Assembly: GCF_013812825.1 (NCBI RefSeq)
Contig: NZ_JACCSU010000060.1
Coordinates: 1-61,651 of the forward strand
Source: Sphingomonas sp.
GTDB taxonomy: Bacteria > Pseudomonadota > Alphaproteobacteria > Sphingomonadales > Sphingomonadaceae
DNA: 61,651 nt
Reading direction: 5' to 3'
Shown piece by piece: positions 1 to 61,651 of the stretch. Every line of letters begins with the position of its first letter. Position 1 is the first letter of the stretch. The position numbers were made by a program, and so were the translations under genes. Under the pieces are notes generated by a model. The model did not search any database. It was not told the DNA's origin and was given only the letters and a program-made list of their open reading frames with translations.

Positions 1-525
1 GGCTGCGCGCTTGCGGTCGAGGTCGGCCTTCGAGACGAAGCCGCGGGCGACCAGCGCCTGGGCGCGGTCAAGCTCGTTCTGGGCGAGCGCGGCGTCGGCA
101 CGCGCGACCTGGATCTGGGCGGCAAGCTGGGCGGCTTCCTGGCTCTGCACCGAGCGGTCGACGGACGCGAGCACCTGGCCCTGCCGGACCCACGCTCCGG
201 CATCGACCGCGACTCGAGTCACCAGGCCGCCCTCGCCGGCAATGCCGACCGGCTGGTCGCGGCGGGCAGCGAGAGCGCCGCTCGCGGTGATCGTCCGGGC
301 GACCTCGCTGCGGCCGGGAACGACGACGGTGACCGTTGGAATCTGACCGCGGCCGCCTTTGGCTGCCCCGGGCGCCGACTTTTCCTCGCCGCCGCTGAAC
401 AGCATGTAGGCGAGGGCCAGGGCAACCAGTGCAATGACCGCGCCGATGATCACCCAGCGCTTGCGGCGCGAGCGGTCGACGACAACCAAGGTGTCCGAAG
501 AACGAAGTGTCGTTTCGCGATTCAT
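1..525 (-). CDS. RND efflux periplasmic adaptor (HlyD/MexA family), 3' end outside window
   Basis: This is the N-terminal 175 codons of a membrane fusion protein, starting at the ATG at 525 and running off the left edge. After about 22 polar residues (DRSRRKRW) there is one membrane anchor, residues about 25-43. The barrel-sandwich lipoyl half-motif follows (VPGRSEVARTITASGALAAR), with GEGGLVTRVAVDAGAWVRQG and then the start of the alpha-helical hairpin (LAQNELDRAQALVARG). Such adaptors link an inner-membrane RND pump to an outer-membrane channel. The pump gene would be expected just beyond position 1, so substrate specificity cannot be judged here. Confidence 0.9.
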   Translation of the reverse strand, partial: MNRETTLRSSDTLVVVDRSRRKRWVIIGAVIALVALALAYMLFSGGEEKSAPGAAKGGRGQIPTVTVVVPGRSEVARTITASGALAARRDQPVGIAGEGGLVTRVAVDAGAWVRQGQVLASVDRSVQSQEAAQLAAQIQVARADAALAQNELDRAQALVARGFVSKADLDRKRAA

Positions 526-774
526 GTCCAAATCTCTGCCCTACCCCGCGAGTCCACGGCCCTTTGTGCCTCAGCTGTGTTATCGCAATAACTCACCGAC
601 CGCAATAAGGCCCTGCATCGATACCTGCGCGCCCCTGATTGCCCACTGTCATCGCCGCGCGGCATTGCCACGCTTTTTCGACCAACGGCGGCACTTGCTC
701 CGCAAAGGCGCGTTGGCGCATGTGTTGACTCGGCGGTGCCTGTGTGGCCCGGCGGTCAAGAAAGGGGAAGCGGC

Positions 775-1041
775 ATGATGGAAAGTTACGGCATTATCGG
801 CTGGATCGTCATCGGACTGTTGGCGGGCGGCGTCGCCAAGCTGTTGATGCCTGGGCGCGACCCGGGCGGCTGCATCGTCACGATCCTGCTCGGAATTGCC
901 GGCGCATTGCTGGCTGGCTTCCTGGGACAGGCGATCGGCTGGTACGGGCCGGGCGAGGGCGCCGGCTTCATCGCCGCGGTCGTCGGAGCGTTCATCATCC
1001 TGTTCATCTACCGCTTGGTGCTGCGCCGCCGGGCGCCCTGA
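775..1041 (+). CDS. GlsB/YeaQ/YmgE family small membrane protein
   Basis: This is an 88-residue hydrophobic protein with three predicted membrane segments and the family's glycine-rich pattern (IGLLAGGVAKLLMPGRDPGG, then ILLGIAGALLAGFLGQ). Members are called stress-response or transglycosylase-associated proteins, but their biochemical role is not known. The start is ATG at 775 or at 778. The purine-rich AAAGGGGAAG at 761-770 lies 4 or 7 bases upstream and slightly favours 778. A paralogue lies on the other strand at 1918-2178, with the SIMPL gene between them. Confidence 0.85.
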   Translation: MMESYGIIGWIVIGLLAGGVAKLLMPGRDPGGCIVTILLGIAGALLAGFLGQAIGWYGPGEGAGFIAAVVGAFIILFIYRLVLRRRAP

Positions 1042-1129
1042 CTCGAAGCGCTTTGAGCGCCGTTCAGCGACCAGCCATGGCGCTCGGGCGAATTTCCGCG
1101 CCTTGTCCGTGCAGATGAGGATGATTGAG

Positions 1130-1855
1130 ATGAAACACGCCTTTTTGGCAGCCGCTGCGCTCGTCGCCTTTGCCGCGCCGGCGGTCGGCCAGTCGCCGTC
1201 GCCGGTGCCGCCGTTCGTCCAGACCATTTCCGGAACCCGGCTCGACGTCAGCGCCACCGGAGAGGTCAGCCGGATCCCTGACATCGCGATCATCTCGGCG
1301 GGCGTCATGACCCGATCGGCCAGCGCCACCGCGGCGATTTCGGAAAATGCCGCGCGGATGGAGCGGGTGCGCGAGGCGCTGAAGCGCGCTGGCATACCCG
1401 ACCGCGACATCCAGACCTCGAACATCAGCCTCAACCCCGAATACCGCTACCAGGAGAACCAGCCGCCCCAGCTCGTCGGCTACACCGCGTCAAACACCGT
1501 CAACGTCCGTTTTCGCGACATCCGCAACACGGGGCGGATCCTCGATGCGCTGGTTGCGCAAGGCGCCAACCAGATCAACGGTCCGAACCTCACCATCGAC
1601 AAGCCCGAGACGGCGCTCGACGAGGCTCGCACAAAGGCGGTCGCGGCCGGTCGCGCCCGGGCCGAGCTCTATGCGCGCGCCCTGGGCATGCGGGTCGTTC
1701 GGCTGCTATCGGTCAGCGAGGGCGGCGGCTATTCGGTCCCGCCGCCGATGCCGATGATGCGCGCCGAAGCGCGGGGCATGGCCGCCGACACCAAGATCGA
1801 TCCCGGCGAGCAGCAGCTCCAGGTCACGATCGCCATGAGCTTCGAGCTGCAATAG
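1130..1855 (+). CDS. SIMPL (DUF541) domain periplasmic protein
   Basis: The protein has 241 residues. An N-terminal signal peptide (MKHAFLAAAALVAFAAPAVG) is followed by a SIMPL/DUF541 domain covering nearly all of the mature chain. Recognisable pieces are VSATGEVSRIPDIAIISAGV near the start, QTSNISLNPEY, and the conserved helix DEARTKAVAAGRARAELYAR. E. coli YggE and the Brucella protein BP26 belong to this family. Their oligomeric periplasmic or outer-membrane role is loosely linked to oxidative stress, and no reaction is known. The ATG at 1130 is chosen because GAGG at 1117-1120 is 9 bases upstream and the signal peptide begins there; upstream in-frame ATGs at 1115 and 1121 are possible. Confidence 0.85.
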   Translation: MKHAFLAAAALVAFAAPAVGQSPSPVPPFVQTISGTRLDVSATGEVSRIPDIAIISAGVMTRSASATAAISENAARMERVREALKRAGIPDRDIQTSNISLNPEYRYQENQPPQLVGYTASNTVNVRFRDIRNTGRILDALVAQGANQINGPNLTIDKPETALDEARTKAVAAGRARAELYARALGMRVVRLLSVSEGGGYSVPPPMPMMRAEARGMAADTKIDPGEQQLQVTIAMSFELQ

Positions 1856-1866
1856 GCAAAGAAAAA

Positions 1867-1892
1867 GGCCGCGCGGCAGGTGCCGCGCGGCC
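1867..1892. terminator. Bidirectional intrinsic terminator between convergent genes
   Basis: A perfect 12-base inverted repeat (GGCCGCGCGGCA at 1867-1878 and its complement at 1881-1892) stands between the stop of the SIMPL gene and the stop of the opposing GlsB gene. On the minus strand it is followed directly by a run of five T (AAAAA at 1862-1866 on the plus strand). On the plus strand it is followed by TT and an AT-rich stretch. It can therefore serve both genes, with the minus-strand side the stronger. Confidence 0.8.
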
Positions 1893-1917
1893 TTCAATTC
1901 ATGTTAACGCGTCGCGA

Positions 1918-2178
1918 CTAGCGGACCGAGCCCCTGCGAACCAGGTTGACGATCGCCAGCAGGATGATTGCACCCAGCAGCGAATACAAGATGTTGGTGA
2001 GATCGAGCGGGTCGGAAGAGTTGATGTTGCCGCCGCCGAAGATCAGGCCGGCAATAACCGCGCCGACGATACCGACGACGATGTTCAAGATGATGCCTTG
2101 TTGACCGTCAGTGCGCATGACCAGACTTGCCAGCCAGCCGACAATACCCCCGACGATCAGCCAAACGATGAAACCCAT
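1918..2178 (-). CDS. GlsB/YeaQ/YmgE family small membrane protein (second copy)
   Basis: This 86-residue, three-helix hydrophobic protein has the family pattern (GGIVGWLASLVMRTDGQQG, then NIVVGIVGAVIAGLIFGG). It is clearly diverged from the copy at 775-1041. The start at 2178 is supported by a GGAGGG ribosome binding site about 8 bases upstream; an in-frame upstream start at 2217 would add only polar residues. A possible EcfG-type general stress promoter sits at 2237-2262. The function is unknown beyond the link of this family to stress. Confidence 0.85.
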   Translation of the reverse strand: MGFIVWLIVGGIVGWLASLVMRTDGQQGIILNIVVGIVGAVIAGLIFGGGNINSSDPLDLTNILYSLLGAIILLAIVNLVRRGSVR

Positions 2179-2236
2179 GAGCGTTCCCTCCTGTTCGTGG
2201 CCACCTAATGGGTACACGGCGGCCTTCCGGCATCAA

Positions 2237-2262
2237 GACGCGTGATGCTCGCGTCTTGTTCC
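2237..2262 (-). promoter_or_regulatory. Candidate EcfG (general stress sigma factor) promoter
   Basis: On the minus strand GGAAC (2258-2262) is followed after 17 bases by CGTC (2237-2240). The alphaproteobacterial EcfG consensus is GGAAC-N16/17-CGTT, so this has one mismatch. It lies about 59 bases upstream of a GlsB-type stress protein gene, a type of gene this sigma factor commonly serves. This is a motif match only. Confidence 0.35.
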
Positions 2263-2350
2263 GGATTTGGCGGGCTATGTCCAGTGCGCAGGTTCAGCGG
2301 GAGCGCTGAAAACAGTGGAAAACTGCTGCTCGGTTTATCCCCGTAACGGG

Positions 2351-2371
2351 AGCAGCGTCAGTAACGCTGCT
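2351..2371 (-). other. Hairpin over the end of the sciP reading frame
   Basis: AGCAGCGT (2351-2358) pairs perfectly with ACGCTGCT (2364-2371), so an 8-base stem encloses the sciP stop codon. A shorter CCCG/CGGG stem follows at 2340-2350. There is no T-run, so a classic intrinsic terminator is unlikely. It could stabilise the 3' end of the mRNA or act as a weak terminator. Confidence 0.35.
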
Positions 2372-2657
2372 GGCGCTCGTAAACGTCCCGATAATGCTTG
2401 ATTCGGGTGACTCGCAGGCCCGGCATGCCGCTTCGGTCCACGGCGCGCTGCCAGCTGGTGAATTCCTCGAGGCTCAGCGAATAACGCTTGCACGCCTCGT
2501 CGACCGTCAGCAGCCCGCCCGAGACCGCAGCCACGACCTCCGCCTTGCGGCGAACCACCCAGCGGCTGGTCTGCGGCGGCGGCAGGCTATCGAGGGTCAG
2601 CGGCTCGCCGAGCGGACCGATGACCTGGGCTGGCCGGAATTTCTGGTTCTCGAGCAT
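2358..2657 (-). CDS. sciP: CtrA inhibitor SciP (DUF1153)
   Basis: This is a 99-residue protein with the near-invariant SciP core: VIGPLGEPLTLDSLPPP, RWVVRRKAEVVAAVSGGLL, DEACKRYSLSLEEFTSWQRA and the C-terminal RVTRIKHYR. In Caulobacter, SciP binds DNA or CtrA and stops CtrA activating its targets early in the cell cycle. The helix-turn-helix-like region RRKAEVVAAV...CKRYSLSLEEF is intact. The ATG at 2657 is preferred; a TTG at 2666 would add three residues. The gene lies 15 bases downstream of the hypothetical gene at 2673-2981 and may be co-transcribed with it. Confidence 0.93.
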   Translation of the reverse strand: MLENQKFRPAQVIGPLGEPLTLDSLPPPQTSRWVVRRKAEVVAAVSGGLLTVDEACKRYSLSLEEFTSWQRAVDRSGMPGLRVTRIKHYRDVYERQQRY

Positions 2658-2672
2658 CGAGGTCAAACCTGC

Positions 2673-2981
2673 TTAATCATTGTCGGTCCCAGCAGGCTTA
2701 AGAGCTTGCCATTGAAGATATTCTGAAGCGCGCTGGTTAACATCGTGCTTATCCCGATTAGCAGCGCTTAACCGTACCGCCTGGGCGGCATCGGTCGCGA
2801 ACGCGCCGCGCAGCGCTTTCATCGCCTCGTCCCAGCCCTCGCTGGCCGAAAGATAGCAGGCGATCGCCTCCTGGCGCTCCCGGCCCTGCAGCGCGGAAAA
2901 GGCCGCCAGCAGGTCGGCCAGCTCGCTATTGCTCAGCGGATTGCCGCCGGCGGCAGCGAATTCGCCCTCGAAACGTGACAA
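2673..2981 (-). CDS. Conserved-looking small hypothetical protein
   Basis: The protein has 102 residues and no membrane segment or signal peptide. It is mostly helical, with an alanine-rich first half (SNSELADLLAAFSALQGRERQEAIACYLSAS cut by charged turns) and a polar second half (RLSAANRDKHDVNQRASEYL). I do not recognise a family. Its position just upstream of sciP on the same strand, with only a short gap, suggests a shared transcript. G+C-rich codon use agrees with neighbouring genes, which supports it being real. Confidence 0.6.
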   Translation of the reverse strand: MSRFEGEFAAAGGNPLSNSELADLLAAFSALQGRERQEAIACYLSASEGWDEAMKALRGAFATDAAQAVRLSAANRDKHDVNQRASEYLQWQALKPAGTDND

Positions 2982-3056
2982 TGGCAGTCCCTCTCCCGGT
3001 CACTCTTCTCGGCGTCTAGCCGCGATGGGTGAACTTCGGGTAAAGAGCGCGCGCTC

Positions 3057-4217
3057 ATGCCGACCAGTTTCGATCTTGGCCGCCCCGCTGCGGATGACGA
3101 GACCGCGCCGTCTGCGAACGGCGCTGGGTCCCGTCATCGCGTCGTCGTCGCCATGTCCGGCGGAGTCGACAGTTCGGTCGTGGCCGCGCTCGCCGCGCGA
3201 AGCGGCGCCGAGGTGATCGGGGTCACGCTCCAGCTCTACGACCATGGCGAGGCGGTTCGGCGCTCGGGCTCGTGCTGCGCCGGGCAGGACATCTATGACG
3301 CCAAGACCGTCACCGACCGGCTCGGGATCGCTCATTATGTGCTCGATTACGAGAGCCGCTTCCGGACCGGCGTGATCGACCGCTTCGCCGACGCGTACGC
3401 CCAGGGCCGGACCCCGGTCCCGTGCAGCCTGTGCAACCAGGGGGTCAAGTTCACCGATCTGATCGCCTTCGCCCGCGAGCTCGGCGCCGATTGCCTGGCA
3501 ACCGGCCATTACGTCCGGCGGATCGTCGAGCGCGGTCGCTCCGAACTCCACCGAGGCGCCGACCTCACCCGCGACCAGAGCTATTTCCTCTCCGGCACGA
3601 CCCGCGACCAGCTCGATTTCCTGCGCTTCCCGCTCGGCGACCTCGCCAAGAGCGAGGTCCGAGCGCTCGCCGAACAAGCGGGCCTCACGGTCGCCGCGAA
3701 GCCCGACAGCCAGGACATCTGCTTCGTGCCCGACGGCGACTATGCCGGACTGGTCAAGCGGCTGCGCCCGGAAACCGCGGCCCCCGGCGAGATCGTCGGC
3801 CTGGACGGACGAGTCCTCGGCGAGCACCGCGGCGTCGTCCATTTCACCGTCGGCCAGCGCCGCGGCATCGAGGTCGGCGGCCAGTCCGAGCCGCTTTACG
3901 TGGTGCGCATCGAGCCCGGCCAGCGGCGGCTGGTCGTTGGCCCGCGCCGGGCGCTCGCGGTTGAGGCGATGCGCGTCGAGGACTGGAACTGGATCGGCGA
4001 GCAGCAGACGTCCGTCAGCGTCAAGGTGCGCTCGCTCGCGCCTCCGGTGCCGGCAAAGATCGACGGCGGCTGGGTTCGCTTCGAGCACTCGGAATATGGA
4101 GTCGCGCCCGGTCAGGCAGCGGTGATCTACGACGGATCGCGGCTGCTCGGCGGCGGCTGGATCGCCGAGACTGCTTCGCCCTCGCTCGAAGCGGCGCCCC
4201 TTCTGGCGATCGCATAG
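3057..4217 (+). CDS. mnmA: tRNA-specific 2-thiouridylase MnmA
   Basis: MnmA makes the 2-thio group of uridine 34 in tRNA-Lys, -Glu and -Gln, using ATP and relayed sulfur. The 386-residue protein has the PP-loop SGGVDSS (residues 34-40). The nucleophile cysteine is in PCSLCNQ (Cys126) and the second catalytic cysteine is in SQDICFV (Cys222). The tRNA-binding GHYVRR and DQSYFLSG segments and the C-terminal beta-barrel ending near LLGGGWI are also present. An N-terminal extension of about 27 polar residues precedes the first strand. The last about 90 bases overlap, on opposite strands, the 3' end of the amino acid permease gene. Confidence 0.96.
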
Positions 4218-5455
4218 AGCGCCGCTCCGGCGAGCGCGAGCAGTCCGAGCGTCTGCCACGCCTCCCACTCGACCCGGCTCGACGCCCAGAGGCACAGAGC
4301 AATTCCGGCCGCACCCATCGCATACAGCCAGGCCGGCACCGCCCCGCGCTCGGGCGCCCGCGGCAAGGCGGCGATGGTCACCGCGTAGATGATCAGCCGG
4401 GCCAGCACGCTGATCACCGCCAGCCAGACATAGGTTCCGACCAGCGCCAGCGCGGCCGCGAAAAATGCGAGGAAGGCGATTGAATTGTGCGGCGTCAGGA
4501 AGCGCGGGTGGACCCTCGCGAACCAGCGCGGCAGGTCGCCGCGCTCGCCCAGAGCGCTGGTCACCCGCGAGGTCGAGGTCATGATCCCGTGCAGATTGCC
4601 GCTCAGCGAGGCGATCGCGGCCACAGTCAGGATCACCGCCCCGGTCGGTCCGGCGAGCCAGCGTCCGAGGTCGATCAACGGCGCCTTGTCGTCGGACGTC
4701 CCGCCCGGAAGCGCGCTGATGAAGGCCAGCTGGACGAGGAAATAGAGCAAGGTGGTCAGCGCGATCGTGGTGAAGATCGCGCGCGGCAGGACGGTTCGGG
4801 GACGCTTGGTCTCGCCGGCGGGGACGACGACATTCTCGAAGCCCACGAACGCGTAGAACACCAGCAGCACTCCGGCCTCGAGCTCGCTCAGCGGCGGCAT
4901 CGGGCCCGGCGTCGGCCACGGGACGGTGAGCGCGAGCACCGCCAGAGCGGCGCCCAGCAGCGGCAGCGCCTTCAACAGCGTCAGCCCGCCCAGCAATGCC
5001 AACGCTTTCTTGACCCCGGCGATGTTGACCGCGGCGAGGATCGCGCAGACCGACAGCATCAGCACGGCTCGACCGACGCCCTGGTCGGCACCGGTCCACC
5101 AGCGCGCGACATAGGCCGTCAGCACGTTGGCGTTGGCGGCGAAGGCGGCGGTCCGGGCGATGTAATAGATCCAGCCGAGCTCGAACCCGACGAAGCGCCC
5201 GAACACGGCGCCGTACGCCGCCGGGCCGCCGCTTTGCGGAAAGGCCCCGGCGCTCCTTGCGAACGGGACGATGATCAGCAGCGACGCAAACGCGACCAGC
5301 GGGAACAGCCACGGCGAGAAGCTGCCGAAATCGGCTGCGAGGATCGCGGGCATTGCGAAGATCCCGCCGCCGAGCACACCGTTGAACGACAGCAGGATTG
5401 CTCCGCCGAGCCCGATCCGCCGTTCCAGGCGTGCTGCGTTTGGTGGCTCGCTCAT
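4127..5455 (-). CDS. APC-family amino acid permease
   Basis: This is a 442-residue integral membrane protein with about 11-12 membrane segments. The first-helix motif of the amino acid-polyamine-organocation family ([18 protein letters not shown]) is clear, and so is the conserved [20 protein letters not shown]. It probably imports or exchanges an amino acid; the substrate cannot be read from sequence. The start at 5455 overlaps the phzF stop by 4 bases (ATGA), so it is the last gene of the pdxH chain. Its hydrophilic C-terminal tail runs 91 bases into the antisense of the mnmA 3' end. Confidence 0.88.
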
Positions 5456-6233
5456 AGCTGGAAACTCCCGTTGATCACGGTCGCGCAGTCGCCGCCAAGC
5501 ACGACCCGGTCCCCGGCCAGTTTGCAGTGCAGCACTCCGCCGCGCCTGCTCGCCTGGAGCGCGACGAAGCTGTCCCGGCCCAGCCGCTCGGCCCACAGGG
5601 GCACCAATGCGGCGTGCGCGGCGCCGGTCACCGGGTCCTCATCGATTCCATGGTAGGCGGCGAAGACACGGCTGGCCACGTCGTGCTCGTCGCCCGGAGC
5701 GGTAACCATCACCAGCCTGTCGATCCGGCGAAGTTTCGAAAAGTCCGGCCGAACGGCGCGCACCGCCGCTTCGTCGGCGAGCAGCACGGTGGCGCTGCCG
5801 TTGCCGCCGCGGGCGAGGAAAGTCTCTCCATCCGTCCCGAGCGCCTCGTGCAGGCCGAGCAGATCGCCGGGCTGCGGCTCGAACGCCGGGAGATCGAGCT
5901 CGAACCAATCACCCGCCCGGGAAACCGTCAGGATTCCGGAGCGGGTGGCGAACCGGACTCGCTCTCCGCTCATCAGGACGAACCGGCGGCAAGCGTCGCG
6001 TGGCCGCACAGCTCGACTTCGACGGTCGGAGTGAACCAGCGCAGCGCGTATTCCGCGTCGTCGCCGTCGGACCGCACGGCGAAGGCGGTTTCGCTCAGAT
6101 TGTTCTCGGCCGCGATCGCCTGCATCAGCGAATCGTCCAGCCAGCGGTCGAGCGGCATCACCGCGGCCGGGTTGCCGGTCAGCGGCCGCCCGGCGAGGAA
6201 GGCATTGACCTGGAAGAAGGGGATCGTCGTCAC
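5452..6233 (-). pseudogene. PhzF-family isomerase, interrupted by a single-base frameshift
   Basis: The first frame (GTG start at 6233) encodes 86 residues with typical PhzF features: FFQVNAFLAGRPLTGNPAAV, the catalytic Glu in ENNLSETAF, RWFTPTVEVELCGHATLAAG. It then meets a stop at 5973-5975. The rest of the protein continues at once in another frame (FVLMSGERVRFATRSG through DPVTGAAHAAL) to a stop at 5452. The total of 782 bases is one short of a multiple of three, so one base appears to be missing near 5976-5990. The start overlaps the upstream stop by 4 bases and the end overlaps the permease start by 4 bases. This could be a recent pseudogene or a sequence error. Confidence 0.8.
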
Positions 6234-7174
6234 GTCGCCCGCTCGGTGAGGTCGGACGAAAGCATCGTCTCGCGGTCGGTGTGGCCCTCCGGGTCGAGGT
6301 GAATCAGGATCTCGGTTCCAGGGAAGCGGCGCTGGAGGTCCTCCTCGACCTTGTCCATCCGGTCGTGCGCCTCGCGCACCGTCCAGTCGGCCGGCACCCA
6401 GACATGGAACTGGGCGAATTGATGGGTGCCGCTGGTCCGGGTGCGCAAATCGTGAAGCCCGGCGAGCTCGGGATATTCGGCCGCCGCTGCGAGGAAGCGC
6501 GCGCGCTCCTCCTCCGGCCATTCGCGATCCATCAGCTGGTTGACCGCCTGGCTCGACGCACGCAGCCCGCCCCACAGCAGCCACGCGGCGATCGCGATCC
6601 CGAAGACCGCGTCGGCGCCGCGAATCCGAAGCCACTGGTCGAGCAGGAGCGCGGCGATCACCGCCAAATTCAGCAGCAGGTCCGACTGGTAGTGGACATT
6701 GTCCGTCCGGATCGCGACCGAACCGGTGCGCGCGATCACTCGCCGCTGGTACCACAGCAGCAGCAGCGTCGCGGCGATCGCGAACAGCGACACGCCGATT
6801 CCCAGCTCCATCTGGGTGGTCGATCCGCCGTTGATCAGCCGGTCGGCGCCGCGCCACGCGATCCACACGGCCGACACGCCGATCAGCGCGACCTGGCCCA
6901 GGGCGGCCAGGGCTTCGGCCTTGCCGTGCCCGAAGCGATGCTCGCGGTCGGCGGGCTGGGCCGCGATGCGCACCCCCGCCAGTGTCGCCAGGCTGGCGAC
7001 GAAGTCGAGCGCCGTGTCGGCGAGCGAGCCGAGCATCGCCGTTGAATTGGTTTCGAACGCTCCCCAGCCCTTGGCGACCAGCAGCAGCACGGCCAGCCCG
7101 ACGCTGGCCAATGCCGCGCGGGAGGCTAGCGAATTGCGCTCGGCTCCGACCGCCGGTTTGATTGCCGCGGTCAT
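6230..7174 (-). CDS. Cation diffusion facilitator family transporter (FieF/CzcD-like)
   Basis: The protein has 314 residues with six predicted membrane helices, followed by a cytoplasmic ferredoxin-like domain (about residues 215-300). The metal-site residues of the family are visible: GSLADTALDF in helix 2 and NVHYQSDLLLN in helix 5 (the His and Asp positions of the Zn/Fe site). GHGKAEALAAL follows helix 3, as in FieF. It should export a divalent metal, probably Zn or Fe, in exchange for protons. It overlaps pdxH by 4 bases upstream and phzF by 4 bases downstream, so translation is probably coupled. Confidence 0.9.
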   Translation of the reverse strand: MTAAIKPAVGAERNSLASRAALASVGLAVLLLVAKGWGAFETNSTAMLGSLADTALDFVASLATLAGVRIAAQPADREHRFGHGKAEALAALGQVALIGVSAVWIAWRGADRLINGGSTTQMELGIGVSLFAIAATLLLLWYQRRVIARTGSVAIRTDNVHYQSDLLLNLAVIAALLLDQWLRIRGADAVFGIAIAAWLLWGGLRASSQAVNQLMDREWPEEERARFLAAAAEYPELAGLHDLRTRTSGTHQFAQFHVWVPADWTVREAHDRMDKVEEDLQRRFPGTEILIHLDPEGHTDRETMLSSDLTERAT

Positions 7175-7749
7175 GGGTAAAGCAGCCCTTCGCTCCAGCC
7201 GTCGCCGTCCCGGGTGAACAAACGCCGCTCATGCATCCGGTGCGGCCGGTCGAGCCAGAATTCGATGCAGCTGGGAATGACCCGGTAGCCCTCCCAGTGC
7301 GGCGGCCGCGGCACCGGCGCACCGTCGAACCGGCTCGCGACTTCGGCGCAGCGGTTCTCGAACCTTGCCCGGCTGTCGAGCGGTCGCGACTGCTCAGACG
7401 CCCACGCCCCGATCTGCGAATCGCGCGAGCGCGTCGCGAAATAAGCGTCGGCTTCCTCGGCCGGGACATCCCCGACCTCGCCTTCGACCCGGACCTGGCG
7501 CCGCAGCGACTTCCAGTGGAACAGCAGGGCGACGCTGGGATTGGCGGCGAGCTCGGCGCCCTTGCGGCTGCCGAGGTTGGTGTAGAAGGTGAAACCGTCG
7601 CGCCCGTGCGCCTTCAGAAGCACCATTCGAAGCGACGGCCGGCCGCTTGAGTCGGCGGTCGCCAGCGCCATCGCTTCGGGATCGTTGGGCTCGGCGGCGC
7701 GAGCCTCCGCGAACCATTGATCGAACAGCTCGAAAGGGTCGCTGGTCAT
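7171..7749 (-). CDS. pdxH: Pyridoxamine 5'-phosphate oxidase
   Basis: PdxH oxidises pyridoxine or pyridoxamine 5'-phosphate to pyridoxal 5'-phosphate using FMN. The 192-residue protein has the family's FMN and substrate segments: RPSLRMVLLKA, GFTFYTNLGSRKGAEL, LFHWKSLRRQVRVEG and the C-terminal WEGYRVIPSCIEFW...RLHDR-like RMHERRLF. Length is normal for the compact alphaproteobacterial form. It is the first gene of a minus-strand chain (pdxH, cation efflux, phzF, permease) in which every junction is a 4-base overlap. Confidence 0.95.
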   Translation of the reverse strand: MTSDPFELFDQWFAEARAAEPNDPEAMALATADSSGRPSLRMVLLKAHGRDGFTFYTNLGSRKGAELAANPSVALLFHWKSLRRQVRVEGEVGDVPAEEADAYFATRSRDSQIGAWASEQSRPLDSRARFENRCAEVASRFDGAPVPRPPHWEGYRVIPSCIEFWLDRPHRMHERRLFTRDGDGWSEGLLYP

Positions 7750-7829
7750 GCTGGGCCCGGCTTAGGCTTGGACCGAGCCGCGCCGCAACCCATCTGGAAA
7801 CATGCGTATCGATACGGCATGGGGCGCAA

Positions 7830-8792
7830 ATGGACCTGTACCAGAGGCTCGGGATCAAGCGCGGCGCGAGCGATGAGGAGGTCAAGAAGGCCTATCGCAG
7901 CCTCGCCAAGCAGCTTCATCCCGACCGCAACAAGGACAATCCCAACGCCGCCAAGCGCTTCGGGGAGATCACCCAGGCGTACGATTTGCTATCCGACAAG
8001 GACAAGCGCGCCCGCTACGACCGCGGCGAGATCGACGAAGAGGGCAACCCGAAGATGCCGTTCGGCGCCGGCTTCGGCGGCTATTCGCCCCGCCCGGGCG
8101 CGGGCGCACGGCCCGGGCAGCCCGGCTTCGAGGGCTTCCCGGGGGGCTTCGAGGCGGGCGGGACGGCCGATCTCAGCGACCTGTTCGAGGGCCTGTTCGG
8201 CGCGGCCAGCGCGGCGCGCGGGCGAAAGCAGGGCGCTCCAGGCGGCTTTCGCGCTCGCAGCCGCGGTCCGCAAAAGGGCGCCGACGTCGCCTACCGGCTC
8301 ACGGTGCCGTTCGTGGACGCCGCGACGCTCGCTGCGCAGCGCATCACCCTGGCCGACGGCAAGACCATTGACCTGAAGCTGCCCAAAGGGCTCGAGGACG
8401 GAACCCGAATCCGCTTGTCGGGCAAGGGCCAGCCGGGACCCGGCGGCACCGGCGATGGCATCGTCACCATCCAGGTCGCGCCGCACCCATTCTACACTCG
8501 CGAGGGCAACCACATCCGCCTCCACCTGCCGGTCACCTTGAAGGAGGCGGTGCTGGGCGCCAAGGTCAAGGTGCCGACGCCTGACGGGCCGGTGATGCTG
8601 ACCATCCCCAGAGGTACCAGCTCGGGCAAGGTGCTGCGCCTCAAGGGCCGCGGCTTCACCGACAAGTCCGGCAAGCGCGGCGACCAGCTGGTCACGGTGG
8701 AGGTCGACTTGCCGGCCGCCGATTGCGAGCTCGAGGCGTTCGCCGAGCGATGGAAAGGCGGCGGCAACCCCCGCGCGCCGCTCGGGGTTTAA
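7830..8792 (+). CDS. DnaJ-class co-chaperone (CbpA-like, no zinc finger)
   Basis: The 320-residue protein has an N-terminal J domain (residues 1-65) with the HPD tripeptide at residues 30-32. A Gly/Phe/Pro-rich linker (about 75-140) and two C-terminal substrate-binding beta-domains follow, ending near residue 310. The zinc-finger cysteines of true DnaJ are absent, which fits the CbpA type. It should stimulate DnaK ATPase and deliver clients. The start at 7830 is chosen because the J domain begins there; the longer open frame upstream has no family similarity. Confidence 0.92.
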   Translation: MDLYQRLGIKRGASDEEVKKAYRSLAKQLHPDRNKDNPNAAKRFGEITQAYDLLSDKDKRARYDRGEIDEEGNPKMPFGAGFGGYSPRPGAGARPGQPGFEGFPGGFEAGGTADLSDLFEGLFGAASAARGRKQGAPGGFRARSRGPQKGADVAYRLTVPFVDAATLAAQRITLADGKTIDLKLPKGLEDGTRIRLSGKGQPGPGGTGDGIVTIQVAPHPFYTREGNHIRLHLPVTLKEAVLGAKVKVPTPDGPVMLTIPRGTSSGKVLRLKGRGFTDKSGKRGDQLVTVEVDLPAADCELEAFAERWKGGGNPRAPLGV

Positions 8793-8804
8793 TCCGGCCG
8801 GACC

Positions 8805-9839
8805 ATGAAAGAGCTCTCGCCCCAGTCACCGGAAGCCCGGCGCAAGCGCCTTGCGAGGATGGAAGCGGCGTTCGGCCACGAAGTGGTCGAGAAGCTGAAG
8901 CCGCGCCACCACGCGTGGGAAGTGCTGAAACGCGTTTCGATCGGCGTCTATAACGACGGCTTCATCCACGCCGGCAATCTCGCCTTCCTCGCGCTTCTGG
9001 CGCTGTTCCCCTTCTTCATCCTGGCCGCGGCGATCGCCAGCATCCTCGGCCAGACCGAGAGCGGAGCAATGACCGTGGCGACGGTCTTGAGCCAGCTCCC
9101 GCCCGAAGTCGCCAGAACCCTTCGAGCGCCGGTCGATGAAGTCCTGACCTCACGCACCGGGCCGCTGCTGTGGCTCGGCGGGATCGTCGGCGCGTGGACC
9201 GCGGCGAGCTTCATCGAAACCATCCGCGACATTTTGCGCCGCGCCTACGGAGTCGCTTACTCCGCCCCGTTTTGGGAGTACCGCCTCGGCTCGATCGGCA
9301 TGATCTTCATCGCGGTGCTGCTGCTGATGTTCACTTTCGCGCTCAGCGTGATGCTCAGTTCGGTCCAGCACGCGATCGATGCCTGGGTGCCCTTCGCCGA
9401 GGACGTGGTGTCGACGCTCGCGATCTACCGGGTCGTTCCGGCGATCGCTTTGTTCGGCACCATCTACGCACTGTTCTACGCGTTGACCCCATCGCGTTAC
9501 CGCAAGAGCGACTGCCGCAAGTGGCCGGGCGCCCTGCTGATCACCATCTGGTGGCTGGTGACCGTCGAGCTTCTGCCCGAGACCATCAGCCTCATCGGCG
9601 GCTACAGCCTGACCTACGGCAGCCTCGCCAGCGTGATGATCGTGCTGATGTTCTTTTTCATCATCGGCCTGGGAGTTGTCGCCGGGGCCGAATTGAACGC
9701 GGCGCTGGCGGAAGTGCGGCCGACGGCGCTAAAGGGCGAGGTCTACAGCGGCCCGTTCAAGGACGAGCTCGAGGTGGAGGAGCCCGAGCCCGGGGAAGAC
9801 GTGCCGGCCGAGCTCGAGACAGGGGGGCCACAGCTTTGA
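8805..9839 (+). CDS. YihY/BrkB (UPF0761) family inner membrane protein
   Basis: This is a 344-residue protein with about six membrane helices. It has the family signatures NDGFIHAGNLAFLALLALFPFF (broken by helix 1), the GGIVGAWTAASFIETIRDIL stretch and YGSLASVMIVLMFFFIIGLG near the end, then an acidic C-terminal tail (EVEEPEPGEDVPAELE). The family was once called RNase BN, but that assignment was withdrawn and the function is unknown. It begins 12 bases after the DnaJ-like gene, and its stop overlaps the TTG start of fabI, so the three are probably one transcript. Confidence 0.88.
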   Translation: MKELSPQSPEARRKRLARMEAAFGHEVVEKLKPRHHAWEVLKRVSIGVYNDGFIHAGNLAFLALLALFPFFILAAAIASILGQTESGAMTVATVLSQLPPEVARTLRAPVDEVLTSRTGPLLWLGGIVGAWTAASFIETIRDILRRAYGVAYSAPFWEYRLGSIGMIFIAVLLLMFTFALSVMLSSVQHAIDAWVPFAEDVVSTLAIYRVVPAIALFGTIYALFYALTPSRYRKSDCRKWPGALLITIWWLVTVELLPETISLIGGYSLTYGSLASVMIVLMFFFIIGLGVVAGAELNAALAEVRPTALKGEVYSGPFKDELEVEEPEPGEDVPAELETGGPQL

Positions 9840-10651
9840 CCAAGGCTTCAGGCGGAATCATGCAGGGCAAGCGCGGGCTCATCATGGGCCTCGCCAACGA
9901 CCGATCGCTCGCATGGGGGATCGCCAAGGCGCTTGGCGAGCATGGCGCCGAGCTTGCTTTCTCGTATCAAGGCGAAACGCTCGAGAAGCGGGTGCGGCCG
10001 CTCGCCGAGCAGCTGGGCTCCGACCTTTTGATCGACTGCGACGTCAGCAGCATGGAGGCGCTCGACAAGGCTTTCGCGCAGTTGAAGGAGCGCTGGGACC
10101 GGCTCGACTTCCTGGTCCACGCGATCGGCTTTTCCGACAAGAACGAGCTGCGCGGCAAGTTCGTCGACACCAGCCTCGACAACTTCCTGATGACCATGAA
10201 CATCTCGGTCTACAGCTTCGTTGCGGTCGCCCAGCGCGCGCGGGCGATGATGGAGCGCGGCGGATCGATGCTGACTCTCACCTATTATGGCGCCGAGAAG
10301 GTCATCCCGCACTACAACGTGATGGGCGTCGCCAAGGCCGCGCTCGAAGCCAGCGTCCGATATATGGCGGAGGACTTCGGGCCTGAAGGTATCCGCGTCA
10401 ACGCCGTGTCGGCCGGGCCGATCAAGACGCTTGCCGCAAGCGGCATCGGTGACTTCCGCTACATCATGAAGTGGAACGAATATAATTCGCCGCTACGCCG
10501 CAACGTGACGATCGAGGACGTCGGCGGCGCCGCGCTCTATCTGCTGTCCGACCTCGCCAGCGGAGTCACCGGCGAAATCCACCACGTCGACGCCGGCTAC
10601 CATGTCGTCGGGATGAAAGCCGAGGACGCGCCGGATATCGCCACGGTGTGA
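9836..10651 (+). CDS. fabI: Enoyl-[acyl-carrier-protein] reductase FabI
   Basis: FabI reduces the enoyl-ACP double bond in the last step of fatty acid elongation, using NADH. The glycine-rich cofactor loop begins at GKRGLIMGLANDRSLAWGIA. The catalytic pair is in the HYNVMGVAKAALE stretch (Tyr-x6-Lys; Tyr152 and Lys159 counted from the internal ATG). The C-terminal SDLASGVTGEIHHVDAGYH is typical. A TTG at 9836, overlapping the upstream stop and 7 bases after AGGGGGGCC, gives 271 residues. An ATG at 9860 gives 263 residues and is also possible. Confidence 0.96.
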   Translation: MTKASGGIMQGKRGLIMGLANDRSLAWGIAKALGEHGAELAFSYQGETLEKRVRPLAEQLGSDLLIDCDVSSMEALDKAFAQLKERWDRLDFLVHAIGFSDKNELRGKFVDTSLDNFLMTMNISVYSFVAVAQRARAMMERGGSMLTLTYYGAEKVIPHYNVMGVAKAALEASVRYMAEDFGPEGIRVNAVSAGPIKTLAASGIGDFRYIMKWNEYNSPLRRNVTIEDVGGAALYLLSDLASGVTGEIHHVDAGYHVVGMKAEDAPDIATV

Positions 10652-10657
10652 GCCGCG

Positions 10658-10936
10658 GTGGCTGAGATCATCGGCCGCAAGGTCCGCGTCTATGGCCGGG
10701 TCCAGGGCGTGTTCTTCCGCCAGTGGACGGTCAAGGAGGCGAGTGCGCTGGGCGTCAACGGCTGGGTCCACAACGCGCGCGACGGCTCGGTCGAGGCGCA
10801 CCTCGCCGGCGAGGAAAGCGCGGTCGCGAAGCTGATCGAGCACATGCGCCGCGGCTCGCCGCAAGCCCGCGTCGATGATCTCACCGTCGAGACTGTCGAG
10901 CCCGAAACCGTCGAGGGTTTCTCGGTCCGCCTCTAA
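10658..10936 (+). CDS. acyP: Acylphosphatase
   Basis: This small 92-residue enzyme hydrolyses acyl phosphates such as acetyl phosphate. The signature [12 protein letters not shown] contains the phosphate-binding Arg21, and [12 protein letters not shown] contains the catalytic Asn39. The predicted start is GTG at 10658, 6 bases after fabI. The stop overlaps the 3' end of purA by 4 bases on the opposite strand. Confidence 0.95.
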
Positions 10937-12222
10937 CCCGCGAACGGGTCGCGCACCAGGATCGTGTCGTCGCGCTCGGGGCTGGTCGAGACCAGCGCCA
11001 CCGGGCAGCGGATCAGCTCCTCGATCCGGCGCACATATTTGATCGCGCGAGCCGGCAGGTCGGCCCAGCTGCGCGCCCCGCGAGTCGATCCCGGCCAGCC
11101 TTCGATCTCCTCGTAGAGCGGTTCGACCCGGTCCTGGTCGAAGGCGTGCGGCGGCAGATAATCATACGCCTGCCCGCCGATCCGGTAGCCAGTGCAGATC
11201 CGCACCGTCTCGAACCCGTCGAGCACGTCGAGCTTGGTCAGTGCGACACCGGTCACTCCCGACACCGCGACCGCCTGGCGGACCAGCACCGCGTCGAACC
11301 AGCCGCAGCGCCGCCGGCGGCCGGTCACCGTCCCGAACTCGTGGCCGCGCTCGCCCAGCCTTTGCCCGGTCTCGTCGCCGAGCTCGGTCGGGAACGGCCC
11401 CGATCCGACCCGCGTCGTGTAGGCCTTGACGATGCCGAGCACGAAGCCGGCCGCCGACGGACCGATGCCGCTGCCCGACCCGGTGGTGCCGGCGACGGTG
11501 TTGGACGAGGTGACGAACGGGTAGGTGCCGTGGTCGACGTCGAGCAGTACGCCTTGGGCGCCCTCGAACAAGATCCGCCGGCCGCGGCGCAGCGCCTCGT
11601 CGAGGTCGCGCCACACCGGCCGAGCGAAGGGCAGCACGAAATCGGCAATCGCGGACAAGTCGGAGCGCAGCCGCTCGCGGTCGACCGGTGGCTCCTTGAA
11701 CCCGGCTCGAAGCGCGTCGTGGTGCGCGCAGAGCCGATCGAGCAGCGGATCGAGCTGCGACAAATGCCCGAGATCGCAGACCCTGATCGCACGGCGCCCG
11801 ACCTTGTCCTCGTAGGCCGGGCCGATCCCGCGCCGGGTGGTGCCGATCTTGCCGGCGCCCGACGCATCCTCGCGAAGCGCGTCGAGATCGCGGTGGATCG
11901 GCAGGATCAGCGGGCAGGTTTCGGCGATCATCAGCACGTCCGGGGTCACCGCGACGCCCTGTTCGGCGACGCGCTCGACCTCGGCCTTCAGCGCCCACGG
12001 GTCGAGCACCACCCCGTTGCCGATCACCGACGGGGTGCCGCGGACGATTCCGGACGGCAGCAGCGACAATTTGTAGGTCTGGCTGCCGACCACCAGCGTG
12101 TGGCCGGCGTTGTGGCCGCCCTGGAATCGCACCACCATGTCGGCGCGGCTGGCCAGCCAGTCGACGATCTTGCCCTTGCCTTCGTCGCCCCACTGCGCGC
12201 CGATGACGGTGACGTTGCCCAA
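10933..12222 (-). CDS. purA: Adenylosuccinate synthetase
   Basis: PurA joins IMP and aspartate with GTP, the first committed step to AMP. The 429-residue protein has the P-loop-like GDEGKGK (residues 12-18), the catalytic [27 protein letters not shown], the base-recognition [10 protein letters not shown] and C-terminal [10 protein letters not shown]. The frame begins with TTG at 12222, preceded by GGGGAA about 8 bases upstream; no better ATG is available. It is the last gene of a minus-strand run serC-serA-DUF1801-purA. Confidence 0.97.
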
Positions 12223-12294
12223 GTGAATTCCCCGTTGAGGAGCGGCCCCGCGCGCTCCTACGGGCCGGCCGGCGATGCGTCTAGGCCGCCGCCT

Positions 12295-12711
12295 TCACCC
12301 GCGGGTGCGGGACGCGTTCAGCGACACGGCTTGGCGAACCAGATCCTTCAAGGCGCCCTCGTCGATGGCATCGCCCTCGCGGAGATCGATTGCCCGCCGG
12401 GTGTTGCCTTCAAGGCTCGAGTTGAACAGGCCCGACGGATCGTCGAGCGCCGCTCCGTTCGCGAAGGTCAGCTTGACCTTGTCCTTGTAAGTCTCGCCGG
12501 TGCAGATGATCCCGCCGTTCGACCACACCGGCACGCCCGATGGATTCGACGGCTTGCGCCATTTCAATTCCTCCACCGCCTCGGGGTCTGCCTGTTTGAT
12601 CAGCGCGCGCAGCCGCGTCAGCATCGCGCCCCGCCAGCCGCCGACCTGCGCGATCTTTTCGTCGATTATCTCGGACGCGGATTGTTCGGCGTCGGGGCTG
12701 CTTGGACTCAT
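12295..12711 (-). CDS. DUF1801 (YdhG-like) domain protein
   Basis: The protein has 138 residues. The DUF1801 fold is seen in EELKWRKPSNPSGVPVWSNGG, ICTGETYKDKVKLTFANGAA and DPSGLFNSSLEGNTRRAIDL. Members are small cytosolic alpha/beta proteins related to the frataxin-like YdhG group. Some bind iron or are linked to stress, but no defined reaction is known. The start at 12711 lies 23 bases after the serA stop codon. Confidence 0.85.
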   Translation of the reverse strand: MSPSSPDAEQSASEIIDEKIAQVGGWRGAMLTRLRALIKQADPEAVEELKWRKPSNPSGVPVWSNGGIICTGETYKDKVKLTFANGAALDDPSGLFNSSLEGNTRRAIDLREGDAIDEGALKDLVRQAVSLNASRTRG

Positions 12712-12734
12712 GGCGTTTCCTCGTCGGCTAGGCA

Positions 12735-14324
12735 TTAGAAGCTCAGCGGCACCACCTGCAGCACTCCCGGGAGCCGCGCCAGCTCGTCGGCGAGCTTCGG
12801 TCCGATCGGATCGTCGACCGCGACCAGTGCCACCGCCTCGCCGCCCGCCGCCCGCCGGCCGAGGTTGAAGGTGGCGATGTTGACTTGGTGCCGGCCGAGG
12901 GCGGTGCCGAGCGCGCCGATGAAGCCGGGCGCATCCGAGTTGACGATGTAGATCATCTGCCCGGCAAGCTCGGCCTCGACCTGGATTCCGAAGATATCGA
13001 CCAGCCGCGGCGCTCGATTGCCGAACAATGTTCCAGCGACCCGCCGCTCGCCATGATCGGTGCCGACCGTGACCGCCAGAAGCGTGTGATAATCGCCTTC
13101 GCGGTCGTGGCGGATTTCGCGCACGTCCAGCCCGCGTTCCTTGGCCAAATACGGCGCGTTGACCATGTTCACCGTGTCCGAATAGGTGCCCATCAGTCCG
13201 GCCAGGACCGCGCCCGTGATCGGCTTGATGTTGAGCTCCGCGGCCGCGCCTTCGACCTCGACGTCGACCGACCGGACCTCGGTGCCCACCACCTGGCCGA
13301 CCAGCCGCCCGAGCTTTTCGGCCAGCGCCATGTAGGGCTTCAGGCGCGGCGCTTCCTCGGCCGACAGCGAGGGCATGTTGACCGCGTTGGTGATCCCGCC
13401 GAGCAGCAGGTAGTCGCTCATCTGCTCGGCGATCTGGATCGCGACATTGACCTGCGCCTCGCTGGTCGACGCGCCGAGATGGGGCGTGCAGATCAGGCCC
13501 GGGGTGCCGAACAGGTCATTGTCTTTGGCCGGCTCCTGCGAAAAGACGTCGAGCGCGGCACCGGCCACATGGCCGCGCTCGAGCGCTTCTTTCAACGCCG
13601 CCTCGTCGATCAGCCCGCCGCGCGCGCAATTGACGATCCGCACCCCCGGCTTGGCCTTGGCCAGGGCCCCGCGGCTGAGGATTCCGCGGGTCTGGTCGGT
13701 GAGCGGCGTGTGCAGCGAAATGAAGTCGGCGCGCGCCAGCAGCTCGTCCAGCTCGACCTTCTCGACGCCCAGGTCGACCGCCCGTTCGGGACTGAGGAAC
13801 GGGTCGTAGGCGACGACCTTCATCTTCAGCCCCTGGGCGCGGTCGGCGACGATCGAGCCGATGTTGCCGCAGCCGATCAGGCCGAGTGTCTTGCCGGACA
13901 GCTCGATGCCCATGAAGCGGTTCTTTTCCCAGCGCCCGGCCTGGGTCGAGGCATCCGCGGCCGGAATCTCGCGAGCGAGCGCGAACAGCATCGCGATCGC
14001 GTGCTCGGCGGTGGTGATCGAGTTTCCGAACGGCGTGTTCATGACGACGATCCCGCGCGCCGAGGCGGCGGGCACGTCGATCGTGTCGACGCCGATCCCG
14101 GCCCGCCCGATTACCTTGAGGCGAGGCAAAGCGGCATCGAGGACCGCCGCGGTGACTCGAGTCGAGCTGCGCACCGCCAGGCCATCATAGCCGCCGATGA
14201 TCGTCGTCAGCTCGTCGGCGGACAGGCCCGGCTTCTCGTCGACCTCGATCCCGCGCTCGCGGAAGATGGCCGCCGCGCGCGGATCCATCGCATCGGCGAT
14301 CAGGACTCGCACCAGGTCGCTCAT
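12735..14324 (-). CDS. serA: D-3-phosphoglycerate dehydrogenase (long, ACT-containing form)
   Basis: SerA oxidises 3-phosphoglycerate with NAD to start serine synthesis. The 529-residue protein has an N-terminal substrate domain (DAMDPRAAAIF), an NAD domain with GLIGCGNIGS, catalytic NCARGGLIDE and HLGAST, an intervening domain (about residues 315-450) and a C-terminal ACT domain (YIVNSDAPGFIGALGTALG) that usually mediates serine feedback. The start at 14324 overlaps the serC stop by 4 bases, so the pair is coupled. Serine is a substrate of the serine palmitoyltransferase encoded at 26905-28107. Confidence 0.96.
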   Translation of the reverse strand: MSDLVRVLIADAMDPRAAAIFRERGIEVDEKPGLSADELTTIIGGYDGLAVRSSTRVTAAVLDAALPRLKVIGRAGIGVDTIDVPAASARGIVVMNTPFGNSITTAEHAIAMLFALAREIPAADASTQAGRWEKNRFMGIELSGKTLGLIGCGNIGSIVADRAQGLKMKVVAYDPFLSPERAVDLGVEKVELDELLARADFISLHTPLTDQTRGILSRGALAKAKPGVRIVNCARGGLIDEAALKEALERGHVAGAALDVFSQEPAKDNDLFGTPGLICTPHLGASTSEAQVNVAIQIAEQMSDYLLLGGITNAVNMPSLSAEEAPRLKPYMALAEKLGRLVGQVVGTEVRSVDVEVEGAAAELNIKPITGAVLAGLMGTYSDTVNMVNAPYLAKERGLDVREIRHDREGDYHTLLAVTVGTDHGERRVAGTLFGNRAPRLVDIFGIQVEAELAGQMIYIVNSDAPGFIGALGTALGRHQVNIATFNLGRRAAGGEAVALVAVDDPIGPKLADELARLPGVLQVVPLSF

Positions 14325-15472
14325 CGGCTTTGCTCCCCGCGTTCGGTCTGCGCAAAGGCCCAGTCGAGCCACGGACCGAGGGTCTCGATATCGCCAGTGT
14401 CGACCGTCGCCCCGCACCAGATGCGCAGTCCGGCCGGGGCATCGCGGTAGGCGCCGACGTCCAACGCCGCTTGCTCCTCCTCGAGCAGTTTCACCATCGC
14501 CTTTTGCCGTGCCGCGTTCGCGCCGGCATTGGAGCGGTCGGCGAACTGCAGGCAAACCGAACTGTTGGAGCGGATGTTCGGCGAAGCGGCGAGATGCTCG
14601 ATCCAGTCGGTCCGCTGCACCCAGCGGTCGAGCGCCGCGGCGTTGGCGTCGGCGCGGGCGATGAGTCTCGACAGGCCGCCGACGCGCTCGGCCCAGTCGA
14701 GCGCGAACAGCCAGTCCTCGACCGCCAGCATCGAGGGCGTGTTGATCGTCTCGCCGCGGAAGATGCCGTCGATCAGTTGGCCGCTTTTGGTCAGCCGGAA
14801 GATTTTCGGCAGCGGCCGCGCCGCCGGCTCGCTCTCGAGCCGCTCGACCGCCCGCGGCGACAGGACGAGCATCCCGTGCCCGGCCTCGCCGCCGAGCGCC
14901 TTTTGCCAGCTGAACGTGCCGACATCGATCTTCGGCCAGTCGAGATGCTGCGCGAACGCCGCCGAGGTCGCGTCGCAGATCGTCAGGCCGGTGCGGCCGG
15001 GCGCGATCCAGTCCGCGTCCGGCACTCGAACGCCGCTGGTCGTGCCGTTCCAGGTGAAGACGATGTCGCTCGTCGGATCGATGCCGCCGAGGTCGGGGAG
15101 CTCACCATAATCGGCGGTTCGGACGTCGGCGTCGAGCTTGAGCTGCCTGACCACGTCCGTGACCCATCCGGCGCCGAAGCTTTCCCAGGCGAGCATGGTG
15201 ACCGGGTGCGTGCCGAGAAGCGACCACAGGGCCAGCTCCATCGCCCCGGTGTCCGACGCGGGAACGATCCCCAGGCGATAATCGGCGGGAAGGCCGAGCA
15301 GGGCGTGGGTTCGATCGATCGCCTGCTGCAATCGCGACTTGCCGATGGCCGAGCGGTGCGAGCGGCCGAGCGAGCGAGTATCGAGAAGCGCCGCCGACCA
15401 GCCGGGCGGCTTGGCGCAGGGCCCCGAGGAAAAGAAGGGGCGCGCCGGCAAGGCGGCGGGACGGTCAACCAA
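14321..15472 (-). CDS. serC: Phosphoserine aminotransferase
   Basis: SerC transfers an amino group from glutamate to 3-phosphohydroxypyruvate. The 383-residue protein belongs to the long alphaproteobacterial subgroup: N-terminal FFSSGPCAKPPGWS, SLGRSHRSAIGK, DATSAAFAQHLDW and the pyridoxal phosphate lysine in FSWQKALGGE. The reading frame starts at TTG (15472), and no in-frame ATG or GTG exists just upstream. A GAGGAG ribosome binding site sits inside a small hairpin directly before it, part of the candidate leader at 15473-15530. Confidence 0.95.
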   Translation of the reverse strand: MVDRPAALPARPFFSSGPCAKPPGWSAALLDTRSLGRSHRSAIGKSRLQQAIDRTHALLGLPADYRLGIVPASDTGAMELALWSLLGTHPVTMLAWESFGAGWVTDVVRQLKLDADVRTADYGELPDLGGIDPTSDIVFTWNGTTSGVRVPDADWIAPGRTGLTICDATSAAFAQHLDWPKIDVGTFSWQKALGGEAGHGMLVLSPRAVERLESEPAARPLPKIFRLTKSGQLIDGIFRGETINTPSMLAVEDWLFALDWAERVGGLSRLIARADANAAALDRWVQRTDWIEHLAASPNIRSNSSVCLQFADRSNAGANAARQKAMVKLLEEEQAALDVGAYRDAPAGLRIWCGATVDTGDIETLGPWLDWAFAQTERGEQSR

Positions 15473-15530
15473 GACACTCTCCTCACAGAGAGCACGCGCC
15501 GCGTTGGGACGGCGTGGCCCGTCGCCCGCC
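15473..15530 (-). ncRNA. Candidate serC leader RNA (structured 5' UTR)
   Basis: Read on the minus strand, two hairpins precede the serC start. The first pairs GGGACGG (15506-15512) with CCGTC plus CC across a one-base bulge (15519-15527). The second pairs CTCTC with GAGAG (15477-15481 and 15488-15492) around a TGTGAG loop, so the GAGGAG ribosome binding site lies half in the loop and half in the stem. A conserved serC leader motif is known in Alphaproteobacteria at exactly this place, upstream of serC-serA. I match position and layout from memory, not by a covariance search. Confidence 0.5.
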
Positions 15531-15854
15531 CTAAGGCATGGTTAGCGAATGGCAAGCCGCCGACACGTCCAAAAAGCGTGAAAGATTCGCCGGTCGCTGG
15601 TGCCGCGAAGGCCGTTTTTGACCAAGATTCCGTTCATTCGACGAGATTAACAACGGTTCATCGCACGGAGCGGACGGTTCATCCCGGCAAGCGGAACATT
15701 CGATTGAATTCGTTAACCCTCTTGGGTCAGGTTCAACCTCGTCATCACGTGGTGGGCAAAACCAGGTGGCGACGGCGGGGCTGGGGAGCTCCTTTTTCGA
15801 TGGAACAGGCGAACGCGCTTCGGCGCGCTCGCGATGGATTTGGAGCGAACCAAG
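15531..15854. promoter_or_regulatory. Intergenic region upstream of the M23 peptidase, with phased repeats
   Basis: About 320 bases between serC and the M23 gene have no convincing gene and are richer in A+T than the flanks. The 10-base word ACGGTTCATC occurs at 15653-15662 and again at 15674-15683, exactly 21 bases (two helical turns) apart. A related CGTTCATTCG lies at 15631-15640. The near-palindrome AGGTTCAACCT is at 15729-15739. These are possible regulator sites for either flanking gene; the regulator is not known. Confidence 0.35.
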
Positions 15855-16898
15855 ATGGCGCAAGTTCTGGCTGCGACACTGCCATTCCTCCGGGATCGCG
15901 ATCTCTTCGTCCACGATGGCACCAAACTTCGCCGCTTCCGCATCTCCGCTTCCATTCAAGCCGTTTTCTTCATCACGCTGATGGCGCTGGTCGCTTGGTC
16001 CGGTTACGCCGCCGCTCAGGTGGTGACCTCCGGTCCGCAGGCCCTGTCGCTGAGCGATGCGACCGAAGCCCGTGCCCGCAAGCTCGAGCAGCGCCAGGCG
16101 CTGATTGAGGCGATCGTCACCGGCCAGGCGATCGACGAGGCCACGGTGGCGGCGGCGACAGCCGGTGGCCATGCGGCCGACAGCGGCCCTCTGGCTCGTG
16201 TCGAGGAAGCGCAGCATGCGCAGGCCGCACTGATCGCTCGTGCTCTCGATGCCCGCTACCAGAATACCGCCGCGGAGCTGAGGAAGCTCGGCGTCGCTCC
16301 ATCCCGCGTCGCTGGCGTTGGCGGTCCGTTCGAGGCGGTCGGCAAGGCCGACCCCACTTTCAAGCAGTTGTTCACGAGCTGGAAGAAGCTCGACACCCTC
16401 CAGGACGGCGCAATTGCCGTTCCGTCCGACAAGCCGGTCAAGACGGCCGCGTTCACCAGCGGCTATGGCGTCCGCTCCGACCCGTTCCAGGGCCGCGCCG
16501 CGATGCACGCCGGAATTGATCTCGCCGGTGCGGTCGGCACCCCAATCTACGCCACGGCCGACGGAGTCATCACCGACGCCGGCTACAACAGCGGCGGCTA
16601 CGGCAACCTCATCAAGATCAATCACGGCCGCGGCATCGAGACCCGCTACGGGCACCTGTCCAAGATGAGCGTTTACCGCGGCCAGCGCGTGCAGCGCGGC
16701 GAGATGATCGGCCGAATGGGCTCGACCGGCCGCTCGACCGGCAGCCACCTGCACTATGAAGTGCGCATCGACGGCCGCGCGGTGAACCCGGTGCCGTTCA
16801 TGAAGTCGACCGACTATCTGGTCGCCATGCGGCGCAACTCCACCGTTGCTCCGATGGACACAGTGGCGCTGGGCGGACCGAGCGGCGGCCGCCGCTAG
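15855..16898 (+). CDS. M23 (LytM-type) peptidoglycan endopeptidase, membrane anchored
   Basis: The protein has 347 residues. A cytoplasmic stretch precedes one membrane anchor at about residues 40-60 (ISASIQAVFFITLMALVAW). A helical, probably coiled-coil, stretch follows (EARARKLEQRQALIEAIV), then the C-terminal M23 domain with zinc ligands in HAGIDLA and SHLHYEV. Such proteins cut peptide cross-links in peptidoglycan or activate amidases during growth and division. The start at 15855 has GGAG 9 bases upstream; an ATG at 15834 is possible. Confidence 0.92.
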   Translation: MAQVLAATLPFLRDRDLFVHDGTKLRRFRISASIQAVFFITLMALVAWSGYAAAQVVTSGPQALSLSDATEARARKLEQRQALIEAIVTGQAIDEATVAAATAGGHAADSGPLARVEEAQHAQAALIARALDARYQNTAAELRKLGVAPSRVAGVGGPFEAVGKADPTFKQLFTSWKKLDTLQDGAIAVPSDKPVKTAAFTSGYGVRSDPFQGRAAMHAGIDLAGAVGTPIYATADGVITDAGYNSGGYGNLIKINHGRGIETRYGHLSKMSVYRGQRVQRGEMIGRMGSTGRSTGSHLHYEVRIDGRAVNPVPFMKSTDYLVAMRRNSTVAPMDTVALGGPSGGRR

Positions 16899-16935
16899 GG
16901 TTGCTGCCGACCCACCCTCTCCCTATCTCGCTCTG

Positions 16936-17268
16936 GTGAGCGAGCCTGACATCATCTTGACCGAGAGCGCTGCCAAGCGCGTTGCGGCGATTGCCGGGCG
17001 CCAGTCCAGGCCGGCGATCCTCCGCCTCGCGGTCGATGGCGGCGGCTGCGCCGGTTTCACCTACAAGTTCGAGCTCGCCGACAATGCGGAAGCCGGCGAC
17101 ACGGTCGCAGAGACCAGCGGCGTGAAGCTGGTCGTGGATCCGACCAGCCTCGACCTGGTGCGGGGCTCGGCCGTCGATTTCGTCGAGGACCTCGGCGGCG
17201 CCGCGTTCCGGGTGACCAACCCGAACGCGGCCTCGGGCTGCGGCTGCGGCTCGAGCTTTTCCGTCTGA
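16936..17268 (+). CDS. A-type iron-sulfur cluster carrier (IscA/ErpA family)
   Basis: This 110-residue carrier delivers or helps assemble Fe-S clusters. The three conserved cysteines are visible in GGGCAGFTY and in the C-terminal SGCGCGSSF. The start is GTG at 16936 (SEPDIILTESAAKRV); upstream residues in the open frame do not resemble the family. It lies 37 bases after the peptidase gene and one base before the exonuclease gene. Which subtype it is (ErpA, IscA or SufA) cannot be settled here. Confidence 0.92.
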   Translation: MSEPDIILTESAAKRVAAIAGRQSRPAILRLAVDGGGCAGFTYKFELADNAEAGDTVAETSGVKLVVDPTSLDLVRGSAVDFVEDLGGAAFRVTNPNAASGCGCGSSFSV

Positions 17269-17269
17269 A

Positions 17270-18043
17270 GTGCGGCTCGCGACCTTCAACCTCAACGGCA
17301 TTCGCGCCCGCCTGCCGCGCCTGCTCGAATGGCTCGAGCGCGAGAAACCCGACGTGGTGTGCCTCCAGGAACTCAAGTGCGCCGATGAATCGCTGCCGAT
17401 CGCGGACGTCGAAGCGGCCGGCTACGGGGCCGTGTGGCACGGGCAGAAGGGCTTCAACGGAGTCGCGATCCTGGCTCGGGGCGACACTCCCGAGCTTCGC
17501 CGCACCGGCCTTCCCGGCGATCCGGACGACAGCCACAGCCGCTATATCGAGGCGCAGGTCGGCGATTTCATTGTCGCCTCGCTCTATTTGCCCAATGGCA
17601 ACCCGGCCGGAACCGAGAAGTTCGACTATAAGATCCGGTGGATGGAGCGGCTCGGCGACCATTCGAGCGAGCTGCTCGGCGACGAGCGCGCGGTGGTGCT
17701 CGCCGGCGACTGGAACGTGGTGCCGGAGGACCGCGACGTGTTCTCGGTTCGGGCGACGGCGCACGATGCGGTGATGCAACCGGAAGCGCGCTCGGCCTGG
17801 CGGCGGCTCGTCCACCAGGGATGGACCGATTCGCTGCGTGCGCTGCACCCGGACGAGCCGAAGCTTTACACCTTCTGGGACTATACCGCCGGCTGCTGGC
17901 AGCGCGACGCGGGCTTCCGGCTCGATCACCTGCTGTGCTCGCCCGAGGCCGCCGACCGGCTGCGCGGCGCCGGCGTCGACAAATGGGCGAGGGCTCAGGA
18001 AAAGGCGAGCGACCACGCGCCGACCTGGATCGATCTCGCCTAG
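17270..18043 (+). CDS. xth: Exodeoxyribonuclease III
   Basis: This DNA repair enzyme has AP-endonuclease and 3' exonuclease activity and belongs to the endonuclease/exonuclease/phosphatase fold. The 257-residue protein shows TFNLNGIRARLPRLLEWL, CLQELKC (metal-binding Glu), LAGDWNVVPEDRDV (catalytic Asp/Asn), DYTAGCWQRDAGFRLDHLL and the terminal SDHAPTW. The start is GTG at 17270, two bases after the carrier stop. Its 3' end abuts the GNAT gene on the other strand with no gap. Confidence 0.95.
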   Translation: MRLATFNLNGIRARLPRLLEWLEREKPDVVCLQELKCADESLPIADVEAAGYGAVWHGQKGFNGVAILARGDTPELRRTGLPGDPDDSHSRYIEAQVGDFIVASLYLPNGNPAGTEKFDYKIRWMERLGDHSSELLGDERAVVLAGDWNVVPEDRDVFSVRATAHDAVMQPEARSAWRRLVHQGWTDSLRALHPDEPKLYTFWDYTAGCWQRDAGFRLDHLLCSPEAADRLRGAGVDKWARAQEKASDHAPTWIDLA

Positions 18044-19183
18044 CTAGAGCGCCTTTTCAAAAATCCGGTAGACGTGGTTGACCCGCGCGCCCGGTAGCTC
18101 GGCGATCGATATCATCCCCTGGTTATCCTCGAGAACCCAGCCGAACTCGCCTTGGGCGGCGCCGTAATTGGCGACCGCAGCGCGGCGCGTGGACTCGATC
18201 AGCATGAAGGCGATCTGGGTCGCCAGCCGGCTGTTGTGGAGCTTCGAGGCGACGCCCATCAGCGGCACTCGCACCCGGCTCGTCCTGGGCTTGCGCAGGC
18301 GCCACAGCAGCTTCGCCCAGCCAAACGGAAACAGGTGCCCGTCGAGGTCGCGGATCAGCTCGTTGACGTCGGGAAAAGTGACCATGAAGGCAACCGCTTC
18401 ACCGTCCAGCTCGGCGATCCGCACCAGGTCCTCGAAGACGATCGGCTTCAGTTTCTTGCCGGCATAGGCGATCTCGGCCTCGGTCAGCGGAACGAAGCCC
18501 CAATTGGCCGACCAGGCATCGTTGAGGAGGTTGAGGATGATCCGCGCCTCGCTCGCAAAGCGGCTTTTGTCGACCTTGCGGATGTGAAGGCGCGGGTTCT
18601 TCTCGCCGGCGGCGACCAGCCGGTCGGCGAGCGGATCGGACCAGCCGGTGATGCCGACTTCGTAGGTCAGCAGGTCCTTGGCCTTGGAATAGCCGGCCGC
18701 CTCGATCCACCGGCGATATTCGGGCCGATGATGGCCCATCATCACCGTCGGCGGCTCATCGAAACCCTCGATTTCGAGCCCCGGCTCGTCCCAGATCGAC
18801 AGGCTGACCGGCCCGAGCGCCCGGCTCATTCCCTGCTCGCGGAGCCAGTCCTCGGCGACGGCGATCAGCGCGGCGGCCGCCTGCTCGTCGAGCGCCTCGA
18901 ACATGCCCCACTGGCCGGTGCCGGCGCCCATGTGGACCTGGACGAGATCGTCGACCTGGGCGCTGATCCGGCCGACCGTTCGGCCGTCGCGCTCGGCCAG
19001 CCACAGCTGCGCGCGGGCATGCCCGAACCACGGGTTCTTCTTCGGGTCGATCAGCGCGTGGACTTCGCCCTTGAGCGGCGGCACCCAGGCTGGATCGTCT
19101 TCATAGACCCGCCAGACGAAGTCGACGAAGGCCCGCCGGTCGGCCGCGGAGGCGACCGGCCGAACCTGTACCTCAGCCGGCAT
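18044..19183 (-). CDS. GNAT-fold acyltransferase, candidate bacterial ceramide synthase
   Basis: The protein has 379 residues with no signal peptide. It belongs to a GNAT-related family common in Alphaproteobacteria and often left as hypothetical or called dATP pyrophosphohydrolase. Visible pieces are DPAWVPPLKGEVHALIDPKK, DGRTVGRISAQVDDLVQ, SIWDEPGLEIEGF, VMMGHHRPEY and YSKAKDLLTYEVGI. The GNAT-type ceramide synthase described in Caulobacter N-acylates the long-chain base. Here the gene is last in lptF-lptG-hydroxylase-GNAT, and spt, acp and cerR-like genes lie 8-10 kb away, so that role is a reasonable inference. Another amine or lipid N-acyl transfer cannot be excluded. Confidence 0.7.
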   Translation of the reverse strand: MPAEVQVRPVASAADRRAFVDFVWRVYEDDPAWVPPLKGEVHALIDPKKNPWFGHARAQLWLAERDGRTVGRISAQVDDLVQVHMGAGTGQWGMFEALDEQAAAALIAVAEDWLREQGMSRALGPVSLSIWDEPGLEIEGFDEPPTVMMGHHRPEYRRWIEAAGYSKAKDLLTYEVGITGWSDPLADRLVAAGEKNPRLHIRKVDKSRFASEARIILNLLNDAWSANWGFVPLTEAEIAYAGKKLKPIVFEDLVRIAELDGEAVAFMVTFPDVNELIRDLDGHLFPFGWAKLLWRLRKPRTSRVRVPLMGVASKLHNSRLATQIAFMLIESTRRAAVANYGAAQGEFGWVLEDNQGMISIAELPGARVNHVYRIFEKAL

Positions 19184-19191
19184 GGTTGGTT

Positions 19192-19959
19192 TCAGCCGAC
19201 CCGGTCGCGCTTGCGCGGGTGGCCAGTCGCTACTCCGCCCGAAAGTCGAGCGACCCACGGGTAGCGCTCCGCAACCTCGGGAGTGTAGCCGAGGTTGAAC
19301 ACGTTGGGGCTTTTCTCGGGCCGCTCGCGGCGGTCGTAGAAGGTGCCCAGCACCCGGTCCCAGAAATAATTGGTGATTCCGAAATTGCCGGTCTCATCGT
19401 GGAAATGATGGGCCATGTGCCGCTTCTTCATCTCGGTGACCAGCGCCCACTTGGGCTTGTAGGCGAGATGCTGGATGCAGTGGACGAACTCATAGACGCA
19501 GGTCGTGAGGAGCCCGGCCGCGAACGCCGCCGCGGCGCCGCCGGTGCCGCCGATCGCATAGCCGATCGGAACCGTGACGGCGGCGATCGTCGGAAGCGTC
19601 GTGTGCAGCGCTCCGAACAGAACCTCGAGACGATTGGGGTCCTGGTGGTGATCGAAGTGGATGCGCTTCCAGGTGCGAGCCAGCGCCGGCACCTTGAACA
19701 TCCATGTCGAGTGCAGGACCCAGCGGTGAAGCGCGTACCACACGAGCGGGTAGGCGAGCACGATCGAGCCGGCCGCGGCCAGCGTCTCGAGCGGGGACGC
19801 CGGATACAGGGTCCACACGCCCGCCGACACCGCGGCCAGCGCGATGTAGGCGAGGATCGCCGGATACTGGAAATAGGCGATCCACAGCTCCTTGAGCGTC
19901 ATCCGGTCAAGGTAGTGCGAACGGTTCCAAATACCCTTAGCCATGGTCTCTGCAGTCAC
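19192..19959 (-). CDS. Fatty acid hydroxylase superfamily diiron enzyme (FA2H/Scs7-like)
   Basis: This is a 255-residue membrane protein with about four hydrophobic segments. The eight-histidine diiron pattern of the fatty acid hydroxylase/sterol desaturase superfamily is complete: HRWVLH, HFDHH, HCIQH and HMAHHFHDE followed by FGITNYFWDRVLGT. The order and spacing look more like fatty acid 2-hydroxylase than sterol desaturase. Sphingomonas sphingolipids carry 2-hydroxy-myristate, so 2-hydroxylation of the ceramide acyl chain is a sensible inference. The GTG start at 19959 follows AAGGGAA; an upstream ATG at 20025 is possible. It ends 8 bases before the GNAT start. Confidence 0.8.
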   Translation of the reverse strand: MTAETMAKGIWNRSHYLDRMTLKELWIAYFQYPAILAYIALAAVSAGVWTLYPASPLETLAAAGSIVLAYPLVWYALHRWVLHSTWMFKVPALARTWKRIHFDHHQDPNRLEVLFGALHTTLPTIAAVTVPIGYAIGGTGGAAAAFAAGLLTTCVYEFVHCIQHLAYKPKWALVTEMKKRHMAHHFHDETGNFGITNYFWDRVLGTFYDRRERPEKSPNVFNLGYTPEVAERYPWVARLSGGVATGHPRKRDRVG

Positions 19960-20096
19960 GAAATTCCCTTGAATCGATGCCGTCGCCCCCGGCGGCATTG
20001 CGGATGTGGGACTGTAATAAGGCATCTTTGCGACAGTGGAAGGGTCGGAAGTGGGCTGCTGGGCTCGCGCGATCCCCCCGGATGGAGCTGTGCGCG

Positions 20097-21194
20097 TCAC
20101 TCTTCGCTGCGGATCAGGACCGTTTCGCCGATCAGCAGGAACAGGACGAAGGGCGCCCAGGCGGCGAGCAGGGGCGGGTAGGCGCCGACATTGCCCATCG
20201 CCAGGCTGAAATTGTCGGCGACGAAATAAGCAAAGCCGAGCGCCATTCCGACGGTCGCCCGGAGCAGCACCTGGCCGGACCGGGCGAGGCCGAACGCGGC
20301 GACCGCGGCGAGCAGCGGCATCAGCAGCGTCGACAGCGGACTTGAAATCTTGTGCCACAGGCCGGCGCGCGCTTCCTCCGTGTGGCGGCCGGCGCGCTCC
20401 ATCTGCTCGATCCGCTGCTTGAGGGTGAAGAAATCGAGCTGGTCGGGATCGACCTTCGCCAGCGTCAGCCGCTCCGGCTCGACCCCGGGTAGCGCCGTCA
20501 TTTGGTCGTGGCGGCGCACCAGGTTCATGGTCGCGTCGTAAACCCGCACATTCTCGAGCAGCCACGCGCCGCCCGCCGGCCGCGCGCGCTCCGCATCGAT
20601 CACTCGGCGAAGAGTGCCGCCCTCGCGATCATAGATGGAGACGCCGGTAGCGCGCAGCTGTTGATGCTGGCCGACCACCTGTCGAGCGCGAACCAAATCA
20701 TTGCCGACCAAGACCCAGACATTGGACAACAAGTCGCTGTCCGGCGGAATCGGCCGATAATCATTGTCGTTCCACGCGGTGACGGTCCGCGCCGCCTTGA
20801 CCACCACCGTCTCATTGAAGGCGAAGGCCACCGCCGCGATGCCGAGGCTGGCGACGATCAGCGGGGCGAGGATCTGGTGCGCGGAAATCCCCGCGGCCTT
20901 CATCGCGATGACCTCGCTGTGCTGATTGAGCCCGGCGAAGGCGATCAGAGTCCCCAGCAGCACCGAGAAGGGCAGGAACCGCGCGGTCAGCAGGGGCACC
21001 CGCAGCGCGACATATTGCCACAGCTCGGCGTCGCCATTGCCGGGCACGGCGAGGATCTTGCCCGATTCCCCGAGCAGGTCGAGCGTCATCAGGATCAGCA
21101 CCAGCGCCACCAGAACCGCCAGGCTGCGGGTCAGGAACAGCTTGACCGTGTAAAAGGCGATCCGCCGCGACGGGAAGAAATGCAGGTTGATCAT
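20097..21194 (-). CDS. lptG: LptG/YjgQ-family lipid transport permease
   Basis: The protein has 365 residues with the LptF/LptG layout. Three N-terminal membrane helices come first (LTRSLAVLVALVLILMTLDL; ARFLPFSVLLGTLIAFAGL; LIVASLGIAAVAFAFN). A periplasmic jellyroll domain spans about 110-260, and three C-terminal helices start at ISSPLSTLLMPLLAAVAAF. With LptF and the ATPase LptB it normally extracts lipopolysaccharide from the inner membrane. It starts 13 bases after lptF and is followed by the hydroxylase and GNAT genes on the same strand. In a sphingomonad the cargo may be a sphingolipid instead. Confidence 0.9.
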   Translation of the reverse strand: MINLHFFPSRRIAFYTVKLFLTRSLAVLVALVLILMTLDLLGESGKILAVPGNGDAELWQYVALRVPLLTARFLPFSVLLGTLIAFAGLNQHSEVIAMKAAGISAHQILAPLIVASLGIAAVAFAFNETVVVKAARTVTAWNDNDYRPIPPDSDLLSNVWVLVGNDLVRARQVVGQHQQLRATGVSIYDREGGTLRRVIDAERARPAGGAWLLENVRVYDATMNLVRRHDQMTALPGVEPERLTLAKVDPDQLDFFTLKQRIEQMERAGRHTEEARAGLWHKISSPLSTLLMPLLAAVAAFGLARSGQVLLRATVGMALGFAYFVADNFSLAMGNVGAYPPLLAAWAPFVLFLLIGETVLIRSEE

Positions 21195-21207
21195 GCGGGC
21201 GCTCTGG

Positions 21208-22404
21208 TCATGCCCGCTCCGGTCTCGGCAGGAGCGAGCGCACCGCCCGCCCGACCTTGGCAAACGCGCGCTCGAGCGCGCCGATCGGCTGGCCCCCGGG
21301 CTGGTGGGCGAGCACGTGGTACATCCACACGATCAGCGCCGAGAGCAAGACCAGCGGCACCCACAAGGCGACAACCGGTTCGATCCGCCCCTGGGCGCCG
21401 GCTTGCTCGGCATATTGATTGACCTTGTGATAGGCGACGACAATGACGATGCCGATGAAGATGCCGAGCGACGACGAGCTTCGCTTCGGCGGCACCGCGA
21501 GCGCCAGCGCCAGCAGCGGAAGCATCAGCATCATCAGCACCTCGACAATCCGGAAGTGCAGATTGGCCTGAGCGGCAAGGCGGTCCTCGCCGGTGGCGCC
21601 GCCGCCATAGCCTTCGTGAAACAGTTCGTTGAGCGTCAGTTCGTCGTGGTCATGGCCGCGGTTCCGGAAGCGATCGACCTGGGGCAGGTTGATCGGCAGA
21701 TCGTAGCTTTCGAACGACAGGGTCCGCGGCGCCGCGAATTTTGGCGATTGCTGGATCAGGCGCCCCTCGCGCAGCCGGAACAGGATCGTGTCGGGATCGT
21801 CGGTCGACAGGAAGCGGCCGGTTGCAGCGGTTGCCGCGACTGAGGTGCCCGAGCGGTCGTCGACCTGGACGAAAATGCCCCGCAGGCGCGTGCCGCTGTC
21901 CTCGCTGCCGTCGATCCGCAGCGTCAGCCGCTTGCCGAGCCGGTTGAACTCGCCGACCCTGATCGATGCGCCGAGCGCTCCGGAGCGCAGGTCGAACCGC
22001 AGCCCCTCGTAGCGGTAGCGCGCATAGGGCTCGATGTAGCCGACGATCGCCAGGTTCAGGAGCATCAGCGCGGCCGCGTAGGTGTAGGGCACGCGCAGCA
22101 GCCGGCCGAAGCCGATGCCGATTCCGCGCAGTGCATCGAGTTCCGAGGACAAGGCGAGCTTGCGGAAGGCGAGCAGGATGCCGAGCATCAAGCCGATCGG
22201 GATTCCAAGCGAGAAATATTCCGGCAACAAATTGGCCAGCATCCGCCAGACGACGCTGACCGGCCCGCCCGCGGTGACGACGAAATCGAACAGCCGCAGC
22301 ATCTTGTCGAGCACCAGCAGCATCGCCGCCAGGATCAGTGTGCCCAGCAGAGGCACCGCGATGGAACGCGCGAGGTAGCGGTCGATTAGCGAAATGCGGC
22401 CCAA
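21208..22404 (-). CDS. lptF: LptF/YjgP-family lipid transport permease
   Basis: This is a 398-residue permease partner of LptG. Helix 1 is IAVPLLGTLILAAMLLVLDK, and the coupling segment around LALSSELDALRGIGIG contacts the ATPase in characterised homologues. A periplasmic jellyroll (about 125-280) is followed by three terminal helices (VLMMLMLPLLALALAVPPKR and onward). The frame begins with TTG at 22404. It is the first gene of the lptF-lptG-hydroxylase-GNAT run and is divergent from the DUF2141-kinase-cytidylyltransferase run, with 123 bases between them. Confidence 0.9.
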   Translation of the reverse strand: MGRISLIDRYLARSIAVPLLGTLILAAMLLVLDKMLRLFDFVVTAGGPVSVVWRMLANLLPEYFSLGIPIGLMLGILLAFRKLALSSELDALRGIGIGFGRLLRVPYTYAAALMLLNLAIVGYIEPYARYRYEGLRFDLRSGALGASIRVGEFNRLGKRLTLRIDGSEDSGTRLRGIFVQVDDRSGTSVAATAATGRFLSTDDPDTILFRLREGRLIQQSPKFAAPRTLSFESYDLPINLPQVDRFRNRGHDHDELTLNELFHEGYGGGATGEDRLAAQANLHFRIVEVLMMLMLPLLALALAVPPKRSSSSLGIFIGIVIVVAYHKVNQYAEQAGAQGRIEPVVALWVPLVLLSALIVWMYHVLAHQPGGQPIGALERAFAKVGRAVRSLLPRPERA

Positions 22405-22527
22405 TTTTTAGTCGTCCAAACACCATGATTTGGCCGCAAAGCGCGCCGAGACAGCTACGCGGGCGGCTCTCCCTTCCCGTGAAGGACCGCGCCCGGTGTG
22501 CGTCGAAAACGAACGGTCTGCAATATC

Positions 22528-23019
22528 ATGTCGAATACGCGTCTCCTGCTTGTCGCCCCGCTGCTTGCCGCGATGGCCACGGCCGCGCCGGCGCGCATCG
22601 TCGGTTCCGACGCGCAGGCGTGCCTGACGGGCAAGCCATCGATGCTGGTTCGAGTCAGCGGCCTCAAGAAGCCAAGCGGCACGGTCAAGGTCGCGGTCTA
22701 TGCGGCGCAGGGTTACCTCGCCAAGGGCGGCAAGCTTCGCAAAATCGTGGTGCCGGTGCGCTCGAGCGGTCCGATGGACGTCTGCATCGCGGTTCCGAAG
22801 GCCGGCCAATATGCGGTCGCCGTCCATCACGACCTCAACGGCAACGGCGACAAGGATCCCAATGACGGCGGCGGCTATTCGGGAAATCCGAGCCTGTCGA
22901 TCACCAATCTCAAGCCGCCGTTCGGCAAGACCGCGGTGCGCGTCGGTACGGCCCCCCGCCGGGTGACGGTCCTGCTGCAGTACCGCGAGGGCCTCTCTAT
23001 CCGACCAGTGAACGGGTGA
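22528..23019 (+). CDS. Secreted DUF2141 domain protein
   Basis: The protein has 163 residues. A signal peptide (about residues 1-23, ending TAAPA) precedes a DUF2141 beta-sandwich-like domain with VRVSGLKKPSGTVKVAVY, GQYAVAVHHDLNGNGDKD and GGYSGNPSLSITNLKPPFG. The Asp/Asn-rich DLNGNGDKDPNDGG could bind calcium. The function of the family is unknown. The stop overlaps the start of the lipid kinase (TGATG), so a related role at the cell envelope is suggested by context only. Confidence 0.8.
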   Translation: MSNTRLLLVAPLLAAMATAAPARIVGSDAQACLTGKPSMLVRVSGLKKPSGTVKVAVYAAQGYLAKGGKLRKIVVPVRSSGPMDVCIAVPKAGQYAVAVHHDLNGNGDKDPNDGGGYSGNPSLSITNLKPPFGKTAVRVGTAPRRVTVLLQYREGLSIRPVNG

Positions 23020-23993
23020 TGACGCGTCCGCGGATCGCACTGCTTTCCAATCCGAAGTCGACCGGGAATCTAGCTCAGCTTCCGCGGATCAGGGCGTTTT
23101 GTGCCGATCACCCCGACATTTTCCACTATGAGGTCGAGAAAGCCCACCAGGTCGGCACCGCGCTGCGGACGATCGCCCGAGTGCGGCCCAAGATGCTGGT
23201 CATCAACGGCGGCGACGGCACCGTCCAGGCGGCTCTGACCGAACTCTACAACGGCGGCCATTTCGGCAATCAGCCGCCGCCGGTCGCCGTCCTGCCCAGC
23301 GGCAAGACCAATCTCATCGCCCTGGATTTGGGAGCGCCCGGCGACCCCATCGCGGCCCTGGAGAAATTGCTCGAGATCGCCCAGGCCGACTTGAGCCTCC
23401 ACATCGTCGCTCGCGAGCTGATCGCTCTGCGCTGCGGCGCGGGCGAGCAACGGCCGGTGATCGGCATGTTCCTGGGCGGCGCCGGGCTCGCCGACACGAT
23501 GCTTTACTGCCGCGAGAAGATCTATCCGCTCGGCCTTCCCAACGGGGTCAGCCACGCGCTCACCGGATTGGCCTTGCTCGCGCGGCTGTTCCTCAGGCTC
23601 AAAGCCAATTTCCTGCCGCCCCGGCCAAGCCCGTTGGCCGTGTCCTGGCGCAACAGCCAGAGCCTGACCGGCCGCTTCTCGCTGCTGGCGGTGACGACGC
23701 TCGACAAGTTGCTGCTGTCCGGCGAGATCAGGGGGCATAATCGCGGCGCGCTCCGGCTGGTCGCGATCGAAGAGCGTCTCGGTTCGGTCGTGGGGGCCTT
23801 CTTCGCGACCTTGTTCGGCAAGCTCGGCCATTCCAAGCTGCGCGGGGTCCACTTCGAGGAAAGCGACGAGATCAGCATCGAGGGGGAAAGCTCCAAGGTG
23901 ATCCTCGACGGCGAAACGTTCCGGGCCGAGATCGGCCGACCGATCCTCCTCAAGCTCGCGCAGCCGCTGTCGTTCGTCCGCATTGCCGCGTAA
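23019..23993 (+). CDS. Diacylglycerol-kinase-family lipid kinase, candidate ceramide kinase
   Basis: The 324-residue protein belongs to the DAGK catalytic family (DgkB, YegS and the sphingosine/ceramide kinases). It has SNPKSTGN at residues 10-17, the nucleotide loop INGGDGTVQAAL (NGGDGT at 63-68) and VAVLPSGKTNLIALDLG. The C-terminal beta-sandwich ends in VILDGETFRAEIGRP, the usual position of a family motif. The substrate is not certain. A family member in Caulobacter phosphorylates ceramide for an anionic sphingolipid, and the neighbouring spt, cerR-like and GNAT genes make ceramide the best guess. ATG at 23019; a GTG at 23016 is possible. Confidence 0.85.
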   Translation: MTRPRIALLSNPKSTGNLAQLPRIRAFCADHPDIFHYEVEKAHQVGTALRTIARVRPKMLVINGGDGTVQAALTELYNGGHFGNQPPPVAVLPSGKTNLIALDLGAPGDPIAALEKLLEIAQADLSLHIVARELIALRCGAGEQRPVIGMFLGGAGLADTMLYCREKIYPLGLPNGVSHALTGLALLARLFLRLKANFLPPRPSPLAVSWRNSQSLTGRFSLLAVTTLDKLLLSGEIRGHNRGALRLVAIEERLGSVVGAFFATLFGKLGHSKLRGVHFEESDEISIEGESSKVILDGETFRAEIGRPILLKLAQPLSFVRIAA

Positions 23994-24003
23994 AGGCCGC
24001 GCC

Positions 24004-24915
24004 GTGGACGAGCTCAAGCAGCTGGTCGCGGAGGAGCTCGCGACTACCGTCGATCCGCGCGTTGCCAAGCTGGCGGCGGCGATTGCCGCCAGGCACGGGG
24101 CCGCCTCGCGGGCGGTGCTGTTCTACGGCTCCTGCCTTCGCGAAAAGCAGCTCGAAGGATTGATGCTCGATTTCTACCTGATCGTTTCCGATTATCGGGC
24201 GGCCTATGACAAGCGCTGGCTGGCGGCAGCCAACCGGCTGGTACCGCCCAACGTCTTCCTGTTCGAAAAGGATGGGCTCGCCGCCAAATATGCCGTGCTC
24301 AGCGAAGCCGATTTTCGGCGCGAATGCAGTTCGCACGCTTTCACCGTTTCAACGGCCGCTCGTTTTGCGCAGCCATCGCGCTTGGTCTGGTTCGCGGACC
24401 AGAGCGCAGCAGAGCGCGCCATCGAGGCGATCACACAGGCTGGCCCAACACTTCTGGATTGGACACTTCCGGTGGCAGTGGGTGGTTCACCCGAAGAAGT
24501 TTGGCAACGTGCATTCCAGCTCACTTTCGGAGCCGAAATTCGCGCTGAGCGGGCTGGCCGCTCTGAGCTCCTGGTCGCCGCTGATCCGCAGCGCTACTAC
24601 CAATTCGGCCTTCGCGCGCTTCAAGCCATCGCTGAAAAGCGGGGCGTTGGACCAAATGGCGAGGTTCCGCTGATGATGCGGCCTGATCGGGCAGAGCGTT
24701 GGTGGCGCAAGATGCAGCGTCGCGGGAAATGGTATTCGGTCCTCCGGCTCGCCAAGGCGAGCGCGACGTTCACCGGCGGGGTCGACTACATCGCCTGGAA
24801 GATCAACCGCCACGCAGGGACGCAAATCCAAATCAAGCCGTGGCAGCGGCGCTGGCCGCTGCTCGCCGCGATCAGCCTTTTGCCGCGACTCCTGAAGTCC
24901 GGGGCCGTTCGCTAG
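24004..24915 (+). CDS. Tam41/Mmp37-like phosphatidate cytidylyltransferase family protein
   Basis: This 303-residue protein resembles the mitochondrial CDP-diacylglycerol synthase Tam41, a nucleotidyltransferase-fold enzyme unrelated to CdsA. Matching pieces are LFYGSCLRE (YGS at 41-43), MLDFYLIVSD (Asp56), PPNVF, AAKYAVLSEADF, the middle LTFGAEIRAERAGR and the C-terminal AKASATFTGGVDYIAWKI. It directly follows a lipid kinase, so kinase product plus CTP giving a CDP-lipid is a plausible pair of steps. The GTG start at 24004 follows AAAGG; a TTG at 23983 is possible. Codons around 24310-24600 use A or T in third position far more than the rest of the gene. Confidence 0.65.
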   Translation: MDELKQLVAEELATTVDPRVAKLAAAIAARHGAASRAVLFYGSCLREKQLEGLMLDFYLIVSDYRAAYDKRWLAAANRLVPPNVFLFEKDGLAAKYAVLSEADFRRECSSHAFTVSTAARFAQPSRLVWFADQSAAERAIEAITQAGPTLLDWTLPVAVGGSPEEVWQRAFQLTFGAEIRAERAGRSELLVAADPQRYYQFGLRALQAIAEKRGVGPNGEVPLMMRPDRAERWWRKMQRRGKWYSVLRLAKASATFTGGVDYIAWKINRHAGTQIQIKPWQRRWPLLAAISLLPRLLKSGAVR

Positions 24916-26857
24916 CCCGCCGTGCGAGGGCCGAGGAGACTGCATTGGCGAGCGCGCCGACGGTGAACGGCTTGCGCAACAATTCGTAGCCGACGAGCTG
25001 GTCGGTCTCGCCCTCGCCGACATAGCCGGTGACGAACAGCACGGCGAAGTCGCGGTGAGTGGCCTTGAGGTAGCGGATCAGCTCGGGACCGGTCATCTCG
25101 GGCATGATCACGTCGCTGATGACCAGGTCGAATTCGTGGCTTTCGAACAGCTTGATCGCCTCGGCGCCGCTTGAACAGGCGACCGGCTGGTAATCCAGAT
25201 CCTCCAGCGCATCGACGGTCGCCGCTCGGACCCGCGGATCGTCCTCGACCAGCAGGATGCTCGCTCCCGGGACGTGCGCCTCGCTTTCCGAGCGCTGCAT
25301 GGCCGGGTGGAGGCGCACCGCGGCGGGCGCCGATTCCGTCCGCGGCAAGTAGATCGAGACCGCCGTCCCCTTGCCGAGCTCGCTTTCGATTCCGACCTCG
25401 CCGCCCGACTGGTGCGCAAAGCCGAAGATCTGGCTGAGCCCGAGGCCGGTGCCCTTGCCGACCGGCTTGGTGGTGAAAAACGGCTCGAACGCGCGCTCGA
25501 GGACTTCGGGGGTCATTCCGCAGCCCGTGTCGGTGACGCTGATGCGAATATATTCGCCGGGCCGGACATCCCCGACTTCGTTGGCCTTCAGGGTGACGTT
25601 CGAAGTGGTGATCCGCATGATGCCGGTGCCGTCCATCGCATCGCGCGCGTTGACCGCGAGGTTGACGATGGCGTTCTCGAGCTGGTGCGGGTCGACGTAG
25701 GTCGGCCAGCTGTCGCGGGCGAGGTCGACCTCGACTTGAATTCGCTCGCCGAGCGTCCGGTCGAGCAAGTCGGACATGCCGGCGACCAGCTCGCTGCTGT
25801 CGACCCGCTCGGGGAGCAGCGGCTCGGAGCGGGCAAAAGACAGCAGCCGCCGGGTCAGGGCGGCGGCCCGTGTCGCGCCTTCCATGGCGTTGATGAGATG
25901 GGTCATGACTTCGCGCTTGGGACCGTTCAAGCGGCGTCGGGCGAGATCGATTCCACCGACCACCACCGCCAGCATATTGTTGAAGTCGTGGGCGATGCCG
26001 CCGGTTAGCTGGCCGACCGCCTCCATTTTCTGGACCTGCCGCAATTGCGCTTCGGCGAGCTGCCGCTCGACCGCTTCGGCGCGCAGCGCTTCGTTGGCGT
26101 CCTGCAACTCCTGAGTGCGCTCGGCGACGGCCTGCTCGAGCGCCTCGGCGCGCGCCGACTCGGACTCGGCCTGCCGGCGCGCGGCTGCGTTCTGTCGAAC
26201 CGCCTGGATCGCCACCAGGCCGAGGAAGATGGCGCCGATGCCGACGATGATTCCCAGCCAACTCAGATAATCCGTCAGCCGGTCGGCCTGGGCTGAGAAG
26301 ATTTCGCTCTGCTCGATTCGCTCTCGCAGCGACTTGCGCTCGGCATCGGCGATTTCGTCGAGCTTCCGGGTGACGCGGGGACCAGTGTCGACACGGCCGG
26401 CCGCGTAATAAAAAGAGGTGCCGCCTTCGCCCTGCTGGGCGGCCGCCGCGCGCGCGGCGGGAAACAGCTCGCCGCTGCGCATCGCGTACAATTGCTCGAG
26501 CTCATTGACGCGCTGCCGCTGCTCGGGGCTGGTGCGCACCAGCCGTTCGAGCTGATTGATCTGGTGCCCGGCGAGGCGCCACTGGCTAGAGAAGATGCTG
26601 CCGCTGGTCTTGATGTCCTCGTCGAGGACAAAGCGGCCGAGCGCGGCCTCGGCGCGCGACATGCTGGAATCGACGCCGCGAACGAGCAGCGCGACATTGT
26701 AGGCGCGGCGCTCGGCCTCGAGCGCCTGCTCGCGGGCGTCGTTGGACAGAGCGACGAGGACCACCATGGCCAGCAGGACCAGGGTCGCAATCAGGCCGCC
26801 GGCTGCCGCACCGCCTCGGCGCCAGTCGAAATGCAGCTCGTCCCCCGCCGGCATCAT
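24872..26857 (-). CDS. Hybrid sensor histidine kinase with CHASE3-like sensor and receiver
   Basis: The protein has 661 residues. A membrane helix (about 17-38), a periplasmic four-helix CHASE3-like domain (about 40-190) and a second helix (about 198-220) precede a coiled coil. The dimerisation domain has the phospho-acceptor His290 in [11 protein letters not shown], and the HATPase domain follows ([28 protein letters not shown]). The C-terminal receiver ([28 protein letters not shown]) has no output domain. It lies 47 bases downstream of spt on the same strand, so it may be co-transcribed. Its stop overlaps the cytidylyltransferase end by 44 bases. Confidence 0.92.
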
Positions 26858-26904
26858 GGCGCTAGTCTAGACCTGTATGCTGCCCCGTGAAAGGCGGCTT
26901 GGGG

Positions 26905-28107
26905 TCAGTTTATGCAGCCTGTCGCACGTCCTGCAGCAGCGAACATGCCGAGAACCTCACCGACCTGCTCGCTGCTGTGCTCCGAGCAGAGCGAGCAGCG
27001 CAGCAGCGTCATGCCCGCGGGCGTGGCCGGAGGCCGTGCAAGATTGACGTACAGACCGCGCTCCAAAAGCGCTTCCCACATTGCCGCCCCGGTCTCGAGG
27101 TCGGGCATCAGGACGGCGATGATCGCCGACTGCGGCTCGTCGGTCCCGAGGCTGAAGCCCAATTGCCGGAGGCCCGAGTGAAGCCGCTTGCTGTTCTCCC
27201 AGAGGTGGGCGCGCTTGTCGGCCGCATCCATCAGCTTGCGGATCGAGGTCGCCGCGGTCGCCACCACGGAAGGGGGCAGCGAGGCGGTGAACACGTACGG
27301 CCGGCACACCAGCCTCAGGATTTCGAACTTGGGATGGTTCGAGACGCAAAAGCCGCCGACCGTCCCGACCGACTTGGAGAAGGTGCCGATGATGAAATCG
27401 ACGTCGTCGATCACGCCCTGGGCTTCGGCGACGCCGCGGCCATTTTCCCCGATGAAGCCCATCGAGTGCGCCTCGTCGACCAGCACCATCGCGCCGTTCT
27501 CCTTGGCGACCCGAACCATCTCGGTCAGCGGGGCGACGTCGCCGAGCATCGAATAGACGCCTTCGAGCACGACCAGCTTGCCGGCGCCTTCGGGCACGCG
27601 CTTCAGGCGCTTCTCCAGCGCCTCGACGTCGTTGTGGTGGAACGGCACGATCTGGGCGTTGCCGAGCGCGCAGCCGTCGTAGATCGACGCATGGCTGTCG
27701 ATGTCGAGGACGATATAGTCGTCCTTCCCGGCCAGGGTCGAAATCACGCCGAGGTTCGCCTGGTAGCCGGTGGAAAACACCATCGCGTGGTCCATCGCGT
27801 AGAAGTCGCGCAGCGCCTGCTCGACCGCCCGATGGCCGGAATAGGTGCCGTTGAGCACCCGGCTTCCGGTGGTCCCCGAGCCAAAGTCGTCGAGCGCCTT
27901 CTTGCCGGCCGCGATCACGTCGGGGTCGAAGGTCATCCCCATGTAATTGTAGGTGCCCAGAAGGATGGTGCGCTTGCCGTTGCAAATCGCGACGGTCGGG
28001 CTTTCGACCCGGTCCATCACCAGGTTGAACGGGTCGGTGAGGCCGGTTTCGAGCAGCGTCTCGCGCTGCTCGATCAGCGCGTCGAACTTCGAGAAGAGAT
28101 CGCTCAC
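26905..28107 (-). CDS. spt: Serine palmitoyltransferase
   Basis: Spt condenses serine with a fatty acyl thioester to 3-oxo-sphinganine, the entry step of sphingolipid synthesis. The 400-residue alpha-oxoamine synthase closely resembles Sphingomonas paucimobilis SPT: GTYNYMGMTFDPDVIAAGK, the stacking His139 in SHASIYDG, Asp211 and His214 in LVDEAHSMGF, and Lys245 in GTFSKSVGTVGGF for pyridoxal phosphate. These numbers are 20 lower than in the studied enzyme. A homologous 2-amino-3-ketobutyrate ligase or ALAS is less likely because of the neighbouring dedicated ACP (4-base overlap) and CerR-like gene. Confidence 0.93.
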   Translation of the reverse strand: MSDLFSKFDALIEQRETLLETGLTDPFNLVMDRVESPTVAICNGKRTILLGTYNYMGMTFDPDVIAAGKKALDDFGSGTTGSRVLNGTYSGHRAVEQALRDFYAMDHAMVFSTGYQANLGVISTLAGKDDYIVLDIDSHASIYDGCALGNAQIVPFHHNDVEALEKRLKRVPEGAGKLVVLEGVYSMLGDVAPLTEMVRVAKENGAMVLVDEAHSMGFIGENGRGVAEAQGVIDDVDFIIGTFSKSVGTVGGFCVSNHPKFEILRLVCRPYVFTASLPPSVVATAATSIRKLMDAADKRAHLWENSKRLHSGLRQLGFSLGTDEPQSAIIAVLMPDLETGAAMWEALLERGLYVNLARPPATPAGMTLLRCSLCSEHSSEQVGEVLGMFAAAGRATGCIN

Positions 28108-28352
28108 CGCTCGCCCTGCAGCTGGCCGACCGCGTCGACGAGCTGGCCGACCGTTTCAATCTCGGCGGCTCGGTTCATGCTGATCAGGATGTCGAACTCG
28201 TCCTCGACCGACGCGACGAAGTCCATCACCGTCAAACTGTCCCATTCGAGATCCTGGGCGAACCGCGTGCTTTCGGTCACCGCGATGCCCTTCTTGTTGA
28301 AGGGCTCGATCAGCTTGGCGATTTTGGCAGCGGTCTCGTCTCGATCGGTCAT
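28104..28352 (-). CDS. Acyl carrier protein dedicated to sphingolipid synthesis
   Basis: The protein has 82 residues and is acidic. The phosphopantetheine attachment site is EWDSLTVMDFVASVEDEFD (Ser39), which follows the ACP DSL pattern. It overlaps the spt start by 4 bases (ATGA). In Caulobacter a comparable ACP next to spt supplies the acyl chain to Spt, and tight coupling here suggests the same. The housekeeping fatty-acid ACP would normally sit with fab genes, so this is probably a specialised copy. Confidence 0.92.
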   Translation of the reverse strand: MTDRDETAAKIAKLIEPFNKKGIAVTESTRFAQDLEWDSLTVMDFVASVEDEFDILISMNRAAEIETVGQLVDAVGQLQGER

Positions 28353-28425
28353 GGGCGGCTCGTAGTGGCGGGCATTCGGTTTCGCAACGCAATGGGGCGC
28401 AAAAACGGCGGTTCGGAGCCAGCCC

Positions 28426-29331
28426 TTAAAGCCAGCCCTGGGCCCGGTACCATTGAGCGGTCGCGGTGAGGCCGTCGGGCGTCGCGATCCGCGGTTGCCA
28501 GAGATCCGCGGGAGCCGCATGCGCGGCATCGACGACCCAGTCGGGATGGCAGAAATAGGCGGCGCGATCGGTGGTCAGCTTGGCCTTGTCGCCGCGCAAC
28601 AGCCGGTCGGCCCTGGCGCCCAGCCGGAGCAGTCCCGAAGGGATCGAAAAGCTAAGACCCCGCCGACCGACCGCCGTGCCGAGCGCCTCGGCAAATTCCT
28701 TGTGGCTCCAGGCGCCCGTCCGGCCGTCGTCGGGCTCGATCGTCACGCCGCTCGGGGCGCCGGTCGCCGCCAGCGCGAGTAGCAGGCGGACGAGATCGTC
28801 GGCGTGGAGCAGCGACAGGCGCCCCTCGGGCGGCAGCAGCACGAACCCGAGCTTCGCCATTTTGAATAGTTCGAGCGTCTCCTTGTCACCAGGCCCATAG
28901 ACGGCCGGAGGCCGGACGATCGCAAACGGCAGTCCGGAGTTGGCGACGAGTTGCTCCGACTTCGCCTTGGATGCGCCGTAGAGCGACAAGTTCGGTTCCC
29001 GCGCCGCGAGCGAGGACACATGGACAAAGCGTTTGACGCCGCTCGCCTTGGCTGCGACGAGCATCGCCTGCGTCCCATCGACGTTGCAGCGGTCGAAATC
29101 GGCGGCCGTGCGTCCACTGATCACTCCGGCGACGTGGATCACCGAGTCCGCTCCCGCCACCAGCTTCGCGAGCGCGACTGGCTCCTCGAGCGAGCCGCTT
29201 ACCCAGTCGACGTTTACGCGCGCCGGCAGGGGGCGTCGGGTGAGCGCGCTCACCTGATGGCCGTCCGCTACCGCGGCGTCGAGCAGACGCGAGCCGACGA
29301 AACCCGTGCCGCCGGTGACCGCCAGCTTCAT
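28426..29331 (-). CDS. NAD-dependent epimerase/dehydratase-family reductase, candidate CerR
   Basis: This is a 301-residue extended short-chain dehydrogenase. The Rossmann loop is TGGTGFVGSRLL (residues 6-17). VIHVAGVISGRT follows, then the catalytic YGASKAK pair and VRPPAVYGPGD. It lies 73 bases upstream of acp-spt. In Caulobacter the gene at this position (cerR) reduces the 3-oxo group during ceramide synthesis, so the same is inferred here. Generic sugar epimerases share the fold, so context carries much of the weight. Confidence 0.8.
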   Translation of the reverse strand: MKLAVTGGTGFVGSRLLDAAVADGHQVSALTRRPLPARVNVDWVSGSLEEPVALAKLVAGADSVIHVAGVISGRTAADFDRCNVDGTQAMLVAAKASGVKRFVHVSSLAAREPNLSLYGASKAKSEQLVANSGLPFAIVRPPAVYGPGDKETLELFKMAKLGFVLLPPEGRLSLLHADDLVRLLLALAATGAPSGVTIEPDDGRTGAWSHKEFAEALGTAVGRRGLSFSIPSGLLRLGARADRLLRGDKAKLTTDRAAYFCHPDWVVDAAHAAPADLWQPRIATPDGLTATAQWYRAQGWL

Positions 29332-29341
29332 GGCCGCCGAA

Positions 29342-30432
<1,091 letters not shown>

Positions 30433-30984
30433 TCAGGCCGCGAGAGACTCCTTGTCCTGCGTGGCGGCCGCGCAGGTGAGGTCGAGCGCGAGCATTTTCG
30501 CCGGTGCCTCCGTGCCGCGCCCACAACTCATCCGCGGAGCCGTGATCCCGAGCGGCTCGAAGCCGAGCTTCTCGAGCACTCGCCCCGAAGCCGGGTTGTC
30601 GAGGAAATAAGAAGCCTGGAGCCGCGGCACCCGAAGCGTCCGGGCGATATCGACCAGCGCCGCCGAGGCTTCGGTCGCAAAGCCGCGGCCCCAGAAGGCG
30701 CGCGCGATCCAGTAGCCCAGCTCGACCGCGCCCGACGGTCGCCGACCGAGCCCGCAAGAGCCGACGAGGAGCGGATCACCGTCCGTCCGCTCGAAAGCCA
30801 GGAACGAGGGCAGCACCGGGTCCCGCGGCTGGGCGAGGAACGCCTCGGCGTCGCGCAGCCGATACGGCCACGGCGCGGTCGCGAGATTGCGGACGATCCG
30901 CTCGTCGGCGATCGCGGCGGCAAGCGCCGGCGCATCCTCGGCCCAGCCGGGCCTGAGCAGCAACCGTGCGGTCCTCGTGAACAT
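30433..30984 (-). CDS. GNAT-family N-acetyltransferase (RimJ/RimL-like)
   Basis: The protein has 183 residues of the acetyltransferase_3 type: N-terminal [20 protein letters not shown], strand [20 protein letters not shown] (acetyl-CoA loop) and [22 protein letters not shown]. It probably acetylates an alpha-amino group of a protein or a small amine. It sits between rpmA and obgE on the same strand. The substrate is unknown. Confidence 0.88.
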
Positions 30985-31033
30985 CGTCCTTCTCCCACCG
31001 GGGCCCGTCGGCGGGCCCGAGACTGTTGGGAGA

Positions 31034-31129
31034 AGACAAAAAGAAAGGGAGCGGAGGGGGCTTCCCTCTTCTCCCTTGTGGCTTCGATCCTGTGGATCTC
31101 GTCCGGGCCGCCCCCTTGGGGAACGGCCC
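31034..31129 (-). terminator. Terminator region downstream of rpmA
   Basis: Read on the minus strand, two hairpins follow the rpmA stop. The first is GGGCCG (31105-31110) with CGGCCC (31124-31129), with CCCC/GGGG inside. The second is AAGGGAG (complement of 31071-31077) with CTCCCTT (complement of 31045-31051), with an inner GAGGG/CCCTC stem, followed at once by TCTTTTTG. The second looks like a proper intrinsic terminator for the rplU-rpmA operon. Confidence 0.7.
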
Positions 31130-31143
31130 TTTATCGACCGTCC

Positions 31144-31410
31144 CTATTCGCTTGCTTCCGCCGGCATGACGTGGACGTACTTTCGCCCGAGCTTGCCATC
31201 GCGGAAGGCGACCGAGCCGTCGGTAAGCGCAAAGAGGGTATGGTCCTTGCCGATGCCGACGTTGTCGCCGGGGTGCCAGCGCGTGCCTCGCTGGCGCACG
31301 ATAATGTTGCCGGCGCGGGCCGACTGGCCGCCGAACAATTTGACGCCGAGGCGCTTGCTCTCGCTGTCGCGGCCGTTGCGGGAACTGCCGCCTGCTTTCT
31401 TATGTGCCAT
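31144..31410 (-). CDS. rpmA: 50S ribosomal protein L27
   Basis: The protein has 88 residues, begins [20 protein letters not shown] and has the conserved [19 protein letters not shown] and DHTLFAL segments. The mature N-terminus of L27 reaches toward the peptidyl transferase centre. It is the second gene of the rplU-rpmA operon, 5 bases after rplU. Confidence 0.98.
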
Positions 31411-31415
31411 TTGAA

Positions 31416-32039
31416 CTACTTCTTGGGTTTGGCTGGTTTCTTGGCGGCGCCCTTAGCAGGCGCTTCCTTTTTTGTCGACGGGGCCTCGGCCTTGGCCTTG
31501 TCGCCGGCAGCCTTTTTCGGCTTGGCCGGCTTGGGCTTCGCCGCAGCCTTGGTCTGCTGATCGGGGTTGGCCGCGGTCTCGCTCTCGGGCGCGGGATTCT
31601 CGGTCGGAACGGCCGCAGCCTGTCCCTTGACGTCGGGATCGCCGGCGTTGGCCTGGGCCGCTGCTTCCTTCTTGGCCGCCGCGGCGGGAGCATCCTTGGC
31701 GGCCTTCGCGGGCTTGGAGTCCTGCTTCTTCTCGGCCTTGTGGTCGCCGATCGCGACGATCCTCAGGATCGTGTGCTGCTGTCGGTGGCCCTGCTTGCGC
31801 CGGTAATTGTGGCGGCGGCGCTTCTTGAACACCGTCACCTTGTCGCCCTTGGCCTGGGCGACGATCTCGGCCGCGACCTTCAGCCCGTCGACGGACTTGA
31901 GGTCGGAGCCCTCGCCGGCGAGCAGCACGTCGCTGATGTCGACCCGGTCGCCGGCTTCACCGGCCAGCCTCTCGACGACGATCTTGTCTCCCGGGGCGAC
32001 GCGATACTGCTTGCCGCCCGTGCGCACGACTGCGAACAT
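31416..32039 (-). CDS. rplU: 50S ribosomal protein L21 with a long Lys/Ala/Pro tail
   Basis: The protein has 207 residues, about twice the usual length. Residues 1-105 are a normal L21: [28 protein letters not shown] and [20 protein letters not shown]. From about residue 110 comes a low-complexity tail rich in Lys, Ala and Pro ([18 protein letters not shown], then [20 protein letters not shown]), ending AKKPAKPKK. Alanine/lysine tails on L21 are seen in some Alphaproteobacteria. The tail here is probably disordered and may extend from the ribosome surface to touch rRNA. Confidence 0.96.
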
Positions 32040-32312
32040 TGGCTCTTCTCTTCTCGTCAGAAATGACCGTTCCGCGCACGTTTAGCGCCCAAGCACTGCG
32101 GGTCGCGGAAAGGGAGCCGCCTATGGCAGCGGCTATGCCCTGTCAACCGGAGAGGCCGTGGCGAACGCTGTTGCGCCCGGACCACAACCTCGATCAATCT
32201 TGGCCCTCTGGCGTTTGGCGCTTGCCTGCCGCGCACATTGCGACAAGCTCGCTTTTCGGCGCGCATTCGCGAGGAATCGGACTCGCGTTGCGCCGTTGTT
32301 GGGGGATGTACC

Positions 32313-34949
32313 ATGTCCAAGCACGCCATCCGTTCATTGATGCTCGCTACGCTTTCGCCGCTGGCACTGGCCTCCCCGGCGGCTGCCCAGCAGAACCAGG
32401 AAGCTGTCCAGGACGCTCCCGAGGCGCAGAGGCAGGGCGAGCTGCCAGACCAGTCGACGATCGTCGTCACCGGCACCCGCCGGACCGACCGGACGGTTGC
32501 CGACAGCCCAGTGCCGGTTGATGTAATTTCTGCCGAGAGCCTCAGCCAGAGCGGCCACACGGAGATCAACCGGGCGCTCACCCAGGAAGTGCCGAGCTTC
32601 AACTTCCCGCAGCCGGCGATCACCGACGGCACCGACGTGATTCGCCCGGCGACCCTGCGCGGCCTGTCGCCGGACCAGACGCTGGTGCTGATCAACGGCA
32701 AGCGCCGACACACATCGGCGCTGCTCAACATCAACGGCTCGGTCGGGCGGGGTTCGGCTGCGGTCGACATCAACCTCATCCCGACCATCGCCTTGTCGCG
32801 GGTCGAGGTGCTGCGCGACGGCGCCGCCGCGCAATATGGCTCCGACGCGATCGCCGGGGTGATCAACTTCCAGCTTCGAAGCGCCCGCTCGGGCGGCAGG
32901 GCGAGTGTTACCTACGGGCAATATTTCACGCGCGTCAACGACATCCAGACGTACGACTCGGTGGTGGTCGGCCCCGGCAACACGCCGGTGTTCTCGCCGG
33001 ACGGCACGCTCCAGCTCGACTACACCGGCGAAGACCGCAGGCGGCGCGACGGCGAGACGCTGACGCTTGCGGGCGTCGTCGGCCTGCCGGTCGGCTCGGC
33101 GGGCCACGTCAACATCGCCGCGGAGTTCCAGGACCGCAACGACACCAACCGCACCGGGGCCGACCCGCGGCGGCAATATCCGCTGATCGGTTCGGCGCTC
33201 GACCCGCGCGAGCTGGAGTTCAACCGATTCAGCCACCGCTACGGGGACCCGGAGACTCGCGACACGAAGATCTTCGCCAACGCCGAAATGCCGTTCGGCG
33301 GCGAAGGCGGCACCGAAGCCTACGCGTTCGCCAGCTACAACGACCGCCAGGGCGAGAGCGCCGGATTCTATCGCCGGGCGCTCGATGCGCGCAACAATCG
33401 GGCCATCTACCCCAACGGCTTCCTGCCGCTGATCACCACCGACACCGACGATTATTCGGGTACCGTCGGGGTTCGCGGCGACATGTCCGGCTGGCGCTGG
33501 GACCTGTCGGGCCAGTATGGCCGCGACCGCGTCGACTTCCGCATCGTCAACTCGCTCAACCGCTCGCTCGGCCCTGACTCCCCGACCGAGTTCGACTCCG
33601 GCGGCCTCAAGTACGGGCAGACTCTGTTCAACCTCGACGTCAGCCGCGACCTCGTGCTCGGCTTTGCCGAAAAGACGACGCTGTCGCTCGGCGCCGAATA
33701 CCGCCGCGAGGCTTTCGACATCCGCCCGGGCGAGCCCAACAGCTACATCAGCGGCTCGTTCGGCGGCGCCCCCGGAGCCCAGGTGTTCCCCGGCTTCACT
33801 CCGACCATCGCCGGCCAGCAGGTCGACCGCGAGCGCAAACGCAACAACAAGTCGCTCTACGCCGAGATCGACAGCGACATCAGCTCCATGTTCAATGTCC
33901 AGGCGGCGCTTCGCTACGAGAATTATTCCGACTTCGGGACCGACCTCAACTGGAAGCTGGCGTCGCGAGTCGAGCCGGTCCGCGGCTTTGCACTGCGCGC
34001 GTCCGCCTCGACCGGCTTCCGAGCGCCTTCGCTCCAGCAGCAGTTCTACGCCGCTCAAGCGACCAACAATGTCGTCGGCGTGGGCCTGCTCGACACGGTC
34101 ACCCTGCCGGTCGACAATCCCGCTGCGCTCGCGCTCGGTTCGAGCCCGCTCGATGCCGAGCAGTCGATGAGCTTTTCAGGCGGGTTGGTGGTGAGCGCGG
34201 TGCCGCGGCTGAACGTCACCGTGGATGCCTATCAGGTCGACATCGACGACCGCATCCTGGTGACCGAGAATCTCGGAGCGTTCGGCACTTCGGCGCAGCG
34301 AGCCGCGGTCCTTGCGATTTTGTCGGCCGCGGGCTTCCCAAGCGTCGCGGCGGCGCGGTTCTTCGTCAACGGAGTCGACACCCGGACCCGCGGGCTCGAC
34401 CTCGTCGCCACATACCGCGTGGCGATGGCCGACATGGGCCGGCTCAACCTGACCGGCGGCTTCAATCTCAACAAGACCAAGATCACTCGGAATGCCGCGG
34501 TGCCGGGGGCGCTCGCGACGATTCCGGGCCTGGCCCTGTTCAGCCGCCTCGAATCGCGCCGGCTCACGCACGGTCAGCCGCGCAACAAGATCAACGCCTC
34601 GGCCGACTACGACCACCACTGGTTCGGAGCGACGCTGCGCGCGACCCGCTACGGAAAGGTGCTGGCTGCCGGCAACGACGAGTTCACCGACGTCAACCTG
34701 AAGCCCAAGACGATCACCGACCTCGAATTGCGCGTCAAGCCGATGGGCGACCGCTTCACCCTGGCGCTTGGCGGCAACAACATTTTCGATGTCTATCCGA
34801 CCAACACGCCCCGCGGCCGAGCGGTCGATCCAGCAACCGGCCTGGAGCGCAACTACCCGGACACCAACTACGCGCTCCCCTTCTCGCAATTCTCGCCGTT
34901 CGGATTCAACGGCCGATTCCTCTACGGGCGGCTCTCGGCGAACTTCTGA
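32313..34949 (+). CDS. TonB-dependent outer membrane receptor
   Basis: The protein has 878 residues. A signal peptide ends near ALASPAAA. The TonB box region is STIVVTGTRR, with a plug domain containing PATLRGLSPDQTLVLINGKR and VEVLRDGAAAQYGSDAIAG. A 22-strand barrel ends in a terminal aromatic strand (GRFLYGRLSANF). The C-terminal half matches the siderophore/vitamin-type barrel, but the ligand is unknown. A GGGGGA ribosome binding site lies about 6 bases before the ATG at 32313. No sigma/anti-sigma pair is adjacent, so signalling is not suggested. Confidence 0.94.
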   Translation: MSKHAIRSLMLATLSPLALASPAAAQQNQEAVQDAPEAQRQGELPDQSTIVVTGTRRTDRTVADSPVPVDVISAESLSQSGHTEINRALTQEVPSFNFPQPAITDGTDVIRPATLRGLSPDQTLVLINGKRRHTSALLNINGSVGRGSAAVDINLIPTIALSRVEVLRDGAAAQYGSDAIAGVINFQLRSARSGGRASVTYGQYFTRVNDIQTYDSVVVGPGNTPVFSPDGTLQLDYTGEDRRRRDGETLTLAGVVGLPVGSAGHVNIAAEFQDRNDTNRTGADPRRQYPLIGSALDPRELEFNRFSHRYGDPETRDTKIFANAEMPFGGEGGTEAYAFASYNDRQGESAGFYRRALDARNNRAIYPNGFLPLITTDTDDYSGTVGVRGDMSGWRWDLSGQYGRDRVDFRIVNSLNRSLGPDSPTEFDSGGLKYGQTLFNLDVSRDLVLGFAEKTTLSLGAEYRREAFDIRPGEPNSYISGSFGGAPGAQVFPGFTPTIAGQQVDRERKRNNKSLYAEIDSDISSMFNVQAALRYENYSDFGTDLNWKLASRVEPVRGFALRASASTGFRAPSLQQQFYAAQATNNVVGVGLLDTVTLPVDNPAALALGSSPLDAEQSMSFSGGLVVSAVPRLNVTVDAYQVDIDDRILVTENLGAFGTSAQRAAVLAILSAAGFPSVAAARFFVNGVDTRTRGLDLVATYRVAMADMGRLNLTGGFNLNKTKITRNAAVPGALATIPGLALFSRLESRRLTHGQPRNKINASADYDHHWFGATLRATRYGKVLAAGNDEFTDVNLKPKTITDLELRVKPMGDRFTLALGGNNIFDVYPTNTPRGRAVDPATGLERNYPDTNYALPFSQFSPFGFNGRFLYGRLSANF

Positions 34950-34957
34950 GGGGTCGG

Positions 34958-34977
34958 GGGAGGGCCTCGGCCCTCCC
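34958..34977. terminator. Hairpin between the convergent receptor and hspQ genes
   Basis: GGGAGGGCC (34958-34966) pairs perfectly with GGCCCTCCC (34969-34977). It lies 8 bases after the receptor stop and 21 bases before the hspQ stop on the other strand. There is no T-run, so it may be a weak bidirectional terminator or a barrier to exonucleases. Confidence 0.5.
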
Positions 34978-34998
34978 TGCGCGGCGGCGTCGCGCGGG

Positions 34999-35370
34999 CT
35001 AGTGCCGGTGCTCGCGCCTTAGCAGGTAGCGGCCTTCGTCGAAGCGGTCGAACAGCGAGTCGATCGCCGGATGGTCGATCGGCTCGTCGCTGTCGTCGGG
35101 CACCAGATTCTGCTGGCTGACGTAGGCGACGTAGCTCGCTTCGCTGTTCTCGGCGAGCAGATGATAGAAGGGCTGGTCCTTGGACGGCCGCATGGCCTCG
35201 GGGATCGCCTCGTACCACTCCTGGCTGTTGGCGAACTCCGGGTCGACGTCGAAGATCACTCCGCGAAAGTCGAGCAGGCGGTGGCGCACGACTTCGCCGA
35301 TCGCAAAGCGCGCCAGGGGGATTGATGACAAGTCGGCCGACATGCCGCTGAAACGATCAGTTGGGGACAT
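34999..35370 (-). CDS. hspQ: Heat shock protein HspQ (YccV family)
   Basis: The protein has 123 residues. The YccV/HspQ fold shows in RFAIGEVVRHRLLDFRGVIF, DVDPEF, PSKDQPFYHLLAENSE and YVSQQNLVPDD. In E. coli, HspQ is a specificity enhancer of Lon protease and binds hemimethylated DNA. An internal ATG at 35343 would give a 114-residue form that begins at the family start, and it may be the true start. Confidence 0.9.
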   Translation of the reverse strand: MSPTDRFSGMSADLSSIPLARFAIGEVVRHRLLDFRGVIFDVDPEFANSQEWYEAIPEAMRPSKDQPFYHLLAENSEASYVAYVSQQNLVPDDSDEPIDHPAIDSLFDRFDEGRYLLRREHRH

Positions 35371-35493
35371 GGCTGCAATCTAGGGACGCTTCAGTTTCAG
35401 GCAAGGACCGCGAGGCTAGGCAACTCCGGGAGGCGCTGCTAGAGCGCGCGTCCGACCGAAAGCCGGCTTGCACCGGCCAGCACCCGGGACTGC

Positions 35494-35583
<90 letters not shown>

Positions 35584-35808
35584 CCCAACAGCCAAACCAG
35601 CCTGGTCTTCGAGCGAGCTAGTCCACCGCTCGGAAGCAGGCGGTAATTTGCGACATGACCGCCGATTGCCTGTAGCTGCAGGCACGACATGGACGTGCCG
35701 CACTTGAGTACCACGACGCCAATCTCAGCGTGGGCTATGGCGGTCGCATACTTGGCCGACGCCTGTTGCATGTTAGAGTAAGTGCGCAACCCTGGGGGCA
35801 CTCCGGCA

Positions 35809-37269
35809 ATGCGCGAACCGATGATCGATCCGGCTCGATATCCGCTCTTCGACAAGCTGCTGTTCGCGGTTTTCGTGCTGGCGGTTCCGGCTGTCGTGGG
35901 CAGCTCATGGACGATTTTCCGCGACGGCGACGTAAGCTGGCACGTCGCCGCCGGCCGCTGGATCCTGGCCCACGGCAGAGTGCCGGACACCGATCCGTTC
36001 TCGCACACGATGGAGGGGCAGCCCTGGGTTGCTTTCGAGTGGCTGTCCGAGGTGATTTATGCGAGCGCCTTCAACGTCGCGAGCTACGCGGGACTGGCCG
36101 CTACGGTAACTCTCGCGCTGATTGCGATGTACGCGATCCTCTTCGATTTTCTTCGCCGTCGAGCGGGTCCGATTGCCATCCTGGTCGCGTTCGCAGTGGT
36201 CAATATCCTGACTTATCCTTTCCTCTTGGCGCGCCCGCATGTGCTCGCGTGGCCACTGCTTGCCGGCTGGACAGCCGTTCTCCTGAAATGCCGCGACAGT
36301 GGTCAGGCACCGCCTTGGGCGCTGGCTCTGCTGATGTTCCTTTGGGCCAACATCCACGGCAGCTTCGCGATGGGCTTCATCATCGCAGGCGCGGTGGCGC
36401 TGGACGCCCTGGTCGCGGTGCGTTGGGACCGCAATGTTCTGCTACGGTGGCTGATGTTCGGCCTCGCCAGCCTAGCGGCGGCGCTGCTGAACCTAAACGG
36501 CCTGGACGGTTTGCTCCACCCGTTGACTGTTTCGGGCATGAAAACCTTGCCGGCGATCGAAGAGTGGCTGCCCAGCAACCCGCGCACGAGCCCCTTTTTC
36601 TACTTTATCCTGCTCGGCACACTTGGAATTCTGCTCTTTCGGCGGGCGAGCTTCACCGTCGGTGAATTGCTGCTCTTACTGTTTTCGCTGGCCTTGGCCT
36701 TCTGGCATATCCGTCACCAGGGAGTGCTCGCGATCATCGCCGCGTTGATCGTCACGCCGCGGCTGGCCGGCGAGGCTCGCAGCCAAGCGGCTCCACTATT
36801 CAAATCGACGGCGGATTGGCGGATCTGGACCACCGCATGGATTACGGCCCTTCTGCTTATCGTCGGGCTGCGATTCGCAATACCTGCCCAGCCAAGAGAA
36901 GGCTTTTCCAACCCCCGAAATCTGATCGCTCATGTTCCTAGCGCCTTGAAGAGAGAGCCCGTGCTAAATGAATACAGCTTCGGCGGGCCGCTAATCCTGG
37001 CCGGTATCCGCCCATACATCGACGGTCGCGCCGACATGTACGGAGATGCATTCTTTTCGGACTATTTGAAGATCGTAGACGGCGACCACGCGAGGTTCGA
37101 TCGCGCGGTCAGGAGATACGGCATCAGTTGGACGATTCTACAAAAGGATGATCGGCTGGTGAAGGTGCTGGACGCGCGGCCGGAGTGGAAGCGACTGTAT
37201 GGAGACAAGATCGGCGTAATTCACATTCACCAGCCGCGCATGACTGGAGAACTGTCCTCGGCCCGTTAG
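35809..37269 (+). CDS. Polytopic membrane protein, GT-C-like (glycosyltransferase 39 related)
   Basis: The protein has 486 residues with about 10-12 membrane segments. The large first loop has GDVSWHVAAGRWILAHGRVP then DTDPFSHTMEGQPWV and EWLSEVIYA, a pattern seen in GT-C-fold membrane glycosyltransferases and related orphan proteins. A soluble C-terminal part follows, with PYIDGRADMYGDAFFSDYL and WTILQKDD. Acidic residues in the first loop may be catalytic, but I cannot name a substrate. Start ATG 35809 follows GGGGGC by about 9 bases. Codon use is more A/T-rich than in flanking housekeeping genes. Confidence 0.7.
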   Translation: MREPMIDPARYPLFDKLLFAVFVLAVPAVVGSSWTIFRDGDVSWHVAAGRWILAHGRVPDTDPFSHTMEGQPWVAFEWLSEVIYASAFNVASYAGLAATVTLALIAMYAILFDFLRRRAGPIAILVAFAVVNILTYPFLLARPHVLAWPLLAGWTAVLLKCRDSGQAPPWALALLMFLWANIHGSFAMGFIIAGAVALDALVAVRWDRNVLLRWLMFGLASLAAALLNLNGLDGLLHPLTVSGMKTLPAIEEWLPSNPRTSPFFYFILLGTLGILLFRRASFTVGELLLLLFSLALAFWHIRHQGVLAIIAALIVTPRLAGEARSQAAPLFKSTADWRIWTTAWITALLLIVGLRFAIPAQPREGFSNPRNLIAHVPSALKREPVLNEYSFGGPLILAGIRPYIDGRADMYGDAFFSDYLKIVDGDHARFDRAVRRYGISWTILQKDDRLVKVLDARPEWKRLYGDKIGVIHIHQPRMTGELSSAR

Positions 37270-37396
37270 TGGCGCCGACGCGAGTGATATCTCTCGAGAA
37301 TTCTCCGGCTAGACGTGTCCTGTGTAGTGGAACCTACGCCGACCTCGGCAACTTTAACGGGTAGTAAAGTCGAGCTGCTTTTACGAGGGATCCCAG

Positions 37397-38170
37397 TTGA
37401 ACCTGCCCGCGATCAGTGGGAATCTTCATGGCCGTTCGGTCGATCTGCTGTGGTCCCTCGAGATGCGGCTCAACCGGATTATCCTCGGCTGGCTGTTCGT
37501 CGCTGGGTTGGCGGCGGCGGTCCGAATTGAATCGAACCGCCTGGAAACCTCCTTGGGAGCTGACGGCCTGCCTCCCTATCTATTGCTGGTCGTCGCTCCG
37601 ATCGCGTGCATCCTCCTGGCACTTCGTTGGTTCGCCGACGGGGAGCGCTCGCCGCAGCCCAGCTTCCGAATCGCGCAAGTCGGCCGGTGGCGAACGCTGA
37701 GCGCGGATGAAGTGACGACGCACCCGCTTTACGGCACGACCGGCATCATGTTCTCGCTGCTGGTCGGCATGCTGCTGAACATACCCGTTCGCGCCGGCGA
37801 GTATCTGCTGGCAATGCCGGCGATATCGGGTCCGGTCCCGCCCTGGCTGTCGGTTCTTCACACGATGATGACAATCGACGTCGTCCTGTTGTCGAGCCTC
37901 TACGGAATCGCGTTCGTTGCCGCGCTTCGGAAACTGCCGCTGTTCCCGCGGCTGCTGGTCGCCGTGTGGATGATCGACATCGCCATGCAACTGCTGATCG
38001 CCCAGATGGTTGCCGCAACGCCGGGTCTGCCGGGCAGCGTCGCCCAAGCGCTTCAGAGCCTGCTCGCAGGCAACCTCAACAAGGTACTGATCAGCGCCGC
38101 GTTGTGGCTACCATATCTGCTGCTTTCGACCCGAGTGAAGGTCACGTACCGACGTCGGATTCCAGCTTGA
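37397..38170 (+). CDS. DUF2569-like membrane protein
   Basis: The protein has 257 residues with about six membrane segments. The C-terminal two thirds, ending PYLLLSTRVKVTYRRRI, match the DUF2569 pattern (a four-helix membrane domain of unknown function). A GLPPYLLLVV segment lies near the N-terminus. The frame begins with TTG at 37397 after GAGGGA; an ATG at 37463 is an alternative. The 127 bases before it hold no gene. It shares lower G+C with the GT-C-like gene upstream. Confidence 0.65.
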   Translation: MNLPAISGNLHGRSVDLLWSLEMRLNRIILGWLFVAGLAAAVRIESNRLETSLGADGLPPYLLLVVAPIACILLALRWFADGERSPQPSFRIAQVGRWRTLSADEVTTHPLYGTTGIMFSLLVGMLLNIPVRAGEYLLAMPAISGPVPPWLSVLHTMMTIDVVLLSSLYGIAFVAALRKLPLFPRLLVAVWMIDIAMQLLIAQMVAATPGLPGSVAQALQSLLAGNLNKVLISAALWLPYLLLSTRVKVTYRRRIPA

Positions 38171-38661
38171 ACTACAACAGCGCGACTGCCTTCCCCCAAA
38201 GCTCGTGCGTTCCGGGAGCCGGCGGACCGTTTCTCAGCCTTCGTGCGACTCGTCCGAATCGTCGGCCGAAACGCCCGGATCCGCGCCTAATTGGTCGCTT
38301 GGCCCGTTGAAAACAGTGTCCCGAGAGCGACATTTTAGTCCAAAAATGGGACGGGTTGCTGCCGCAGAATATCGCTGACGCGGCTACCACCCCGAATGAT
38401 ATCCGTTGAATTCCAATTACTTGATGCCTTCGTATTGGCAACATGTTGGTAAACAAAAATTGAATCGAAATCGTTGACAATTCGTTAACGCGGGTGCAGC
38501 CCGTTTTGCAGCTGAGCGGCTCGGGGGCGGTTCAAGCGTGCACCATTTCCAAGGACTTAATGTGCCGGGGAGTGGGTGCATGGTGACATTCTTTCCTTCC
38601 CGACTTTTCGCGAAGCGAATTCCGGCGTGTCCGGGATTTTTGCAGCCTGGAAGGACGTGAC
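38171..38661 (+). promoter_or_regulatory. Long A+T-richer intergenic region upstream of the flp pilins
   Basis: About 490 bases without a convincing gene separate the DUF2569 gene from the first pilin. A -35-like TTGACA is at 38474-38479, but I cannot place a good -10. TTAAC occurs at 38484-38488. The segment around CGACTTTTCGCGAAGCGAATTCCGG (38600-38624, seen in two parts) is echoed before the second pilin. The length suggests a regulated promoter and a long leader for the abundant pilin mRNA. Confidence 0.4.
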
Positions 38662-38847
38662 ATGAGGACCTTCATTAACATGATTAAGGACGAGGCAGGG
38701 GCCTCGGCCGCCGAATATGCGCTGATCCTGGCCATTGTCGGTACGGGCATCGCGGTTGCAGCATTCCTGCTTGGAGGCGCAATTTCGAACGCCATGAACA
38801 AGGCCACGAACTGCATCGATAGAACGCCCTCTGGGATTGCATGCTAA
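38662..38847 (+). CDS. flp: Flp/Fap-type pilin, copy 1
   Basis: The protein has 61 residues. The short leader ends in DEAG, and cleavage by the prepilin peptidase is expected before ASAAEYALI, with Glu5 and Tyr6 of the mature pilin as in all Flp pilins. A hydrophobic helix (LAIVGTGIAVAAFLLGG) and a polar end with two cysteines (NCIDRTPSGIAC) follow. The pair of cysteines could form a disulfide. It is nearly identical in the first 50 residues to copy 2. The tad/cpa genes downstream assemble it into adhesive pili. Confidence 0.95.
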   Translation: MRTFINMIKDEAGASAAEYALILAIVGTGIAVAAFLLGGAISNAMNKATNCIDRTPSGIAC

Positions 38848-38852
38848 TTCGC

Positions 38853-38881
38853 TGGGGCCACCCTCGGTGGCTCCACTTTTA
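38853..38881 (+). terminator. Intrinsic terminator between the two flp genes
   Basis: TGGGGCCACC (38853-38862) pairs with GGTGGCTCCA (38866-38875), with one G-T wobble and a three-base loop, followed by CTTTTAG. It begins just 5 bases after the flp1 stop codon. It would make flp1 mRNA partly independent of flp2 and of the downstream assembly genes. Confidence 0.75.
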
Positions 38882-39006
38882 GCCGCATTTTCGCAGAGCA
38901 CTAAACCTTCGGAAGCTGGCGCCTAGCGACACTCTTCGCTTCCGAACTTCGCAAAGCGGGATCCCGGGCGCGGGGCTTGGGAAGTTGCATTAGGGAAAGA
39001 CGTGAC

Positions 39007-39192
39007 ATGAAGACTTTCATCAACATGATTAAGGACGAGGCAGGGGCCTCGGCCGCCGAATATGCGCTGATCTTGGCCATTGTCGGTACGGGCATCGCGG
39101 TTGCCGCGTTCCTGCTTGGAGGCGCGATTTCGAACTCCATGAACAAGGCGACGAACTGCATCAGCAGGGCACCGTCTGGGACCGCTTGCTAA
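39007..39192 (+). CDS. flp: Flp/Fap-type pilin, copy 2
   Basis: This 61-residue paralogue of the pilin at 38662 differs by a handful of residues, mainly in the leader (MKTFIN versus MRTFIN) and after residue 44 (NSMNKATNCISRAPSGTAC). The Flp cleavage site and Glu5 are kept. The 5' leader with CGTGACATG and the TTCGC/AAGCG segment is also shared, so the whole unit including control region looks duplicated. Start 39007 chosen over the upstream 38977 because of the pilin leader and the matching context. Confidence 0.95.
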   Translation: MKTFINMIKDEAGASAAEYALILAIVGTGIAVAAFLLGGAISNSMNKATNCISRAPSGTAC

Positions 39193-39198
39193 TCGATC

Positions 39199-39232
39199 GG
39201 GGCCGCCCTCGGGCGGCCCCGCTTTCTTCTTC
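39199..39232 (+). terminator. Intrinsic terminator after the second flp gene
   Basis: GGGGCCGCCC (39199-39208) pairs perfectly with GGGCGGCCCC (39211-39220), followed by GCTTTCTTCTTC. It should end much of the pilin transcription before cpaB and so keep pilin mRNA in excess over the machinery genes. Confidence 0.85.
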
Positions 39233-39278
39233 AGCCAGGATATGGCAGTAATCGCATTCAGCGCTGGGGGGCGCCCAA

Positions 39279-40190
39279 ATGAGACGGCAGACTCTGATCG
39301 CTTTGGGTGTTGCGCTCCTTTTGGGGCTTTTCGCCGTCTATCTCGGGAACGTATTTCTAAGCCGCACCGAGCAGAAGGCCGCGGCTGTCCCGGACGGCAT
39401 GACCAAGGTCGCGGTCGCCGCGGTACCGCTCGACTACGGGGTCGAGATCACCCCGGACAAGATCCGCTTCGCCGACTATCCGGTCAGCAGCGTTCCGCCG
39501 GGAAGCTTCCGCAGCATCTCTCAGCTGCTGCCGATGGGGAAACGCCGCGTCGCTCTGCGCCCGATGCTGGTGAATGAGCCGATCCTCGCAAACAAGGTTT
39601 CAGGCGAAGGCCAGGGCGCGTCGATCGCCGCCCTGCTGCCCGACGGCAAACGTGCCGCCGCGGTCCGCATCAACGATGTGTCGGGAGTGGCCGGCTTCGT
39701 ACAGCCAAACGACTCCGTCGACGTGCTGGTGACTCGGCAGGCCGGAGGCTCAGATGCGCAAGTGACCGACCTTTTGCTCCAAAACGTCCGCGTCATCGCC
39801 ATCGATCAGGACGCGAAGGGCGCGGATGGCGCTCCGACAGTTGGCAAGACGGCGACGTTGGAAGTCGATCCCCTCGACGCTCAGAAACTCGCGCTCGCGC
39901 AGCAGGTCGGTCAGCTCAGTCTCGTCCTTCGGAAGCCAGGTGATGTGCAGGACAGCACCGTCGCGACGACCGTCAGTCTGAATGATCTACGCTACTCGCT
40001 TTACGGCGGAGCGCGCTACCCGGCGGCGGCCGTGCCATATCGGCCAACCGCGCCGCGCACCACGGTGAGGCGCGTTGGCCCCAGGCCCTCGCCCGTGGTT
40101 CGCGCCGCGCCACAGCCGCGAACCAGCAACGTTCAGATCGTTCGTGGCACCGAAGGCAACAGTTACGAGGTTGGGGATTATGGCTCGTAA
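39279..40190 (+). CDS. cpaB: Flp pilus assembly protein CpaB/RcpC
   Basis: The protein has 303 residues with one N-terminal membrane anchor (IALGVALLLGLFAVYLGNVF). A SAF domain follows (VAAVPLDYGVEITPDKIRF), then the RcpC core (AVRINDVSGVAGFVQPNDSVDVLV and LLLQNVRVIAIDQ). The tail is basic and proline-rich. CpaB is a periplasmic scaffold working with the CpaC secretin. It overlaps cpaC by 11 bases. Confidence 0.94.
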   Translation: MRRQTLIALGVALLLGLFAVYLGNVFLSRTEQKAAAVPDGMTKVAVAAVPLDYGVEITPDKIRFADYPVSSVPPGSFRSISQLLPMGKRRVALRPMLVNEPILANKVSGEGQGASIAALLPDGKRAAAVRINDVSGVAGFVQPNDSVDVLVTRQAGGSDAQVTDLLLQNVRVIAIDQDAKGADGAPTVGKTATLEVDPLDAQKLALAQQVGQLSLVLRKPGDVQDSTVATTVSLNDLRYSLYGGARYPAAAVPYRPTAPRTTVRRVGPRPSPVVRAAPQPRTSNVQIVRGTEGNSYEVGDYGS

Positions 40191-41670
40191 GTTTTTGCGC
40201 GTCGCGCTGGCCGCGGGCGCGGGCCTGACGGCGCTGACAGCGACGGTTCCTGCGGCTGCCCAAAGCGGGATAATCAGCGTCGCCGAGGACGTGCACGCGG
40301 GCGAGCTGGTGGTGCCCCTCAATAAGAGCCAGGTCGTGCGCGTCGACCGGCCTTATGCAAAGGCTTTGGTTGGCAACCCGGAAATCGCCGATATCCTGCC
40401 GCTGACCAACCAATCCCTCTACGTACTCGGCAAGAAAACGGGCACGACCAGCCTGACGCTTTACGACCGCGGCAATATGTTGATCTCGGTCGTCGACGTG
40501 GTCGTCGGGCCGGACGTCCTCACTTTGAAGCGCCAGCTGTCCGAATTGATGCCGACGGATCAGGTTGGCGCGCGAATTTCCAACGACTCCGTTGTGCTGG
40601 AAGGCATTGTATCGAGCGCTCCGGCGGCCGACCGCGCAGTTCAGCTCGCCGAGACCTATGCACCCGGCAAGGTCGTCAATTTGCTTTCAATCGGGTCGGC
40701 GCAACAGGTGATGCTCGAGGTCCGCTTTTCAGAGATTAAGCGTTCGGCGCTCAAGCAGCTTGGTATCGGTGGTTTCCTTACCGGCGCCGGCCGCGCAGCG
40801 ATTGGCGGCGGGGCGGGGCTTGTTGGCGCCGGTCCACCGACCCTCGGCGCAATTGTCGACAGCTTCGGCATTTTGCAACGTAGCTTCGGCTTGGGCGGGC
40901 TCGACATCGATGCGACACTTGAGGCGCTCGAGCGCAAGGGAATGATCACGACGCTCGCCGAGCCGACGCTGGTTGCTCTGTCGGGTGAGACCGCCAGCTT
41001 CCTTGCCGGGGGTGAGTTCCCAGTTCCGGTGATCCAAGGTAGCGGTGGCGGCGATGACGATGATGCAGGTAGCCGCAGCCTGACCGTCGAGTGGAAGCCG
41101 TTCGGTGTCAGCCTTGCTTTCACTCCGACCGTGCTCGCCGATGGCGTCATCAACATGATCGTCGCGCCGGAGGTCAGCTCAATCGACCCGACGGCCTCGA
41201 TCGTCATTAACAATCTGCGGATCCCGGGCCTCCAGACCCGCCGGGCGAAAACCGTCGTCGAGCTGCGCGACGGCGAGAGTTTCGCGATGGCTGGCTTGCT
41301 CCGCCGCGACTTCCAGGACACCGTCCGGCAGTTCCCGATCCTCGGCTCGATCCCGATCATCGGCACCCTGTTCCGCTCGACGAATTTCCAGCGCGAGGAA
41401 ACCGAGCTGGTGATCATCGTCACTCCGCGGCTCGTGCGGCCCGTCCCGGCCGGTACGTTGAAGGCGCCGACCGATCGCGCCGGGCCTCCCGCCGAAGCGG
41501 ACCTTTTCCTGCTGGGCCGCACGGATACCGGCGTCCCGCCGTCTCCAGGTGCGACGGTGGCTCCGCCGCCGCCGCCGGCGGCCCCGGTGATTGTCGTCCC
41601 CCCGCCTGCCGGAGGGTCGGCATCACTCAAGCCGATGGGCTTTGAAAAGGAGTATGGACATGTCCTCTAG
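40180..41670 (+). CDS. cpaC: Flp pilus secretin CpaC/RcpA
   Basis: This 496-residue protein forms the outer membrane secretin ring. A signal peptide ends at VPAAAQ. A BON-like domain (ARISNDSVVLEGIVSSAPAA) and the secretin core follow (VMLEVRFSEIKRSALKQLG; AEPTLVALSGETASFLAGGE; VELRDGESFAMAGLLRRD; ELVIIVTPRLVRPV). The C-terminus is proline-rich (VAPPPPPAAPVIVVPPP). The start at 40180 has GGGGATT just upstream. Its end overlaps the next gene by 11 bases. Confidence 0.96.
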   Translation: MARKFLRVALAAGAGLTALTATVPAAAQSGIISVAEDVHAGELVVPLNKSQVVRVDRPYAKALVGNPEIADILPLTNQSLYVLGKKTGTTSLTLYDRGNMLISVVDVVVGPDVLTLKRQLSELMPTDQVGARISNDSVVLEGIVSSAPAADRAVQLAETYAPGKVVNLLSIGSAQQVMLEVRFSEIKRSALKQLGIGGFLTGAGRAAIGGGAGLVGAGPPTLGAIVDSFGILQRSFGLGGLDIDATLEALERKGMITTLAEPTLVALSGETASFLAGGEFPVPVIQGSGGGDDDDAGSRSLTVEWKPFGVSLAFTPTVLADGVINMIVAPEVSSIDPTASIVINNLRIPGLQTRRAKTVVELRDGESFAMAGLLRRDFQDTVRQFPILGSIPIIGTLFRSTNFQREETELVIIVTPRLVRPVPAGTLKAPTDRAGPPAEADLFLLGRTDTGVPPSPGATVAPPPPPAAPVIVVPPPAGGSASLKPMGFEKEYGHVL

Positions 41671-41941
41671 GCGATTGCTGATCGCGCCGTTGACACTGGT
41701 CCTGCTCGCGGGATGTGACACCGTCTATCCGCAAACCATGTCTCCCGATCCGGGTTTCGGCGAGGCGGTCAAGTACAATGCCGCGGTCCAGACGATTGAT
41801 CCGGATCCGGTCTATGACGCCAACGACTTCCAACCGGGCGATAGCGGTGCCAAGGGCGCGGCGGCCGTCAAGCGCTACCGGACCGACGCGGTGAAGGACG
41901 TGGAGACGATCCAGACTTCAACTGGAACCGGTCCGCAGTGA
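41660..41941 (+). CDS. Small lipoprotein in the tad cluster, at the cpaD position
   Basis: The protein has 93 residues with a lipoprotein signal peptide and lipobox (LTLVLLAGC; Cys20 counted from the 41660 start). The mature part is polar with no recognisable domain (YPQTMSPDPGFGEAVKYNAAV). CpaD, a pilotin-like lipoprotein that helps the secretin, would normally lie here and be longer, so this may be a reduced stand-in. The AAGGAG site at 41646-41651 fits ATG 41660 better than ATG 41654. It overlaps the cpaC end by 11 bases. Confidence 0.75.
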   Translation: MSSRRLLIAPLTLVLLAGCDTVYPQTMSPDPGFGEAVKYNAAVQTIDPDPVYDANDFQPGDSGAKGAAAVKRYRTDAVKDVETIQTSTGTGPQ

Positions 41942-41962
41942 GGGGAGTGAGGGTGCGTATAA

Positions 41963-43567
41963 ATGAAGCGTTTTGCCCACAGTCTCCTTAGGAACTCGGA
42001 AGGCGCGGTTGCGCCCACTATTGCTCTTTCCCTCGTAGGCCTGATCGCCGTCGGCGGCATCGCGTTCGACTATGCGCGCATGGCGTCAATGGACACCGAA
42101 CTCCAGAATGCGGCGGATCAGGCTGCCTTGGCCGCCGCTAGCCAACTCGACGGCCAGGTGGGCGCCTGCTCGCGGGCAGCCGCCGCGGCTCGAAACATGA
42201 TCTCCAACCTGACCTACATGGCCAATGACGGCGCCAGCAACGCCGTCGTCGTAGCCGAAGAGCCTGCCTGCGACGCGGCTGGCAATGTCCGCTTCTTCCA
42301 GAACATCACCAAGACGACTGCAGCGACCAGCGATGAAAACGCCAAATTCGTCGAACTCGACGTCAATCCGCGTACGGCTTTTTATGCCCTGACGCCTGTG
42401 GTCGGCGCTTTCTCTTCGGGAGCGCTGGGTGCGAAGGCGTTTGCCGGACTTGGCGAAGCGATCTGCCGGGTGCCACCGCTGATGTTGTGTAATCCCAACG
42501 AATCAGGCGACCCGGATTTCACCATTGCCAATTACGTCGGCAAGGGCCTCCGACTCGTCGCCAACGATGGCGGCGGCAATTACGGGCCTGGACTTTTTGG
42601 CTTTCTCGAGGTCGGCCAGGGCAACGGCGCGGCCGATCTGGCGAAGGTGCTCGGTCGCCAGGGCGATCCGGGCAACTGCGCGCAGGGCAGCGGAGTCGAG
42701 CCCAACACTGGCAACATGATATCGGTCCGCGATGCCCTGAACACTCGCTTCGACCTGCTTCAGAACGGTCTCAACCAGGCATGCGGGACTAACGGCGACC
42801 TCTGCCCGCCTTCGCTGAACAGCCGCAAGGACCTGGTGCGCCAGGGCAATGGCTGTGGCTACCAGACTGGCGGAAACCCGGGCTGGAAGGTGGCTACAAA
42901 CGCCTATCCGAACCTGTCGTCCAACACGTTGCCGACGCGAGAGCTCAACGATGCGGAAATCCTGAGTGTCGCCCCGATGGGCTACCCGCGTGACATTTGC
43001 CATGCGTTCAGCATAGCCGGCAGTTGCACTGGCGGACGGACCGGGAACGGCAACTGGGACCGGCTCGCTTACTTCCGGAGCCGGTCCGTCGACATCGCTG
43101 GCATCCTCGCCGAGTGGCCCGAGGCTGCGGGTTTCACGCGGGCAGCTTACCCCGCATTTGAAACATGGATGGCCAACACGTTCGGGTCGAGCGCGCCGAC
43201 CCGATACGACGTGTACAAATACGAGATGGCCGATGCCGCGGCGCGCCTCAAGTCTCAAAACAGCGGCGGGATGGTCTCGCACGGACAGCCGGTCTGCAAT
43301 GGACCGGGAATAACTCCGGGCGCCAATCAACCCGACCGCCGGGTCCTCTCGGTCGCCGTCCTCAACTGCACGGCCCAGGCCGTCTCGGCGAGCAGCGCCA
43401 ACGTCCCGGTTACAAAGTGGATCGACATCTTCCTCACCGAGCCTGTCGCGGCGCGGACCTCGCGCACTGAAAACGGCGATATTTATGTCGAGGTCATCGG
43501 CGAAACCGAGAACAGTGGCAACACGTTCCAGGTGGTCAAGAAGGCCGTTCCGTACCTGATCGAATGA
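41963..43567 (+). CDS. TadG-like pilus assembly protein
   Basis: The protein has 534 residues. The N-terminal Flp/Tad-type helix (GAVAPTIALSLVGLIAVGGIAFDYAR) continues into DTELQNAADQAALAAASQL, typical of TadG. The large extracytoplasmic part has many cysteines (CRVPPLMLCNPNES and CGTNGDLCPP), likely disulfide-bonded. No clear von Willebrand A metal-site (DxSxS) is seen. It is followed by TadE and TadF-like minor pseudopilins with 4-base overlaps. Confidence 0.85.
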   Translation: MKRFAHSLLRNSEGAVAPTIALSLVGLIAVGGIAFDYARMASMDTELQNAADQAALAAASQLDGQVGACSRAAAAARNMISNLTYMANDGASNAVVVAEEPACDAAGNVRFFQNITKTTAATSDENAKFVELDVNPRTAFYALTPVVGAFSSGALGAKAFAGLGEAICRVPPLMLCNPNESGDPDFTIANYVGKGLRLVANDGGGNYGPGLFGFLEVGQGNGAADLAKVLGRQGDPGNCAQGSGVEPNTGNMISVRDALNTRFDLLQNGLNQACGTNGDLCPPSLNSRKDLVRQGNGCGYQTGGNPGWKVATNAYPNLSSNTLPTRELNDAEILSVAPMGYPRDICHAFSIAGSCTGGRTGNGNWDRLAYFRSRSVDIAGILAEWPEAAGFTRAAYPAFETWMANTFGSSAPTRYDVYKYEMADAAARLKSQNSGGMVSHGQPVCNGPGITPGANQPDRRVLSVAVLNCTAQAVSASSANVPVTKWIDIFLTEPVAARTSRTENGDIYVEVIGETENSGNTFQVVKKAVPYLIE

Positions 43568-44082
43568 TGCGCAGCCCGTCCCGCCTCGCCGCCGATCGGG
43601 CAGGTTCAGCAGCAGCCGAGCTGGCCTTGGCGTTGCCGCTGCTGCTCATCTTGATGTTCGGTTCATTCGAGGTCGGCTATTATTTTTTGTCTGAACATGT
43701 TGTCCAGAAGTCGGTTCGAGATGCGGCTCGTTATGCATCGCGCCTGCCGATGACCAGCTACCCCGGCTGCGCGCCCTCCGCGACCGCACTGACTCAAATC
43801 CAGCGGGTCGCAAAGGCCGGCGATCCCGACGGGGATGCCGACGGCGACGGCACGCAGGACAAGCGCCTCGAAGGCTGGACCGCGGACACCATGACGACCG
43901 TCAGGGTGACCTGCGACACCAGCGGCACCTACACCGGCATCTACAGCGAATTGGCGCAAGGGGTTCCCGTCGTGACGGTGATCGCCCAAGTGCCTTACAA
44001 TTCGCTGTTCGGTGCGCTGGGGATCGTCGACCCGTCGCTGGTTCTCAATGCCCAAAGCCAGTCAGCGGTGTTCGGGGCATGA
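43564..44082 (+). CDS. TadE-like pseudopilin
   Basis: The protein has 172 residues. The TadE N-terminal helix (AAELALALPLLLILMFGSFEVGYYF) begins after a GSAAAELAL sequence resembling the prepilin peptidase site, followed by VQKSVRDAARYAS. It carries an Asp/Gly-rich DPDGDADGDGTQDK that may bind calcium. It overlaps the tadG-like and tadF-like genes by 4 bases. Confidence 0.9.
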   Translation: MMRSPSRLAADRAGSAAAELALALPLLLILMFGSFEVGYYFLSEHVVQKSVRDAARYASRLPMTSYPGCAPSATALTQIQRVAKAGDPDGDADGDGTQDKRLEGWTADTMTTVRVTCDTSGTYTGIYSELAQGVPVVTVIAQVPYNSLFGALGIVDPSLVLNAQSQSAVFGA

Positions 44083-44684
44083 GTCGGATGTCGACTTTCC
44101 GGCGCGATGATCGGGGCGCGACGGCGGCCGAGTTCGCGATGGTCCTGCCGCTGTTGCTCCTCCTGCTGCTCGGCATTCTCGACGTCGGCCGGTTGATGTG
44201 GGAATATAATCGCGCCGAGAAGGCAACCCAGATGGGGGTTCGCTATGCGGTCGTCACCGACATGGTACCGTCCGGCCTCCTAAATTACAGCTTCGCCCTC
44301 AGCGACGGTATTCTCGCAGGCCAACCCGTTCCGACTGCGAACTTCGATCGGACGGAGTGCAATACCAACAACTGCAGCCCCTGCACGGGAAGCGTTTGCG
44401 GCTCGATCGGATATAACGCATTGGCGTTTGACCGGATCGTCCAAGTCATGAGAAACATGTATCCAAGTATCACGGACGCCAACGTCATCGTCGAATACCG
44501 CAATGTGGGCCTTGGCTATGCCGGGGACCCAAACGGTCCCGATGTGGCACCTTTGGTAACAGTTCGGTTGACTGGCCTCACCTTCAGGCCGATCACGACT
44601 ATGTTGTTCGGTGCGGACATTGTCATGCCTGACTTCCGGGCTGCTCTCACCCTCGAGGACGGCTCCGGGACCATGGCGAACTGA
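44079..44684 (+). CDS. TadE/TadF-like pseudopilin
   Basis: The protein has 201 residues. The first helix is GATAAEFAMVLPLLLLLLLG with Glu at the TadE position. A mature domain follows with four cysteines in TECNTNNCSPCTGSVCG, which suggests two disulfides. It is probably a minor subunit of the Flp pilus. The start overlaps the TadE stop (ATGA). Confidence 0.9.
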   Translation: MSRMSTFRRDDRGATAAEFAMVLPLLLLLLLGILDVGRLMWEYNRAEKATQMGVRYAVVTDMVPSGLLNYSFALSDGILAGQPVPTANFDRTECNTNNCSPCTGSVCGSIGYNALAFDRIVQVMRNMYPSITDANVIVEYRNVGLGYAGDPNGPDVAPLVTVRLTGLTFRPITTMLFGADIVMPDFRAALTLEDGSGTMAN

Positions 44685-44702
44685 TGAACTGGTAACTGGG
44701 AT

Positions 44703-45905
44703 ATGTCTGTGATCAATCCGAACGAAACGGGCAAGAGTTGGCGAACGCACCGCCGTGAGGCGACGGTTCAGCTATACCTTAGCGGTGCTCACGGTGATGC
44801 GGCTGAACTGGTTGGCACCCGAATCGCCGGCTTCCCGCTCGCGCTCAACCTGCTCGCCGATACCGACTGGATCGATCCCGAAGAGCTGGCCGCCGCAGCA
44901 GCGGCTGTTGTTCAGGTCGACCAGGGTTCGCCGACTTCGGTCATGCGCTTCCAGAAGCTCGCCGCCGCGACCAAGACACGCCTGATCGCGGCTGCCTACG
45001 AGCCGCCTCTCGCCTTCGTCCGCTCGCTGATCCGAGCCGGTGCCCACGACGTCGTCCCGCTGCCGCTTGAAATCACCGATCTCGAGGCATCGCTTGCCCC
45101 CATCCGGGACGAATTTGCGAAACAGGACCAAACCTCCCGCATCGGCACCGCGAAGGTCGTCAGCGTGATCAAGAGCATGGGCGGGGTGGGCGCGACCGCG
45201 CTCCTGACCCAGCTGGGGATTCGCTTTGCCCAGAGTGAGGCGAAGATGGGGCGCGAGGCATGCTTGATTGACCTCGACGTTCAGTTCGGCGACGCCGCCT
45301 TCCAGCTTGGCCTGAAGCCGTCGCTGTCGCTGGTTGATCTCACCGAGGCCGGCGCACGCCTTGATGGCGAGCTGCTGCGAGCAACCACCGCAGAACACCG
45401 GAGCGGCCTCAAGCTGGTTGCTTCACCTCCATCGATGATTCCGCTCGAGTCCCTGACCAGTGAACAAGTGATTGAAATCGTTGAGCTTGCCAAGCGCGAG
45501 TTTGGCACGGTTTTCCTCGACCTGCCGAGCAACTGGACCAACTGGTCGCTTTCGCTGCTCGCTCAGTCGGACCTCGTGTTGTTGGTCAGCGAGCTCAGGG
45601 TGGCGAGCCTCCACCGGGCCCGCAGGCAGCTGGAGCTGATCCGGTCCCAGGAGCTGGAGGAACTCGACCTTCGCATCGTCATCAACCGGTTCGAGAAGGG
45701 GTTGTTGCGGACGGTGCGGCCGAGCGATGTCCGGAGCGCCTTGGGCAAGGATATCTCCTACACGATCGCCAACGATCACCCGCTTATGCGGTCCGCCATC
45801 GACCAGGGCCTGTCGATCGCCGAAATTAAGCGGAAGAGCGCGATCGGCAAGGACATCGCCGAGCTGGACGAAGGTGTCGCGGCGGCCCTTGGGTTGAGGC
45901 GCTGA
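44703..45905 (+). CDS. cpaE: CpaE/TadZ pilus localisation ATPase-like protein
   Basis: The protein has 400 residues. An N-terminal receiver-like domain (about 20-135) precedes a MinD/ParA-type domain with a deviant Walker A (IKSMGGVGATALLTQLG), DLDVQFGDAAFQLGL, and DLPSNW. CpaE directs pilus machinery to the cell pole. It lies 3 bases before cpaF, in the usual order. Confidence 0.93.
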   Translation: MSVINPNETGKSWRTHRREATVQLYLSGAHGDAAELVGTRIAGFPLALNLLADTDWIDPEELAAAAAAVVQVDQGSPTSVMRFQKLAAATKTRLIAAAYEPPLAFVRSLIRAGAHDVVPLPLEITDLEASLAPIRDEFAKQDQTSRIGTAKVVSVIKSMGGVGATALLTQLGIRFAQSEAKMGREACLIDLDVQFGDAAFQLGLKPSLSLVDLTEAGARLDGELLRATTAEHRSGLKLVASPPSMIPLESLTSEQVIEIVELAKREFGTVFLDLPSNWTNWSLSLLAQSDLVLLVSELRVASLHRARRQLELIRSQELEELDLRIVINRFEKGLLRTVRPSDVRSALGKDISYTIANDHPLMRSAIDQGLSIAEIKRKSAIGKDIAELDEGVAAALGLRR

Positions 45906-45908
45906 TCG

Positions 45909-47294
45909 ATGTGGCAGGTTCGTAAGTCTAAGACCGCTTCCACGGAGGCAGACCAGCAGACCAATACGGTCGAGCAGCAGCGGCTGATGACCGTCGGCGA
46001 CGCGGGCGCTTTCAACAAACGTGACGAGCGCACAGAACTCAAGGTCGAACTCCACCAGCGGCTGCTCAATCTGATCAACCTGTCGGCTCTCGACAGCATG
46101 TCGCGCTCGCAGATTGAAGCGGAAACCGGAGCCATCATCCACGAGGAACTGGCCAAGCAGAATCACGCGCTGAACCAGTCGGAACGCAAGCAGCTGGTCG
46201 CCGACGTGCTGGATGAGCTGCTGGGTCTTGGACCACTCGAGCCGCTTCTCAAGGACCCGACCATCACCGACATTCTTGTTAATGGCCACAGCAGAGTATT
46301 CGTCGAGCGCTACGGCGTGCTCGAGCCGTCTCCAGTCCGCTTCAAGGACGAGAAGCACCTGATCCGGATCATCCAGAAGATCGTCTCGGCGGTCGGCCGC
46401 AGGATCGACGAATCGTCGCCGATGGTCGATGCCCGCCTCGCCGACGGAAGCCGCGTCAATGCGGTTGTTCCGCCTCTGGCGCTCGACGGCTCTTTATTGT
46501 CCATTCGTAAGTTCGCGCGCGTTCCCATCGGCCTCGACCGACTGATCGAGATTGGCAGCGTCCCCGCGCAGGTCGCCGAAGTCATGAAAGCCGTTGTTGG
46601 CTCACGCCGCAACGTCCTGATTTCGGGCGGTACCGGCTCCGGCAAGACCACCATGCTCAACGCGATGTCGGCATTCATCGACGGCCGCGAGCGGATCGTG
46701 ACGATCGAGGATTCGGCCGAGCTCCAACTGCAGCAGGAACATGTGGTCCGGCTCGAAACCCGGCCCCCCAACATTGAAGGCAAGGGCGAGATTGCCCAAC
46801 GCGATCTGGTCAAGAACGCACTGCGCATGCGGCCCGACCGGATCATCCTCGGCGAGGTTCGGGCCGGCGAGGCGTTCGACATGCTGCAGGCAATGAACAC
46901 CGGCCACGACGGCTCGATGACCACGGTTCACGCCAATACTGCGCGGGACGCTCTGTCCCGAGTGGAGCAGATGATCGGAATGAGCGGCGTCGACGTTCCC
47001 CCGCGCTCGGCACGGGCACAGATCGCGTCGGCAATCAACGTCGTCATCCAGGTGGGCCGTCTGTCCGACGGTCGCCGCAAGCTGCTCAGCCTGTCCGAGC
47101 TCACCGGTATGGAGGGCGACGTCGTCACCATGCAGGAGATCTTCCGCTTCCGTCAGAGCGGAGTGAACAGCGACGGCCAAGTCCAGGGCCGCTTCGAGGC
47201 CACAGGCATCCGGCCGCGGTTCATGGACCAGGTGGCCGCGCACGGTATCAGCTTGTCTACCGACCTCTTTCGGCCGGATGCGAAGTTCGACTGA
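45909..47294 (+). CDS. cpaF: Flp pilus assembly ATPase CpaF/TadA
   Basis: This 461-residue type II/IV secretion ATPase drives both extension and retraction of Tad pili. The Walker A is GGTGSGKTTMLNAM, the Asp box is TIEDSAELQLQQEHV, and the Walker B is PDRIILGEVRAGEAFDML, followed by the His box HDGSMTTVHANT. It overlaps tadB by 1 base. Confidence 0.97.
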   Translation: MWQVRKSKTASTEADQQTNTVEQQRLMTVGDAGAFNKRDERTELKVELHQRLLNLINLSALDSMSRSQIEAETGAIIHEELAKQNHALNQSERKQLVADVLDELLGLGPLEPLLKDPTITDILVNGHSRVFVERYGVLEPSPVRFKDEKHLIRIIQKIVSAVGRRIDESSPMVDARLADGSRVNAVVPPLALDGSLLSIRKFARVPIGLDRLIEIGSVPAQVAEVMKAVVGSRRNVLISGGTGSGKTTMLNAMSAFIDGRERIVTIEDSAELQLQQEHVVRLETRPPNIEGKGEIAQRDLVKNALRMRPDRIILGEVRAGEAFDMLQAMNTGHDGSMTTVHANTARDALSRVEQMIGMSGVDVPPRSARAQIASAINVVIQVGRLSDGRRKLLSLSELTGMEGDVVTMQEIFRFRQSGVNSDGQVQGRFEATGIRPRFMDQVAAHGISLSTDLFRPDAKFD

Positions 47295-48295
47295 TGAACG
47301 ACACCTGGATCCAGGCACTGTTCCTAGTTTGCATCTTCGGTGCCGTGCTGCTCGGCGTCGAGGCACTCGTCAGCTGGCTCGCGAGCCGGAGGTCGGAAGG
47401 CAAAGCAATAAACTTGCGTCTAAAGATGATCGGCCAGGGCCGGTCGAGCGGCGAGACGCTCGACCTGTTGCGCCGGCAGACGAGCGCCATGCCGGTGGGT
47501 CTTCCGCCCATACTCAACCGTCTTGGGCAAAAGTTCGAGTTCATGCTGATGGCCGCCCAGGTAACCATCCCAACGGGCAGGCTCATGCTTATGATCCTGT
47601 TCGGGCCCGTTGTCCTATTCTTCTTCATCCTCCTGATCATGGTCCTCTTGGGAGTACCGATTGCTTTCGGGCGTTTGATCCTGATCGCGGCCTTCTCGGG
47701 TGTGGTCGGGGCCGTATTGCCGCTAATGGTCCTGCAGATGAAGGCCACGCGCACTCGCAAGAGGATGCAGGAGCAGTTCCCGGTCGCCCTCGACGTGTTC
47801 GTGCGCGGTCTTCGCGCCGGCCACCCGATCGCTGCCGCGCTTGATCTGCTGACGGTCGAGATGCCGGATCCGATTGGTAGTCAGTTCGGAATCGTCGTCG
47901 ACGAAGTCACCTACGGCGCGGATCTTCGCGACGCTCTTCAGAACATGGCAGACCGCTGGGGCCTAGCGGACATGCGGATGTTCGTCGTTTCCTTGGCGGT
48001 GCAGAATGAGACCGGTGGCAACCTGGCCGAAATTCTCGAGAATCTGTCGACCGTGATCCGCGAGCGCGCGTCGATGATGATGAAGGTCAGAGCCTTGTCG
48101 AGCGAGGGCAGGATGACGGCCATCATGCTGACGGCGCTGCCAATTTTCGCTTTCGTCTTTCTTTTCCTGGTTAATCCGCCTTTCTACCTGGAGGTCGCGG
48201 ACGATCCCGCCTTCGTGCCCGGCTTTCTCGGCCTCATCACGTTGTACGTGGTCGGCTTTGTCAGCATGCGCCGCATGACAAATCTGAAGGTCTGA
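47294..48295 (+). CDS. tadB: Flp pilus platform protein TadB
   Basis: The protein has 333 residues. The N-terminal anchor and two further helices precede a GspF/T2SSF domain (EQFPVALDVFVRGLRAGHPI; VTYGADLRDALQNMADRWG; QNETGGNLAEILENLS). C-terminal helices follow. With TadC it forms the inner-membrane platform turned by CpaF. Confidence 0.95.
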   Translation: MNDTWIQALFLVCIFGAVLLGVEALVSWLASRRSEGKAINLRLKMIGQGRSSGETLDLLRRQTSAMPVGLPPILNRLGQKFEFMLMAAQVTIPTGRLMLMILFGPVVLFFFILLIMVLLGVPIAFGRLILIAAFSGVVGAVLPLMVLQMKATRTRKRMQEQFPVALDVFVRGLRAGHPIAAALDLLTVEMPDPIGSQFGIVVDEVTYGADLRDALQNMADRWGLADMRMFVVSLAVQNETGGNLAEILENLSTVIRERASMMMKVRALSSEGRMTAIMLTALPIFAFVFLFLVNPPFYLEVADDPAFVPGFLGLITLYVVGFVSMRRMTNLKV

Positions 48296-48299
48296 ACGC

Positions 48300-49277
48300 G
48301 TGCTCGAGCTGATCGCCGAAAACGCTTTCATCAGGCTGCTGCTGCTTGTGGCGCTGTTTGGTATCGTTTCGGCCGGGGCGTTTTTCCTGGTGACGGAAGT
48401 CACGGCTCGGCAGATGACGCGCCGGCGGCTCGTCAATGAGGGTCATCAGAGCAGTCAAGAGGCGAGCAGCGTCGGTTCGCTTCGCTCGGATCATGCGGCC
48501 AGCACTTGGCTCAAGCTCGTCAACGCGATCGAAAAATCCGGTTTGTCGCTCGTCGACACCAAGGACGAGGCCGTCCGCAAGCGGCTGATCGCCGCCGGTT
48601 TCACGGCTCCCTATGCGCCGCGCGTCTACACGCTTACGCGGCTGGCGCTGATTATCGCGCTCCCGTTGCTCGTACTGCTTTACTACTGGCTCACCGGCTC
48701 GAGCCCGAGCCTCGCCAAACTTTATATCTCGCTGGTCGTCGCCGCAGTACTGGGCCTCTATCTGCCTAACATTTACGTCCGCGCCCGGGCCGATCGCCGC
48801 CAAAAGGAAATCATCAACGCCTTCCCTGACGCGCTGGACCTGATGCTGGTCTGCGTCGAGGCCGGCCTCGGCCTCGAAGCCGCATTCGCGCGCGTCGGCC
48901 AGGAGATGACGGAATCCCACCCACTTCTTGCCGAACAGCTGGGCGCGGTCGTGCTTGAGCTGCGCGCCGGCAGAAGCCGCGAGGATGCTTTGCGGCGCAT
49001 GGCCGACCGCTCCGGGGCGGACGAAATTCGGGCTTTTGCGACGCTGCTGATCCAGTCAACCAAGCTGGGTTCGTCAGTCGCCCAAACCATGCGGATTTAC
49101 GCATCCGACATGCGCGAGCGGCGGCGCATGCGCGCCGAGGAGAAGGCGCATCGCTTGCCGGTGCTGTTGTCGATTCCGTTGGTTGCTTGCATGTTGCCCG
49201 TGATGATTGGGGTGCTGATGCTCCCCGCCATCATCCGTGTCATGCGCGAGATTTTGCCACGGCTTGCAGGGGGATGA
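48300..49277 (+). CDS. tadC: Flp pilus platform protein TadC
   Basis: The protein has 325 residues with helices at about 15-35, 105-130 and the C-terminus. The GspF/T2SSF domain shows NAFPDALDLMLVCVEAGLGLE, ELRAGRSREDALRRMADRSG and LIQSTKLGSSVAQTMRIYA. The start is GTG at 48300. It is the partner of TadB. Confidence 0.95.
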   Translation: MLELIAENAFIRLLLLVALFGIVSAGAFFLVTEVTARQMTRRRLVNEGHQSSQEASSVGSLRSDHAASTWLKLVNAIEKSGLSLVDTKDEAVRKRLIAAGFTAPYAPRVYTLTRLALIIALPLLVLLYYWLTGSSPSLAKLYISLVVAAVLGLYLPNIYVRARADRRQKEIINAFPDALDLMLVCVEAGLGLEAAFARVGQEMTESHPLLAEQLGAVVLELRAGRSREDALRRMADRSGADEIRAFATLLIQSTKLGSSVAQTMRIYASDMRERRRMRAEEKAHRLPVLLSIPLVACMLPVMIGVLMLPAIIRVMREILPRLAGG

Positions 49278-49278
49278 G

Positions 49279-50892
49279 ATGAACGGGGGGGCCAGGTTTC
49301 TCGCAACTGCCGCCGTGCTGGCGCTCGCCGGGTGCGGCGGGTCGGATGCCAAGCTCGAGATCCGGTCAACTCCGACGCCATTGTCGGCGACATCCAAGCC
49401 GACTCCACATCGGATTGCCGAAGCGCATGGCCATCTCGCGCTCGGCAACGTCGCGCTGGCGATCGAATCGTTCCGGAAGGCGCTTCGTGAGCAGCCCGAC
49501 AGCGTCGACGCAATGGTCGGGCTCGCCGCCTCCTATGACCGGATGACCCGCTTCGACTTGTCGCGGCGCTATTACGAGTCGGCGCTGGCGATTGTCCCGG
49601 CGGACACCCGCGTGCTCAACGCCTTCGCCCGATCGCTCGATGTCCAGGGCCGGTCGGTGGAAGCGGCCGCCGTCCGCAGCGAAATCCGCACGCGTTCGGC
49701 TGCGGCTGATGTGCGGCCGGCACCTGCGATTCAGGCGCCGGCCCGGCAGCAAAAGTTAGCGCAAGCCTTACCGCCCGTGGCGGCACCCTCGGTCACCATC
49801 AAGCTTCCGCCGCCAAGAGGGGTGGCCACCGTTGTTGTCCAGCGGCCAGCGGAACCGAAAGTCCGGGCCAGCGCGCCGCCCGCAAAGCTCGAGCCCAAAG
49901 TCGCTGCGGTTCCAGCGTCGCCTCCAGCGCCGGTCGCGGTCGCGCGCAAGCCGGTTGAACCGAAAGCGGCTCCTTTGCCGGTCGCCGCGCCGATCATGGC
50001 TTCGGCCAAGCCCGAGCCGACGAAAGCGCCAGTTCAAGCAGCCGTTGTCCAAAGGCCGGTCGAAACGAAGCCAATGGCATCGCCGCCGCCCGCAGCGGCC
50101 GTCGCCTTCGCCAACAAGACCGCGGCGACAAAAGCGGCCGTGCCGCCGGCGACCGCCGCGCCCGCAGTCGTTGCGATCAAGCCGGTGGAGGTGAAAACCC
50201 CTGCACCGGCGCCCGCGGCGCCAGTGCGGGTCGCGCGCAAGCCGGTGATGCGGGAAGCGGCTCCGGCGCTGGCTGCGCCGGCCCCCATCGCGGCCCCTCG
50301 GAAGCCCGTCGAGTTGGCGGCCAAGCTGCCGTCAGTGCCCGCAGCGCCGATCGCCACCACGCCCGTGGAGGTAGCGGCCGTGCCGCCGCAGCCGGCCCCG
50401 GCGCCGGTCGCTCTGGAGCCGGTTGCTGTGGCGCAAGCGACTCCACCCGCGCGGTCGCGGGAAACGCAAGCTGGTCCGCGGCTCGAGCGATTGTCGCTGG
50501 GCGAGGTCGCCCTGATCACCACCGGCCGGCCGCACTGGCGCTCGGAGGTCGTCAGTCGAACCGCGCAAAGCACGACCGTGCGCTTCGTCCCGCTTCGCAA
50601 GGCCGACGCGCGGCCGGTGAGGATCCGCCTGCTCAATGCCGCGAGGCACGAGGGCCTGGCGGCGCGGACTCGCCGGCTGCTTGTCCAGCGCGGCTGGCGC
50701 CAACTGGCGATCGGCAATGCGCGCCATATCCGGCGGTCGAGCCTGGTGCTCTATCCGGCGAGCCAGCGTACGCTGGCCAAGCGGCTGGCTGCCCAGTTTG
50801 GCATTGCGCTTGCCGAGAATGCCGACGGCACCGACCTGATCGTGCTGCTCGGCCGTGACGCCGCCAGGCGAAATCCCGCTCGGGGAGGCTGA
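49279..50892 (+). CDS. Lipoprotein fusing TPR repeats, a Pro/Ala linker and a LytR_C domain
   Basis: The protein has 537 residues. The lipobox is LALAGCG (Cys19). Two or three TPR units follow (GHLALGNVALAIESFRKALR; GLAASYDRMTRFDLSRRYYE). Residues about 155-405 are a low-complexity linker of repeated short phrases such as VARKPVEPKAAP and VQRPVETK. The last about 90 residues have a LytR_C/VirR-like fold (VRIRLLNAARHEGLAARTRR; GTDLIVLLGRD). It sits where tadD is expected, before a second TPR protein. The linker is long enough to span the periplasm. Confidence 0.8.
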   Translation: MNGGARFLATAAVLALAGCGGSDAKLEIRSTPTPLSATSKPTPHRIAEAHGHLALGNVALAIESFRKALREQPDSVDAMVGLAASYDRMTRFDLSRRYYESALAIVPADTRVLNAFARSLDVQGRSVEAAAVRSEIRTRSAAADVRPAPAIQAPARQQKLAQALPPVAAPSVTIKLPPPRGVATVVVQRPAEPKVRASAPPAKLEPKVAAVPASPPAPVAVARKPVEPKAAPLPVAAPIMASAKPEPTKAPVQAAVVQRPVETKPMASPPPAAAVAFANKTAATKAAVPPATAAPAVVAIKPVEVKTPAPAPAAPVRVARKPVMREAAPALAAPAPIAAPRKPVELAAKLPSVPAAPIATTPVEVAAVPPQPAPAPVALEPVAVAQATPPARSRETQAGPRLERLSLGEVALITTGRPHWRSEVVSRTAQSTTVRFVPLRKADARPVRIRLLNAARHEGLAARTRRLLVQRGWRQLAIGNARHIRRSSLVLYPASQRTLAKRLAAQFGIALAENADGTDLIVLLGRDAARRNPARGG

Positions 50893-51683
50893 TGCTCTCG
50901 CTCCTGCTGGCTGCCGCGGTCGCGTCGGCCTCGCCGCCAGCCAATCCACTGAGCGAAGCCGCACATGCGATCGACGCCGGCCGCTTGGAGCAGGCGCGCA
51001 AGATGATCGCCAACGCCGTGGCCGCCGGCACAACCGGGCCACACGTTGAACGGCTGCTCGCCGATCTCGCGTACAAGTCCGGCCGCAATGCCGAGGCGCT
51101 GGCTCGCTATCAGGCGCTGCTGGCGAAGATGCCGAGCGACGCGCTGCTGGCGGAACGCGCCGGAATTGCCGCTTTGAAGAGCGGCGACAAGGCGGCCGCC
51201 GGGCTGCTCGCTCGGGCCACGGCATCGCCTGCCGCATCCTGGCGGGCGTGGAACGCGCGTGGCGTCGCCGCCGATCTCAAGCACGACTGGGCGGACGCCG
51301 ACGCCGCCTATTCCGAAGCCGCCAGCCGTGCGCCCGAACAGGCGGAGGTCCAAAACAATAGGGGCTGGTCGAAGCTGCTCCGTGGCGATTGGTCGCAAGG
51401 GCTCAAGCTGTTGAAGAAAGCAGCAAAGCTCGACCCGCGCTCGACCCGGATCGCCAACAATCTGGAACTCGCCCGAACGGCTCTTGCCGAGGATTTGCCC
51501 AGGCGCCGCGCCGGTGAGAGCAGCGCGGATTGGGCGGCTCGGCTCAACGACGCCGGCGTCGCTGCTCGCCTTCGCGGTGACAAGGCAAGAGCAATTGCCG
51601 CTTTCGCGCGCGCGATCGAGGCTCGCGATATCTGGTACGAGCGCGCGGCCAACAATCTGGCGATCGCCGAGCGGGCGCAGTGA
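50892..51683 (+). CDS. TPR protein, TadD-like
   Basis: The protein has 263 residues with a signal peptide (LSLLLAAAVASASPPA). Helical TPR-like repeats follow (AAHAIDAGRLEQARKMIANA; GWSKLLRGDWSQGLKLLKKA; GDKARAIAAFARAIEARD). TadD-type proteins help secretin or pilotin assembly in the Tad system. The start overlaps the preceding stop by 1 base, and the end overlaps cpaA by 4 bases. Confidence 0.85.
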   Translation: MLSLLLAAAVASASPPANPLSEAAHAIDAGRLEQARKMIANAVAAGTTGPHVERLLADLAYKSGRNAEALARYQALLAKMPSDALLAERAGIAALKSGDKAAAGLLARATASPAASWRAWNARGVAADLKHDWADADAAYSEAASRAPEQAEVQNNRGWSKLLRGDWSQGLKLLKKAAKLDPRSTRIANNLELARTALAEDLPRRRAGESSADWAARLNDAGVAARLRGDKARAIAAFARAIEARDIWYERAANNLAIAERAQ

Positions 51684-52165
51684 ATCTGTTCGCTTCGGCA
51701 CCGCTGTGGCTCGCCTGGTGTCTGGCGGCACTGCTGATCGCGGCCGCAATCGAGGACGCTGTCCGGATGAAAATCTCCAACGTCGTCAGCCTGGCCGTGT
51801 TCGTCGCCGCGATTGTCGCCATGGCGGTTGGCGGCCTCGAGATTGCCCTATGGCAAAACGCCTTGGTCTTCGCGGTCCTGCTGGCCGGGGGGACGTTGCT
51901 GTTCGGGGCCGGAAAGATGGGCGGCGGCGACGTCAAGCTCATGGCCGGAGTGGGCCTGTGGTGCAGCCTGACGACGGCGTTCACCCTGTTGCCGATCGTC
52001 TTCATCACCGGCGGGCTTCTCGCGCTCATCATTCTCGCCGCGCGGACCATCGCTCCCAAGGGATCGGGTGTGCGAGTGATCGTCTTGAAGCCGGGGAGCG
52101 GAATTCCCTACGGCATCGCGATCGCTGCCGGTGCCTTGATCACATTGGCGCTCAGCCGCGGCTGA
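51680..52165 (+). CDS. cpaA: Prepilin peptidase CpaA/TadV
   Basis: The protein has 161 residues with about five membrane helices. The aspartyl protease motif GxGD is present as KMGGGDVKLMAGVGLW, and the first catalytic Asp lies in AAAIEDAVRMKISN. It cleaves Flp prepilins and TadE/F. GTG start at 51680. It is the last tad gene, unlike in many clusters where it is near the front. Confidence 0.95.
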   Translation: MNLFASAPLWLAWCLAALLIAAAIEDAVRMKISNVVSLAVFVAAIVAMAVGGLEIALWQNALVFAVLLAGGTLLFGAGKMGGGDVKLMAGVGLWCSLTTAFTLLPIVFITGGLLALIILAARTIAPKGSGVRVIVLKPGSGIPYGIAIAAGALITLALSRG

Positions 52166-52193
52166 GCCACTCCTGTCCGCCCCAATGCCGCGC

Positions 52194-52218
52194 GGCCCTT
52201 TGAAAGGTCCGTGTTTTT
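52194..52218 (+). terminator. Candidate terminator after cpaA
   Basis: GGCCCTT (52194-52200) can pair with AAGGTCC (52204-52210), with one mismatch and a three-base loop, followed by GTGTTTTT. This would end the tad transcript. A separate 18-base perfect palindrome overlaps the cpaA stop (52150-52167). Confidence 0.5.
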
Positions 52219-52243
52219 AACTGCTTAACATCGATCAGACTCA

Positions 52244-52268
52244 TGAACGGCGTGGCCCGACCTGCGTT
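52244..52268 (+). promoter_or_regulatory. Candidate EcfG (general stress sigma factor) promoter
   Basis: TGAAC (52244-52248), 16 bases, then CGTT (52265-52268), which is one base away from the GGAAC-N16-CGTT consensus. It lies about 41 bases upstream of a KGG stress-protein gene. Motif match only. Confidence 0.4.
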
Positions 52269-52308
52269 TGCAGTTCATATACCACACCAGTTTGACAGGA
52301 GGAGAAGC

Positions 52309-52461
52309 ATGGCTGGTTCAAAGAGGAGCAGCTCGGGCGGCTCCAAGCGCGGCTTTGCGGCGATGAGCGCCGAAAAGCAGCGGGAAATTGCGAGCAAGGG
52401 CGGCAAGGCGAGCCACGGCGGCGGTCGCCCCAGAACGAAGAGCAGTAGCGCCAGTCGCTGA
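52309..52461 (+). CDS. KGG-motif stress-induced small protein
   Basis: The protein has 50 residues, is basic and rich in Ser, Gly and Lys. The core AAMSAEKQREIASKGGKASH matches the KGG repeat seen in GsiB/YciG-type stress-induced proteins. A near-perfect AGGAGGAGAAG ribosome binding site precedes the ATG at 52309, which favours this start over the upstream 52243. No enzymatic role is expected; members protect cells in dry or osmotic stress. Confidence 0.85.
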   Translation: MAGSKRSSSGGSKRGFAAMSAEKQREIASKGGKASHGGGRPRTKSSSASR

Positions 52462-52591
52462 GCCCACTCAGATTCGAAGGTGAGCACCGGACGGATTGAT
52501 TTGTTCGGCGCATATTCCAGGAGCGTGGCGCGCGAGGGGTCCTTGCGACCCTTTGGGCTCCGGCAGCAACCTTCGCTGGATTAGCCGGTGG

Positions 52592-53299
52592 TCAGGCGGC
52601 GTCCTCGGCGTCGAGCGAATAGCCTTCGGAGCGCACCGTCCGGAGCAAGTCGAGCTGCGAGTCCCTGGCGAGCGCGATGCGCAGGCGGCGGATGTGGACG
52701 TCGACGGTCCGCAATTCGATCTCTTCGCTGTGCGGCCAGACCGCTTCGAGCAGCTGCTGGCGCGAGAACAATCGCTGCGGGTTTTCGAGGAAGTGCCGCA
52801 GCAGCCGGTATTCGGTCGGGCCAATCGCCACCGGCTTGCCGTCGCGGCGGACCCGGTGAGCGACAAGGTCCATCTCGATCCCGTGATAGCTCAATTTCCT
52901 GGCCGACAGGTCGGGCCGGGCGCGGCGAAGCAGAGCATTGGCCCGGGCAATCAGCTCCTTGGGGCTGAACGGCTTGGTGACGAAATCATCGGCACCCGTT
53001 TCCAGGCCCCGCACTCGGTCGTCCTCCTCGCCGCGGGCGGTGAGCATCATGATCGGCAGATTCCGGGTCGCCGGACGGCGGCGTAGCCGGCGGCACACTT
53101 CGATGCCGCTGATGCCCTCGATCATCCAGTCGAGGATCACCAGGTCCGGCTTGACTTCGTCGACCAGGATCAGTGCCTCGTCGCCGGCGGCCGTGCTGGT
53201 CACCGTGAAGCCCTCGCGGCCAAAATGGTATTTGACCATTTCCGCGAGCGCCGGGTCGTCTTCGACCAGCAGCAGCCGCTTGGATCCGGCTTTGCTCAC
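52592..53299 (-). CDS. phoB: Phosphate regulon response regulator PhoB
   Basis: The protein has 235 residues. The receiver domain has LLVEDDPALAEMVKYHF, the phospho-acceptor Asp in PDLVILDWMIEGISG, and NLPIMMLTARGEE. A winged-helix DNA-binding domain is at the C-terminus (VHIRRLRIALARD and LLRTVRSEGYSL). It binds Pho boxes, two of which are visible in this window. It begins 2 bases after phoU. Confidence 0.95.
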   Translation of the reverse strand: MSKAGSKRLLLVEDDPALAEMVKYHFGREGFTVTSTAAGDEALILVDEVKPDLVILDWMIEGISGIEVCRRLRRRPATRNLPIMMLTARGEEDDRVRGLETGADDFVTKPFSPKELIARANALLRRARPDLSARKLSYHGIEMDLVAHRVRRDGKPVAIGPTEYRLLRHFLENPQRLFSRQQLLEAVWPHSEEIELRTVDVHIRRLRIALARDSQLDLLRTVRSEGYSLDAEDAA

Positions 53300-53301
53300 G
53301 G

Positions 53302-53997
53302 TCAGCCGCTACTCTTGTCGCGGCTGACGTCAGCCATGTGCTGCCCGGTCGCCGCATAATAGACCATCTCGGCGATGTTGGTCGCATGGTCGCCGACCCG
53401 CTCGAGGTGCTTGGCAACGAACAACAGCTGCGTCGCATGGCCGATGTTGTGCGGGTTTTCCATCATATGCGTGAGCAGGGTGCGGAAGATGGAATCGTAA
53501 AAGTCGTCGACCGCATCGTCGCGCTTGCACACCTGGACGGCCATGTCGGCGTCGCGCTGAACGAACGCGTCGAGCACGTCGTGGACCATGCTGGTCGCAA
53601 TCCGCGCCATCTCGGGAAGCAGCGAAAGTGGCTCGATCTTGGACGCATTCTCGAGCTGTGGGACCCGCTTGGCGATGTTCTTGGCATAGTCACCGATACG
53701 CTCGACGACACCCGAGATCTTCAAAGCGGCGACGACGTCGCGAAGGTCGCCGGCCATCGGCGCCCGGAGCGCAATCAGCTGCACCGCCCGCCGCTCGGTT
53801 TCGACCTCGAGCGCATCGAGCTTCTTGTCATTCTGGATGACTCGCTGCGCGCCCTCGCTGTCGCGCTCGATCAGGCAGCGCATCGCCTCGCCGATCGCAT
53901 GCTCCGCAAGGCCGCCCATCTGGCTGATGAGAGCGCGCAGCCGGTCGATATCCTGGTCGAACGCCTTGAGCGTATGTCCGCTGGTCGTCTGTTGCAT
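53302..53997 (-). CDS. phoU: Phosphate signalling regulator PhoU
   Basis: The protein has 231 residues of all-helical PhoU repeats. Each repeat has the metal-binding E(D)xxxD pattern (VVERIGDYAKNIAKR and HLERVGDHATNIAEMV). PhoU turns off PhoR/PhoB signalling when phosphate is enough, by contacting PstB and PhoR. It starts 13 bases after pstB. Confidence 0.96.
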   Translation of the reverse strand: MQQTTSGHTLKAFDQDIDRLRALISQMGGLAEHAIGEAMRCLIERDSEGAQRVIQNDKKLDALEVETERRAVQLIALRAPMAGDLRDVVAALKISGVVERIGDYAKNIAKRVPQLENASKIEPLSLLPEMARIATSMVHDVLDAFVQRDADMAVQVCKRDDAVDDFYDSIFRTLLTHMMENPHNIGHATQLLFVAKHLERVGDHATNIAEMVYYAATGQHMADVSRDKSSG

Positions 53998-54010
53998 GCC
54001 CGTACTCCGA

Positions 54011-54958
54011 TCAGCCGTAGCGGCCGGTGATGTAATCCTGGGTTCGCTGCTGCCGCGGATTGGTGAAAATCTCGCTGGTCTTGCCGTACTCGATCAGCTC
54101 GCCGAGGTGAAAGAAGGCTGTCCGCTGCGATACCCGCGCGGCCTGCTGCATATTATGGGTGACGATGGCGATCGCGTAGCGGCCGCGAAGCTCGTGGATC
54201 AGCTCCTCGATCTTGGCCGTTGCGATCGGGTCGAGCGCCGAGCACGGCTCGTCCATCAGGATCACCTCGGGATCGACGGCGATCGCCCGGGCGATGCACA
54301 GCCGTTGCTGCTGGCCGCCGGACAAAGCGGTGCCGCTTTCGCCCAGCCGATCCTTGACCTCGTCCCACAGCCCGGCGCGTTTCAACGATTTTTCGACGAT
54401 CTGCTCGAGCTCGGCCTTCGAGCTGCCGAGCCCGTGGATGCGGGGGCCATAGGCGACATTCTCGAAGATCGACTTGGGGAACGGGTTGGGCTTCTGGAAC
54501 ACCATCCCGACTCGGGCGCGCAGCTGGACGACGTCCATCGCCGAGCTGTTGATGTCCTCGCCGTCGAGCTCGATATTGCCGGTGACTCGGGCGGTCGGGA
54601 TCGTGTCGTTCATCCGGTTGAGGCAGCGCAGGAAGGTCGACTTGCCGCAGCCCGAAGGTCCGATGAAGGCGGTTACACGGTCGTCGTGGATGTCAATCGA
54701 CACCTTGTTGAGCGCCTGCTTGTCGCCATAGGACACGCTGACCTCATGGGCGCGCATCTTGGGCGTTTCGCCCGGCTCGGCTTCGGGCACGGTGGCCGGC
54801 TCGGCGGACGGCTCTGCGGCACCGGCTTGCGCCTTGGACCGGTCGCCCTTGACCTTGGTTGTCGAAGAGCGCTTGCGGTTGGAATCCGCCGTGATCGCAG
54901 CCGATGGCGTCGGAACGGGCGTCGTCGACATGAGGGGCATTTTCTCTTTCATCAGCAT
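54011..54958 (-). CDS. pstB: Phosphate import ATPase PstB with extended N-terminus
   Basis: The ABC ATPase core runs from [19 protein letters not shown] to the end: Walker [20 protein letters not shown], signature [20 protein letters not shown], Walker [17 protein letters not shown] and H-loop [10 protein letters not shown]. About 68 polar, Ser/Pro/Glu-rich residues precede it ([19 protein letters not shown]), which most PstB lack. The start at 54958 is coupled to pstA (TGATG); ATGs at 54952, 54940 and 54931 are also possible. Confidence 0.95.
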
Positions 54959-56208
54959 CACCAGCGGCGCTCGAAGCGGTTGCGTAGATAGATCGCCAGC
55001 CCGTTCATCAACAGCATGAAAACCAGCAATACGATGATCGCCGCGCTGGTTTTCTCGACAAAGCCGCGGTTCACCTCGTCCGACCACAGGAAGATTTGCA
55101 CGGGCAGAACGGTCGCCGGCTCGGTGACCCCACTCGGCGGAGCGGCGATGAAAGCGCGCATTCCGATCATCAGCAGCGGAGCGGTTTCGCCCAGGGCGCG
55201 CGCCATGCCGATGATCGTTCCGGTCAGGATGCCCGGCAGCGCCAGCGGCAGCACATGGTGGAATACGACCTGCATCTTCGAGGCGCCAACGCCGAGCGCG
55301 GCGTCGCGGATCGACGGCGGCACGGACTTGATTGCGTTGCGCCCGGCAATGACGATCACCGGCATCGTCATCAGCGCGAGAGTCAGCCCACCGACCAGCG
55401 GCGCGGAGCGCGGCAGGTGCATGAAATTCAAGAACACGGCGAGTCCGAGCAGCCCGAAGATGATCGACGGGACCGCGGCGAGATTGTTGATCGACACCTC
55501 GATCGCGTCGGTCCAGCGATTGCGCGCTGCAAACTCCTCCAGATAGACGGCGGCGAGAACTCCAACCGGGAAGGCCAGCAGGATCGTCACGACGATGGTC
55601 AGGAAGCTGCCCTTGAGCGCTCCCCAGACCCCGACCGCGGACGGGTCGGTCGCGTCGGATTCGCTGAGGAAGTCGGTATTGATCGTGCGGCGCAGAGCGT
55701 CCTTCGCTTCGAGACGGTCGACCAGCCGCTCGCTGGCGGCGTCGCTGTCGTGCTTTGCCGCGACATCGATGGCGCTCCCAACCGGAAGCCACAAGGTCGC
55801 GCGGCGGTTGAGAAGGTCGGGATCGGCGACCAGTTGGCGGCCGAGCGAGCGGACCGCGGCGGTCCCGAACAATTCCGATGCTTCGTCGCCATAAGCGGCG
55901 CTTGCCGCCTGCGTTAGAACGCTCTCGAGGTCGGCGCTGGCGACCAGGTCGCGCGCCTCCGGGCCCCGGAGGGAGGCCGGATCGAGCGTCAGGTCGGAGC
56001 CCACAAAATCGAGCGGCACCGACGCCTCGAAATTGGTGAAGCCGCTGAGGCCCTTCCACGCCATGGTGAATAGCAGGAAGGCGAGGAACGCCGCCGACAG
56101 GCCGACCGCGAACAGCCCGGCGAGCCGGAAGCGCCGTTCCGCGGCATAGCGTTTCCGGACCCGCGCATCGGCGGTTCGCCCGGGCAGCGTTTGAGGAGCG
56201 CTACTCAT
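54958..56208 (-). CDS. pstA: Phosphate ABC transporter permease PstA
   Basis: The protein has 416 residues. The first membrane helix is followed by a long periplasmic domain of about 140 residues (DUF3333 type) containing [19 protein letters not shown]. Five helices and the EAA loop follow ([20 protein letters not shown]). It overlaps pstC by 8 bases. Confidence 0.95.
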
Positions 56209-57580
56209 ACGCCTCCCGGTATCGTCGAACGACGGTCAGAGCGATCAGGTTGAGGACCAACGTGATCAGGAACAGCGCCAGGCCGAGCGCGAACGCCGCC
56301 AGAGTCTTGGCGCTTTCGAACTCCTGGTCACCGGTCAGAAGCTGGACGATCTGGGTGGTGACGGTGGTGACGCTGGCGAACGGGTTGGCGGTGAGGTTCG
56401 CGGCAAGGCCGGCGGCCATGACCACAATCATCGTCTCGCCGATCGCTCGGCTGACGGCGAGCAGGATCCCGCCGACGACGCCGGGCAGCGCTGCCGGAAG
56501 CACGACCCGGCGGATGGTCTCGGACTTGGTCGCGCCCATCGCCAGCGACCCGTCGCGCATGTCCTGCGGAACCGCGGCGATCGAATCGTCGGACATCGAG
56601 CTGATGAACGGGATGATCATGATTCCCATCACCAGCCCGGCGGCGAGCGCGCTCTCGCTGCTCGCCGAGGTGATCCCGAGCGACAGGCCAAGATCGCGCA
56701 CCGCCGGGGCGACCGTCAGCGCCGCGAAATAGCCGTAGACCACGGTCGGGACCCCAGCGAGGATCTCGAGCAGCGGCTTCATCCACGAGCGAACCTGCGG
56801 ATGCGCATATTGCGTCAGATAGATCGCGCTCATCAGCCCGAGGGGAATGGCGACGATCATGGCGATGATCGCGCCGATGAAGATCGTCCCCCAGAACAGC
56901 GGCACCGAGCCGAACGCCCCCGACGAGCCGGCCTGGTCGGCGCGCATCGCGGTTTGCGGGCTCCAGTGGGTGCCGAACAGGAACTCGCCGGGCGGCACCA
57001 GTTCAAAAAAGCGCAGGCTTTCGAACATCAGCGACAGGACGATCCCAAGCGTCGTCAGGATGGCGATCAGCGATGCTGCAATGAGCACCGCCATCAGCCA
57101 TCGCTCGACGCCCGTGCGGGCGCGGAACTGGGGCGAGGTTCGGCGCAAGGCGAAGGCCGCGGCACCCAGTGCGAGCAGGATCGCGACGAAACCGCCAATC
57201 ATCGAATAACGCGCCTCGGCCTCGGCGAAGCGCGGCACGACCGTCGACGATTCAGGGTTAAACCCCGCCTCGCGCTCGCCGCGCGCAATCTCCCGGGCTT
57301 CGGCGAGGATCGTGTCACGCAGCATGTCGAAGCCCGGCAGCGCGCGACCCTCGGGGCTGGCCAGCACCGCCTGCTCGACCAGGTTCGATTGCACCGGGGC
57401 CCACAGAGCCAACAGCAGCAGCGCCGGTAGGGCTGCCCAGAGAACCCCATAGGCGCCGTGGTAGACCGGCAGCGAGTGCAGCCGCCCCGCCGTGCGCAGC
57501 CGAGCCGCGCGCGAGTAGCCAACCCATCCCGCCACGGCGGCGACGGCGAGCACCCCAAACAGGGCGATGGCCAGGGTCAT
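56201..57580 (-). CDS. pstC: Phosphate ABC transporter permease PstC
   Basis: The protein has 459 residues, longer than the E. coli protein. Additional N-terminal helices and a periplasmic stretch (RALPGFDMLRDTILAEAREI) precede the BPD transporter domain with VPQDMRDGSLAMGATKSETI. It begins 19 bases after pstS. Partner of PstA. Confidence 0.95.
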   Translation of the reverse strand: MTLAIALFGVLAVAAVAGWVGYSRAARLRTAGRLHSLPVYHGAYGVLWAALPALLLLALWAPVQSNLVEQAVLASPEGRALPGFDMLRDTILAEAREIARGEREAGFNPESSTVVPRFAEAEARYSMIGGFVAILLALGAAAFALRRTSPQFRARTGVERWLMAVLIAASLIAILTTLGIVLSLMFESLRFFELVPPGEFLFGTHWSPQTAMRADQAGSSGAFGSVPLFWGTIFIGAIIAMIVAIPLGLMSAIYLTQYAHPQVRSWMKPLLEILAGVPTVVYGYFAALTVAPAVRDLGLSLGITSASSESALAAGLVMGIMIIPFISSMSDDSIAAVPQDMRDGSLAMGATKSETIRRVVLPAALPGVVGGILLAVSRAIGETMIVVMAAGLAANLTANPFASVTTVTTQIVQLLTGDQEFESAKTLAAFALGLALFLITLVLNLIALTVVRRYREAYE

Positions 57581-57599
57581 CGCGTGCGCAGTGCTCCTT

Positions 57600-58628
57600 C
57601 TATTTCAGCATCGCCGGGTCGAGCGGCGCCAGCTCCGTCGCTTGGCGCGTGGCGGCGGAGGCGTCCGCAGCGTCGAGCGGGACAAGGCCGATTCGCTCGA
57701 GGGCGCCGCCTTTGCCCCACGCACTGGCGTAGGCGGCGATGAAGTCGCGGATCTTGGGCTTGGCCCGCATGTGCTCGCCCTTGACGTAAATGTAGAGCTT
57801 GCGGGCCCCCGGATAGGTCAGGTTGCTGATGGTCTCCGCGGTCGGGTTCACCCCGCCGATCCGAACCGGCTTCACCCGGTCGGCATTTTCATCGAGGAAG
57901 CTGTAGCCGAGGACTCCCAGGGCGCCGGGATCGGCCGCCACTTTCTGGACCAGCAAATTGTCGTTTTCGCCAGCCTCGACGAACAGCCCGTCCTCGCGGA
58001 TCTTGGTGCAAATATCCTTGTGCCGGTCGCTGTCGCTGTCCTTGAGAGCCTTCATCTCAGGGTTTTCGTTGCAGCCCTTTTCGAGAATCAGCTCGGACAA
58101 GCTGTCGCGGGTGCCCGACGTGGGCGGCGGGCCCAGCACCCGGATTCGAAGCGCCGGAAGCGCGGGATTGACGTCTTTCCAGGTCTGCGCCCGGTTGGGC
58201 TGCCCGTACGGGTTGGCGGCGAGCGCCTCGTAGATGTCCTTCGTCGTGAGGTTGAACTCGGGCGCGCCGCGGGCGGAGATCAGGGTCAGACCGTCGATTC
58301 CGATCGGCACCTCGATGACGTTTCGAGCGCCCGCTTTCTGACAGGCTTCATGCTCGCTTTTCTTCATCTGCCGCGATGCGTTGACGATGTCGGGCAATTC
58401 GCTTCCGACTCCACTGCAGAACAGTTTGATGCCGGCGCCCGTGCCGGTCGACTCGACGATGACGCTGGTCCCGGAGTTGGCTCGCTGGAACTGCTCGGCG
58501 ACCGCTCGGCTGAACGGGTAGACCGTCGAGGACCCGACGATCTTGATCTGCTCCGACTGGCTCCCAGATCCCCCGCCGCACGCCGCGACCAGCATTGCGG
58601 CCGCAATCACACCCAAAATCCTGGTCAT
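57600..58628 (-). CDS. pstS: Phosphate-binding lipoprotein PstS
   Basis: The protein has 342 residues with a lipobox LVAACGG (Cys17). The phosphate-binding loops are visible: IVGSSTVYPFSRAVAEQF, STGTGAGIKLFC, DIVNASRQMKKSE and GPPPTSGTRDSLSEL. It delivers phosphate to PstCA. A four-repeat Pho box lies 52-92 bases upstream, so induction by phosphate starvation is expected. Confidence 0.96.
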   Translation of the reverse strand: MTRILGVIAAAMLVAACGGGSGSQSEQIKIVGSSTVYPFSRAVAEQFQRANSGTSVIVESTGTGAGIKLFCSGVGSELPDIVNASRQMKKSEHEACQKAGARNVIEVPIGIDGLTLISARGAPEFNLTTKDIYEALAANPYGQPNRAQTWKDVNPALPALRIRVLGPPPTSGTRDSLSELILEKGCNENPEMKALKDSDSDRHKDICTKIREDGLFVEAGENDNLLVQKVAADPGALGVLGYSFLDENADRVKPVRIGGVNPTAETISNLTYPGARKLYIYVKGEHMRAKPKIRDFIAAYASAWGKGGALERIGLVPLDAADASAATRQATELAPLDPAMLK

Positions 58629-58680
58629 CGATACGCCCTTTTCAAGTGAGTCCCGGATGGCATTGCCCTAGCCGAGGCAT

Positions 58681-58720
58681 CTGACGGCCGCGTGACAGAG
58701 TTGTTTCAGTTTTGTGACAA
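58681..58720 (-). promoter_or_regulatory. Pho box upstream of pstS (four repeats)
   Basis: On the minus strand four 7-mers occur exactly every 11 bases: TTGTCAC (58714-58720), CTGAAAC (58703-58709), CTGTCAC (58692-58698) and CCGTCAG (58681-58687). This is the PhoB-binding pattern (CTGTCAT-type direct repeats separated by 4 bases). It sits between the phoR stop and pstS. Confidence 0.88.
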
Positions 58721-58729
58721 CCCCCTCGC

Positions 58730-59731
58730 TCAGCGCGGGGCCGGCAGGCGGACGACCACTTCGGTTCCCTCCCCGAGCGTGCTGCGGATATCGAGCGTTC
58801 CGCGGTGGCGCTCGACGATGTGCTTGGCGATCGCCAGCCCAAGCCCGGTGCCGCCCGATTCGCGGCTTCGGGCGGCGTCGACGCGGTAAAAGCGCTCGGT
58901 CACCCGCCGCAGATGCTCTCGCGGAATCCCGGGGCCGTTGTCGGTGACGGAAAGTCGGATGAACCCGTCGTCGGCACTGGCGGCGACACGCACCGCGCAG
59001 CCGCCGCTCTGGCAGCCGTATCGGATTGCGTTGCTGAGCAGGTTGTCGAGCAACTGCGCGAGCTGGGACTGGTCGCCCAGGACCCGTGGCAAACCCTCTT
59101 CGACGTCGACCTGGATACTGCATTGGGCCGAGCCGGCAATTCGAACGGCGTTTTCGATCGCCTGCGAGACGACCTCCCCGATCGAGACATGCCCGGACGG
59201 AGCCACGAAGCGACCGGCCTCGATCCGCGACAGGCTCATCAAATCCTCGATGATCCGAAGCATGCGCTGGGCCTCGCTGCGGATGGTCGAGCCGAACGTC
59301 AGCCGAATCGCCGGCTCGAGGTCGGCTTCGTCGGCGAGCGTTTCCGAGTAGCCGATGATGGTTGCCAGGGGCGTACGCAGCTCGTGGCTGGCGTTGGCGA
59401 CGAAATCGACGCGCATCTTCTCGGCCGCGATCGCCGCCGAGCGGTCGATCAGCCGGAGGAGCAGCGTCTGCTCGTCGATTCGGCGGATCGACAATGTCCA
59501 CGGCCGGCCGAATTGGCCGATGCCGGTGATGTCGACGTCGCCGGGCTCGCCGGGAAGGATGTGCTCGAGCGCCTCGGGATGGCGGATCGCGAGGCGAACG
59601 TCGCCGCCCTCGATCCCCACCCCGAAAAGCTTGCGTGCAGCCGCGTTGGCGAACCGGATCACTCGGCCCTCGAGCACCAGAGTGGGCTCGTCGAGGGCTT
59701 CGAGGAACGGCTGGATTCCAGCAGACGCCAT
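58730..59731 (-). CDS. phoR: Phosphate regulon sensor kinase PhoR, without membrane segment
   Basis: The protein has 333 residues. A PAS-like domain (FLEALDEPTLVLEGRVIRFA) covers about 8-100. The His-kinase domain has phospho-acceptor FVANASHELRTPLATIIGY, the N box LLDNLLSNAIRYG, and the G boxes DNGPGIP and GGTGLGLAIAKHIVERH. PhoR proteins usually have one or two N-terminal membrane helices; none is seen here, and no upstream in-frame start restores one. It may be held at the membrane through PhoU or PstB. Confidence 0.9.
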   Translation of the reverse strand: MASAGIQPFLEALDEPTLVLEGRVIRFANAAARKLFGVGIEGGDVRLAIRHPEALEHILPGEPGDVDITGIGQFGRPWTLSIRRIDEQTLLLRLIDRSAAIAAEKMRVDFVANASHELRTPLATIIGYSETLADEADLEPAIRLTFGSTIRSEAQRMLRIIEDLMSLSRIEAGRFVAPSGHVSIGEVVSQAIENAVRIAGSAQCSIQVDVEEGLPRVLGDQSQLAQLLDNLLSNAIRYGCQSGGCAVRVAASADDGFIRLSVTDNGPGIPREHLRRVTERFYRVDAARSRESGGTGLGLAIAKHIVERHRGTLDIRSTLGEGTEVVVRLPAPR

Positions 59732-59805
59732 GCTTCCGATCTTAGCCGATCCAGCCGTCCCGGCTAGAGCGGCGGGCATTTCTCGCTGGGGAGGGACGCA
59801 ACCGA

Positions 59806-61104
59806 CTAAAAGTCGATCTGCGCCCGCATTGAGGCTACATCGACCGAATAGTCGCGGTCCCCCGCGGCCGCGGTCGCCGCATCGTCGTAGAGGATGTGAG
59901 CATAGTTGAGCCCGAACAGCAGATAATCGGTGGGCTTCCAGTTCAGGGACCCCTGGAAGGCATTCTGCCTGCCGCCAACGAATCCGCCATCGACCAGGTC
60001 GAGATAATCCCAGCGGACGTTGAGCCCGAGTGAGCCCCAGCCGCCGTCGTTGAACGGTTGCTTGACTTTCACCCGGTCGAATTTCCCGCCCTTGTAGCCG
60101 CGCCGTTCGCCGGTCAGGAAATAGCCGCCCTCGACGTACGCGCCGAAGAAGGTCGGGTCGGTGGGGCCGCTCCTGCCGACCTTCTGCCAATAGGCTTCGC
60201 TGGCGACGTGGAACGGGCCGAAGATGCCGGCCGCCTCGAGGCCATAGCCGGTCTCGGATTTCGCCTGGCCGATATTGCCGGTGTCGATGAAGCGCACGTC
60301 GGTGGTGTGGACAGCCGGACGCTGGCGGTAGCGGACGCTGGTCGCGGCGTCGTTGAGGTCGCGGTAATGCGCCGATCCGCCGAAGTGCAGTTGGTTGGCG
60401 CCCATTTTTGGAGCGAACACCAGGCGGCCGTCGGCGCCATAGCTGTTGTTGTCGTCGCCGACCGAGTTCAAGTCGGCGATATTGTCGGTGAATACGCCAG
60501 CCTGGGCGAGCAGGTCGCCCTTGGCATATTGCGCCGACAGGCCGACTCGGCGCTCGAATCCGAATGCGTCGGTGAACGCGGCGCGCTCGATGAACGACGA
60601 GTGGAGCGAGCTGGTCAGCTCGTCGAGCGATTGGAAATTGTTGTGCTGGCCGACAATGAATTCGGCCGGACCAGCCTTGTAGGAAAGATAGGCATCGGTG
60701 AATTCGACGTCGCCGGCGGCAAAATCGAGCTCGAGCTTGTAGCCAAAGCCTCCCGGGACCGTCCCTTCGGCGCCGAGGCGTCCGCGGCGCAGCTCGTTCG
60801 AGAAACCGAGGCCGGGATTGTCGATGCCGCGGGGGCTGCTCACCGTCGCGAAGTCGTACATCAGCCGCCCGCGCGGCTTGAACGACCAGCCGGCTTCCTT
60901 GTCCTCATGCAGCGGCGCGCCCTTCCATGATGGAGTGGCCACGGCCATCTGCGCCTTGATGCCTTCGAGCGCCTGCTGCAGCTCTCGGACCTGGGCCTGA
61001 AGGACCTCGATCTTGGCCTGGGCATCGTCGGCCGGGCTCGCCGCCGCGGACACCGGTAAACACATTGCGGCGCCGCAAAGCAGAGCGGCAGATATGGTCT
61101 TCAT
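59806..61104 (-). CDS. Phosphate-selective porin (OprP/OprO family)
   Basis: The protein has 432 residues with a signal peptide (ALLCGAAMCLPVSAAASP). A coiled-coil segment (DAQAKIEVLQAQVRELQQAL) leads to a 16-strand barrel ending with a terminal Phe (MRAQIDF). Family features include WSFKPRGRLMYDFATV, SNELRRGRLGAEGTV and IVGQHNNFQSLDELTSS. A Pho box precedes it, so it is expected to take up phosphate or polyphosphate during starvation. Confidence 0.93.
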   Translation of the reverse strand: MKTISAALLCGAAMCLPVSAAASPADDAQAKIEVLQAQVRELQQALEGIKAQMAVATPSWKGAPLHEDKEAGWSFKPRGRLMYDFATVSSPRGIDNPGLGFSNELRRGRLGAEGTVPGGFGYKLELDFAAGDVEFTDAYLSYKAGPAEFIVGQHNNFQSLDELTSSLHSSFIERAAFTDAFGFERRVGLSAQYAKGDLLAQAGVFTDNIADLNSVGDDNNSYGADGRLVFAPKMGANQLHFGGSAHYRDLNDAATSVRYRQRPAVHTTDVRFIDTGNIGQAKSETGYGLEAAGIFGPFHVASEAYWQKVGRSGPTDPTFFGAYVEGGYFLTGERRGYKGGKFDRVKVKQPFNDGGWGSLGLNVRWDYLDLVDGGFVGGRQNAFQGSLNWKPTDYLLFGLNYAHILYDDAATAAAGDRDYSVDVASMRAQIDF

Positions 61105-61147
61105 CCGATCGTTCCTTTCTCGAACGACTCGAATTTAGGACCAGAAA

Positions 61148-61187
61148 GCTACGCGCGGATGACGCGCCCATGACACAAGTGTGACAG
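61148..61187 (-). promoter_or_regulatory. Pho box upstream of the OprP-like porin
   Basis: On the minus strand CTGTCAC (61181-61187), GTGTCAT (61170-61176), GCGTCAT (61159-61165) and a weaker GCGTAGC (61148-61154) follow at exact 11-base spacing. It lies 43-83 bases before the porin start. It matches the box upstream of pstS. Confidence 0.82.
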
Positions 61188-61301
61188 CCGCTGAGCCATA
61201 CAGTTCGAACGCGAGCGCCAGCTGGATTGATCTGACCGGCGCCCTGGGTTGAACGGCCGGTCTCGCAACCGCGCGCTCGCCAGCGGCGTTGACCCGCTGC
61301 G

Positions 61302-61651
61302 ATGTACCGGACGGACCTCAGTTCCAGGGACAGGAGCGGGGCGATGGCGGCCGTGCTCGCGATCCACGCTGCCTTGGCTTTCGCGCTTCTCCAGCTGTCG
61401 GGTCAGATCGACATGGGCGATCCGCAGGACGCGCTCCGGGTCTTCGACATCACCGAGATCATTCCGCCGCCGCCGCCGCCGCCGCAGCAGCCCCAGCGGC
61501 CCAAGCCCAAGGAGGAAGAAGGCGGCTCGCCCGCCAACATCAAGAGCGAGGCGACCCCGGTCGTCGCTCCCAAGCCGCGCATCGAGCTTCCGGTGAAATC
61601 GCCGATCGCGGTGACCGAGACCCCGCGTCAGGGCGCTGCGCCGACCCAGGG
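61302..61651 (+). CDS. TonB-family energy transducer, N-terminal part (3' end outside window)
   Basis: 116 codons are visible from the ATG at 61302 to the right edge. There is a membrane anchor (MAAVLAIHAALAFALLQLSG), then FDITEIIPPPPPPPQQPQRP, KPKEEEGG and a Pro/Lys-rich periplasmic linker start. This is the standard TonB N-terminus. The C-terminal receptor-binding domain lies beyond the window. It could energise the TonB-dependent receptor at 32313. Confidence 0.85.
   Translation, partial: MYRTDLSSRDRSGAMAAVLAIHAALAFALLQLSGQIDMGDPQDALRVFDITEIIPPPPPPPQQPQRPKPKEEEGGSPANIKSEATPVVAPKPRIELPVKSPIAVTETPRQGAAPTQ

Follow-up and report, generated by a model that had tools for sequence, protein, structure and literature searches.

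The genes between positions 18,044 and 29,331 of the analysed stretch (the window, 61,651 nucleotides from Sphingomonas sp., contig NZ_JACCSU010000060.1) probably form a sphingolipid island of a sphingomonad lacking LpxC, which makes, decorates and exports sphingolipids. The bacterium seems to have no lipopolysaccharide, whose place these sphingolipids would take. The neighbourhood itself is confirmed to be real, and its order is widely kept in relatives. Each of the ten named genes corresponds to an open reading frame in this part of the window (Table 1), as the first-pass annotation had claimed, and their families mostly score above the Pfam or NCBIfam cut-offs; the Pfam cut-offs are passed by FA_hydroxylase, DUF2141, DAGK_cat and PP-binding.

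Table 1. Genes of the sphingolipid block in the window.
Product	Position	Strand	Remarks
CerS-like acyltransferase, bacterial ceramide synthase candidate	18044..19183	-	379 aa; ends the lptF-lptG-fah-cerS run
FAH, Scs7/FA2H-type fatty acid hydroxylase	19192..19947 (start codon provisional)	-	PF04116, 72.9 bits
LptG, S clade (sphingolipid-linked)	20097..21203	-	TIGR04408, 293 bits (cut-off 240)
LptF, S clade (sphingolipid-linked)	21208..22404	-	TIGR04407, 251 bits (cut-off 230)
DUF2141 protein	22498..23019	+	PF09912, 66.5 bits; opens the run continued by cerK and cpgC
CerK/CpgB-like lipid kinase, DAGK family	23016..23993	+	PF00781, 54.2 bits; position conserved
CpgC-like cytidylyltransferase, Tam41 fold, CC_1161 type	23983..24915	+	fold match; no sequence-family match
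Hybrid histidine kinase within the block	24872..26857	-	HATPase_c and receiver domains; sub-threshold matches to CHASE3 and HisKA
Spt, serine palmitoyltransferase	26905..28107	-	NF047603 (SerpalmtaseAlphaP), 807 bits (cut-off 670)
Dedicated acyl carrier protein, AcpR-like	28104..28352	-	PF00550, 34 bits; DSL motif in sequence
CerR-like NAD(P)-binding reductase	28426..29331	-	PF01370, 87.5 bits (NAD-dependent epimerase type)

The solved structures nearest to Spt are serine palmitoyltransferases (2x8u, E 9e-205). Together with the ACP, CerR and CerS the ceramide genes known from Caulobacter are present in the block, where CerS is recognized by its position only. Two of the labels given in the first-pass annotation need qualification. 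The Tam41-like label holds for the predicted fold and has no sequence-family match behind it, while the GNAT match of the CerS-like protein is sub-threshold (E 0.015) and no PDB sequence match under E 1 was obtained for this protein. Its conserved position near FAH and LptG in the order Sphingomonadales and in the class makes it a candidate ceramide synthase. In the window aasR does not lie beside cerR, which is directly followed by obgE. The N-terminus of the DUF2141 protein resembles a signal, as judged by eye. A hybrid histidine kinase, which was not on the earlier gene list, is encoded within the block, and 17 of 48 contiguous loci of the order have one.

Spt is present in 142 of the 147 genomes of the order. 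Among 61 stretches, 60 taken around matches plus the window, 48 contain Spt and LptF together, and these 48 also hold the ACP (48), LptG (47), CerS (45), CerR (41), CerK (38) and CpgC (33). The DUF2141 protein is found in 30 of the 42 order loci that hold both LptF and CerK. The 48 stretches differ from the description in passages of PMC11324152, in which the sphingolipid genes of S. wittichii and Z. mobilis are called scattered, though in the family designated f1 only 29 of the 60 genomes with listed places have the LptF/G pair at most 12 kb from Spt. The comparison of gene order had been set beforehand as the test that could overturn the shared sphingolipid pathway; the neighbourhoods stay together, and the pathway reading stands, well supported by genes kept together in order and class.

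Most of the gene set, including a second LptF/LptG, is already published for Caulobacter (PMC11324152), so that the kind of locus is known. According to the sections of that paper on the C. crescentus region CC_1168-CC_1152, it comprises the CDP-DAG-synthase-like CC_1161, the ceramide kinase CC_1160 and the second copies LptC2, LptF2 and LptG2, and the authors propose an LPS-like transport route for the sphingolipids. The Caulobacter region thus resembles the window in joining ceramide genes, ceramide kinase, a CC_1161-type gene and LptF/LptG. In contrast to Caulobacter, the window has an FA2H-type hydroxylase in the block and a single LptF/G pair in a genome without LpxC. Acyl hydroxylation is assigned there to CC_0202, an unlinked gene of the DesA family (PMC11324152). 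The earlier view that the block goes beyond the Caulobacter core set is therefore correct for the hydroxylase, while the cytidylyltransferase and the Lpt permeases are already listed for Caulobacter as CC_1161, LptF2 and LptG2.

Judging by what is known of these families and by the genetic work published on Caulobacter, dihydroceramide would be the product of Spt, its own ACP, CerS and CerR. The Scs7/FA2H-type enzyme would then hydroxylate the N-acyl chain, C-2 being the most likely site, as suggested by its family, by the run shared with cerS and by relatives that carry a DesA-type protein in this slot. The lipid kinase may form ceramide-1-phosphate, which the Tam41-fold enzyme might convert with CTP to CDP-ceramide. 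LptF and LptG would be the membrane components of an Lpt exporter of its own, which would load the finished sphingolipid onto the Lpt bridge leading to the outer membrane.

A ceramide kinase and a cytidylyltransferase of the CC_1161 type are present, their likeness to the Caulobacter proteins being one of description, and for the Caulobacter homologue ceramide kinase activity has been reported (PMC10331486). For the cytidylyltransferase neither Pfam nor NCBIfam gave a match, and no PDB sequence match was convincing; it resembles Tam41 by fold, not by sequence. Its predicted fold (mean pLDDT 92) is most like Tam41 structures, which occupy the top five Foldseek positions (best 7ecd, E 5.5e-8; TM-scores 0.54 and 0.59). 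The fold is shared with the Tam41 CDP-DAG synthase, but the identity over the fold alignment is 13%, and the substrate would be ceramide-1-phosphate. Neither a CDP-alcohol transferase nor the CPG2 genes CC_1159, CC_1158, CC_1153 and CC_1152 were seen in a scan that covered 42 of the 62 genes predicted in the window. The phospho-branch appears optional, because CpgC occurs in 33 of the 48 contiguous order loci.

A special role of LptF and LptG is indicated by the distribution of LpxC, which was found in none of the 147 order genomes, including the 96% complete genome of the window, although the E. coli and Caulobacter controls matched. LptD is nevertheless present in 141 and LptF/G in 138 of them, with exactly two copies in 122 and three to five in 15; nine genomes have no LptF/G match, five of which belong to family f2. 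Outside the order, 15 of 16 Spt-positive genomes with LpxC carry at least four LptF/G genes, whereas 17 of 19 without LpxC carry two and 2 carry none (35 genomes, Fisher p 5e-9, kinship ignored). Besides these nine and 15 order genomes, exceptions to the exporter pattern are G209, which has LpxC and Spt yet only an L-type pair, G351 with a partial Spt match and two pairs that both fall outside the S clade, as well as G200 and G378, which have Spt but neither LpxC nor an LptF/G match. In the LptF+LptG tree (63 rows, which do not include G335's second pair or G167's fragmented one) the Spt-linked pairs form one S clade of 46 rows, split off with 100/100, even where the genome has a second, L-type pair. 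The window proteins, which agree with E. coli LptB2FG in family scores and LptF-LptG order, fall apart from the LpxC-associated and E. coli pairs, and they differ further by lying near Spt in a genome without LpxC and by the loss of the basic residue at K40. In E. coli LptG this residue touches the 4'-phosphate of LPS, as described in part of PMC6744409. A basic residue is kept at this site by 13 of the 15 L-type rows but by only 1 of the 30 S-type rows and by none of the 120 order rows, while K41 is basic in 67 of the 120 order rows. The double exchange K40E/K41E leaves E. coli growth unaffected according to a passage of PMC5548808, and the K40/K41 signature for the lipid type is only suggestive. 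K34 was considered as a clade marker and rejected, since Asp predominates at this position in either clade.

The LpxC and LptF/G pattern and the Spt-linked clade support a dedicated sphingolipid exporter; such a pattern across order and class was not found in the literature searched. One could also suppose that LptF and LptG are LPS exporters of the usual kind, inherited from an ancestor that made LPS, or that they now carry another lipid or glycan, and that they stand beside sphingolipid genes by history. We consider this quite improbable, as LptF/G and LptD persist where LpxC is missing throughout, and as both the single clade of Spt-linked pairs and the distribution of the residue at K40 speak against it, even though NCBIfam labels the window proteins as LPS-export equivalogs and less than half of the f1 genomes with listed places have the pair near Spt. 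G200, G378 and the nine order genomes also fit this supposition, in that Spt genomes without an LptF/G match suggest that sphingolipid producers may do without these proteins.

The only PDB sequence matches of FAH under E 1 are 4zr1 and 4zr0 (SCS7, E 2e-9 and 4e-9), and Scs7p provides the sole folds under E 1e-3 in the structure search. Ten histidines, among them the metal ligands expected for this family, are invariant in 41 of 41 aligned sequences (L167 omitted). FAH thus shares with yeast Scs7p and animal FA2H the PF04116 domain, the histidine pattern in the aligned stretch and the fold, but the match spans the hydroxylase domain only. Full-length eukaryotic FA2H/Scs7 proteins possess an N-terminal cytochrome b5 domain, which the Pfam scan did not find in FAH and for which its 251 residues are too few. 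The myxobacterial FA2H-like 2-hydroxylases are likewise bacterial FA2H-type enzymes tied to sphingolipids, but belong to another bacterial group (Ring 2009, as summarized in part of PMC10002949).

FAH occurs in 18 of 21 Spt loci sampled from the class outside the order, which were chosen where LptF/G lies near Spt. Among the 147 order genomes 22 have only the FA2H type, 115 only DesA, eight both and two neither, counting 30 strong FAH matches and excluding the weak ones of G121 and G125 (E about 1e-14 and 1e-15). This complementarity (p 1.7e-17) is also seen within family f1 alone (p 8e-7), kinship being ignored in both cases. The slot between cerS and lptG is occupied by DesA in five genomes of the same genus, and among the 55 f1 genomes with listed places 47 have DesA no more than 5 kb from LptF/G. 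In four FAH-less loci of family f8 the slot is empty and DesA is located elsewhere. Outside f1 the DesA matches are about 33-44% identical, which makes the same function less sure there. That genomes lacking FAH might carry a P450SPalpha gene next to cerS was also considered, and was rejected for the loci examined, which hold the DesA-type protein there. FAH and CerS are encoded on one strand within 500 bp in 22 of 24 FAH-bearing order loci, the window included, and of the 80 named FAH loci 74 have CerS; these 80 are the best of 578 confirmed stretches in the contig scan, whose counts describe close relatives. On the LptFG tree at least seven changes between FAH and DesA are required (120 rows, FAH oversampled by 80 loci chosen for it, 15 rows with neither gene uncounted), and FAH co-diverges with LptFG (rho 0.82, 83 of 87 FAH-labelled loci).

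These observations suggest that FAH and the DesA-type protein would both hydroxylate the acyl chain. Both families include enzymes with other substrates, and FAH might act on the long-chain base, free fatty acids, hopanoids or carotenoids, with the DesA-type protein being a desaturase in a different role. The eight genomes with both genes and the empty f8 slots would agree with that, but it appears unlikely in view of the best sequence and fold match to Scs7p, which hydroxylates ceramide fatty acids in yeast, the tight linkage of FAH with CerS, and DesA in the same slot or near LptF/G in relatives. It is still less probable that a CYP152-type P450, as in Sphingomonas paucimobilis, performs the 2-hydroxylation instead of FAH. 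The sole P450 found in the genome of the window bears the GHETTA motif, which CYP152 is not known to carry, and 4 of 16 scanned genomes, including the FAH-bearing G135, have no PF00067 match, a profile that may miss CYP152. For such an enzyme speaks that the cloned Sphingomonas fatty acid alpha-hydroxylase belongs to this type, as stated in a section of PMC10002949.

Taken jointly, we consider it likely that the S-clade LptFG is a second, dedicated type of Lpt exporter, with one LptFG pair per outer-leaflet lipid in Alphaproteobacteria (type L for LPS and type S for sphingolipid, the two occurring together where both lipids are made), that the Lpt bridge runs on sphingolipid alone in Sphingomonadales and other LpxC-less lineages, and that an ancestral FA2H-type ceramide hydroxylase was repeatedly displaced in place by a DesA-type enzyme from an unrelated family. 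Neither the exchange of FAH and DesA nor FAH within the island was found in the literature searched.

A passage of PMC11324152 calls it unknown by which route bacterial sphingolipids arrive at the outer membrane, and part of PMC11087976 states that no flippase or transporter for them had been identified. With one pair per lipid, what was proposed for LptF2/LptG2 in Caulobacter becomes a rule that can be tested across the class, under which the family name of LPS export permeases would mislead for a whole order. A sphingolipid exporter, if true, would account for the LptD kept in an order lacking LpxC. The exchange of hydroxylases points to a gene that may account for the 2-hydroxy acyl chains characteristic of sphingomonads, and the FAH/DesA pair allows a clean gene-exchange test.

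The first-pass annotation had described a compact neighbourhood for synthesis, modification and transport of sphingolipids, and reading frames together with family matches confirm it in the window, whose host genome comprises 2.45 Mb in 100 contigs (96% complete). Judged by its sequence, the identity of Spt is beyond doubt. CerS gave a GNAT match below threshold and is named by its position. Sequence searches with the CpgC protein of the window gave no backing for the Tam41 label. The label is well backed by the predicted fold, since the five top PDB matches of the model (mean pLDDT 92) are all Tam41, with an E value of 5.5e-8 for the best and TM-scores of 0.54 and 0.59. Caulobacter CpgB was assayed as a ceramide kinase (PMC10331486) and CpgD as a phosphoglycerate cytidylyltransferase (PMC12275187).

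Features of the sphingolipid block and of the remaining window
Feature	Positions	Strand	Remarks
Sphingolipid block	18044-29331		
cerR-acp-spt, then hybrid histidine kinase		minus	
Hybrid histidine kinase	24872-26857	minus	
DUF2141-cerK-cpgC		plus	gene ends overlap
DUF2141	22498-23019	plus	
lptF-lptG-fah-cerS		minus	closely spaced
Flp/Tad pilus cluster	39321-51680		RcpC/CpaB, secretin, TadE/G-like, T2SSE, two T2SSF, TPR proteins; G+C somewhat reduced across the stretch
Phosphate uptake set	52592-61053		response regulator, PhoU, ABC ATPase, two permeases, binding protein, Porin_O_P protein

For the order Sphingomonadales, 60 stretches of at most 20 kb, picked around Spt, LptF/G or FAH (Scs7/FA2H-type hydroxylase) matches, were searched with the window proteins. 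Spt and LptF occur together in 48 of the 61 stretches obtained with the window included. These 48 span seven families, mostly with the gene order and directions of the window, and contain ACP (48), LptG (47), CerS (45), CerR (41), CerK (38), CpgC (33), DUF2141 (28) and the histidine kinase (17). Rearranged loci are L041 and L088, the latter one of the named loci. Within one family, f1, the block is often split, because only 29 of the 60 genomes with listed places have LptF/G and Spt no more than 12 kb apart. Judging from S. wittichii and Z. mobilis, PMC11324152 calls the genes of Sphingomonadales scattered; our broader order sample suggests an ancestral block that was split later. Outside the order, 21 Spt loci of the class Alphaproteobacteria, selected for LptF/G near Spt, contain CpgC (21), CerK (19), FAH (18) and CerS (17).

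Of the 42 order loci with both LptF and CerK, 30 also have DUF2141. The hybrid histidine kinase, a possible regulator of the island, adjoins spt in 17 of the 48 contiguous loci, every one from f1. A record titled Bacillus sp. 2B10, probably mislabelled or contaminated, also has a sphingomonad island, which groups with that of Sphingomonas hankookensis CN3. In the LpxC-negative genome G174, from outside the order, two CDP-alcohol transferase-like proteins and one metallophosphoesterase-like protein were noticed by eye in the island, their genes lying at about 2-8 kb in reversed orientation.

Transport of phosphosphingolipids was suggested for Caulobacter CC_1168 (a second LptC), CC_1166 (a potential flippase), CC_1156 and CC_1155 (a second LptF and LptG) in PMC11324152, a role that, by the paper's own account, was not investigated in detail. 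Matches to a protein of about 500-540 aa, located between FAH or CerS and LptG in L068, L054 and other loci, occur in 26 of 60 fetched order loci; the block of the window has none. The L068 protein gave a MatE match below threshold. The protein at this place in the order loci may be the counterpart of CC_1166.

Yeast SCS7 provides the sole matches of the window FAH under E 1 among PDB sequences (E 2e-9 and 4e-9), and Scs7p the sole matches under E 0.001 in the fold search (model mean pLDDT 89). The part that aligns with Scs7p has ten histidines, which we take to be metal ligands, and all ten are conserved without exception in 41 of 41 homologues. FAH was matched in 32 of 147 order genomes, strongly in 30; 25 of these strong matches have another cluster gene no more than about 10 kb away, four are on a contig other than that of Spt and one, in G039, is away from cluster genes. 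The best 80 of 578 FAH stretches include CerS in 74, LptF or LptG in 70 and a DesA-type hydroxylase candidate (PF00487) in none. Distances between FAH proteins track those between LptFG proteins (rho 0.82, 83 loci; none of 500 permutations as high), and by either protein set the nearest neighbour of the window among these loci is Sphingomonas arenae. Both observations speak for a long residence of FAH in the island.

None of the five genomes sampled from the genus of the window has FAH. In each of them the gap between cerS and lptG is occupied by another gene on the opposite strand, at places consistent with those listed for a DesA-type protein. The DesA-type query was matched in 123 of the 147 order genomes. 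Genomes with FAH only, DesA only, both or neither number 22, 115, 8 and 2 in the order, 5, 58, 1 and 0 in f1 (64 genomes), and 17, 57, 7 and 2 outside f1 (83 genomes); the two with neither, G104 and G106, are just 69% and 67% complete. This complementarity has Fisher p values, with kinship ignored, of 1.7e-17, 8e-7 and 2e-10, respectively. On a fast LptFG tree of 105 labelled rows, in which FAH is oversampled, the two states change at least seven times. Within f1, DesA lies at most 5 kb from LptF/G in 47 of 55 genomes with listed places; in 28 of these 47, Spt is more than 12 kb off or on a different contig. A recent report cited in PMC11324152 suggests CC_0202, of the DesA family, for sphingolipid acyl hydroxylation in Caulobacter. 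From the distribution, the shared slot and this suggestion we infer that both families share one job. With identities of 33-44%, some of the DesA matches outside f1 may have a different function. PMC12210278 counts C14:0 2-OH among the predominant fatty acids of the order.

LpxC, our single probe for lipid A genes in the order, was matched in none of the 147 genomes; four controls, including E. coli and Caulobacter, were matched. LptD is present in 141 (123 of the 124 good genomes) and LptF/G in 138: exactly two copies were counted in 122 genomes, three to five in another 15 and a single copy in 1, leaving 9 with none. The Lpt route therefore persists in the order without LpxC. Five genomes of the family f2 (G009, G022, G033, G037, G042), small or incomplete, matched Spt and LptD and gave no match in the LptF/G search.

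A search for Spt in 241 genomes across the class gave 39 matches, and the 35 outside the order were searched for LptF/G and LpxC. Four or five LptF/G copies were found in 15 of the 16 LpxC-positive genomes (two in G209), and two copies in 17 of the 19 LpxC-negative ones (none in G200 and G378; Fisher p 5e-9, kinship ignored). In 14 of these 17, no more than about 15 kb separates the single pair from Spt.

A tree was built from 46 class pairs, 16 order pairs and E. coli; for G335 and G167 it does not include the second pair. Every Spt-adjacent pair, whether from LpxC-positive or LpxC-negative genomes, falls together with all 16 order pairs into one clade (S; 46 rows, support 100/100); the remaining pairs of LpxC-positive genomes lie outside it, as does E. 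coli (L). With 37 rows labelled "near Spt or order" and 9 rows labelled "other", the tree requires one change. Thirteen LpxC-positive genomes have one S pair each, and G209 and G351 have none. Position 40 of E. coli LptG is basic in 13 of 15 L, 1 of 30 S and 0 of 120 order sequences, and position 41 in 14 of 15, 1 of 30 and 67 of 120. LPS is contacted by K40 at its 4'-phosphate and by K41 at the inner core (PMC6744409). Because K40E/K41E had no effect on growth (PMC5548808), this difference is only a hint.

The block of the window is a real, richer instance of an already known type. Among the matches listed in the literature searched, PMC11324152 alone uses the names LptF2, LptG2 and LptC2. 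Among the papers listed for bacterial and Sphingomonas sphingolipid hydroxylases and for LptD with Sphingomonas, none was seen to describe the hydroxylase exchange or the pair rule; most subscription papers lie outside this coverage. Two elements were thus not met in the literature searched: a hydroxylase that occurs across the class and was repeatedly exchanged, and the rule on pair number together with its clade. They make the question of sphingolipid transport directly testable.
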